A program made the position numbers and the translations under genes. From a virus: 34,562 nucleotides of DNA. The stretch covers positions 1-34,562 of IMG/VR virus record IMGVR_UViG_3300023109_001805, one strand, 5' to 3'. Positions 1-34,562 of this stretch are shown here, one piece after another. A model generated the notes under the pieces. The model saw only the letters and a list, made by a program, of their open reading frames with translations, was not told the origin of the DNA and searched no databases. Within the stretch, counting starts at the first letter, position 1. Every line of letters begins with the position of its first letter.

Positions 1-138
1 TGGTAGTTGACCTCTATATTCAACTCCAGTCTCTTCGTCTATTAATCGCCATTTGGTTGGACATTTAGTAACTACTTTGAGTTCTACTGCTATGTCAATG
101 GCAGGTACTACGGTACCATCTTGTAGTGTTCTATTCAA
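1..138 (-). CDS. Partial hypothetical protein (N-terminal 46 residues)
   Basis: The minus strand is open from a TTG codon at 138 to the window edge, giving 46 residues that run off the window. The peptide is protein-like, with TVVPAIDIAVELKVV followed by KWRLIDEETGVEYRG. An AAAGGGCGAAC stretch precedes the TTG as a plausible ribosome binding site, and an in-frame stop lies just upstream, so no longer start exists. The TTG overlaps the stop of the preceding gene by 8 bases (TTGAATAG), the same overlap pattern seen at several other junctions here. I do not recognise the family. It reads as the next gene of the leftward unit that includes the nucleotidyltransferase and kinase. The TTG start is an inference from frame, binding site and overlap. 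Confidence 0.6.
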   Translation of the reverse strand, partial: MNRTLQDGTVVPAIDIAVELKVVTKCPTKWRLIDEETGVEYRGQLP

Positions 139-538
139 GTTCGCCCTTTAGTCTCATTTGTTTTCGTATCTTCGACGCACTTATGTTATGTATTTCTTCA
201 CCTAAATCATGTTCAGTAAAGGTATAACCAACACCTCGTCCATAGCTAATATCCACAATGTTAGGAACAATCATAATAATATATTCTTGATCATATGTAA
301 ATCCTTCTTTGTCTAGTTCTTTTTTAATATTTCCCATAACATCTGTAACAATAAATGGATTATCATCTTGTGTTGCTGTACGTCCACCTGATGCATCAGT
401 GTTTTGTGGCACAGTTCTAATCTGTATACACACTTGTCCTGTTTCGGCAAGGGCTCGTTTGAATAGCTCTGTATGTCCAGCATGCCACGGTTGCCAGCGT
501 CCTAGCATTTGTGTTGTAGGCTTAAATCTATCAAACAT
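131..538 (-). CDS. Adenylyltransferase/cytidylyltransferase-like nucleotidyltransferase (NMNAT-like)
   Basis: About 135 residues of the HxGH nucleotidyltransferase superfamily, which joins a nucleoside monophosphate to a phosphorylated substrate with release of pyrophosphate. Near the N terminus is GRWQPWHAGH, matching the GRFQPFHxGH nucleotide-binding loop of NadM-type enzymes, and near the C terminus is ISASKIRKQMR, matching the ISxTxxR motif. The substrate (nicotinamide mononucleotide, a sugar phosphate or another compound) cannot be told from sequence. I place the start at ATG 538 rather than 568: GGAGAGAGAAG lies directly upstream, and the ATG overlaps the upstream kinase stop by 8 bases (ATGTTTGA). 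Its partner upstream is an adenylylsulfate-kinase-like protein, so the two may act in one activation step. The catalytic class is well supported; the substrate is unknown. Confidence 0.82.
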   Translation of the reverse strand: MFDRFKPTTQMLGRWQPWHAGHTELFKRALAETGQVCIQIRTVPQNTDASGGRTATQDDNPFIVTDVMGNIKKELDKEGFTYDQEYIIMIVPNIVDISYGRGVGYTFTEHDLGEEIHNISASKIRKQMRLKGELE

Positions 539-962
539 TCTTCTCTCTCCAATATTGGTACCTTTCAACTGCTTGCATTAGTGTTTCGTGGGTATTGTCA
601 AACCATTCTGATATATGATAATGTACTTGCTCAGGAGGTTCAAACAAATCATTTGTATCTTCGTATCTGCCTCGAGAAATAGTATCCATCCACACTGTAA
701 AGTCTGGATTAAAGTTTTTCCTTGCTTCTTCTGTAGGACAAATAAAATCACACACTGCAATCTTACCTGCCATAACTACGCCATCTGCCAGATGCTTCAT
801 ACGAACAGACTGTCTAATACGACCAGACAAACTAAAGTCCCAATCATCATAACTCTTTCTAATTTCGTCTGCATTAATATGCACACCACCTACTAATTCT
901 GCAAATGGTTTTGCCAGTGTAGATTTACCACTTCCTGGCAATCCAAATATTAATATTTTCAT
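531..962 (-). CDS. P-loop kinase resembling adenylylsulfate (APS) kinase
   Basis: A 143-residue P-loop kinase. It opens with MKILIFGLPGSGKST, a Walker A motif right at the N terminus, followed by HINADEIRK and DWDFSLSGRIRQ, which match the NADxxR and DFS-GR-RQ segments of adenylylsulfate kinases. Later FICPTEEARKNF and VWMDTI fit the same family. APS kinases phosphorylate the 3'-hydroxyl of adenylylsulfate; phage homologues are often annotated this way without proof of substrate. I use ATG 962 so that the protein begins at the first beta strand; an upstream ATG at 977 would add five residues with no better binding site. The gene diverges from the HAD gene and is followed by the nucleotidyltransferase with an 8-base overlap, suggesting coupled translation. 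Confidence 0.8.
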   Translation of the reverse strand: MKILIFGLPGSGKSTLAKPFAELVGGVHINADEIRKSYDDWDFSLSGRIRQSVRMKHLADGVVMAGKIAVCDFICPTEEARKNFNPDFTVWMDTISRGRYEDTNDLFEPPEQVHYHISEWFDNTHETLMQAVERYQYWREKNV

Positions 963-990
963 TGGTGTTATTTCCATTAAGTGCTACTAT

Positions 991-1006
991 AATAAATATA
1001 TTTATG
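991..1006. promoter_or_regulatory. Near-palindromic late-promoter element between divergent genes
   Basis: AATAAATATATTTATG is an almost perfect inverted repeat, with one terminal mismatch. It places the T4/cyanophage late -10 word NATAAATA on both strands: AATAAATA rightward at 991-998 and CATAAATA leftward at 999-1006. The leftward copy is well placed for the kinase start at 962. The rightward copy, and an overlapping TATAAT at 988-993, would start transcription almost on the HAD start codon at 1004, giving a nearly leaderless message. The promoter role is inferred from the motif and its position. Confidence 0.5.
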
Positions 1007-1357
1007 ATACTTTATATTGACATTGACGGCACTATCTGCACCGAGAAAAAAGTAATGGGAAAGAGTGCCAAAGATTATGAGGGAGCTAACCCTCACATGG
1101 ACAGAATTGCAGTAATTAACAAACTGTATGACGAAGGACATGAGATACACTACTGGACTGCCAGAGGCACCACTAGCGGTATTGACTGGACAGATCTTAC
1201 TACAGAACAACTTAATGGTTGGGGCTGCAAATATCACGAACTTCATGTAGGCAGCAAGCCACATTTTGATGCATATATTTGCGACAAAAGTTGGAATAGT
1301 GAACATTGGTTTACTCAAAATTTGTATGAACAAATACCTCCGCCGGAAAGTGACTAA
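1004..1357 (+). CDS. Small HAD-superfamily phosphatase-like protein
   Basis: About 117 residues of the haloacid dehalogenase fold. Motif I is ILYIDIDGTIC at the very N terminus, with the nucleophile Asp and general acid Asp; motif II is HYWTARG; the C-terminal motif is FDAYICDKS. Compact proteins with this pattern are common in capsule and LPS clusters, where they act on small sugar or polyol phosphates. The start is ATG 1004, because earlier in-frame sequence is not conserved-looking. No clear ribosome binding site precedes it, and it sits inside a promoter-like palindrome, so its message may have almost no leader. It converges on the SIS gene with a 47-base overlap of coding ends. Its neighbours suggest a sugar-phosphate role; the substrate is unknown. 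Confidence 0.78.
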   Translation: MILYIDIDGTICTEKKVMGKSAKDYEGANPHMDRIAVINKLYDEGHEIHYWTARGTTSGIDWTDLTTEQLNGWGCKYHELHVGSKPHFDAYICDKSWNSEHWFTQNLYEQIPPPESD

Positions 1358-1799
1358 TTAATTTTTCAAATATGTAAATGAACCCTAGCTCATGATAGCT
1401 TTTCATGAGCATGGGTAATTTACTTTCACTGTATTCAATACAAATATCAGTTGAACTACTGATACGGCCATTGGCATTAAATGTGATACTCATAGTTTTT
1501 GCATTAGTCTTCTGTGCAATATCTATGTAGGCAAAACTGCTGGCAGTATTTCCACTAGCTGTTACAAACACAACAAGATCTCTACTATCTAAATTGGGCA
1601 CTTGTAAATCTTCACTGTGGTACGCTCGTAATCCTTGTTGACTTAGCCGCTGCATAAACATCTTACATGCTAGTCCTACTCTACCTTTGGCAACAAACAC
1701 AATGTTTCTTGCACGTTGTAGTTCAACTAGTATTGCTTGCTGTTTATCAGGATCATACAATTTAGTATAATCACACCATGCTTTGTCAAAATCACTCAT
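1311..1799 (-). CDS. SIS-domain sugar-phosphate isomerase (hexuloisomerase-like)
   Basis: A 162-residue single SIS domain, the fold of sugar-phosphate isomerases and sugar-binding regulators. FVAKGRVGLACKMFMQRL around residues 35-52 matches the GRSG-xxxx-FAxRL segment of 6-phospho-3-hexuloisomerase, with Val in place of the usual Ser. TASGNTAS at 80-87 is the phosphate-binding loop. LPMLMKSYHELGF near 128-140 corresponds to the catalytic Glu/His region of that family. Arabinose-5-phosphate or sedoheptulose-7-phosphate isomerase activity is possible instead. I chose ATG 1799, one base after the upstream HNH stop; the ATG at 1844 would overlap the HNH gene. The last 47 bases are shared, antisense, with the HAD gene. 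The epimerase and kinase genes nearby support a role in sugar phosphate conversion. Confidence 0.75.
   Translation of the reverse strand: MSDFDKAWCDYTKLYDPDKQQAILVELQRARNIVFVAKGRVGLACKMFMQRLSQQGLRAYHSEDLQVPNLDSRDLVVFVTASGNTASSFAYIDIAQKTNAKTMSITFNANGRISSSTDICIEYSESKLPMLMKSYHELGFIYIFEKLISHFPAEVFVHTNFE
1382..1416 (+). terminator. Possible terminator hairpin inside the SIS gene
   Basis: GCTCATGA at 1388-1395 and TCATGAGC at 1403-1410 form a perfect 8-bp stem with a 7-base loop. A further ACCC/GGGT pairing lies outside a 2x2 internal loop. It begins 25 bases after the HAD stop and is followed by the AT-rich AATTTACTTT, not a clean T tract. It could end rightward HAD transcription before it runs far antisense into the SIS gene. 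Within coding sequence it may also be chance. Confidence 0.3.
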
Positions 1800-1800
1800 A

Positions 1801-2247
1801 TCAGTGATTCTGATTAGCTGGTGTAATGTTATCACCATGCTCAATTGTTTTAATATTATGACAATTACTACACAGTGTAACTAAGTTTCCTGGATCATTA
1901 TTTGCATGATTACCATCAATATGATCAACTGTTAAGGAAGCACGTAATAAACTGTTATACATTTTAGGATCACTTTCTTTATATTTCTTAACACGTGGCA
2001 ACTCCGACGGATCAAACTGACATTCACTACATTTACTTTCACGAAGCTGACTGTATGCTTTTGCTGGTGTTGCTAAACCACCAAATGCACTAAAGTTTCG
2101 CTGACAAGGATCACAATAGTCTTTCTCACCTGGCCCTTTCCACAGTGTTAAATGACTGTTACAACCAGGTGTTTTACACTTGCCACGCAGTGCCGACTTC
2201 ATTTCAACAGTCGACTTTCTTACACGTTCCGTAGCTTCACGTATCAT
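1801..2247 (-). CDS. HNH endonuclease with zinc-binding cysteines
   Basis: A 148-residue HNH nuclease. The core is VDHIDGNHANNDPGNLVTLC around residues 107-126: Asp108-His109 as the first H, Asn121 as the N, and C126/C129-H130 with a following CHN as the last H. Extra cysteine pairs at C24/C29, C45/C48 and C73/C76 are probably zinc-binding. Such small HNH proteins in T4-like phages are often homing endonucleases or free-standing nucleases; which applies cannot be settled. It begins in a TAATG overlap with the ParB-like gene upstream, and the SIS gene follows after a single base, so all three appear co-transcribed. A homing origin would explain its place between unrelated genes. Confidence 0.82.
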   Translation of the reverse strand: MIREATERVRKSTVEMKSALRGKCKTPGCNSHLTLWKGPGEKDYCDPCQRNFSAFGGLATPAKAYSQLRESKCSECQFDPSELPRVKKYKESDPKMYNSLLRASLTVDHIDGNHANNDPGNLVTLCSNCHNIKTIEHGDNITPANQNH

Positions 2248-3440
2248 TATTTTACATCCTCTTCAGTAAAGTTAAATGTCTCACTAAACACTGGCAGTTT
2301 TTTACTAAATCCAGCTACCTTTAATGCTGTTGTAATCCAATAAGGTCCGACAATTGTTTGGTTACAACGATAAGTCTTACCCTCCATCATACGCCCTGCT
2401 GCCTTTTCAATATTACAGTGATTCTGATATGCTTCTTGTACCTTGCGTCCTTTAATGGTTCCACTAGGTGCCCATGTGTTCTGTGTAATCTTACTCAGTA
2501 TTTCAGACATTTCATCAATATATGTATTTGTAATAGTGATTCCCTGATTCATACATTGCCGAAAAAATACACTAAGGTTATCAATCTCCATTGCTACAAA
2601 CGGTTTGTTAGTATTGCTAACTGAATGATAATACATTACACGCTCAAACACTTCCACTGGAAAATTACGGTTCATAACTTCTGTCATACGTGACCAAGCA
2701 CCGGCACGTTTCTCATCACCAAACTTTTCGCTAGTAGCAAAGTATGAGTATTGCTCAAAGTATTCTTGTAGTTTAACACATCGTATATTCCAAAAGTCTG
2801 TTAACCCATCATGACGGAACCCTGCAACATACTGCTTATACAAATCAATTGCTTCAAGTTTTTTACTTGTACGTCCACTATTAAATTCTACAAACCGTCT
2901 GCGAATTGCTGCACGATCATCACCTGGATATTGATCCACTGGAACCATTGCTTGTGCGGGATCAATACCAAATCCATATACTGCAATAACCCAAAGAGCA
3001 ATTCCAGTATGTTGCCCATCCCATGCTACATGCCTATCAATCTTACCATCTGCTCGCTTTGTGTCTAAATAAGTGCGTATCCGATTAATAAAATCTGGAT
3101 TAAATTCTGCAACAATATTAATTAAGTTTTCACGATCTGGCCAACGCTGCATAGTGTCATTAATATCAATTTCACTAGCTGGTACATATTGTATGCTGCC
3201 CATGCCTACTACGTCTTTAACCATGTCATGATATGATTCATACCCCATAGCTCCTACCATACCTTCAGCAAGCGCACGGAACATCATTTCTAAATCACTA
3301 TCTTTAGCATACATTTCCTGTAGTCGTTCGCCAATAGTTACAAAATGATCTTCATCTGTATGATATGAACTATTAATAATGTCTGCATATGGACTTGTTT
3401 TAATAGTATTAGCTTTATTGGTTGTCATTAGTGTCATCAT
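2247..3440 (-). CDS. ParB/Srx-like domain protein, function unknown
   Basis: A 397-residue protein. The most telling segment is KIDRHVAWDGQHTGIAL near residues 133-149, which resembles the GxxR/GQHR nucleotide-binding loop of ParB/sulfiredoxin-fold proteins. It is preceded by a segment (SEIDINDTMQRWPDRENL, about 89-106) in the place where ParB-like proteins have their first strand. ParB-fold proteins may be CTPases, nucleases or DNA-binding regulators; no DNA-binding helix-turn-helix was identified. Some of the C-terminal half is plain helical sequence with no recognised domain. The start at 3440 follows GAGAATATAA; a second ATG lies directly after it. It heads a unit with the HNH nuclease (TAATG overlap) and the SIS gene. 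The fold call is moderate and the function unknown. Confidence 0.55.
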   Translation of the reverse strand: MMTLMTTNKANTIKTSPYADIINSSYHTDEDHFVTIGERLQEMYAKDSDLEMMFRALAEGMVGAMGYESYHDMVKDVVGMGSIQYVPASEIDINDTMQRWPDRENLINIVAEFNPDFINRIRTYLDTKRADGKIDRHVAWDGQHTGIALWVIAVYGFGIDPAQAMVPVDQYPGDDRAAIRRRFVEFNSGRTSKKLEAIDLYKQYVAGFRHDGLTDFWNIRCVKLQEYFEQYSYFATSEKFGDEKRAGAWSRMTEVMNRNFPVEVFERVMYYHSVSNTNKPFVAMEIDNLSVFFRQCMNQGITITNTYIDEMSEILSKITQNTWAPSGTIKGRKVQEAYQNHCNIEKAAGRMMEGKTYRCNQTIVGPYWITTALKVAGFSKKLPVFSETFNFTEEDVK

Positions 3441-3505
3441 TTATATTCTCTTTTGCTCCAATTAAAAAATTGTTGTTTAAAGTTTAGATGTCTTCGTTGT
3501 ACAGT

Positions 3506-3514
3506 ATTATAACA
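3506..3514 (-). promoter_or_regulatory. Extended -10 promoter upstream of the ParB-like gene
   Basis: On the minus strand TGTTATAAT is a perfect extended -10 (TGnTATAAT), about 65 bases before the start at 3440. No good -35 is visible at 17 bases, which is acceptable for an extended -10 site. The gap of 99 bases between 3440 and 3540 is one of the longest in the window, which supports a real promoter here. Confidence 0.45.
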
Positions 3515-3539
3515 CATGAGTCAATATAAAAAGGCAAGA

Positions 3540-4940
3540 TTACGTACTATATTTGTGCAAATGCTGCATTGACCACAAAAATAATTGATGATTTAACTGA
3601 GCATCAACATTTAATGGTGCCATTGACAACCATATGGCACCTACACCCAGTTCAATTTTTTGCCAGTTATTTTTGTAAATATCTGAATCTCTGAATTTAT
3701 TTAAACGTATTAAGTCTTTTTCAGTAACAGTAACTCCATCAGTTACCATATGATTTAAGTTAATATTGTGCAGCCATAAGCTATGATAAAATTTACAGAT
3801 ATCATAAAATATGTCATTGACTACGCCAGCACGATGGTCTATATAATTTATACTATCTGGTGTTACAACGATATTGTCTAATACAAGATCCCCATGACAT
3901 GGTCCTAGTATCCCATTATTAAGTATATCCCAATTAATTGATTCAACTAGACGAGTACAATCGACACTAACACCATTAATGTCTAATACGCCGCCATACT
4001 TCTCGTCTTGATCGCACATCATTTCAAAACGTTGCCAAGTCTTATCTTGCCACAATTCTTTGTTATTAACAACTACATTGTTGTTTAAACAATATGTCCA
4101 TAAATTTTCTAAGTTGTTGTAGATTCTATCATAATTTCCATTATACGGATTAACATCTCCATTAACAAATTCATAACTTAATGACGTTGGTGTACATATT
4201 ACTGGTGATGGATGTGGAAATGTAGTATTTGTTACATTAATATTAGTTTCCGTACTAAACAGTTTAATTATTCTGTCATTTACTTTATATACTTCTTGAT
4301 GTGACTTATCAAGAACTAAAAATTCATCCTCAAAATGAGTAAACGCTCCGCTACTGCTTTCTCTGTTTCCTACATCATACCAAGTATCTAATGCATGCTC
4401 ATTTAAGGTGTTGAGCTCTTTTAATATCAATAAATCATTACGACTATGATTGCTGTCTTGGAGTATACGATAGTAATCTTTACTGTCTTTTATAAAACTT
4501 ATGCCGCTATACACTGAGCAGTTATCTGAATCATAATATTCACTATTTTCTGGATGACATACGAACCAAGTATTTTCATCAACCAGAGGAACCAATGTAC
4601 TCCAATTGTCACATGCGTTATAGTAAAATGGCTTATCAAATACATACTCAGGTATTTGTTTAAAGCTAGCAATTTGGCCACTGTTCCAGTTTGCTATTTC
4701 GATAAATTCTATATTTTTATATCCAGCATGTGTCAAGTATTCACGTACTCGATCACCTTCATACCCAAGAGTAATATATATTGTATCTATGTCAGTATAG
4801 CTAGCAATAATATGATCTATTACAGCATATGGTCCAACACGATTTAATGTTTTATGAAATTTAGTATAGCCAGCACTCCTAGTACCAGGCCCACTACATG
4901 GAATAAGTAAGTTTTTGCATGTTTTGTGTATAGTCTTCAT
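3540..4940 (-). CDS. Fused sugar-type nucleotidyltransferase and APH/choline-kinase-like kinase
   Basis: A 466-residue two-domain protein. The N-terminal half is a nucleotidyltransferase: IPCSGPGTRSAGYTKFHKTL at 13-32 matches the GxGTR-x-K-x-L signature of NTP-transferases (canonical PK is HK here), and DKPFYYNACDN near 105 fits the metal-binding region. The C-terminal half has an aminoglycoside/choline kinase core: CHGDLVLDN with H349, D351 and N356, then INYIDHRAG with D368, and NDIFYDICKF, resembling kinases of surface-polysaccharide clusters. The expected chemistry is phosphorylation of a small alcohol or sugar and its activation to an NDP derivative, as in LicA/LicC-type pathways. The substrate is unknown. 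The start overlaps the epimerase gene by 47 bases; no closer in-frame ATG exists. The extended -10 promoter for the next unit lies just past its stop. Confidence 0.75.
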   Translation of the reverse strand: MKTIHKTCKNLLIPCSGPGTRSAGYTKFHKTLNRVGPYAVIDHIIASYTDIDTIYITLGYEGDRVREYLTHAGYKNIEFIEIANWNSGQIASFKQIPEYVFDKPFYYNACDNWSTLVPLVDENTWFVCHPENSEYYDSDNCSVYSGISFIKDSKDYYRILQDSNHSRNDLLILKELNTLNEHALDTWYDVGNRESSSGAFTHFEDEFLVLDKSHQEVYKVNDRIIKLFSTETNINVTNTTFPHPSPVICTPTSLSYEFVNGDVNPYNGNYDRIYNNLENLWTYCLNNNVVVNNKELWQDKTWQRFEMMCDQDEKYGGVLDINGVSVDCTRLVESINWDILNNGILGPCHGDLVLDNIVVTPDSINYIDHRAGVVNDIFYDICKFYHSLWLHNINLNHMVTDGVTVTEKDLIRLNKFRDSDIYKNNWQKIELGVGAIWLSMAPLNVDAQLNHQLFLWSMQHLHKYST

Positions 4941-5523
4941 TGAATATTATTTTACTTCCTGCTATTAACCGAATGTTGTCTTGATTTTTAAAACGCTCAT
5001 ATGTTTCATATGTTACACCACCGTCTATTGTAACATGTCTTTGCGTATCTGTCAATTTATCCAAGTCAAAGAAGCTATTTTGTACTTTAATTCCTGGGTT
5101 ATACGCCATAAGCAAAAAAGAGTCTACATCCAATCTATCACATATATTATCCATTTTTTGTACTGTGTGGTATGGCTTAAATGCTAATTTAAGTCTTGGG
5201 TCTTGACTTAAGAAGTCAACACAATGTTGTTCACTGTGAAAACTTTCATAGTGTGCAAATATAACATCTGCGCTGCTATTCAGTATTGCATCCCATGCAG
5301 GATTATTACATGTTATCATGGCATGCACATCTATGTGTTCTGCAAAATGTTTTCTAGCTTCATCTATAGCTTCAGGATGACATCCTAATCTAGGAACAAA
5401 ACTGCCATCCATAAAGTCCATGTGTAATCCTACTGATCCTTTTGCAAAACTTCTAGACAGATCGTTATGGGTGTTTCTAATATTAATCCAGCTATCACAT
5501 ATATAACTTAAACTTAATTGCAT
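4894..5523 (-). CDS. rpe: Ribulose-phosphate 3-epimerase homologue
   Basis: A 209-residue TIM-barrel protein of the RPE family, which interconverts ribulose-5-phosphate and xylulose-5-phosphate. GLHMDFMDGSFVPRLG at 32-47 corresponds to the H-x-D-MDG-FVPN motif, giving H34 and D36. DVHAMI supplies H67, and VTIDGGVTYE supplies D167, so all four metal and catalytic residues are kept. LMAYNPGIKVQ and LIAGSKIIF match the phosphate-binding end. The length is slightly shorter than the usual 215-225. It begins with ATG 5523 behind AGGCAAAAT, 7 bases after the methyltransferase stop, and its end overlaps the fusion gene. A related ketose-6-phosphate epimerase is possible. Role, by inference: feeding a pentose- or hexulose-phosphate to the kinase/nucleotidyltransferase, or shifting host pentose phosphate flux. 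Confidence 0.82.
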   Translation of the reverse strand: MQLSLSYICDSWINIRNTHNDLSRSFAKGSVGLHMDFMDGSFVPRLGCHPEAIDEARKHFAEHIDVHAMITCNNPAWDAILNSSADVIFAHYESFHSEQHCVDFLSQDPRLKLAFKPYHTVQKMDNICDRLDVDSFLLMAYNPGIKVQNSFFDLDKLTDTQRHVTIDGGVTYETYERFKNQDNIRLIAGSKIIFNEDYTQNMQKLTYSM

Positions 5524-5530
5524 ATTTTGC

Positions 5531-6184
5531 CTACACTTTCTTTTTTCCTATTAACATATAACGATCATACTTTAATGTGGGCAATGTTTTACACAAATAA
5601 GTATTAATATTACTTATGTGCATAAATTCCTTTAAATCTGTACAGCATCTAATATGCTCATCCAAGTCAATATAATTATTACTTTGCAATACAATAGTAG
5701 CATGATCTGGTTGATTACTTAACCATTGATCGTATTGTTCTTGTGTAATATGTTCGCAGCTAGTATTTACAACAACATCAGCAGTCTTATCTACAAATGT
5801 TGTCATATCTGCGGTTATTGCACTAAATTTTCCTTGATCCAAATAAAGTGTATTTACTGTGTTTGCAATTTCTTCACACACAGGATCTATATCTACACTT
5901 TTAATTGTGTTTATATTAATATTAGAGTTAAATAATATACTTGCAAGTACTCCATTCCACCCACCGTATATAACAATATCTAACGGTCTGACAGGCACAA
6001 ACCCTACTAGGTTCTCAGCTAACCATATTTTACTATTAACTTGGCCCTTCCAAAAACTTTCAAGTGTGCGATATCGGTCATCACTATCGCGAATCGCATC
6101 CATCCAAAATAATACATCTTGTATGTTAATTTTCATTGGCATTCCGTATAGCTCAATAGGAAGTAACGGTGATTTGGAATTCAT
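5531..6184 (-). CDS. Class I SAM-dependent methyltransferase-like protein
   Basis: A 217-residue protein with a Rossmann-fold methyltransferase pattern. LDIVIYGGWNGVLASILF at 68-85 is the glycine-rich SAM loop, SVDIDPVCEEIAN at 96-108 ends the second strand with acidic residues that bind the ribose, and ADVVVNTSCEH at 135-145 is the motif after strand 4. The acceptor is not evident. The start is ATG 6184 with AAGAGAG upstream; an earlier ATG at 6253 would overlap the divergent gene and a promoter-like palindrome. It leads the leftward run methyltransferase, epimerase, nucleotidyltransferase-kinase and diverges from the sugar dehydrogenase. A role in methylating an unusual sugar is plausible but not shown. 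Confidence 0.68.
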   Translation of the reverse strand: MNSKSPLLPIELYGMPMKINIQDVLFWMDAIRDSDDRYRTLESFWKGQVNSKIWLAENLVGFVPVRPLDIVIYGGWNGVLASILFNSNININTIKSVDIDPVCEEIANTVNTLYLDQGKFSAITADMTTFVDKTADVVVNTSCEHITQEQYDQWLSNQPDHATIVLQSNNYIDLDEHIRCCTDLKEFMHISNINTYLCKTLPTLKYDRYMLIGKKKV

Positions 6185-6202
6185 TATTGCTCTCTTAAGG
6201 TT

Positions 6203-6218
6203 ACATAAATACTTATGT
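6203..6218. promoter_or_regulatory. Near-palindromic late-promoter element between divergent genes
   Basis: ACATAAATACTTATGT is a near-perfect inverted repeat (one mismatched pair). The rightward strand carries CATAAATA at 6204-6211, matching the NATAAATA late word, and the leftward strand carries CATAAGTA with one mismatch. It sits between the methyltransferase (start 6184) and the dehydrogenase (start 6247). A separate TATAAT lies at 6224-6229 on the plus strand with TTACAT 17 bases before it, which resembles a T4 early promoter. Function is inferred. Confidence 0.45.
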
Positions 6219-6246
6219 ACGTATATAATAAAGGATTTTTTACAAA

Positions 6247-7482
6247 ATGTCAAATGTTGGGTTTATAGGGGTTGGTAAACTAGGTATGCCTTGTGCAGAA
6301 GCAATAGCTAAAAAAGGTCACAATGTGGTTGGTTACGATATATCATCTAGACATAGTGATATTATTAAAACTGTAGAAACTATTAAAGAAGTTACACAAG
6401 GTAAAGATATTGTATTTGTTGCTGTTCCAACACCACATGATCCTAAGTATGATGGAGATGCACCTACTGCACACTTGGATCCAAAAGATTTTAGTTACGA
6501 TATTGTTAAACAGTGTTTAGCAGAAGCTAACAAATACATGAACAAAGATCAATTATTAATCCTAATTAGTACAGTATTGCCTGGAACAACAAGAAGAGAA
6601 TTTATCGATCTCGTTCCAAATACAAGATTTATATACAATCCATATTTAATTGCAATGGGCAGTGTAGCATGGGATATGGTAAATCCCGAAATGGTTATGA
6701 TTGGCACAGAAGACGGAAGTGAAACAGGCGATGCAAAAAAATTAGTAGACTTCTACAAGACTATAATGGAAAACAATCCACGCTACGTAATAGGTACATG
6801 GGACGAGTGTGAATGTATCAAAGTATTTTATAACACATTTATTAGTGCTAAGTTAGGGCTAGTTAATATGATACAAGATGTTGCAGAAAAGCAAGGAAAT
6901 ATTAATGTAGACGTTGTCACAAAAGCACTTGCTGAAAGTGATATGAGAATTATGGGTAAACAATTTATGACAGCAGGAATGGGCGACGGTGGTGCATGTC
7001 ATCCAAGAGATAATATCGCACTACGTTATATGGCAGAAAAATTAGATTTAGGTTACGACTTATTTGATAGCATTATGAATGCTAGAGAAATTCAAGCACA
7101 AAATATGGCTAAATCTGTTGCACATCTAGCAAAATTGCATCGCATGCCAGTGGTTATACACGGAAAAGCATACAAACCAAATGTACCATATCAAGAAGGC
7201 AGCTATAGCAAACTAGTAGGACATTATGTAGCACAAGCAGGTATCAGTGATATAAATTATGTTGATCCGCAAACAGGCGACTATTATAAACCCACTGGTC
7301 CTTGCGTGTTTTTGCTTGCACATAGTGCTAGTATCACATACGAATATACTGGTAAATTACAAGAAGATAAATTATATTGTGATATTCCAGACGGTAGTAT
7401 TGTAGTTGACCCATGGCGTAAGTTCCAAAGCGATACTTGTACAGTTATACATTATGGAAATTCCAGGGAAATAAATAACTAG
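6247..7482 (+). CDS. UDP-glucose/GDP-mannose dehydrogenase family protein
   Basis: A 411-residue NAD-dependent nucleotide-sugar dehydrogenase, the family that oxidises a sugar 6-hydroxyl to a uronate in two steps. The N-terminal NAD loop is GFIGVGKLGMP at 5-15. FVAVPTPHD at 58-65 and STVLPGTTR at 109-117 are typical family blocks. KVFYN gives K192 and N196, and GGACHPRD gives the catalytic Cys251 (canonical GGxCxPKD, with Arg for Lys). HGKAYKPNVPYQEGS near 305-319 matches the C-terminal UDP-binding block. The length is near the family norm of 390-450. It starts at ATG 6247 behind AAAGGATTTTTTACAAA and the next gene begins two bases after its stop. The nucleotide sugar used is not known; it may finish a sugar made by the leftward genes. 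Confidence 0.88.
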   Translation: MSNVGFIGVGKLGMPCAEAIAKKGHNVVGYDISSRHSDIIKTVETIKEVTQGKDIVFVAVPTPHDPKYDGDAPTAHLDPKDFSYDIVKQCLAEANKYMNKDQLLILISTVLPGTTRREFIDLVPNTRFIYNPYLIAMGSVAWDMVNPEMVMIGTEDGSETGDAKKLVDFYKTIMENNPRYVIGTWDECECIKVFYNTFISAKLGLVNMIQDVAEKQGNINVDVVTKALAESDMRIMGKQFMTAGMGDGGACHPRDNIALRYMAEKLDLGYDLFDSIMNAREIQAQNMAKSVAHLAKLHRMPVVIHGKAYKPNVPYQEGSYSKLVGHYVAQAGISDINYVDPQTGDYYKPTGPCVFLLAHSASITYEYTGKLQEDKLYCDIPDGSIVVDPWRKFQSDTCTVIHYGNSREINN

Positions 7483-7483
7483 T

Positions 7484-9361
7484 ATGAAAAACGTTTATCT
7501 CAGTCAGATGAGTTTAGAACTACCTGGTTCTAAATATTATTACTTTCCCTACAGTGTTGGTGTAGTATGGTGTTACGCATCAAATGATCCAGTAGTTAAA
7601 GAAAATTATCAATTGAAAGAACTTTATTTTTTAAAAGATGATCTTGATACTATAGTCAATAATATGGAAGATCCTGCTGTTCTAGGACTTAGTAGTTATA
7701 TATGGAATACTAATTATAATGAAGAGTTTGCTAAGAAAGTTAAAGCACGTTGGCCAGAATGTAAGATTATTGTCGGTGGCGCAAATGCACCGGACAGTGA
7801 TATAGAATATTTTAAAAACAAACCATATATTGATTATCTTATACACCAAGAGGGAGAAATTAGTTTTCTCGGGCTTCTTAAAAGTTTTATAGGCGAACAA
7901 GATGAAGAGAAAGTACCTGGTATTAGTATTAACCGCAATGGTGAAAGAATTACAACAGGTAAAAGTGTCAGAGTCAATGACTTAACTAATGTACCCAGTC
8001 CATACTTAACTGGATTATTCGATGACATTATAGCCAAGTACAGCAATCGTGATGATATGATATTGAACGGTATTATTGAAACTAACAGAGGGTGTCCATT
8101 CATGTGTACGTTCTGTGATTGGGGAGGTACTACATTTAGTAAAGTTAAGAAGTTCGATATAACAAGAATTGAAGCAGAAGTTAAATGGTTTGCTGAAAAC
8201 AAAATTGAATACATCAACAACACTGATGCTAACTTTGGCATATTTAAAGAACGTGATATGGCTATTACTGATATGCTTATTGCTACAAAAGAAAAATATG
8301 GTTTCCCAGAAATATTTGATACAAACTGGAATAAAAATAACAATCAGGCAACAGTAGAGATGGCAAGCAAATTGTTAAATGCTGGTATGATGCGTAGATT
8401 TACTGCTAGCTTACAAAGTATGAACCCTGATGTACTTAAAGCTATTAAACGCACAAACCTAAATGGTGAGCAACTGGATAATATTGTAGATGATGCACGT
8501 AAGATTGGTATTAGTGTTAGTACTGAGATGATTGTTGGATTGCCGGAAGAAACATACGAAAGTTGGAAGGAAGGTATTTGCCAACTACTAAAAGATGATT
8601 TCATTGTGGAAAGTTATCCACTTGCATTGTTGCAAAATAGTGAAATGAATGATCCTGTATATAAAGAGAAATATGGAATTATCACAAAGAAAGTAAAAAG
8701 TTATTTTAGTAACTATGTAGACGAATGGCAAGATATGGTTGTAGGCACACGTACTATGCCAGAAAACATGATGAGTCGTGTGTGGTTGTGGACCTGGTTA
8801 ACAAACAAACTCGAAGCAAACGGATTTACGCATCTTCTTAGTCGTTACTTAGAAAAGTATCATAACATTGAACAAAAAGATTTCTATGAGGCTTTACTAG
8901 AAACATTCTTGAATAACGAAGACAGTGTCTATTACCCGCACCTACAAAAATGGGGGAAACATGCTGCAGATTTACAATTCCAATACTTTATAGCAGGATT
9001 TATATACGGAGAAGTATTAGTAGATATTGGACAATACCGTAGAGCAAAATTCTTTAAAGAAGTTTATGAAGTTGCAAATAGCTTGTTGGATAAATTTGAC
9101 CCTATGCTAAGTCAAGTTATCGATCTTCAGGAAAAAATTCAGAGACAAAAAGGCGAACACAAACATGTAATCAGATGTGATGCTAACCTATATGAGTATA
9201 TTGTAGAAAATAAAAAATTAGAATTAGAAGAAACGAACTACGTGATTACAAATAAAAATATACAAGAGCGATTCGAAGGCGACTGGATAGCTTTTCTGAA
9301 CTTTGCTCGCAAAAATAAGGGATGGACCAATGAGTTGGAAACAGCCCAAATGTCAGTATAG
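7484..9361 (+). CDS. B12-binding-domain radical SAM protein
   Basis: A 625-residue class-B-like radical SAM protein. Residues about 40-150 look like a cobalamin-binding Rossmann domain (AVLGLSSYIWN, KIIVGGANAPDSDIEYF, YLIHQEGEISF), though I see no DxHxxG motif for the lower ligand. The radical SAM core follows with RGCPFMCTFCDWG, cluster cysteines C204, C208 and C211, and later TEMIVGLPEETYESW. The last 200 residues are helical and unassigned. Proteins of this build are often methyltransferases or ring-forming enzymes acting on unactivated carbon. It is separated from the UDP-sugar dehydrogenase by one base, so a shared pathway such as C-methylation or rearrangement of a sugar is a reasonable inference. 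Substrate unknown. It converges on the gene at 9373. Confidence 0.85.
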   Translation: MKNVYLSQMSLELPGSKYYYFPYSVGVVWCYASNDPVVKENYQLKELYFLKDDLDTIVNNMEDPAVLGLSSYIWNTNYNEEFAKKVKARWPECKIIVGGANAPDSDIEYFKNKPYIDYLIHQEGEISFLGLLKSFIGEQDEEKVPGISINRNGERITTGKSVRVNDLTNVPSPYLTGLFDDIIAKYSNRDDMILNGIIETNRGCPFMCTFCDWGGTTFSKVKKFDITRIEAEVKWFAENKIEYINNTDANFGIFKERDMAITDMLIATKEKYGFPEIFDTNWNKNNNQATVEMASKLLNAGMMRRFTASLQSMNPDVLKAIKRTNLNGEQLDNIVDDARKIGISVSTEMIVGLPEETYESWKEGICQLLKDDFIVESYPLALLQNSEMNDPVYKEKYGIITKKVKSYFSNYVDEWQDMVVGTRTMPENMMSRVWLWTWLTNKLEANGFTHLLSRYLEKYHNIEQKDFYEALLETFLNNEDSVYYPHLQKWGKHAADLQFQYFIAGFIYGEVLVDIGQYRRAKFFKEVYEVANSLLDKFDPMLSQVIDLQEKIQRQKGEHKHVIRCDANLYEYIVENKKLELEETNYVITNKNIQERFEGDWIAFLNFARKNKGWTNELETAQMSV

Positions 9362-9372
9362 AGAGTATATTA

Positions 9373-10335
9373 TTATTTGAAAGAATAAGTATTATTTGAT
9401 AATGTAACTGATGTTTTAACAATATCAGTGTCAAAAATTATTTTGTCAAGTGTACACTGTTGTCCATACTTCAAAAACCATTGCCTGTCCTTCTGAGATC
9501 CATTATGATTTATTCCCATAATATGACGTCCAGGACGGTGTATCCAATGATTAACGTCTACACCGTATTGTGCAATGTTATGCTCTTTTGCAAGTTTATT
9601 CATCCATTCAATTCTTTCTTTATCTGTTTGTTCTGTATTAGTGATAATATTATCAGATTGTGGTACACAGATAGCAAACCACGGGCTTACAGTTTCCTTA
9701 GGAACCATTTCCTGTCTTTCAAGTAAATGAAAATGTTTATCATTTAATATCATTTCTAAATCTTTACCCAGACTGGCATAACTTAAAAATAAACAATGTT
9801 TTTTTGTAAAGTCAGTATTTTTTGATTTTTGATCATCTTGTGTTAGGTATTTTAAATCTTGCGGATCATCCGCTGCATGCCATTGTTTTAATACACTTCT
9901 TAAATAACTTTGTAGTCCATTACCAGAAGACATTGCAGCTTCTAGTGTGTGTATCTGATGATTTAATTCAATTAAGATCTTTTTAAATTCAGGGTCATCA
10001 TTACTATTAACAATATTTACATTTTCAGCAAAATCGTCGTGAATCACATTTAGCATTTCCTGAGTATACGGCGGCTTGTCCCATCCTTCTACAATATCGA
10101 CACCGTACTGATTGACTAAACTTTGACATCTAACAAAAACTTCATTATGGTAGTAGTCGAGAGAATTAATAGTTGTTGGTGACTCACTATTCATTTCAAA
10201 ATCTACATGGCCCGTATCTCTATAAAATTTCCAAAGTTTTAACCATTTTTCTACTACAGTGTGATCTGTTTGTAAAGTATAGTCTAGCGAAATACTTTCA
10301 TCACCACAAGAATATATTAGTGTTACCATATTCAT
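9373..10335 (-). CDS. Hypothetical protein, paralogue of the gene at 11980
   Basis: A 320-residue protein with no recognised domain. It is related to the protein encoded at 11980-12960: both share LxxHxxFE followed by a helical stretch, then LxxYAxxGKD (SYASLGKDLE here), then a C-terminal DVNxxxHxxGR block (YGVDVNHWIHRPGRHIMG here). The conserved acidic and histidine residues could bind metal, but no enzyme class is suggested. The start is ATG 10335 with AGAGGATC upstream; a second ATG lies six bases later. It is transcribed divergently from the isochorismatase-fold gene, with a palindromic late promoter word between them, and converges with the radical SAM gene. It is separated from its paralogue by strand, so the pair likely arose by duplication and inversion. 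Confidence 0.7.
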   Translation of the reverse strand: MNMVTLIYSCGDESISLDYTLQTDHTVVEKWLKLWKFYRDTGHVDFEMNSESPTTINSLDYYHNEVFVRCQSLVNQYGVDIVEGWDKPPYTQEMLNVIHDDFAENVNIVNSNDDPEFKKILIELNHQIHTLEAAMSSGNGLQSYLRSVLKQWHAADDPQDLKYLTQDDQKSKNTDFTKKHCLFLSYASLGKDLEMILNDKHFHLLERQEMVPKETVSPWFAICVPQSDNIITNTEQTDKERIEWMNKLAKEHNIAQYGVDVNHWIHRPGRHIMGINHNGSQKDRQWFLKYGQQCTLDKIIFDTDIVKTSVTLSNNTYSFK

Positions 10336-10367
10336 AATTATAAAGATCCTCTATATATGTTAAATAC

Positions 10368-10381
10368 TATTTATATAAATA
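10368..10381. promoter_or_regulatory. Perfect palindrome carrying T4 late promoter TATAAATA on both strands
   Basis: TATTTATATAAATA is a perfect 14-base palindrome. TATAAATA, the exact T4 late consensus, reads rightward at 10374-10381 and leftward at 10368-10375. It lies 23 bases before the start at 10405 and 32 bases from the start at 10335, good spacing for both genes. The consensus match and the spacing on both sides make this the strongest promoter call at a divergent junction. Confidence 0.6.
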
Positions 10382-10404
10382 AGTATGTAGTTAATGGATA
10401 CCCA

Positions 10405-10920
10405 ATGAAAGCACTGATAATTATTGATATGTGGGATAGATATCATCCTGGGCATACAAGATTTCAAAACATACTAGAACAAACTGTTAATAGATTAAGT
10501 AATGTAATAAAAAGATGGCAAGGGCCTGTTGTACTAGCTTGCTATAATACACACAAAGATCCGGTTACAAATCAATGGCAGACTACTAATTTGCCGTGGA
10601 CTAGTCCTAACTTGTTGCTTGAAATAACAACAAATGATCATTCCAACAGTATTATTGATTGGGATAAGGATAGTGTGTTTGAATTTTTAGTAAAACACAA
10701 CACAACAGAACTTGTGTATGCAGGTGCTAGTTTGCCTGGATGTATATTAGATAGACCGCTTGGAATAAAATCAATGCAACAACATTTTAATTGTAGTGTA
10801 CTAATAGATTGTGCTATAAACTTAACCAGTACAGGTTATAATGAACAAGAAATAATCCATGACGCTTATAGATTTGCCCTCAATAACAACTACAATTTGT
10901 ACACGAGTAATAACATATGA
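10405..10920 (+). CDS. Isochorismatase/cysteine hydrolase-fold protein
   Basis: A 171-residue protein of the cysteine hydrolase fold that includes nicotinamidases and isochorismatases. ALIIIDMWDRYHPGH at the N terminus supplies the catalytic Asp8, DWDKDSVFEFL supplies a candidate Lys88, and VYAGASLPGCILDRPLG supplies Cys113 at the nucleophile position. The usual cis-peptide glycine-rich stretch before the cysteine is altered. I chose ATG 10405 because it begins at the first strand and lies downstream of the late promoter; the ORF could extend to 10357, but that would run through the promoter. The stop overlaps the next start as ATGA. Substrate unknown; nicotinamide recycling would fit the NMNAT-like protein at the left end, but this is speculation. 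Confidence 0.68.
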   Translation: MKALIIIDMWDRYHPGHTRFQNILEQTVNRLSNVIKRWQGPVVLACYNTHKDPVTNQWQTTNLPWTSPNLLLEITTNDHSNSIIDWDKDSVFEFLVKHNTTELVYAGASLPGCILDRPLGIKSMQQHFNCSVLIDCAINLTSTGYNEQEIIHDAYRFALNNNYNLYTSNNI

Positions 10921-12005
10921 TACCAGCTGAATTTTATAAAACAAAATTAGACGCTTATAGTCAAAGATATCTATATCGTCAGTATGTACGTCAACGCACA
11001 GCCCAAGATGAAAAATTTGTATTTTTTATTGCTACCACTGATCGGGATGCTCCACCAGGTAGATACGTAAATTCTAATAAAGGATTATTTAATTGGTTAG
11101 ATGATATTATATTGCCCTTGGAAATAATACAAAGTGTACATAATAAAAAGTGTAGTATAATAATAGATGATTCTATAGAAGGTTTTGAAACAGAATGGGT
11201 ACATCCTGGTATTTGTAATTTTTTAAATAGAAACCAAATATCCGGAGAACAAGTTTATTATGTTACAGGTAATACAGGATTTAATTCAGTTACTGAATAC
11301 AATGTAATAAAAGATCATTTTGTAGTTGAAGTCGCGAATCAATATTGGGATAAAATGCACACAGATACTGTGAGTCAGATATCACAGCAACGAGCATCAC
11401 AGGATTGGCTTTTTGAATTTATCTGTTTACAACAACGTCCTCGTGATTTTAGAGTAACACTTAGAAACAAACTAAGAAATTTGTATACAACACAAACAAG
11501 TGTTTGTACTATGAAAACAGGAACCCCTGGCGAATACATATACGATAGCGATTGGATAGAAAGTAATCCGCTGGATTCAAAGTTACAAAGTGTTTATGAA
11601 TGGTGGGAAATAGAACCTAATAACTTTGCACGTAGTAAGGTTGCAGTGGTAAGCGAGTGCAGTTATCAAGGATTAGATAAGAAGTTTGTTACTGAAAAAA
11701 CTTTAAAAAATTTGCTATTCCCTCAACCTTTTGTACTATGCGGGCATCAGCATCAGATTCAGGAACTTCGTAATATTGGATTTAATTTCTACGATAATAT
11801 CGTAGATCACAGTTATGACGCACAAGATGATACCACACGTATGGATTCAATGATAAAAGAATTAGATAGGTTAATTAACAAACAAGTATTGTTAGATGAA
11901 TGTCTTGAAGTGGTTAATCATAACAAACAAGTTGCAAATTTATATAAGCCTTACAAAACAGCATTAGAAAGGATATACTATGACACAGATAACCTTAGCA
12001 TTTAG
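10917..12005 (+). CDS. Glycosyltransferase-like protein, paralogue of the gene at 12957
   Basis: A 362-residue protein whose C-terminal third has FVTEKTLKNLLFPQPFVLCG at about 257-276, followed by LRNIGFNFYDNIVDHSYD. A T/SEK-xx-K-xx-xxQPF-xxx-G block with a following GF-x-x-FD pattern is reminiscent of nucleotide-sugar binding halves in GT-B-type transferases (as in fucosyltransferase-like proteins). The N-terminal half carries IIIDDSIEGF at 81-90. Both blocks recur in the protein at 12957-14273. No signal or membrane segment is seen. It begins in an ATGA overlap with the hydrolase gene. Its 3' end overlaps the next gene by 26 bases, with AAAGGATATACT for that gene lying inside this one. A glycosyltransferase role is inferred from one block and context, not proven. 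Confidence 0.55.
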   Translation: MIPAEFYKTKLDAYSQRYLYRQYVRQRTAQDEKFVFFIATTDRDAPPGRYVNSNKGLFNWLDDIILPLEIIQSVHNKKCSIIIDDSIEGFETEWVHPGICNFLNRNQISGEQVYYVTGNTGFNSVTEYNVIKDHFVVEVANQYWDKMHTDTVSQISQQRASQDWLFEFICLQQRPRDFRVTLRNKLRNLYTTQTSVCTMKTGTPGEYIYDSDWIESNPLDSKLQSVYEWWEIEPNNFARSKVAVVSECSYQGLDKKFVTEKTLKNLLFPQPFVLCGHQHQIQELRNIGFNFYDNIVDHSYDAQDDTTRMDSMIKELDRLINKQVLLDECLEVVNHNKQVANLYKPYKTALERIYYDTDNLSI

Positions 12006-12960
12006 TGAATTGCCAAGACCAGAGTTTGATAATACTGATCCCAATGGCTCTAGCCAACTTACGACCAGTGCTGACGAAATACTCGATAATCAATTACATT
12101 CTCTAAAAACTATTAAATTCAATGTAGTAGATACTGAATATTCACGTATATTTTTAGACCAATGGGAACGTACAAAAACCGTTGACAATACAAGATCAAT
12201 TATATACAATGTATATGAGGAAATCAGTAAAGAACAATTAGTTGTTAACCAAAAAGAAATGTTGGCAACAATTGAAACTATCACAAAAAACTGGCCTGAA
12301 TATCCAATTTCAGATGATATTGTAATTGTTATTAACGAAGATGACCAACAATTGGCCAAATTAAATGCATTGCATGAATATTTTGAAGACACAAGTCATG
12401 CTAACAATAGCAGTGAAAAAAATATCGAACTTTATAATCTATTAGAAAGAATAAATTACCTAGTTCATAAAATGGAAAGTGGCGCTAGTACGTCACCGTT
12501 ACGACACACAGTTATTAGAGCAGATAGTAGAATTCAGGAACATTATCGTTTAACGACAGAAGACTATGCAAATTTTGAAGCTATTCAAAGTGGAATACTA
12601 TACATTGACTATGCTACTGTAGGGAAAGATTTTCATACATGTCATGTCACCAATGACATTGAATTAGTTAAATTAAAAAAAGTAAGTCCACAAGAGTTTA
12701 TTTTACCTAGTATGATTTTTACAGTAGAACATCGGGGCCGACAAAATGAAAAATTCTACAAAGCTCGTAGTAGAGCAATGAAAAGGCATGCAGAGTACTG
12801 GGTCAACAAAAATAATTTGTCTGAATATATTGATGTTAATGATCCCAAGCATACGTACGGTCGTATACGATTGGGAGAACCTGTTAATGAAATAACTATA
12901 GATCAATTAACAGATATAAATTCTACCCATCCGTATTTGTATGGGGCATATATCGAATGA
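11980..12960 (+). CDS. Hypothetical protein, paralogue of the gene at 9373
   Basis: A 326-residue protein of unknown family. It shares with the 9373 protein the order LNALHEYFE, a helix ending HKMESG, ILYIDYATVGKDF and YIDVNDPKHTYGRIRLGE. The last block is rich in Asp, His and Arg and may be an active or binding site. No known domain could be named. Start ATG 11980 follows AAAGGATATACT, a good ribosome binding site inside the end of the previous gene. Its stop overlaps the next start as ATGA, so four genes (10405-14273) form one coupled operon. Because each copy of this family sits beside a copy of the transferase-like family, the two proteins probably work as a pair. Confidence 0.7.
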   Translation: MTQITLAFSELPRPEFDNTDPNGSSQLTTSADEILDNQLHSLKTIKFNVVDTEYSRIFLDQWERTKTVDNTRSIIYNVYEEISKEQLVVNQKEMLATIETITKNWPEYPISDDIVIVINEDDQQLAKLNALHEYFEDTSHANNSSEKNIELYNLLERINYLVHKMESGASTSPLRHTVIRADSRIQEHYRLTTEDYANFEAIQSGILYIDYATVGKDFHTCHVTNDIELVKLKKVSPQEFILPSMIFTVEHRGRQNEKFYKARSRAMKRHAEYWVNKNNLSEYIDVNDPKHTYGRIRLGEPVNEITIDQLTDINSTHPYLYGAYIE

Positions 12961-14273
12961 ATAATATGCTATGGGGTCCATTTACTGCAAATGGTCACGA
13001 TTTAAATTCTAGTCGAATAGTATTGTTTCAAGAATATCAAAAGAATGTATTTGAAGCAATTCATACGTATAAAGAGCATTCTCATACTCATTCTCATACT
13101 AAAATAGTACCTAATAGAATCATATATTTTGAGTCTGCAAAAAGGCTTTTTGATTTCTTAAAGGATGAACAATTCTTAGGAGATCCAAAAACTCTTACAT
13201 CTAGTATACCAAAAAATCATGAAGAACTAAGAACACAACGAATAGAAAAAGATAAGCGTACTTTTAATTCTCTACCGATAGAAGTCAGAGAAGCAATTAA
13301 AGACGATAATACGTTAGTGTACATTGATCATTCAATTGAAGGTTGGGATAATATACTATTTGATCGGGTGTGTGAAATTTTTGATATACCAAAAGAAAGA
13401 CTTGTTTGGATTACATCTATATATAGACTCCGTAACAAGCCTCCATTCACTGAAGTGAAATCTTTATACTATAATTTTTGGGAACACAATTTACACACTC
13501 ACATAGCCCGTGATAAAAATAATGAGCGTATGTTTGAACAGCAAATACAACACTCATTGGATTTAAAACCAAGACAGAAGTTATGTACTTCGTATATGCG
13601 TAGACGTAGACATGCCCGTATGACTATGGCTATGTTATTAAAAGAGAACGATTTATTGAAAGATATATATTGGTCACTCGGAACTCTGGTAGATGGTAAC
13701 AGAGAGTTAAAAAGTGTATTAAGGCAATTAGATTATATAGTTAGTATTGTAGAAAAATCACATCCAGGACTATTGAACAAAGATACAATAGATTGGGCTT
13801 ATTCGATTGATAAAAATATAACATGTGATGACAATACATTAGATACTAATTTAGCACTTGGGTTTTTAACATGGGAGCATATATTTGATACTAAATTTAT
13901 GCTTGTCAATGAAACTATACCGGGAAATCTAGTACATAATACTTCTACGCTTAGGCCATTCTTATCTGAAAAAATTTATAAACCGTTTGCCGCAGGTCAA
14001 ATGTTTTTAGTACACGGTTGTGCAGGAACAGTTGCAGCGATCAAAGAAAAGGGATATAAAACATTTGATGGATTTATAAATCATAGTTATGATAATGAAT
14101 TATGTCCAACCACTAGAGCAAACATGATAGCTAAGGAAATGAAAAGATTATCACAAATACCAGAAGATGTTTGGTTAAAGCATCTACGTGATATTGTACC
14201 TCAGTTAAGATACAACTATGATCATTTTATTAATTGCAATCCTATAGTAACTACTAGTAATAATGGATGGTAA
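12957..14273 (+). CDS. Glycosyltransferase-like protein, paralogue of the gene at 10917
   Basis: A 438-residue protein related to the one at 10917. The shared blocks are VYIDHSIEGWDN at 121-132 and FLSEKIYKPFAAGQMFLVHG at about 335-354, followed by KGYKTFDGFINHSYD. The SEK-x-x-KP-x-x-x-GQ-x-F pattern resembles the C-terminal donor-binding half of GT10-like and related transferases, a tentative link. The N terminus has an EHSHTHSHTK histidine-rich run near residues 40-49. The start is in an ATGA overlap with the 11980 gene; an in-frame ATG nine bases later is an alternative. The gene ends about 20 bases before the convergent radical SAM gene, with no obvious terminator hairpin between them. 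Confidence 0.55.
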   Translation: MNNMLWGPFTANGHDLNSSRIVLFQEYQKNVFEAIHTYKEHSHTHSHTKIVPNRIIYFESAKRLFDFLKDEQFLGDPKTLTSSIPKNHEELRTQRIEKDKRTFNSLPIEVREAIKDDNTLVYIDHSIEGWDNILFDRVCEIFDIPKERLVWITSIYRLRNKPPFTEVKSLYYNFWEHNLHTHIARDKNNERMFEQQIQHSLDLKPRQKLCTSYMRRRRHARMTMAMLLKENDLLKDIYWSLGTLVDGNRELKSVLRQLDYIVSIVEKSHPGLLNKDTIDWAYSIDKNITCDDNTLDTNLALGFLTWEHIFDTKFMLVNETIPGNLVHNTSTLRPFLSEKIYKPFAAGQMFLVHGCAGTVAAIKEKGYKTFDGFINHSYDNELCPTTRANMIAKEMKRLSQIPEDVWLKHLRDIVPQLRYNYDHFINCNPIVTTSNNGW

Positions 14274-14293
14274 GTAGTTAACAAAAGTAAACT

Positions 14294-15445
14294 CTATTTA
14301 TTTTTAACACTTTCGCTGACTTTTTTCCATGTTTGATTTGTTTCAGTACCACAAAACATACTACATACTCTCAATCTTTTGTTTGTGATGTCATTATCTC
14401 GCCAATTGTCTGGCCAATCAGTTTGGAATATTTTACTATTAACAATAGACTCTAATGTGTTGTTATTCAAACTAATCTTATCACGGCCTCCACTGTTTAC
14501 AAATTCTCTAAGTTGTACAGCTTCTGGCGTACCAGGTGCATATAATTTTCCTGCTGTCATACAGCAAGGAAATACCAAGCCTTCTGATGTTATAAAAATA
14601 CTTCGCTTATTAAGTACTTGGCAATCAATACAAGTATTACCCAACTTAACTTCCCACTCATTCAATGGAGTTGATGCATTGTATTTAAATTTAACATGTT
14701 TGTTTTTTGTATCTGGATTTTGATTACCGTCAACAATATCTTGAATTATTTCTGTATTATTAGACTTTCCATCAGGTGCATGAATACTATATAGGAAATT
14801 GTTTTGTTCATTGTATACACCAAAACTAGACTTTTTATTATTGTTAATCATTGTATCTTCGAATCCAAATGCTTCCTTTGCATAAAATTTAGTGATTCCT
14901 ATCTTCTCTGCTAGTTGTCTAGCTTCTTCAACTTGATGTTGGTTGTGTTTAAAAACTAAAAACTCCCATTTGCTATGACCCGGACCGCTAGCATAGCTTT
15001 CCATTGCTGTAATAATTTTATCCCATTTGGTGCCTCTTCTGTAGATCCAGTTTGTATTTTCTAAACCGTCGACACTAAATGTTAGATGTCCATTGGTATT
15101 AATTATCTCACTTAGCTCAGCCCAAAACTCAGGAGTTCTTCCGCTGGCGTTAGTATTCATAGTAATTTCTATTTTTGGATTAATGTCCTTTGTGTACCTT
15201 AGTATATCCAACAACTCAGGATTTGTCATTGGATCACCATAGTTTCCACACAAACTAATACCTCTAAGATTTTTTAGAAAGTCTAGGTTAAACCAATCTT
15301 TGAACTGATTAAATGTAATGTATGTTTCTACCATATTTTCAACTTTTTGTCCGCCAGAATATCTTCTGTTGCATATAGCACATAAAGCATTACACAAGCT
15401 GCTCGCTTCTAAATCTAAATATTGGAGTTCATTGAATGTGTACAT
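14294..15445 (-). CDS. Radical SAM/SPASM-type protein, canonical domain order
   Basis: A 383-residue radical SAM protein. The cluster motif LCNALCAICNRRY places C18, C22 and C25 near the N terminus. SLCGNYGDPMTNPELLDI corresponds to the GGEP-type strand, here GNYGDP, and SVDGLENTNWIYRRG matches the region after strand 5. Toward the C terminus, NTCIDCQ, LVFPCCMTAG and CSMFCG form a cysteine-rich SPASM-like auxiliary cluster region after the core. SPASM enzymes modify peptides or, in related groups, sugars and carbohydrates. It is the last gene of the long leftward unit, overlapping the SGNH gene by 17 bases. It differs in domain order from the eight radical SAM proteins of the neighbouring array and may act on a different substrate. 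Confidence 0.87.
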   Translation of the reverse strand: MYTFNELQYLDLEASSLCNALCAICNRRYSGGQKVENMVETYITFNQFKDWFNLDFLKNLRGISLCGNYGDPMTNPELLDILRYTKDINPKIEITMNTNASGRTPEFWAELSEIINTNGHLTFSVDGLENTNWIYRRGTKWDKIITAMESYASGPGHSKWEFLVFKHNQHQVEEARQLAEKIGITKFYAKEAFGFEDTMINNNKKSSFGVYNEQNNFLYSIHAPDGKSNNTEIIQDIVDGNQNPDTKNKHVKFKYNASTPLNEWEVKLGNTCIDCQVLNKRSIFITSEGLVFPCCMTAGKLYAPGTPEAVQLREFVNSGGRDKISLNNNTLESIVNSKIFQTDWPDNWRDNDITNKRLRVCSMFCGTETNQTWKKVSESVKNK

Positions 15446-16310
15446 TTATTTTTTTCCAAATATTATCACTAGCAATTGAAGTACCTTCAGTGTTCCAATG
15501 TGCATCAGTATCTGAAAGCCAATAGTTTCTAACATTGGGTAAAATGTATTTTATTTTTCTTAGGTTGCTAGATTGTTCTAATTTACTAAGTTGCTCACGA
15601 AATATGGTTTTATCTTGGTTATTAAGCCAGTGTAAACATCTATCAGGTAACCAATAATAGATAGGTATATTTGTCGCACGTGATATCCAGTATAATCTTT
15701 TAACGGATAATTGTAAATTTATTAAATTTGTTACTGGTGTCACTTGGTATTGATAATAATGTTCCCATTGTTGTTTCGCATACTCAAACACTTCTGGAAC
15801 GCTGGAAGCCCGAATACGTTCTTTAGAAATATGATGATTAGGTACTAATTTTTCAACCCATTGATTGTTATTATCAAATATACTACTATCTGGCTTATCA
15901 CCAATCTGTGTATACTCGGTATTATAATATATGGTATCTCTTAATCCATCAGTTAGTCCAACAAAAATCACAGGACTATCTTGATGTGTGTTTATCCATT
16001 GTTCTAATCTCATTAAAATATCGACATTACTAGATCCAGGATTAGCAAGATTAAGATAACAGTTCTTAGGGTCTAATTTAGATAAATTAGCGTCGATAGT
16101 TTCATTATGAGGCAAGCCTTGTCCAAATATAAAGCTATCTCCAAATAAAGGAATAACCAATCCTTCATTATTCACATATTTTGTTATGTCAGACCTAGTA
16201 GGTATATCATATTGCCAATTCTCTTCTGGGGAGTGAGGACCGATTGGTAATCCCTTCGCTTGCCCGTGCCATTTAATATCTGAAAATATAGATAGCTTAT
16301 TACTTTTCAT
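15429..16310 (-). CDS. SGNH/GDSL hydrolase-like protein
   Basis: A 293-residue protein of the SGNH hydrolase fold. IPLFGDSFIFGQGL holds the block I GDS with Ser59; NLANPGSSN near 87-95 supplies block II Gly/Asn; IFVGLTDGLRD stands in for block III, with Asp where Asn is usual; and SDTDAHWNTEG near the C terminus supplies D269 and H271 of the catalytic pair. SGNH enzymes are esterases or acyl-, often acetyl-, transferases on carbohydrates. No signal peptide is seen, so it probably acts in the cytoplasm. The start is ATG 16310, behind GGAAGAATTCA and overlapping the preceding gene by 11 bases; an upstream ATG at 16358 would overlap more. It sits between radical SAM genes, suggesting that it trims or acylates the same molecule. 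Confidence 0.7.
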   Translation of the reverse strand: MKSNKLSIFSDIKWHGQAKGLPIGPHSPEENWQYDIPTRSDITKYVNNEGLVIPLFGDSFIFGQGLPHNETIDANLSKLDPKNCYLNLANPGSSNVDILMRLEQWINTHQDSPVIFVGLTDGLRDTIYYNTEYTQIGDKPDSSIFDNNNQWVEKLVPNHHISKERIRASSVPEVFEYAKQQWEHYYQYQVTPVTNLINLQLSVKRLYWISRATNIPIYYWLPDRCLHWLNNQDKTIFREQLSKLEQSSNLRKIKYILPNVRNYWLSDTDAHWNTEGTSIASDNIWKKINVHIQ

Positions 16311-17484
16311 TGAATTCTTCCAAAAAATCTTGTATGTTGTGTCCACGAATTTTATCAAGCCGCAGTGTATATTCTAACGCATGTTTCCATTTTTCTGGTC
16401 TGTCTGGACCGCCAAACATATTTGTTAACTCATTTACTTTGTACTCTGGAAAAGAGTTATGTAATTTTGTATGTACAAGATCTCGCATTTCCTTGGGAAG
16501 TACTGCTGGACTTAGAATAGCTGGATCGTATACATAGTTATGGTGTACCCATACTCCATGTTCTCTATGAAAGAAGTCATAAAAGTCGCCTAAAGTACTA
16601 TAGTTCATAAAGCTCACGGTTTGTGTTACGTCTAGTTCAAAATCCTCTTGTTTAAGACGCAGGAAATTTTTCATTACATCGTCCCATTTGGTAGGATATC
16701 TAATATATTCATTTCTCTTACCCAAGTCATCTATACTACAACTAACCTTTACATGATCAAATTTTCTCCATAACTCAATAACTTTCTCATTCATTAATGT
16801 CATGTTAATATTGTACCATAGCTTAATATCAGTTTTGCCTAATTCAACAAGTCGTTCTAAGAACTTAAAGTGCTGTTTGATTAACATAGGCTCACCACCA
16901 TTAATATAAAACGTTTTTACATTATCACAATGTTTGAGTAAATCTTCCCAAAACTCTTCACGTTCCGGCCAACGAAAGCCTTGCATTGTATTATAATCAG
17001 TTAGTTTGAATGATAAACTATTTTGTAATTTGTCATAATCATTACGCCACTTACTACTACTTGCCGGATTGCATGTTCTACAAGCAACATTACAAGTATT
17101 ACCCAGACGTAGCTCTACAAATTCTAGTTGTACATCTTGTATGTAGCCTTGCGCATCAGTTGCTAATTGAGCTACATCTTGTGTATATTCGGGATAATTT
17201 TTTATTTCCTCTAGACGTTTACTAGTCATACCTTTTGCTTCTTCGCTAAAACAACGCATACATGCTTTAGGCTTTTTACCTTCCAATACCTGCAATCTTG
17301 CTTGTTTAAATGTATCACTATTCATAGTATCATGTACAGTATCAACATTTAGATTAAAATACTTGTTGTCTGTTCTACTACTGCTGAGTGCCTGTCTGTG
17401 ATCAGCAATACAACAATGAGTAACACCACCGTGCGGGTGTGTTGCTAAGTGTTGAAATAACAGGGGGCAAAATGTATTACTCAT
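16300..17484 (-). CDS. Radical SAM protein with N-terminal auxiliary-cluster region (array member 1)
   Basis: A 394-residue member of the tandem family. The N-terminal auxiliary region has C6, C24-C25 (THCC) and C75-C78 (CMRC). The radical SAM core has NTCNVACRTCN with C131, C135 and C138, then FYINGGEPML as the SAM-binding strand and CSIDDLG after it. Near the C terminus, RLDKIRGHNIQDFLEEFNEK is a degenerate copy of the family's closing motif. ATG 17484 is the start: AGGAATTTT precedes it and it overlaps the upstream stop by 8 bases (ATGAGTAA). The auxiliary region precedes the core, the reverse of classical SPASM proteins. The chemistry and substrate are unknown; the family usually gets the name twitch-domain radical SAM protein. 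Confidence 0.88.
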   Translation of the reverse strand: MSNTFCPLLFQHLATHPHGGVTHCCIADHRQALSSSRTDNKYFNLNVDTVHDTMNSDTFKQARLQVLEGKKPKACMRCFSEEAKGMTSKRLEEIKNYPEYTQDVAQLATDAQGYIQDVQLEFVELRLGNTCNVACRTCNPASSSKWRNDYDKLQNSLSFKLTDYNTMQGFRWPEREEFWEDLLKHCDNVKTFYINGGEPMLIKQHFKFLERLVELGKTDIKLWYNINMTLMNEKVIELWRKFDHVKVSCSIDDLGKRNEYIRYPTKWDDVMKNFLRLKQEDFELDVTQTVSFMNYSTLGDFYDFFHREHGVWVHHNYVYDPAILSPAVLPKEMRDLVHTKLHNSFPEYKVNELTNMFGGPDRPEKWKHALEYTLRLDKIRGHNIQDFLEEFNEK

Positions 17485-18661
17485 AAAATTCCTCAAGCTC
17501 TGGCAAAATATCATTTAACGATTCAGATCGTATTTCATCCAGTTTTCGAGACCAACTTACAAAGTAATTAAACTTATCTACTTTTTTATCTAGCAAAAAT
17601 TTCTTGTATGCTTCTAACTGGATAAAATGAGTGTCTGTAATATTATAATCTCGTATATACTTATCTACCTTTTGTAGTGCTATTTGTAATACAGAATCAG
17701 GCAATACTTGTGCCCTTAGATGTTCAGGAAATTGTACAATGTTAATAAAAAAATCATTTTTTGTTACCCATTTTTTATCAATACAATACTGAAAAAAATC
17801 AATGCAGTGTAATGCATTATAAGCACTAACAGTACAGTTTATTTTAAAATCAACTTCTGGACTAGTTGCTCTTAGATGCTCTATGTTATTCTCAATATCT
17901 TTCCACACTGTGCCACGACGAATATATTCAGCATGCTTTCCGTAACCATCTAAACTTGCTTCTACTCTAACACTTTTAAAATGCTTCCATAGATCAATCA
18001 CATTATGTTGTTTATATACGAGCTTGCTCAAATTACTGTTATAACTTAGTTCAATATCTGTTTTGTTATTTTCAATAAGATATTCTAAGATTCTATAGTG
18101 CTCATCCATTATTAATGGCTCACCACCTGCAAAGTAAATTTTTTCAACAGTATCAATCCAAGTTTCAATATCATCCCAAATTTCTTCAATCGTATTTTTT
18201 ACTCTCGTAATACGTGGCCAAGAGCCTTCGTTCATTTGTTCCCATTCGTCCTTCCACATACTACTAAAGTCTGGTCCACAGCTTCTACACTTAAAATTGC
18301 ATATGTTACTAAATCTTATATCCATATACGACATATCCACTTGTTCAACGGTGCCATCAGGCAATGTTGAATCGATATTTAAAAATTTATGGCTAAATGA
18401 TTTGTTCATGTGTTGGCGCATACTAGTGCTACCAAAACGTTCTGTTTCAAAACATTTATTACATGCAGAATGTTTTTTATTTGCCAACATTGTTAAACGT
18501 AATTCTTTCATACGCTCACTGTTCCAAATTTCTGTAAAGCTAGACTCACGTGAATTACCAACACTATAATCATACGATGCTAAACAACAGGGATAAACTT
18601 TGCCATTAGCAAAAGCATGTAAGTGAATCCATGGGAGTATACACATGTTATCTTTCATCAT
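17477..18661 (-). CDS. Radical SAM protein with N-terminal auxiliary-cluster region (array member 2)
   Basis: A 394-residue radical SAM protein and a clean example of the family. MCILPWIHLH with C7, a YPCC pair at C25-C26, and ACNKCF with C67 and C70 make up the N-terminal auxiliary region. SNICNFKCRSCGPDFSS gives core cysteines C121, C125 and C128, and IYFAGGEPLI follows. EASLDGYGKHAEYIRRG fits the sixth-strand region. The protein ends with RKLDEIRSESLNDILPELEE, the family's conserved tail. Start ATG 18661 or 18658 (two adjacent ATGs) follows AGAGAG; overlap with the upstream gene is 14 or 11 bases. It shares the order of cysteines with members 1, 3, 4 and 5. Substrate unknown. Confidence 0.88.
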   Translation of the reverse strand: MMKDNMCILPWIHLHAFANGKVYPCCLASYDYSVGNSRESSFTEIWNSERMKELRLTMLANKKHSACNKCFETERFGSTSMRQHMNKSFSHKFLNIDSTLPDGTVEQVDMSYMDIRFSNICNFKCRSCGPDFSSMWKDEWEQMNEGSWPRITRVKNTIEEIWDDIETWIDTVEKIYFAGGEPLIMDEHYRILEYLIENNKTDIELSYNSNLSKLVYKQHNVIDLWKHFKSVRVEASLDGYGKHAEYIRRGTVWKDIENNIEHLRATSPEVDFKINCTVSAYNALHCIDFFQYCIDKKWVTKNDFFINIVQFPEHLRAQVLPDSVLQIALQKVDKYIRDYNITDTHFIQLEAYKKFLLDKKVDKFNYFVSWSRKLDEIRSESLNDILPELEEFYE

Positions 18662-19820
18662 AACTCTCTTTTATAATGCTATAAAGCTCTGGAAATGTTT
18701 GTATGAAAGATTCTTTACGGTATTGATCTGCTCCTCTGGTTTCTTGTACAAAGTTAGTAAATTGTTGATGGTCACCTGGTTGTTGTAAATGATTAACAAT
18801 AGGTACAAGTGACTCGTCTGTTAATTCATTTGAAATTTTTGATTTATACTCTTGTGGTATGTGCCTAATATCGTAGTGTTGTGGATAATAAACTATGTTA
18901 TTAAAGATATATGTGTCAGGGAATTGGTTTAAGTATTTGTGAATCCTGGGCAGATAGTATATGTTTAGTGTACTAATAGTCACAGTAAAACTAATACCTA
19001 GTCGTACTCCCTGACTTTGTTGAAGTTCACTAAACTTTCTAATATTATCGTCTGCTAGATTCCAACTTTTTCCATGGCGTATATAATTAAAATGATCTCC
19101 TATACCGTCTATACTAATGTTAAGTCCAACTGTCTCAAAATTATCCAGCATTTTGTTTACAAAATCTTCATCAAACACTGTAGCGTTTGAACTAAAATTA
19201 AGACTAATGTGTTTACTATTTCCATTATCAATTAGCATGTTTACGAGTTTTCTAAAGTCTTTACTGTACAACGGCTCACCGCCCATTATTTCTAATCTTT
19301 GTACTGTTTTACTCCAGTCATCCAACTCAGTCCACATCTTACTTGTAATTTTATTGTTAAAGTCTACAGACATCTCTCGATGATCAAATTTGTGAACACG
19401 ATCATTCCACTCAGTATTCCATTTGGTACTGTGTGTCGGGCCACAAGTTCTACACTTTAGATTACAAACATTACCAATGTTTATTTGTAGGTCTTTGGGT
19501 ATAACTTGTAAATTATTATAATCTACATTTATATTAAACGTCTTAAAGATATCATTGTATATTAAACGCTTACTTTGTTTACCATTACGTTCATCATTCC
19601 AACAAGTATTACAGTTACTAGGATATTTTTCCTCTAACATATCTTTTCTAAGTTGAATCATGAACTCTGAATTTATAATGTCGTGTATGCTATCATCAGC
19701 AACATTCATTTTACGTTGGTCTTGTACAATAAGATCTTTAGCAATACAACAACTTCTAACAAACCCACTAGGCTCACTACTAGTATGCCCCCATGCTAAA
19801 GCACATAGATTCTTATTCAT
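18648..19820 (-). CDS. Radical SAM protein with N-terminal auxiliary-cluster region (array member 3)
   Basis: A 390-residue radical SAM protein. Auxiliary cysteines are C6 (LCALAWGH), C24-C25 (SCC) and C70/C73 (CNTCW). The core is GNVCNLKCRTCGPTHST with C119, C123 and C126, and EIMGGEPLYS follows. SIDGIGDHFNYIRHG matches the sixth-strand region. The tail ESFIQTFPELYSI is a clear copy of the closing motif. I chose ATG 19820 because it sits just before the first cysteine, overlaps the upstream stop by 8 bases (ATGAATAA), and has GGTGG upstream; the ATG at 19856 would be within the previous gene. It shares the array's layout. Substrate unknown. Confidence 0.87.
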   Translation of the reverse strand: MNKNLCALAWGHTSSEPSGFVRSCCIAKDLIVQDQRKMNVADDSIHDIINSEFMIQLRKDMLEEKYPSNCNTCWNDERNGKQSKRLIYNDIFKTFNINVDYNNLQVIPKDLQINIGNVCNLKCRTCGPTHSTKWNTEWNDRVHKFDHREMSVDFNNKITSKMWTELDDWSKTVQRLEIMGGEPLYSKDFRKLVNMLIDNGNSKHISLNFSSNATVFDEDFVNKMLDNFETVGLNISIDGIGDHFNYIRHGKSWNLADDNIRKFSELQQSQGVRLGISFTVTISTLNIYYLPRIHKYLNQFPDTYIFNNIVYYPQHYDIRHIPQEYKSKISNELTDESLVPIVNHLQQPGDHQQFTNFVQETRGADQYRKESFIQTFPELYSIIKESYDER

Positions 19821-21207
19821 ATCTACACCACCAGTCATACAACTCAGGGTCAGCACGATAAATGTCTTTTAATCTAAACTGTTCTTGTCTAATTTGATCT
19901 AACCTATCTTGATAACCTTTACCGTTCTTAAATTTTTGCTCATGTGTGTCTGGAAATTGTTCAGCAAATGTCGGACGATTTTTCATTTCACTAAGTGTAT
20001 TTACAAGAGTCATTTGTCGATGTGTAGCACGTGGTTCCATATACGCAAGTAATTGATCAATTTTACGATCTAATATATGCCTTGGCCATGCAAACGGACT
20101 CATTACAATGTCAGGATGAAATGCAAACATAATTTTAGTTTCCATACTTACATCTAATTCTAAACTTAAATCAAATAAGTCACGTAAACTAAACATACCT
20201 GGACCAGTAATAGTTAAATCAAAACGCATTTTTTCTTTGCCGCCAGGTAGTGCTAATCCTTGCTTAAAGTTATCAAGCCATTCTTCCCATACAATGCCTT
20301 TGCGAATAAACTCTACAATATCTCCTGTACCATCAATGCTTGCACACATTAGCCAATCTTTAAACTGTGGTAAGTAATCATACAAGTTTTTTCCCTTGAA
20401 GTCAATCCTTGATAAATTACTATTATAACGCAAGTAACAATTTTTCGCACTGCCGTTAAGGGTCATTTCTTCTAGTGCCCACCAATGCATATCATACATT
20501 AGTGGCTCGCCGCCTACCCAATATATTTCTTCTACAATACCATCACTGATAGCTTGTTTAAATTCAGGCTCAGCTACATGCTTTTGGAAGTTATTCATTT
20601 TCTTTTTAACTTCAGGAATCATAAATGGTTGGTGTTCAGGGCTCCACAAATCATGTTTCTTTTTTTCAGCTTCCCATGCACTGCTCAATTGCTCGCCGCA
20701 CATTCGACATTTAAAGTTACACAAATTACTATAACGATAGTCAAATGATATAGTAGGCATAGTTGTATAGCCATCATCATCTGTATTATCAAATGCTTCT
20801 TGTATTTTGTCTTTGAATAAGACACCAGTAAACCATTTACGATATGAACTTAACGACAATGTATCATCATTGCATACATCACATTGACTAATACGCTCTC
20901 CTGCCATTAGTTTTTTTCGTATGTCACGCATGTATTCACTGTTCCAATGTTCTTCTAGTGTAAGTGGATTAAACTTATCAGCGTCTGTCTCACTTTCACG
21001 TATTTTCCCATACTTTTCGTCATTGGTTGCATCTATATATTGTTTTTGAAAGGTGTGTTCTTCTCTACTGGCACAACATAATCTGCGCTCTCCTTGTGGA
21101 CTAATATAGGTGTGTGTCCACGGTGCCATACAAAAAGTCTTGTTTTCACTATCCTCAGCACAGCTTCCATCGTTATTCCATTTTGGTTTAATTTTTGTCA
21201 ATATCAT
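19813..21207 (-). CDS. Radical SAM protein with N-terminal auxiliary-cluster region (array member 4)
   Basis: A 464-residue member, longer than members 1-3 because of a longer stretch before the core. KTFCMAPWTHTYISPQG holds C26, RLCC holds C44-C45, and QCDVCN holds C109 and C112. The core is SNLCNFKCRMCGEQLSS with C163, C167 and C170. IYWVGGEPLMY and ASIDGTGDIVEFIRKG follow. The C terminus, YQDRLDQIRQEQFRLKD, keeps only part of the closing motif. An extra cysteine lies at C16. Start ATG 21207 overlaps the previous gene by 20 bases; no strong ribosome binding site is seen, so coupled translation from the upstream gene is likely. Substrate unknown. Confidence 0.87.
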   Translation of the reverse strand: MILTKIKPKWNNDGSCAEDSENKTFCMAPWTHTYISPQGERRLCCASREEHTFQKQYIDATNDEKYGKIRESETDADKFNPLTLEEHWNSEYMRDIRKKLMAGERISQCDVCNDDTLSLSSYRKWFTGVLFKDKIQEAFDNTDDDGYTTMPTISFDYRYSNLCNFKCRMCGEQLSSAWEAEKKKHDLWSPEHQPFMIPEVKKKMNNFQKHVAEPEFKQAISDGIVEEIYWVGGEPLMYDMHWWALEEMTLNGSAKNCYLRYNSNLSRIDFKGKNLYDYLPQFKDWLMCASIDGTGDIVEFIRKGIVWEEWLDNFKQGLALPGGKEKMRFDLTITGPGMFSLRDLFDLSLELDVSMETKIMFAFHPDIVMSPFAWPRHILDRKIDQLLAYMEPRATHRQMTLVNTLSEMKNRPTFAEQFPDTHEQKFKNGKGYQDRLDQIRQEQFRLKDIYRADPELYDWWCRYE

Positions 21208-22405
21208 ATTCCATAAACTCAGGCCATAGTTTTTTCCAACTGTTATTTCTTCTTATATCTAATTTAGATAGAAATTTTAACCCGTTTCTAAAATGCCATA
21301 ACTCTGGCTCTGCACTATTCATATGTTCTAAGCAAGCATCTACTACTTTTCTTCTTTCATCAGCTATATCTAAATTATCTCTGTACTCTGAAAGTTCTGT
21401 AGTATACATATCTTTGATAGGTTTGGGTAAATTAACAGATGAAAATCGTTTAGGCTCTACTGCCATATTATATGTAAACTGCTGACTTCCCTTAGGCGCA
21501 CGCCAATGAAATGGGTCCACATGCATCTGATCAACAAGATAATCTAAGAATTTTGGTATATTCCTTATGCTTAAATTTGTTATTGTAATTTGTGGAAGTA
21601 CATGTACTTCTGGCATTTCGTTTTTTATTGTGTGCCAGTTTTTTACAATCTTCTCCCAATTACTTCCGTAGCGTTGATACTCACCAATGTCGTCGACTGC
21701 ATCGATACTTGCTCTTATACTAACCCATTTAAATTGTTTCCATAAGTCTAGTATATCTATTTTTTTGTATTTTAGTGTTGACAAGTTAGTGTTATACTCA
21801 AGTTTTATATTAGACGCCAATCCTCGGCGCACTACTTCATTTAATAATGTGTAATGATATGGTGTCATCAAAGGCTCACCGCCTGCAAAGTAAATTACTT
21901 CTAGTTTGTTATCAACAATTGTTAAAATGTCTTGCTCTGTATTATTGGATAGTGTAATAAACTTACTGGCACCCTCTTTTACTTGATATTTTAGTGCAGA
22001 TCCGTCTTCATACCAACTACTACTAAGAGCATGCCCACACATTACACAAGCCATATTACACATATTACTACTTCGAATATCTAAATATCTTAATGCAAAG
22101 TCAGGTGTTGTATTTTCGGTTATTAACTCGCCGTAATCATTATTCAACCGTGTTCTTAGACTGTTCCCATTTCCAAATTTTTCTTGATTATAACAAAACT
22201 TACAAGCATCTTGTAATTTACCATCGAGAAGATCTTGTCTAAAATTACTCGCAGTATCACTTCGCCAAGCATCTTGTACAGACATTTCATTTGTATTTCC
22301 GTAGTTAATACTTTGTGCAGTACAACAAGGATTTACTTGTCCGTCAGGGTGTATGTATAAGTGTACCCAAGGCGCAGCGCAAATTACTCCATTATCTTCT
22401 TTCAA
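21188..22405 (-). CDS. Radical SAM protein with N-terminal auxiliary-cluster region (array member 5), TTG start
   Basis: A 405-residue member. VICAAPWVHLYIHPDG holds C9, NPCC holds C27-C28, and ACKFCY holds C68 and C71. The core is SNMCNMACVMCGHALSS with C116, C120 and C123, then IYFAGGEPLMT and ASIDAVDDIGEYQRYG. The tail LDIRRNNSWKKLWPEFMEY is a good copy of the closing motif. No in-frame ATG lies near the start; TTG 22405 has GGAG seven bases before it and overlaps the previous stop as TTGA, a TTG version of the ATGA junction. This is one of two TTG starts I propose in the window. Members 2 and 5 are close in motif spacing. Substrate unknown. Confidence 0.87.
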   Translation of the reverse strand: MKEDNGVICAAPWVHLYIHPDGQVNPCCTAQSINYGNTNEMSVQDAWRSDTASNFRQDLLDGKLQDACKFCYNQEKFGNGNSLRTRLNNDYGELITENTTPDFALRYLDIRSSNMCNMACVMCGHALSSSWYEDGSALKYQVKEGASKFITLSNNTEQDILTIVDNKLEVIYFAGGEPLMTPYHYTLLNEVVRRGLASNIKLEYNTNLSTLKYKKIDILDLWKQFKWVSIRASIDAVDDIGEYQRYGSNWEKIVKNWHTIKNEMPEVHVLPQITITNLSIRNIPKFLDYLVDQMHVDPFHWRAPKGSQQFTYNMAVEPKRFSSVNLPKPIKDMYTTELSEYRDNLDIADERRKVVDACLEHMNSAEPELWHFRNGLKFLSKLDIRRNNSWKKLWPEFMEYDIDKN

Positions 22406-23934
22406 ACTTCAACTCCACCTAACGCATCCGTTTTTGTATCCCATCCGCCTATTGCTTCGTGTTCGTCATCACCACCTGTATATTCTTCAGTAGTGGCTGG
22501 ATCACCAGCTCTATCATTTACAAAGATAGTTTCTTTATTTTCGATTTGTTTACGAGTTGGCACAATTGCATCAATACTTTCAAACCATTCAGCAAATGGA
22601 CCTGGAAAAGTTTCTACAAAGTTTTTATTTCTACGCACATCATATTGGGCAAAGAATGCTTTAAAATCGTTGTATAGTTTAGGCATATCTGCTGTGTTTT
22701 TGTGAGGAGTTTTTACAATGTCCAAATAGTCTATAAGTCGCTGTACACTAGCACGTTCTCCATCATTTAACATTTGTTGAGGGCGTTCACTGTTAAACCA
22801 TAACTGTAGCTTATCTTTATAGTGACGCTTAATTTCTACTGGAATAATTGCACAACTTTGAAAACTAGGAAAACGTAAAATGTTTAATGTCATAGTAGGC
22901 GCACGACGACCATAAGTTTCACGCAAGTCTAACATTTCGTCCATAAACTCTGTAATAGTAGTTAAGCACAATGAATTGATTGTCATCATCATATGTAATT
23001 TAGATACATTTGATTCTTTAAGAACACGATGAATACTACTCATCCATAAATCATAATCTAGTCCATCACGTATATATTCTGCCTGTGGCTTTGTCGCTTC
23101 CATAGATGTGTAGATTTCAAAGTTAGGAACATGCCAAGACTTTTCAATTAACTTGTCTAATACCTTGGGTGTTTGTGGCGATAAGTTACTATTAATGGCA
23201 AACCTCATTTGTCTACCTCTGTCAGGATTTTGCTCGAACCAATCAAATAATTTCCATGTACCCGTATGCATAATAGGTTCACCGCCTGTAATACGAATCT
23301 CTTCTAAGTTATCAGCAAGTCCTTCTTCCCACCATTTATGAAATGCCTGAATATAAGGATTGTCTTCTTGTTTCTTTGTTGCTGGTTCTGCCCAAGGAGC
23401 AGTATCTGAGAAATGTCCACGGCCGTCACTTTGAATATTTTGATAAGCACCGTAGTCGTTGATGTCTTTAACCCAGGCTGTACTAAACGCTGGATTGCAG
23501 TATGAACATTTTAAGTTACACGCACGATCAAAAGAAATTTCAAGTGTACGCAACATAACATTATCGTCCCATGGCATCTCTGTACTCTTGGCTATATCTT
23601 TGTCTTTAAAGATTTCAGTTTTAAACACACGGTCACTGATATGATCCTTTCCCATATCTTCAACTTTCCAACAGTATTCACACTCAGCAGGACGTTCGCC
23701 TTTGAGCATCATTTTTCTCATTTTTTTCTTATGAGATGTATTATGAATAGCAGTATGATCTTTTTCAAGTTCATCCAATGGGATCCAATGTCCTGGTGGG
23801 TGATGGCAACTAGTAGTTTGTCCATGACCTAACCATATAGTAGCATTATACCACTTAGCCGCACAATAACTAGTACTAATACTATCAATCATACGTTCTT
23901 TATATGCCTGTAATGATTCGCTGTGTTTACGCAT
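22402..23934 (-). CDS. Radical SAM protein, CxHPP subgroup, with acidic C-terminal tail (array member 6)
   Basis: A 510-residue member that begins the second subgroup. C24 (YCAAKWYN) is followed by SCHHPPGHW in place of the CC pair, so the second cysteine is His44, and ECEYCW gives C85 and C88. The core is RACNLKCSYCNPAFST with C139, C143 and C146; IRITGGEPIM follows. YDVRRNKNFVETFPGPFAEW is the closing motif. Unlike its relatives it continues for about 55 residues in an acidic Gly/Asp-rich tail ending GGVEV. Start ATG 23934 lies after a 42-base gap, with AAGGACAAGTAAACAT upstream. It shares length and CxHPP with members 7 and 8 and overlaps member 5 by four bases. Substrate unknown. Confidence 0.87.
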   Translation of the reverse strand: MRKHSESLQAYKERMIDSISTSYCAAKWYNATIWLGHGQTTSCHHPPGHWIPLDELEKDHTAIHNTSHKKKMRKMMLKGERPAECEYCWKVEDMGKDHISDRVFKTEIFKDKDIAKSTEMPWDDNVMLRTLEISFDRACNLKCSYCNPAFSTAWVKDINDYGAYQNIQSDGRGHFSDTAPWAEPATKKQEDNPYIQAFHKWWEEGLADNLEEIRITGGEPIMHTGTWKLFDWFEQNPDRGRQMRFAINSNLSPQTPKVLDKLIEKSWHVPNFEIYTSMEATKPQAEYIRDGLDYDLWMSSIHRVLKESNVSKLHMMMTINSLCLTTITEFMDEMLDLRETYGRRAPTMTLNILRFPSFQSCAIIPVEIKRHYKDKLQLWFNSERPQQMLNDGERASVQRLIDYLDIVKTPHKNTADMPKLYNDFKAFFAQYDVRRNKNFVETFPGPFAEWFESIDAIVPTRKQIENKETIFVNDRAGDPATTEEYTGGDDEHEAIGGWDTKTDALGGVEV

Positions 23935-23976
23935 ATGTTTACTTGTCCTTCATTCTATAATACTTCTATTTAATTT

Positions 23977-25515
23977 CTAAGATGATGTATAACAATCATT
24001 CCACCAACCACTAAGCTCTGGAAATACTTCAATAAAGTTTGTATTTCTTCTATGATCAATTTGATTAAAATATTCCCAAAACTGTTTCTGCCGAAGTTGC
24101 AATTCATCTTCACTGATCGATTCTGCTCCCGACTTAATCCATGCAATGTCCCTTTTAACTTTTTCAATTTCATGATCTAAAAATCCATGAAAAGTTGTAT
24201 CATAATCTTCTTTGGCTCGGTTACTTTCCATAAATTCCACAGCATCTTCCATATACTTCATTACCTCAGGTATATAATGTATGTTCTGTGCAGACATCCA
24301 TGTAGGCTGCCTAAGATAAGGTATATCAAAATATATACGTTGTCTCTGATATCTCACAAATGGACCTCGGTGTTTTCCTGTTTCATCAATAGGAGAATCA
24401 TTTACAATATTTTGATTATCAAATCCAAACTCTACTCGAAGATCTAATATCATTTGTAAGTATTGTTGTATTCTCGGAATACTTAGTAAGTTAAATGTGT
24501 TAATAAAAGTGACGCTGGTTCCTGTAGTCTCAGATAATATGCGCTTTGTATTCTTTAACACAACATCATAATCCATACCAGTACGAATGTATTCAGCCTG
24601 TTCTCCTACACTATCAAAACTAACAAACAAATTAAAATGTTTGATAGCAGGTGCAACAAAAAAGTTATTATCAGTATAAGGATTAATTTTGTTTTTATCT
24701 TCCCAGATCCTTGTTGTTTCTATCTCTTGAAGATGTTCAACAAATTTATCAAAAAGTTTAGGTTGAGGAGGACACATATTACTAGTAATACTAATTTCAA
24801 TATCTTGATTAGGATTGTCGTTTACATATTTTAATACTTTGAATGTATTTTTATCCATGAGAGGTTCGCCACCTGTCATACGAAATATCTTCAAATCTTT
24901 GTATAGGTCAGGCCACCACTTCCAAAATGCTTCCACATATGGGTTTTCTTTTGCAGCGCCTTTAATCGGCATCAGTCCTATTTTGTCTAAATGTTCTTTA
25001 TCATTATGCACAAAGTCTGTTAAGTGGAATGCTCCATGATCGTCAATCTCTTTTTCCCATTCAGTACTCAAATGCGGACTACAATATGTACACTTGAAAT
25101 TACATGCTTGATTAAAATTTACCTCTACGTAACGTGGATTAATGTTTTCATCCCAACTGCCTTCCAATACCTCATTCCAGCCGTCAGTTCCTACCCATTC
25201 TTCCCCACTTCGATAATGTCTATCACTCAGATCCCCTTGATCTTCTAATTTCCAACAGTAACTACATCCTGCTGGCCTTTTACCTTCAAGCATTTCTTTA
25301 CGCTGTAATGCTTTTTCTTGAGTATTGTGTAATGCCTTAGGATTATTTTTTAACTCACTAAGCGGTATTTTATGCGTAGGTGGATGATAACAGCTCTGAG
25401 TCAGTCCTTGCGGTAAGTGCAGACTAACTTGTAGCCACTTAGCCATACACATGCTAGGACTAATATCATTTAGCTTTTCTTTAGTACGTTGTGCATTAGA
25501 AAGATAATCTTTCAT
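23977..25515 (-). CDS. Radical SAM protein, CxHPP subgroup (array member 7)
   Basis: A 512-residue member. SMCMAKWLQVSLHLPQG holds C23, SCYHPPTHKIP holds C42 with Tyr43-His44 in place of the second Cys, and GCSYCW gives C84 and C87. The core is QACNFKCTYCSPHLSTEW with C138, C142 and C145, followed by FRMTGGEPLMDKNTFK. It ends with QIDHRRNTNFIEVFPELSGW, the best copy of the closing motif. Start ATG 25515 has AAAGGACATTAA upstream and lies 10 bases after the previous stop. It is strongly similar to the next gene over the core, with exact DNA repeats of 55 and 42 bases, pointing to recent duplication. It has extra sequence near 300-370 relative to members 1-5. Substrate unknown. Confidence 0.88.
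   Translation of the reverse strand: MKDYLSNAQRTKEKLNDISPSMCMAKWLQVSLHLPQGLTQSCYHPPTHKIPLSELKNNPKALHNTQEKALQRKEMLEGKRPAGCSYCWKLEDQGDLSDRHYRSGEEWVGTDGWNEVLEGSWDENINPRYVEVNFNQACNFKCTYCSPHLSTEWEKEIDDHGAFHLTDFVHNDKEHLDKIGLMPIKGAAKENPYVEAFWKWWPDLYKDLKIFRMTGGEPLMDKNTFKVLKYVNDNPNQDIEISITSNMCPPQPKLFDKFVEHLQEIETTRIWEDKNKINPYTDNNFFVAPAIKHFNLFVSFDSVGEQAEYIRTGMDYDVVLKNTKRILSETTGTSVTFINTFNLLSIPRIQQYLQMILDLRVEFGFDNQNIVNDSPIDETGKHRGPFVRYQRQRIYFDIPYLRQPTWMSAQNIHYIPEVMKYMEDAVEFMESNRAKEDYDTTFHGFLDHEIEKVKRDIAWIKSGAESISEDELQLRQKQFWEYFNQIDHRRNTNFIEVFPELSGWWNDCYTSS
24902..24956. repeat. 55-base exact repeat, copy A (radical SAM member 7)
   Basis: These 55 bases are identical to 26643-26697. Both copies lie in coding sequence just after the GGEP region and encode the same ENPYVEAFWKWWPDLY stretch. 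Another exact match of 42 bases links 25042-25083 with 26783-26824. Identity at this level between paralogues with otherwise diverged ends shows recent duplication or gene conversion. Confidence 0.85.
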
Positions 25516-25525
25516 TTAATGTCCT

Positions 25526-27268
25526 TTAATATTTTATTTTTTCGCAGTCTTTCCATACTGCACTTAGTTCAGGGAAAGTTTTAACAAAACTTGTGTTACG
25601 TCTGGAATCTAGTTGTTTAAAGTAATTGTAAAATTGAAACTTTCTATTTTTTACATCGTCTAATTTAATCTTAGAATTTTTAATAATTGAAATGTTTCTT
25701 TTTACTTTAGCTATTTCAAACTGTGTAAACCCTAATCCTTGCTCCGTCTCTCGGTTTTGCTCCATAAACTTAACACAATCGTCTAGAATATCTAGCATAT
25801 CTGGATAAAATACAGCAAAGTCTGCATTCATCCAAATTGGGTCGCTGAGTAGTGGAATATCAAACCAAATTCGACATAGGTCTTTACTTTCACTAAATTT
25901 CATTTTAAGTTCTAGTATATACTCTAAAAAATGTTTGAATCCAGTGATACTTAAAAAATTGAAAGTGTTAATAAAAGTTATCTCACTGTTTTTTGTATTA
26001 CGTAAAAACTTATGTACGTTATCTTGAAACACTTGCCAATCTAATCCATTACGTATATATTCCGCTTGTTTTCCCACACTATCTATACTTGCAAAAAGCA
26101 TAAAGTTTTTGATTCTGGGAACGTTTAACATGACTCCCTGATTGCCTTCTTCATCGCTTGGTGGTGCACCCAAGCACTTCCATTCTAGATTTTCATTTGG
26201 TTTAAACCAAATAAGTGTATACAAAAAATCTCCATGTTCGGTTCTGTTTCTACTGTCAAATTCTAATCCAATATCTTCTAGTGTTAAACGCTGTTTTTTT
26301 GGATCAATAGTAGGATCGTCTACAGTAGAGTCATCTAATACAATAGCCCTTTGCCAATTCTGCCAATTAATAGCTGGATCAGATTCAGCAAAATAAGTAA
26401 CTTCTTTTAAAATTCCACGATCAATCCAGTCATTATAAACTTCTTGTGTAATATCATTTTCGATATTTTTAATATTAGTTATAAACTGATCAAAAAGTTT
26501 AGGTTGAGGAGGACACATGTTACTAGTAATACTAAGCTCAAGTAATTGATTAGGATTCTTGTTTACATAATCTAATACTTTGAATGTATTTTTGTCCATA
26601 AGGGGCTCACCGCCCGTCATGCGAAATACTTTAAGCTCACTATATAGGTCAGGCCACCACTTCCAAAATGCTTCCACATATGGGTTTTCTTTTGCAGTGC
26701 TTTTAATGGGCATTAGTCCTTTATCAACAAGTGCATCAATATCATTATGTTTATTATAGCCTATATTAATTGGGCCGAATTTGTCAATCTCTTTTTCCCA
26801 TTCAGTACTCAAATGCGGACTACAGTAGGTACATTTAAAATTGCAACTTTGGTTAAAGTTTACTTCCACATAATGAGGATTAATGTTTTCATCCCAACTG
26901 CCTTCTAAAACTTTATCAAATCCAGATTGCGCCCAGCCTTCTCCACTTCGATAATGCCTATCACTCAGATGTCCTCGATCTTCAATCTTCCAGCAATAAC
27001 TGCATCCTGCGGGTCGTTTTCCCTCCCACATTTTTTTTCTTTCAAGAACTTTATGTACAGTATTGTGAAGTGCTCGTGGATTATTTTCAAGCTCAGATAA
27101 TGGTATATTGTGTACAGGAGGATGATAACAACTTTGTGTAAGCCCAGCAGGTAAATGTATACTAACTTGTAGCCACTTAGCCAAACAAAAACTAGTACTA
27201 ACAGAGGACAACTGTTGTTTAATTTCATCTTCGCCATCAAGATTACGTGAAATTGAAAATTTAACCAT
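25526..27268 (-). CDS. Radical SAM protein, CxHPP subgroup, with about 90-residue insertion (array member 8)
   Basis: A 580-residue member and the first gene of the array in transcription order. SFCLAKWLQVSIHLPAG holds C28, SCYHPPVHNIP holds C47 with Tyr48-His49, and GCSYCW gives C89 and C92. The core is QSCNFKCTYCSPHLSTEW with C142, C146 and C149; FRMTGGEPLMDKNTFK follows. Compared with member 7, residues about 273-382 replace a stretch of some 22 residues, an insertion of about 90 that includes DDSTVDDPTIDP. The tail is QLDSRRNTSFVKTFPELSAVW. Start ATG 27268 lies five bases after the glycosyltransferase stop; no strong binding site is seen. It is very similar to member 7 outside the insert. 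Substrate unknown. Confidence 0.88.
   Translation of the reverse strand: MVKFSISRNLDGEDEIKQQLSSVSTSFCLAKWLQVSIHLPAGLTQSCYHPPVHNIPLSELENNPRALHNTVHKVLERKKMWEGKRPAGCSYCWKIEDRGHLSDRHYRSGEGWAQSGFDKVLEGSWDENINPHYVEVNFNQSCNFKCTYCSPHLSTEWEKEIDKFGPINIGYNKHNDIDALVDKGLMPIKSTAKENPYVEAFWKWWPDLYSELKVFRMTGGEPLMDKNTFKVLDYVNKNPNQLLELSITSNMCPPQPKLFDQFITNIKNIENDITQEVYNDWIDRGILKEVTYFAESDPAINWQNWQRAIVLDDSTVDDPTIDPKKQRLTLEDIGLEFDSRNRTEHGDFLYTLIWFKPNENLEWKCLGAPPSDEEGNQGVMLNVPRIKNFMLFASIDSVGKQAEYIRNGLDWQVFQDNVHKFLRNTKNSEITFINTFNFLSITGFKHFLEYILELKMKFSESKDLCRIWFDIPLLSDPIWMNADFAVFYPDMLDILDDCVKFMEQNRETEQGLGFTQFEIAKVKRNISIIKNSKIKLDDVKNRKFQFYNYFKQLDSRRNTSFVKTFPELSAVWKDCEKIKY
26643..26697. repeat. 55-base exact repeat, copy B (radical SAM member 8)
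   Basis: Second copy of the 55-base exact repeat at 24902-24956, in the same reading frame of the paralogous gene. The 42-base match at 26783-26824 pairs with 25042-25083. Confidence 0.85.
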
Positions 27269-27273
27269 AATGT

Positions 27274-28254
27274 CTATTCAATACTGTCATTGACTTGTTC
27301 TTCACGTACCATTGCGCCCAATCTATGTGGATTCTTGTATACGGTTTTAAAGAATCTACTGCCAACCCTTCCCATATCTGCAATTTCTAAGTCTAATACT
27401 GAACGAAGGTTTTCGCCTATCTCTATAGTTTTTGCTGTTACCTTGTCAATATCCCATGATACACCAGTGTTTACACACAATTCATTTCCGCCCTCAAACT
27501 CTGGGAATAACTCAGTTGTAAAGTAATTACTAAGCCAATCAAAGTCTCTGACATTTTTCCAATCCCATGCATTACGTTGTATATTAGTCATTTGGCATCC
27601 AAGTCGTGCACCATACATTGCCCAAATTCCATTAGTAACGTCTTCGCCAACACTCATCCATACCATCAGTCTCTTATAATTTTCACGATATATGTGTTTA
27701 AGTTTTGCAGGATCAACTACATTGCCATCTTCTAGTCCCATCTTAACACCTTCACGAAACCCTGCACGCCAAGCCTGTAGTGGGCTACCATTGTTCATTA
27801 CATCACAGTAAATATTATTCATTTGTACATAGTTAATATTCCAACAAAAGTCAACCTGTGCTCTTTTATCACTTGCAGGGGCGGCTTCATGTGTACGCAT
27901 ACGGTTAACAACATCAACGGGCCAACATTTAATACCGCCGTTACCATATACCAAACCATTTACTGTATTTTTACCTGCCCAACTAATGACGTCATTGCTT
28001 TTGATTCGGTCCATATCAACTTCTACATTGAAAAAATCTTCTCTTACTACATTATCAGCATCAATAGTAATAAATCGTTCAGTGTCACTCATAGCAGCGG
28101 CGGCTTTATGTGCGGCGTCACTTCCCCATACACCATGACTTCGTTTAGCCCAAGGCGCCTTTTCAAGTAAGTCTGAATAATTTTTATCAGCATTAGGCTC
28201 GTCATAGCTAATAAAAATTATATCAAATTCAGTAATTGGTACTAAATTTGTCAT
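27274..28254 (-). CDS. DxD glycosyltransferase (GT-A type)
   Basis: A 326-residue protein of the GT-A class. DIIFISYDEPNADKNY at 11-26 is a typical first strand and loop of a nucleotide-sugar transferase, and RFITIDADNVV at 60-70 carries the metal-binding DxD (D65, D67). Residues 20-55 with VWGSDAAHKAAAA fit the donor region. It lacks a signal peptide. Homologues are carried by many marine myoviruses, where they are annotated as glycosyltransferases of unknown acceptor. Start ATG 28254 is in an ATGA overlap with the upstream gene, so translation is likely coupled. It directly precedes the radical SAM array, so its acceptor may be the same molecule. Confidence 0.8.
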   Translation of the reverse strand: MTNLVPITEFDIIFISYDEPNADKNYSDLLEKAPWAKRSHGVWGSDAAHKAAAAMSDTERFITIDADNVVREDFFNVEVDMDRIKSNDVISWAGKNTVNGLVYGNGGIKCWPVDVVNRMRTHEAAPASDKRAQVDFCWNINYVQMNNIYCDVMNNGSPLQAWRAGFREGVKMGLEDGNVVDPAKLKHIYRENYKRLMVWMSVGEDVTNGIWAMYGARLGCQMTNIQRNAWDWKNVRDFDWLSNYFTTELFPEFEGGNELCVNTGVSWDIDKVTAKTIEIGENLRSVLDLEIADMGRVGSRFFKTVYKNPHRLGAMVREEQVNDSIE

Positions 28255-29237
28255 ATTGTAATCTCCTCTTGTGCAAACGTAATATTGCGTATATTGTCTG
28301 ATACTAATATTTTACATTGGTCTACATTATCAGTCAAGTTTAAATTTATTTCTTGTTTCCAACCTATTTTTTCAAATGGTATTTTTATTGTTGATAATAA
28401 GCTATTTGGATCTTTTTTAGTAATATAAAAAGTCAAGTCTCCAAAAATTTTATGTTCCTGTGGATCACTAAAATTACTACGCATAACCCATCCATTAGTT
28501 GTATTACTTATTACAAATGTCGGTACTTGAATTTGTCCAGGTTCATAAATTTTAGCATGATATCGTTTATGACTTTTATTACTTGTATACTCAGCACCAA
28601 CAAAATATTCCTTAGTTCTAATAGAATAACTTTTAAAAATTCTTCTTGTTAAAATTTGTATATCATCTAAACTACATATCGTTCTCAGATGACTCATATC
28701 AAAAATACGAAATCCATCATTCATAAGATCAATAGGATCAATTTCATATGTAGACATCAGATAGCTTGGGTTCTTTTTACTAATCAGATAAAATTTAATT
28801 TTACTATACTGACTTTGCGAACTTTGTTTTTTAACGTGTCGAGCACCAGTCATTCTATATACTGTGTCTTGATTAAAATTTACTTCCATTTTCCAATCAT
28901 TTGTATACAAGATAATGTTAACGTCACAATTTTTGTTATGATACTCAGGTATCATACTAAGTTGGTCTTCTTCCTTTTTAATGGTAAGTTTTTTACTTTT
29001 CGCCATCAAGACGAATCCATCTTTACTCTCAGACACAACAAAACGGCGTGGGTCTAATTCCCCAAGCATTATTTTTCTAGCATTGTCGTCATTAGTCTTA
29101 AGATAAGAATGCTTGCTAGGTTTTGGTTTATTTGAAATTTCAACAACCTGACCATCCCATTCTTCATAGTATACAAAGTAATCAGCTGGAGGTTTATCCA
29201 CTATAAATTCACTTAGTGACAGAAAGTTTGAGGTCAT
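28251..29237 (-). CDS. Hypothetical protein with internal duplication
   Basis: A 328-residue protein with no recognised family. It shows an internal repeat: KFYLISKKNPSYLMSTYEID in the middle matches TFYITKKDPNSLLSTIKIP near the C terminus, and each is preceded by a beta-rich stretch (NDWKMEVNFNQD and NGWVMRSNFSDP). Each unit reads as a small beta domain of roughly 100 residues. The first 80 residues are different. No enzymatic motif was seen, so it may be a structural, adaptor or carbohydrate-binding protein. Start ATG 29237 overlaps the upstream transferase by 29 bases. It sits between two glycosyltransferases, so a role in carbohydrate attachment or display is possible. Confidence 0.65.
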   Translation of the reverse strand: MTSNFLSLSEFIVDKPPADYFVYYEEWDGQVVEISNKPKPSKHSYLKTNDDNARKIMLGELDPRRFVVSESKDGFVLMAKSKKLTIKKEEDQLSMIPEYHNKNCDVNIILYTNDWKMEVNFNQDTVYRMTGARHVKKQSSQSQYSKIKFYLISKKNPSYLMSTYEIDPIDLMNDGFRIFDMSHLRTICSLDDIQILTRRIFKSYSIRTKEYFVGAEYTSNKSHKRYHAKIYEPGQIQVPTFVISNTTNGWVMRSNFSDPQEHKIFGDLTFYITKKDPNSLLSTIKIPFEKIGWKQEINLNLTDNVDQCKILVSDNIRNITFAQEEITI

Positions 29238-30063
29238 CTATTATTTCTTTCGTTATAAATTGCTCGTCACCGTAATGAATAATTCCAGAAGACAATTTAT
29301 GATTTTCTATAATTATATCACCATCATCAGTGTACCAACTGTTAAGCATTTCTGTCCAGTTTTTTGGAATATCAGAGTGCCATAATCCTTGACTACGATT
29401 ATCAAGATCATAAAAATCATCCATCCAAATACCAATGTTATCTTCTTGGTTTAGTAAGTATGTTACGATATTTGTTAAAACATTCTTATTAAAAGTTTCT
29501 GGTCTTTTCTCATTGAATATTTTTGCATACATATCTCGCCAGTTTTGAAAAACTGGATCTGCCATTTTAAACCATTCAATAGCCTCATCAGTTGATTTAT
29601 CAAAGTATATCAAATGACTATAATGTTGTGATAGTTTGTAATGACTTTCAAATTCAAATTTACTGGTTTTCTGTGCAATTCCATTTCTAAAATTTCTAGC
29701 AACAATAGGCATAGCTATACTTTTGTTTTTAAATTGTTGCCAAAAAAGGTCTATATCAACATTTAAAAATAACATATCATTATCAATATACACTGTTTCA
29801 TTGAAAGGAGAACAATGATACATTTGCCATAAATTCGTGCCATGAAATCCATCTTTATATGCTGAATTACCAAATTTTAATTCAGTTATATAATCAAAAA
29901 CATCATGGTATACGTCCGGTACATCGTCAAGTTTTCCCTGATCAACTACTAAGCATATTTCAGAATTAGGGTCACACTTTTTAATACTACATGCTAATGC
30001 ATAATTATATTGAATTTGGTCAGTTTCAGTATTAATTCCCAGTGTTATGAATCCTCTACTCAT
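29209..30063 (-). CDS. DxD glycosyltransferase (GT8-like)
   Basis: A 284-residue protein resembling GT8-type transferases. GFITLGINTETDQIQYN at the N terminus is the first strand region, and ETVYIDNDMLFL at 89-100 carries the DND metal-binding motif (D94, D96). It is related to the next gene upstream, which has the same N-terminal strand (GVAIIAYNNSQLDYL) and a DSD motif, so the two are paralogues. I chose ATG 30063: it overlaps the upstream stop by 8 bases (ATGAGTAG), and GGAGATGAAGAG precedes it. The ATG at 30078 would also be possible but would give a poorer binding site. It probably adds a sugar to a phage or host acceptor. Confidence 0.75.
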   Translation of the reverse strand: MSRGFITLGINTETDQIQYNYALACSIKKCDPNSEICLVVDQGKLDDVPDVYHDVFDYITELKFGNSAYKDGFHGTNLWQMYHCSPFNETVYIDNDMLFLNVDIDLFWQQFKNKSIAMPIVARNFRNGIAQKTSKFEFESHYKLSQHYSHLIYFDKSTDEAIEWFKMADPVFQNWRDMYAKIFNEKRPETFNKNVLTNIVTYLLNQEDNIGIWMDDFYDLDNRSQGLWHSDIPKNWTEMLNSWYTDDGDIIIENHKLSSGIIHYGDEQFITKEIIDDLKLSVTK

Positions 30064-30982
30064 ACTCTTCATCTCCATTTAATACTTTTAATGAGTGTGT
30101 TAACTCTTTAAGAATACTTGGTGCATGTCGAGCCAATGCACGTTTATTCATAATATGCAGATTTTCATTTTCAGTTCTGACTAATAAATTTTTCCATTGT
30201 TCTTGTCGATTATGTGCCAAGAAAGTCCAATCGTTTATATTTTTAACTCTGATTAAATCATCTTTCTGATCCATATTTACAAGCGGAATATTTTTAAAAT
30301 CATGTACCAGGTTATTACTATTAAACCCATTTAGCATATGGGCAGCAATACTTACACAAAAATCTGTTCTAAATAAACTAGGAGGAAACTGATAGAGCAA
30401 ATGATAATACTCCCAATTTTCTTTAACATGAGCCCACATATCAAAGAATATTTTACTCTCATCAGATTTATCAAAGTAAACAGCGGTACTCCACCAGTGA
30501 TGAATGCCAGCTTCATTTAGTTGTTGCTCATTTAGATATGGAGGTGTAAAATCCAAATACCTTGCAGTACGATGCATACCCAATGATACGCCACTTTCAA
30601 ACAAATAATTGTAAAAATTATTTTGTATTATATAATCACTATCAATTAATAGTGTTTTATCAAAAGGAGTAAGATTAAAGATGTCATTTTTATTTTTATT
30701 ACTAAACTGTGCAGCAAATTCAGTCCAAGGACTGTCATAATGTTTACGTGGATTGGGATCATGGTCAATTTCATGTGCGATTACATAATCAAAAAACAGA
30801 GATTGCATATCCTCAGTCATGCTCTGTTCCATCCAGGACACCGTGCCAGTATCAGTAATTAATGCGACTTCAATATTTTTCATATTGAGTTTAGCATATC
30901 CAGCTGCAATAGATGCAAATTGTAGATAATCAAGCTGACTATTGTTGTAGGCAATTATTGCAACACCTTGCTTGCTACTCAT
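30056..30982 (-). CDS. DxD glycosyltransferase (GT8-like), paralogue of the gene at 29209
   Basis: A 308-residue protein. GVAIIAYNNSQLDYLQFASI near the N terminus and KTLLIDSDYIIQ at 109-120 carry the strand and DSD metal-binding motif (D114, D116) of GT-A transferases. ALITDTGTVSW and AVYFDKSDESKIFF match the pattern of the downstream paralogue (CLVVDQGKLDD and LIYFDKSTDEAIEW). It lies three bases after the stop of the small protein at 30986. The donor and acceptor are unknown. With the 27274 and 29209 proteins it gives three glycosyltransferases in four adjacent genes. Confidence 0.75.
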   Translation of the reverse strand: MSSKQGVAIIAYNNSQLDYLQFASIAAGYAKLNMKNIEVALITDTGTVSWMEQSMTEDMQSLFFDYVIAHEIDHDPNPRKHYDSPWTEFAAQFSNKNKNDIFNLTPFDKTLLIDSDYIIQNNFYNYLFESGVSLGMHRTARYLDFTPPYLNEQQLNEAGIHHWWSTAVYFDKSDESKIFFDMWAHVKENWEYYHLLYQFPPSLFRTDFCVSIAAHMLNGFNSNNLVHDFKNIPLVNMDQKDDLIRVKNINDWTFLAHNRQEQWKNLLVRTENENLHIMNKRALARHAPSILKELTHSLKVLNGDEEYE

Positions 30983-30985
30983 TTT

Positions 30986-31333
30986 CTACCAATCCATTAA
31001 CTTTTTAACACTTCGAGCTCTGTTAATTTTTTCTATTTGTGTTTTATATTCATTTGTTGCTGCCTGATATGCTTCAAGCAATTCACGACAAAAATCTTCC
31101 AAGTCCTCAATCAAAATTGGATTATCTTTGATATCTAGTATAACACTTGATTTTTTTCCATGTTGTATTAATGCGTTAACAAATCCAATAGTATGTGAAT
31201 CAGCCATAAACGTGCCCTTTTCATAATGCACAGTTTGTATGACATTCATTCTACTTCTAATTTGTCTTTTTTGGTTGCCTAAGGTTGTTCTATAATTAGC
31301 AAATTCTAACGCTTTCTCTAAACGTTCGTCCAT
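30986..31333 (-). CDS. Small conserved-looking phage protein, unknown function
   Basis: A 115-residue protein, largely helical (ERLEKALEFANYRTTLGNQK, then a beta pair YEKGTFMADSHTIGFVNALI, then a charged helix with EDFCRELLEAYQAA). Short proteins with this make-up recur near the tail genes of marine myoviruses; I recall similar ones but cannot assign a function. The start ATG 31333 has AGGAGAATATCCGT upstream, a strong ribosome binding site, and a sigma70-like promoter lies about 30-60 bases upstream. This makes it the likely first gene of a separate transcript that then runs into the glycosyltransferase and radical SAM genes. Confidence 0.65.
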   Translation of the reverse strand: MDERLEKALEFANYRTTLGNQKRQIRSRMNVIQTVHYEKGTFMADSHTIGFVNALIQHGKKSSVILDIKDNPILIEDLEDFCRELLEAYQAATNEYKTQIEKINRARSVKKLMDW

Positions 31334-31357
31334 ACGGATATTCTCCTGTTAATTAAC

Positions 31358-31382
31358 TACTACTATAACTTATTTAGTAGTA
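31358..31382. repeat. 8-bp inverted repeat overlapping a promoter
   Basis: TACTACTA at 31358-31365 and TAGTAGTA at 31375-31382 are perfect inverted copies with a 9-base loop. They cover part of the -10 and the spacer of the promoter at 31362-31390. No T tract follows on the minus strand, so a terminator for the upstream virion gene is unlikely. A regulatory binding site is possible. Confidence 0.35.
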
Positions 31383-31390
31383 AATGTCAA
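31362..31390 (-). promoter_or_regulatory. Sigma70-like promoter upstream of the gene at 30986
   Basis: On the minus strand a perfect TTGACA (31385-31390) is followed by a 17-base spacer and TATAGT (31362-31367), five of six matches to TATAAT. The expected start site is about 20 bases upstream of ATG 31333 with a strong ribosome binding site between. This is the clearest host-type promoter in the window. It could allow the glycosyltransferase and radical SAM genes to be expressed before or apart from late genes. Confidence 0.65.
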
Positions 31391-31397
31391 CGGATCT

Positions 31398-32549
31398 TTA
31401 TGGAGTATTATCATCACTTGTGTTAAAACTATTTGTAACTTGACATGTGGGTACTGGATTAACATCAAATTCTGCATCTTTATATGTAACAATATCTGGC
31501 ATTAATAAACTAAGATTGGCAGTTGTAACACCGTCAACATATTGTGCTAAACTAGTATCATCAAGAACTAGTTTAAAGTGAACTTCCTTACCACCATTGG
31601 CCCACTTTCCGTAAAGTTTAAATTTCATACTTTGGTATGCGCCACCGTATCCACTATATCCACTATATCCTGTTGGACTAATTCCAATACCAGAGTATGC
31701 AGACCCGCCTCCGTCTACATATATGTAATCGCCACTAGCTCCCCCATAACCATAACCATAACCATAACCACTTATTGTTACTCCGCTGCTAGTATAAAGT
31801 AGACCTTCATTATGATACCCAGCATCTGATCCATCACCATAATTTTCAGTTAGGTCATAAAACCCCTTGCCTTCACTAGTACCACCAGTAAATGCAGCAC
31901 TTTCGAAAACATTATCATATGTAAAGTTTAACTGGCCCATTTCATTTAAAATATCACTCCAGTTATAATAACCAGCAGTTGACCCACCGGTGATATTCAT
32001 ACTAACACGAAGTTGCCCGCCACCGTTGAAAAAATATCTAGCATGATTATAACTATTGAATGTCCACTTATGCTCGCCATTTAATTGGTGTTGCCAAACA
32101 CTGGTCCTATTATATGCTGGACCTGTTGGTGTTATAATAAGACTACTAGCATTCGCCGCATCTACTGTTAAATGGTTATTGTTTATTAATAAGGTATTAA
32201 ACTTTGATTCAACTAAATTTAAATCTTCAGCACGTATTAAGCTATACTTAACAACATCAGTACGTCCTGTGGGTACATTAAAAATTAATATAGTATCAGG
32301 TAAAATGGTTCTATCTGTACTAACATTTGTACGTTCAACTAAATCTTGCAATCTTTCAGCAGTAATATCAGTACCGATAGTTAATGCATCTTCTATATTT
32401 ACAGCACCCCAACCGAACTTATGTGTTAATGCACGATTAGCATCTGTGACAGACGCAGTGCTATATTTGTCACCAAATATTTTGTTAACAACTTCTGCAA
32501 CGCTGTTGTATTCCGATGCTAGTACAACGGTATTGGGGCTAGCCACCAT
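31398..32549 (-). CDS. Virion structural protein with Gly-Tyr repeat (tail fibre-like)
   Basis: A 383-residue protein with structural, not catalytic, character. The N-terminal 110 residues (NSVAEVVNKIFGD, DANRALTHKFGWGAVNIED) are followed by beta-rich sequence (NHARYFFNGGGQLRVSMNITG) that looks like a baseplate or fibre-associated protein of marine myoviruses. Around residues 260-300 is a low-complexity stretch of GYGYGYGYGG, GGGSAYSG and GYSGYSGYGG, encoded by GGTTAT hexamers. Start ATG 32549 has GGAG nine bases before it and lies one base after the upstream stop. No trimerisation domain or receptor-binding module was identified. The tail-fibre label is inference from composition and position next to other virion genes. 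Confidence 0.6.
   Translation of the reverse strand: MVASPNTVVLASEYNSVAEVVNKIFGDKYSTASVTDANRALTHKFGWGAVNIEDALTIGTDITAERLQDLVERTNVSTDRTILPDTILIFNVPTGRTDVVKYSLIRAEDLNLVESKFNTLLINNNHLTVDAANASSLIITPTGPAYNRTSVWQHQLNGEHKWTFNSYNHARYFFNGGGQLRVSMNITGGSTAGYYNWSDILNEMGQLNFTYDNVFESAAFTGGTSEGKGFYDLTENYGDGSDAGYHNEGLLYTSSGVTISGYGYGYGYGGASGDYIYVDGGGSAYSGIGISPTGYSGYSGYGGAYQSMKFKLYGKWANGGKEVHFKLVLDDTSLAQYVDGVTTANLSLLMPDIVTYKDAEFDVNPVPTCQVTNSFNTSDDNTP
31744..31767 (-). repeat. Four tandem GGTTAT hexamers encoding Gly-Tyr
   Basis: Four exact CCATAA units on the plus strand, read as GGTTAT on the coding strand, encode GYGYGYGY. Nearby, GGATATAGT is repeated as nine-base units encoding GYS. Because units are multiples of three, slippage would lengthen or shorten the Gly-Tyr run without a frameshift. 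Confidence 0.8.
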
Positions 32550-32550
32550 A

Positions 32551-33468
32551 TTACTTTACTCCGACTACTACTTCAATTGTACTTGCCTCGTCAGTATCTT
32601 TACTTTCAAGAGCTCTACCAATTATCCTTCTATAGTCATCTAATTCTAATTGACTTGCACCTCTTGCATGCCCCGTTATATCACTGCTAACTAATCTCTG
32701 ACCTTTTTTAATCTTCCCAACTACCTTACATGGTACTCTGCCAGCCAATGCAATAAATGGATGTGTTGCATCTGATCCTGCTGAACTATTCATTTCAAAT
32801 CCTGGTGCTGTACTTACTATTCCAAACACTTCATTATCTAAATCAAAAATAGTTTGGGTTACTTCTGCATCCCCGCCTAATCTTACAATAGTACCAGCAT
32901 CATATTCTGCATCTGCTGCATAACGCTCTGCAAGGTCAGCATATTCTGCACTTGTAGCAATGCCTCTAAATTTATAATTAACTGTATTATTAAGTTGTAT
33001 ACCAGCTTGTATTACTGGATACTGTGTGGTCAGTGCTGTTACATTATCTTCCAAATATTCAGTTGCATGCGGTGTCCATGCAGTCGTATCATCAGTTATA
33101 ATACTAACAATTTGTCCATCAACAACAGTCTCGATTGTCTTATGATAATTTAATAAGGTATCTTGCCTATTTCTATATTCAATTCTTGTATCTCCAGCCG
33201 GAGCACCAATTGAATACCATTTTCCACTTTCGTATATCATTAGTGTGTTGTTTGCTGTATCATACCAAAGTTGTCCTTCAGTAGGATTACTGGGTGCGGA
33301 TCCATTAGCAAAATTTTCTAATAAATGTAGTAAATCCTCGTTTAATGCTTCGCCAAACGCTGTATAATTTTTACCAATAAGTTTTAAACTGGTACTAGTG
33401 TTAACTGTCCCATCGTTTACTACTATTTGCGTCTTTGTACTATCTGAAAAGTCTAATGTATATGGCAT
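32551..33468 (-). CDS. Virion structural protein (tail/fibre-like)
   Basis: A 305-residue protein. NYTAFGEALNEDLLHLLENF near residue 35 and NPTEGQLWYDTANNTLMIYE with GKWYSIG near 60-88 match a domain often found at the N terminus of marine myovirus fibre and structural proteins. The C-terminal half, DLAERYAADAEYDAGTIVRL, ALAGRVPCKVVGKIKKGQRL and SSDITGHARGASQL, resembles the fibre-end domain seen in cyanophage structural proteins. I recognise this pattern from memory; no experimental identity is implied. Start ATG 33468 follows AGGAAAAAAC. The next gene's start lies one base after its stop. It is expected in the tail or fibre of the particle. Confidence 0.72.
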   Translation of the reverse strand: MPYTLDFSDSTKTQIVVNDGTVNTSTSLKLIGKNYTAFGEALNEDLLHLLENFANGSAPSNPTEGQLWYDTANNTLMIYESGKWYSIGAPAGDTRIEYRNRQDTLLNYHKTIETVVDGQIVSIITDDTTAWTPHATEYLEDNVTALTTQYPVIQAGIQLNNTVNYKFRGIATSAEYADLAERYAADAEYDAGTIVRLGGDAEVTQTIFDLDNEVFGIVSTAPGFEMNSSAGSDATHPFIALAGRVPCKVVGKIKKGQRLVSSDITGHARGASQLELDDYRRIIGRALESKDTDEASTIEVVVGVK

Positions 33469-33479
33469 GTTTTTTCCTA

Positions 33480-34070
33480 TTATATATCCTGGAAACTAGT
33501 TCTTATTCTTAGAGTGTATACTACTTGAATTTTTCTATTAGCACTCTTTTGTACTGGATGAAAAACAACATGTGTTAGTAAGTCACCGTTTGCACTATAA
33601 ATTCCTAGCTCATCGAAAATATATGTTCCTGTCTGTGATGTGGCTGTATCAGTGGCGTCTTGTCCTGCTGGTACATTATAGTCTAATGTACACGTTACTT
33701 CTACGTCACTATATGTATTATTGGCAGTATGAGATACTGCACTTTTATTATATGCATCTGCTGCATCTACATTAGCAGTATGTGTAGAATTGTATAACGT
33801 TCCTGATGATGAACTAGTATTTGGCACTTTATATGTTACTGTACCAAGCCCATCTATAGTTGTGCCGCCATTACCAAATCGCATAGTCCCAATTTGATGT
33901 GTGCTTGTAGATCCTGCTTTGTTAGATAACAAGTTTGCTATAGCAATACTCATATTTTCAAAATTAACAGCATTGCGTCTGCGTACTAATACTTCACCTG
34001 ATGCAGGATCCCATATTTTAATATGTCCTTCAATCCCAATCATTGTGTCTTCTCTCTGTGATAAACTCAT
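33480..34070 (-). CDS. Virion structural protein of marine myovirus type
   Basis: A 196-residue protein. EGHIKIWDPASGEVLVRRRN and VNFENMSIAIANLLSNK near the N terminus match a short virion protein frequent in marine T4-like phages. The remainder is Ser/Thr-rich beta sequence (GNGGTTIDGLGTVTYKVPN, HTANNTYSDVEVTCTLDYN) ending with LGIYSANGDLLTHVVFHPVQ. The start ATG 34070 is behind GGAAGAGAT; an internal ATG at 34043 is an alternative. A late promoter word lies 22 bases upstream of the start. Role in the particle is inferred from neighbours and composition. Confidence 0.65.
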   Translation of the reverse strand: MSLSQREDTMIGIEGHIKIWDPASGEVLVRRRNAVNFENMSIAIANLLSNKAGSTSTHQIGTMRFGNGGTTIDGLGTVTYKVPNTSSSSGTLYNSTHTANVDAADAYNKSAVSHTANNTYSDVEVTCTLDYNVPAGQDATDTATSQTGTYIFDELGIYSANGDLLTHVVFHPVQKSANRKIQVVYTLRIRTSFQDI

Positions 34071-34091
34071 ATCTCTTCTTCCAATTTATAG

Positions 34092-34099
34092 TATTTATA
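34092..34099 (-). promoter_or_regulatory. T4-type late promoter TATAAATA upstream of virion genes
   Basis: An exact TATAAATA on the minus strand lies in the 45-base gap between the genes at 34116 and 34070, 22 bases before ATG 34070. Late -10 elements of T4-like phages have this sequence and need no -35. It probably drives the run of virion genes that reads leftward from here. Confidence 0.65.
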
Positions 34100-34115
34100 C
34101 TTTAAAATACCATGA

Positions 34116-34547
34116 TCATATTGATCCCGGCCCTGCACTCCTAATGAAGGCATGTTCTGGCGAAATTCCTGTGGCACTTAGGCTTGTACCGCTGTCGTTG
34201 TATGCCATACGTAAATTATCACCATAATGTGAGAATTTTTCTAGTGTTGGAATACGTGTCGACGGTCCACTGTGTATTATAGTTGAACCGTTAGTGTGTG
34301 CTTTTGCACTTGTTCCCAACGTACCTCTTATGCAATATAGTAAATTATTATTGTCTATTGCACTGTATTCAATTCTTTCGCCATTTATATATACAACTCC
34401 AGGATCTGTAGTTGGATTATCAAATAATGCTAGACTTGTCGCTGGTATTGTGGTGTCTGTTGCTGTTACGCTGCTACTTAATGATGTTTTCTGCGCATCA
34501 TCAATAACATTGCTAATCTGTACATCGTTAGGTTGATATATGCTCAT
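34116..34547 (-). CDS. Virion structural protein with RGTLGT domain
   Basis: A 143-residue protein. VVYINGERIEYSAIDNNN, LYCIRGTLGTSAKAH and NGSTIIHSG match a beta domain of phage tail or fibre proteins in which a GE-x-I-x-Y strand is followed by RGTLGT and AHTxG. The N-terminal part (TSLSSSVTATDTTIP) is typical of the strand before it. ATG 34547 lies 15 bases from the window edge with GAGCATTTTA upstream. The bases before it could hold the end of another gene in an overlapping frame (a TAATG junction), which cannot be settled from 15 bases. It opens the visible run of minus-strand virion genes. Confidence 0.65.
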   Translation of the reverse strand: MSIYQPNDVQISNVIDDAQKTSLSSSVTATDTTIPATSLALFDNPTTDPGVVYINGERIEYSAIDNNNLLYCIRGTLGTSAKAHTNGSTIIHSGPSTRIPTLEKFSHYGDNLRMAYNDSGTSLSATGISPEHAFIRSAGPGSI

Positions 34548-34562
34548 TAAAATGCTCTACTG

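Follow-up and report, generated by a model that had tools for sequence, protein, structure and literature searches.

The stretch of DNA analyzed here, referred to as the window, comprises 34,562 nucleotides of a viral record (IMG/VR IMGVR_UViG_3300023109_001805), and its ORF list includes eight adjacent minus-strand ORFs, P1 to P8, at positions 16300-27268 (Table 1). Neighboring genes in this array are separated by at most 42 bases and overlap by up to 44, some of the overlaps being a product of choosing the first possible start codon; P3 likely starts at an internal methionine ahead of CALAWG. All eight proteins score above the curated cutoff (170 bits) of the NCBIfam profile NF033640, "twitch domain-containing radical SAM", over nearly its full length (301.9-414.5 bits), and the E-value of each (≤ 7e-90) excludes a chance match. 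A CxxxCxxC motif, a GGEP motif and common N-terminal cysteines are found in all eight, and in an alignment of the array proteins (A1) C16, C35, C85, C88, C141, C145, C148 and GGEP (P1 numbering) are invariant. The preliminary description of this DNA, which reported closely spaced, paralogous radical SAM genes with these motifs in a phage-like genome, is thus borne out, and the profile search places all eight in a single family rather than in unrelated ones.

Table 1. Array genes and neighboring features of the window.
Feature	Position	Strand	Basis
SIS-domain sugar isomerase-like protein	1311..1844	-	PF01380, 46.9 bits
Ribulose-phosphate 3-epimerase family	4894..5523	-	PF00834, 73.8 bits
Methyltransferase-like protein	5531..6253	-	Motif; no Pfam match
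UDP-glucose/GDP-mannose dehydrogenase	6247..7482	+	PF00984, PF03721
Tenth radical SAM protein, cobalamin-type, KedN5-like	7484..9361	+	PF04055, 63.8 bits
Ninth radical SAM protein, core and C-terminal SPASM-like domain, not NF033640	14294..15445	-	
SGNH-like protein, directly downstream of P1	15429..16358	-	Sequence motif, by inspection; no Pfam match
P1, N-terminal-twitch radical SAM, 404 aa, core module	16300..17514	-	NF033640, 358 bits
P2, N-terminal-twitch radical SAM, 394 aa	17477..18661	-	NF033640, 414.5 bits; model pLDDT 95.5
P3, N-terminal-twitch radical SAM, accessory	18648..19856	-	NF033640, 314.7 bits
P4, N-terminal-twitch radical SAM, 464 aa, core	19813..21207	-	NF033640, 327.6 bits
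P5, N-terminal-twitch radical SAM, 405 aa, rare accessory	21188..22405	-	NF033640, 343.9 bits
P6, N-terminal-twitch radical SAM, 510 aa, CHHPP subtype, core	22402..23934	-	NF033640, 312.4 bits
P7, N-terminal-twitch radical SAM, 512 aa, CYHPP subtype, first core member	23977..25515	-	NF033640, 308.6 bits
P8, tandem duplicate of P7	25526..27268	-	NF033640, 301.9 bits, in two stretches
FISY, GT-A-fold glycosyltransferase-like	27274..28254	-	Invariant DxD (D65, D67)
X28, conserved neighbor	28251..29237	-	Found in several syntenic loci
GTb, GT8/glycogenin-like glycosyltransferase	29209..30078	-	Glycogenin profile, E=3e-4
GTa, GT8-like glycosyltransferase	30056..30982	-	Invariant DxD (D114, D116); weak glycogenin match, E=0.2
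115-aa coiled-coil-like protein, between fiber and glycosyltransferase genes	30986..31333	-	Coiled coil judged by eye
Structural protein in tail-fiber position, Gly/Tyr-rich stretch	31398..32549	-	Sequence and position
Tail-fiber-like protein	32551..33468	-	PHROG matches including tail fiber phrog_19602

Two further radical SAM genes bring the number to ten in 20 kb (7484-27268), as previously counted. The ninth protein scores over the PF04055 cutoff (32.2 bits) and reaches 61 bits against NF033640; its C-terminal SPASM match (PF13186, 20.6 bits) is just under the gathering score of 21.5. In the tenth, the B12-binding match is likewise sub-threshold (25.7 vs. 32.1 bits). For these two, earlier called canonical SPASM and B12 proteins, the radical SAM assignment stands and the accessory-domain matches fall short of threshold. 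The tenth protein also falls short of NF033712, the KedN5-type C-methyltransferase profile (253 bits vs. a cutoff of 700), and its resemblance to KedN5 suggests only that it may work in a similar way.

The domain order of P1-P8 is permuted, with the twitch domain N-terminal to the radical SAM core. Positions 6-77 of the family profile match the twitch domain of BtrN (E=9e-7), with the SkfB core matched downstream, whereas the four-cysteine twitch domain of BtrN itself, the butirosin aminocyclitol dehydrogenase, is C-terminal. The auxiliary-cluster cysteine set is kept in all eight proteins; judged from their sequences, they contain an N-terminal twitch auxiliary-cluster domain and are predicted radical SAM enzymes that would cleave SAM with an assembled 4Fe-4S cluster. 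P6-P8 differ from the NF033640 family in being longer (510-580 aa) and in having a variant twitch region with CHHPP or CYHPP, and the operon organization described below lies outside that family's definition. A phmmer search of the PDB with P2 gave no match and a profile was needed instead; alignment A1 was dropped as a search query for being too diverse. P2 yielded a confident AlphaFold2 model. The nearest radical SAM structures identified by Foldseek were a mixture: the peptide enzymes CteB, anSME, SkfB and SuiB, together with viperin and BlsE, all with a TM-score of ~0.4. The N-terminal-twitch family appears to be one without an assigned reaction, and no close relative with a solved structure was found.

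The presence of viperin structures among these matches, and weak matches to NF038283, could indicate an anti-defense or antiviral-type function, through viperin-like nucleotide chemistry or DNA modification. We consider this highly improbable, given that the viperin scores are far under cutoff (≤44 vs. 180 bits) and that the eight-fold diversification and the linkage to fiber and glycosyltransferase genes would be left without explanation. Viperin is not known to have a twitch domain, which also counts against such a function. Viperin was rejected as an identity for P1-P8 on the same scores, and QueE on scores far under its cutoff.

The array recurs at ~100% identity in two further contigs (24.5 kb and 198 kb) and is not an assembly artifact. 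We found 291 relatives of P4 in viral contigs and at least 544 relatives of P6. All of P7, P6, P4 and P1 are present in 40 of 58 non-redundant P4-bearing loci, and in 39 of these 40 they lie in the order P7-P6-P4-P1 on one strand. The full operon order is a tail-fiber-like gene, a small coiled-coil gene, two GT8-like genes and FISY, followed by P7-P6-...-P4-...-P1. Across 46 loci, FISY lies upstream of P7 in 38, GTb precedes P7 in 38, GTa is found in 34, and the 115-aa coiled-coil-like gene is syntenic in 17. The window shows this order too, its four core genes sharing a strand and FISY and GTb preceding them; its array is a local version of a widespread viral operon, with P7-P6-P4-P1 as core and P2, P3, P5 and P8 as accessory members. 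P3-class copies occur in 11/58 non-redundant loci and the P5 class in 3/58, and accessory members differ between loci. With wider locus sampling, the longest tandem run of N-terminal-twitch (N_Twi) genes is 11, exceeding the eight of the window, and in one relative two family units are fused into a single 850-aa ORF. Our search of the literature turned up no earlier description of the P7-P6-P4-P1 module as an ordered unit.

A tree of P1-P8 shows at least six separate origins, with only P7 and P8 as sisters (73% identity over 262 aa, with an insert of ~110 aa mid-core in P8). Six label changes suffice for the seven classes on the tree, each class being a single clade. Local tandem duplication as the origin of the array is ruled out by these separate origins and fits P7/P8 only; the lineages are ancient, with P7/P8 the sole recent pair. 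Orthologues in loci L182 and L183 share 79 and 77% identity with P1, 86 and 81% with P4, the best-conserved core member, and 81 and 80% with P6. Recent transfer of these three genes is ruled out by their DNA identity (72-76%) and near-saturated synonymous change, so it is constraint rather than recency that accounts for the high protein identity. Their dN is 0.12-0.19 with dS saturated or near-saturated, and the module is under strong purifying selection. All 681 orthologues of module members contain CxxxCxxC, and 677 of the 681 show the twitch cysteine pattern.

The true recent duplication of P7/P8 and the variation of accessory members among loci would agree with another account, in which copies of one enzyme are redundant and serve dosage, or were amplified neutrally in tandem within a plastic region. 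This explanation is possible for P8; for the core it is contradicted by at least six lineages with one-to-one orthology, fixed order and strong purifying selection, and overall we hold it to be very unlikely. The term "tandem array" in the preliminary description therefore holds for adjacency, but mostly not for local tandem expansion. Its proposal of an enzyme assembly line receives strong support from the one-to-one orthologues, the order fixed in 39/40 loci, the single-clade classes and the fusion; its other proposal, that a family diversified to act at many positions of a single substrate, would also be consistent with these data. That distant viruses, dozens of them, keep one order, that each position corresponds to a single clade and that purifying selection is strong all point to a multi-step radical pathway run as a unit.

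The neighboring genes suggest what this pathway may act on. The AlphaFold2 model of FISY (pLDDT 82) retrieves nearly exclusively GT-A glycosyltransferases as top Foldseek matches (SunS/ThuS, TarP, TarS; TM-score ~0.3); X28 has no match in Pfam or PHROG. The adjacent glycosyltransferases, FISY with its GT-A fold and the glycogenin-like GTb, support the explanation that we favor, and to which we give slightly less than an even chance: the array enzymes would be non-redundant, sequential steps tailoring a glycan that is placed on the tail fiber or on the host envelope. Each enzyme, with a SAM-binding 4Fe-4S cluster and one twitch auxiliary cluster, would generate a 5'-deoxyadenosyl radical and, through abstraction of an H atom, alter a single position (dehydrogenation, epimerization, deoxygenation or cross-linking). 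The enzymes would act in sequence on the glycan or its nucleotide-sugar precursor, and the adjacent glycosyltransferases would put the glycan onto the neighboring tail fiber or the host envelope. Sugar-nucleotide genes near the array were counted in favor of glycan tailoring; mixed Foldseek neighbors, the weak GTa matches and the absence of MetK from many records were counted against it. Tail-fiber adjacency may be a mere reflection of a hypervariable region.

The principal alternative is that the fiber proteins themselves undergo peptide modification: the radical SAM enzymes would directly alter, in a RiPP-like or other post-translational manner, residues of the adjacent tail-fiber proteins (e.g., in a Gly/Tyr-rich segment), which the glycosyltransferases would then decorate. 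The protein in tail-fiber position would be a candidate acceptor of either the glycan or the radical SAM modification, and its homologues in loci L290, L291, L299, L293 and L302 have GYGYGY runs. Such runs are found in some homologues only, whereas P6 and P4 are near-universal. The closest solved relatives include the peptide-modifying CteB, SkfB, anSME and SuiB, and the top structural matches of FISY, SunS/ThuS, are peptide S-glycosyltransferases. In Bdellovibrionota, 11 bases separate a P6 orthologue from the gene of a PqqD-family protein (PF05402, a RiPP-recognition fold), which also adjoins a P7-type gene; prepilin-like genes and S74 fiber-chaperone genes lie near these P6/P7-type genes. 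This neighborhood suggests a protein substrate and was counted against glycan tailoring. However, the PqqD profile matched three bacterial proteins only, the phage operon showed no obvious recognition element or precursor peptide, and sugar-nucleotide enzymes are abundant. Genes resembling Asp/Asn beta-hydroxylases occur repeatedly close to N_Twi genes, which would also fit a peptide substrate; the methyltransferase-like cluster of the window recurs beside N_Twi genes at 74 viral loci. The loci behind such neighbor statistics were selected for their likeness to a single gene of consensus type, L013, and the statistics were therefore given no weight for the array of the window itself. On balance, we regard fiber-peptide modification as somewhat unlikely.

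It is also conceivable that the genes form a host-metabolism set, unrelated to surfaces, that produces or modifies a small molecule (a cofactor, a nucleotide or an antibiotic-like compound) through aminocyclitol-like chemistry, as hinted by the twitch match to BtrN and the KedN5-like B12 enzyme of the window. A relative of "inosamine amidinotransferase" occurs with radical SAM and glycosyltransferase genes in locus L119, Synechococcus phage S-SCSM2R and Campylobacter phages. The window, however, has no amidinotransferase, no export genes were noticed, and glycosyltransferases are almost always near, again pointing to glycans; we judge this explanation quite unlikely.

Returning to glycan tailoring, the near-identical 198-kb genome (G002) encodes MetK and an Fe-S assembly protein (FeS_assembly_P), which may meet the demand for SAM and clusters in some genomes; an A-type Fe-S carrier gave no match there, and HldE, an NAD-epimerase and a carbamoyltransferase are encoded elsewhere in it. 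MetK is present in 6/17 P4-bearing records, and in 5/6 of those that are at least 197 kb, against a background of 135/50,697 named phage records; many P4-bearing records lack it, some of them being fragments. The same 50,697 records contain no P4 match at orthologue level and no P6 match at all, making the module invisible to current phage biology.

Thus, eight distinct enzymes, four of which recur in order by tail-fiber and sugar-transfer genes in dozens of uncultured viruses, probably work stepwise on one surface molecule. A more specific proposal, which we consider unlikely in full, is that uncultured aquatic phages carry a fixed-order line of 4 to 11 non-redundant radical SAM enzymes that builds a new radical-tailored glycan or glycoprotein on the tail fiber. 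If so, radical chemistry would serve maturation of the virus particle, and a product on fibers or envelope would bear on how aquatic bacteria are recognized as hosts and how superinfection of them is excluded. Pipelines that label such genes as host-metabolism "auxiliary" may be mistaken. The fixed classes P1, P4, P6 and P7 offer a defined set for biochemistry.

Many radical SAM genes per phage are already known (PMC2853527, PMC5332604). The T4-related Campylobacter phages CP220 and CPt10 have 11-12, five of which belong to a module that is interchangeable and also holds genes with an NDP-sugar-transferase fold and an amidinotransferase gene (PMC2853527). We rejected the CP220 module as the same system: its radical SAM proteins are of different types, short (~260-340 aa) and at most 28 bits against the N_Twi profile, the order P7-P6-P4-P1 is absent, and no amidinotransferase was seen in the window. 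The T4-like marine genome TARA_ERS488813_N000010 has 12 radical SAM genes and Fe-S assembly genes including PaaD; the portion of that account drawn on here does not describe paralogue classes or order (PMC5332604). G002 likewise encodes an Fe-S assembly protein, but gave no A-type carrier match. The Pelagimyophage host-recognition cluster combines radical SAM cassettes and glycosyltransferases near tail fibers with rfaE (HldE) and UDP-glucose dehydrogenase; in the sections consulted, the cassettes are described as variable and no ordered module is reported (PMC7029224). Finally, an isolate, Vibrio phage K566 (OZ196521), has four genes that match N_Twi, of which two pass the cutoff and two do not; they are ~23% identical and include no P4 or P6 orthologue. 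These genes lie beside GT8/WaaI-like genes, which was counted in favor of glycan tailoring.

The preliminary description reported eight adjacent minus-strand radical SAM ORFs, and these are indeed present (P1 to P8, numbered from the 16300 end), with a spacing that ranges from a 42-base gap to a 44-base overlap. Alignment showed that the CxxxCxxC motif, the GGEP motif, and the N-terminal cysteines are invariant across P1-P8, and all eight score above the cutoff (170 bits) of the NCBIfam family NF033640 (N_Twi_rSAM, N-terminal-twitch radical SAM enzymes; 302-414 bits). A ninth and a tenth ORF, described as a SPASM protein and a B12 protein, are also real radical SAM genes, but fall below the curated SPASM, B12-binding, and KedN5 cutoffs. 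The window is a virus record of 34.6 kb, and two further contigs, one of 24.5 kb and one of 198 kb (G002), carry its array in almost identical form. The array is real, widespread, and conserved.

Coordinates of the features in the window and in regions of other viral or bacterial contigs (L-numbers)
Feature	Location	Strand	Description
P1-P8	16300-27268	-	N_Twi array
P8	25526-27268	-	about 110 aa more than P7 within the radical SAM core region
Ninth ORF	14294		radical SAM
Tenth ORF	7484		radical SAM
FISY	27274-28254	-	GT-A-like glycosyltransferase
GTb	29209-30078	-	GT8-like
GTa	30056-30982	-	GT8-like
115-aa protein	30986-31333	-	coiled-coil-like
Fibre-position protein	31398-32549	-	Gly/Tyr-rich GYGYGY repeats, about aa 255-300
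GYGYGY homologues	L290:2061, L291:3045, L299:382, L293:1358
Methyltransferase-like family	5531-6253		beside consensus-type N_Twi genes in 74 viral loci
Second radical SAM type	L013:559-1521		beside consensus-type N_Twi genes in 74 viral loci
Fused ORF	L184:10757-13309		850 aa, two N_Twi units
Second G002 island	L016 (G002:130001-150000), about 2000-19500		less compact; six N_Twi genes, other radical SAM genes, Asp/Asn beta-hydroxylase-like gene
Bdellovibrionota loci	L101:4148-7101, L086:13828-18339		P6- or P7-type genes near PqqD-family and prepilin-like genes
PqqD beside Peptidase_S74 chaperone gene	L086; L047:14034-14804
Inosamine/glycine amidinotransferase relative	L119:3154-4122

A profile built from 58 relatives (alignment A5) was compared with solved structures. 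Positions 6-77 matched the twitch domain of BtrN (residues 163-238), in whose twitch cluster four cysteines give full ligation (PMC6231123), and positions 107-305 separately matched the SkfB radical SAM core. Since the twitch domain is C-terminal in BtrN and precedes the core here, the N_Twi family is permuted. This permutation probably lowers the TM-scores (about 0.4) of the Foldseek matches of a P2 structure model (pLDDT 95.5), which include CteB, viperin, anSME, SkfB, and BlsE; judged from the model, these neighbours leave the substrate undecided.

In phylogenetic trees, supported branches force at least six separate origins for P1-P8. Classes P1 to P7 form one clade each (less well supported for P2, 64, and P7, 85), and these seven labels need only six changes on the tree, the smallest number possible. 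P7 and P8 are sisters (73% identity over 262 aa) and P6 falls in their subclade; the remaining window proteins are each closer to proteins of other viruses or of Bdellovibrionota MAGs.

The same gene order is present in regions from three other viral records, as confirmed by orthologue matching. Identity to the window in L182/L183 was 79/77% for P1, 86/81% for P4, 81/80% for P6, and 55/56% for P7, and 40-54% for the L185 orthologues of P1, P4, and P6. Scans of viral contigs with P4 and P6 profiles detected 291 and at least 544 relatives, respectively, including family members beyond strict orthologues. Among 58 P4-bearing loci (non-redundant at 95% P4 identity), P6 was found in 56, P7 in 49, P1 in 48, and all four in 40, these counts being lower bounds because some loci are contig fragments; the order P7-P6-P4-P1 on one strand was kept in 39 of the 40. 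CxxxCxxC occurs in 681/681 orthologues and the twitch cysteine pattern in 677/681. Against L182/L183, dN was 0.12-0.19 for P1, P4, and P6 (dS saturated or near-saturated), and 0.46-0.83 for FISY, GTa, and GTb, a far weaker constraint. The longest tandem N_Twi run is 11 (L238), so the eight of the window are not a record. Four regions with 6-7 N_Twi genes each (L036, L037, L038, L039), assigned to marine MAGs (Gammaproteobacteria, Chloroflexi, Acidimicrobiaceae, and Rickettsiales), look like misbinned phage contigs.

Across 46 loci, the genes 5' of P7 include FISY (38), GTb (38), GTa (34), and the 115-aa protein (17), with tail-fibre-like genes ahead of these in many loci where the contig extends that far. 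The FISY model matched GT-A glycosyltransferases (SunS/ThuS, TarP, TarS, and others) at low TM-score, and its alignment keeps a DxD motif. GTb matched glycogenin (E=3e-4), as did GTa weakly (E=0.2); the Gly/Tyr-rich repeats of the fibre-position protein make it, judged by sequence, a candidate acceptor on which a glycogenin-like transferase might act. The window also encodes SIS, ribulose-phosphate epimerase, and UDP-glucose dehydrogenase.

Beyond the observed family, motifs, fold, order, orthology, constraint, and neighbours of the module, its enzymes may perform non-redundant steps, and their target would be a glycan or a fibre. We tentatively favour glycan tailoring, because glycosyltransferase and sugar-nucleotide genes are constantly alongside, an association that is shared by Vibrio phage K566 and by pelagimyophages (PMC7029224 for the latter). 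Direct modification of fibre proteins by the radical SAM enzymes, the main alternative, seems rather unlikely to us; consistent with it, P6- or P7-type genes of Bdellovibrionota adjoin PqqD (PF05402), S74 fibre chaperone, and prepilin-like genes, and fibre-family proteins of several relatives carry GYGYGY runs. Glycan tailoring and fibre-protein modification are compatible with each other.

The large terminase of G002 is of T4 type; among named phages its best match is Pseudomonas phage PA5oct-like, at 57%. G002 contains 21 N_Twi family matches in total and a further radical SAM island between 132 and 149 kb. It encodes HldE, an epimerase, a carbamoyltransferase, MetK, and an FeS_assembly_P protein; a search of G002 for an A-type carrier found none. 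MetK is present in 6/17 P4-bearing records (5 of the 6 that reach 197 kb or more) and in 135/50,697 named phage records, an excess that is only suggestive and not a controlled test, since these records differ in size and lineage.

Radical SAM multiplicity in phages is already known: Campylobacter phages CP220/CPt10 carry 11-12 such genes, of other types than N_Twi, with a five-gene interchangeable module (PMC2853527), a T4-like TARA genome has 12 (PMC5332604), and pelagimyophages differ from one another in radical SAM cassettes (PMC7029224). The ordered paralogue module is apparently undescribed, as we found no description in the open-licence literature, and named phage records gave only a partial 24% match for P4 and none for P6. 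In a Baltic virus study, 261 auxiliary genes were reported as 'ahbD' (PMC9301287); a radical SAM and a SPASM domain occur together in few of them, and this set may include mislabelled N_Twi-type genes. Inosamine/glycine amidinotransferase relatives are common to aquatic radical SAM islands, Synechococcus phage S-SCSM2R, and Campylobacter phages (PQ898602; FN667788).
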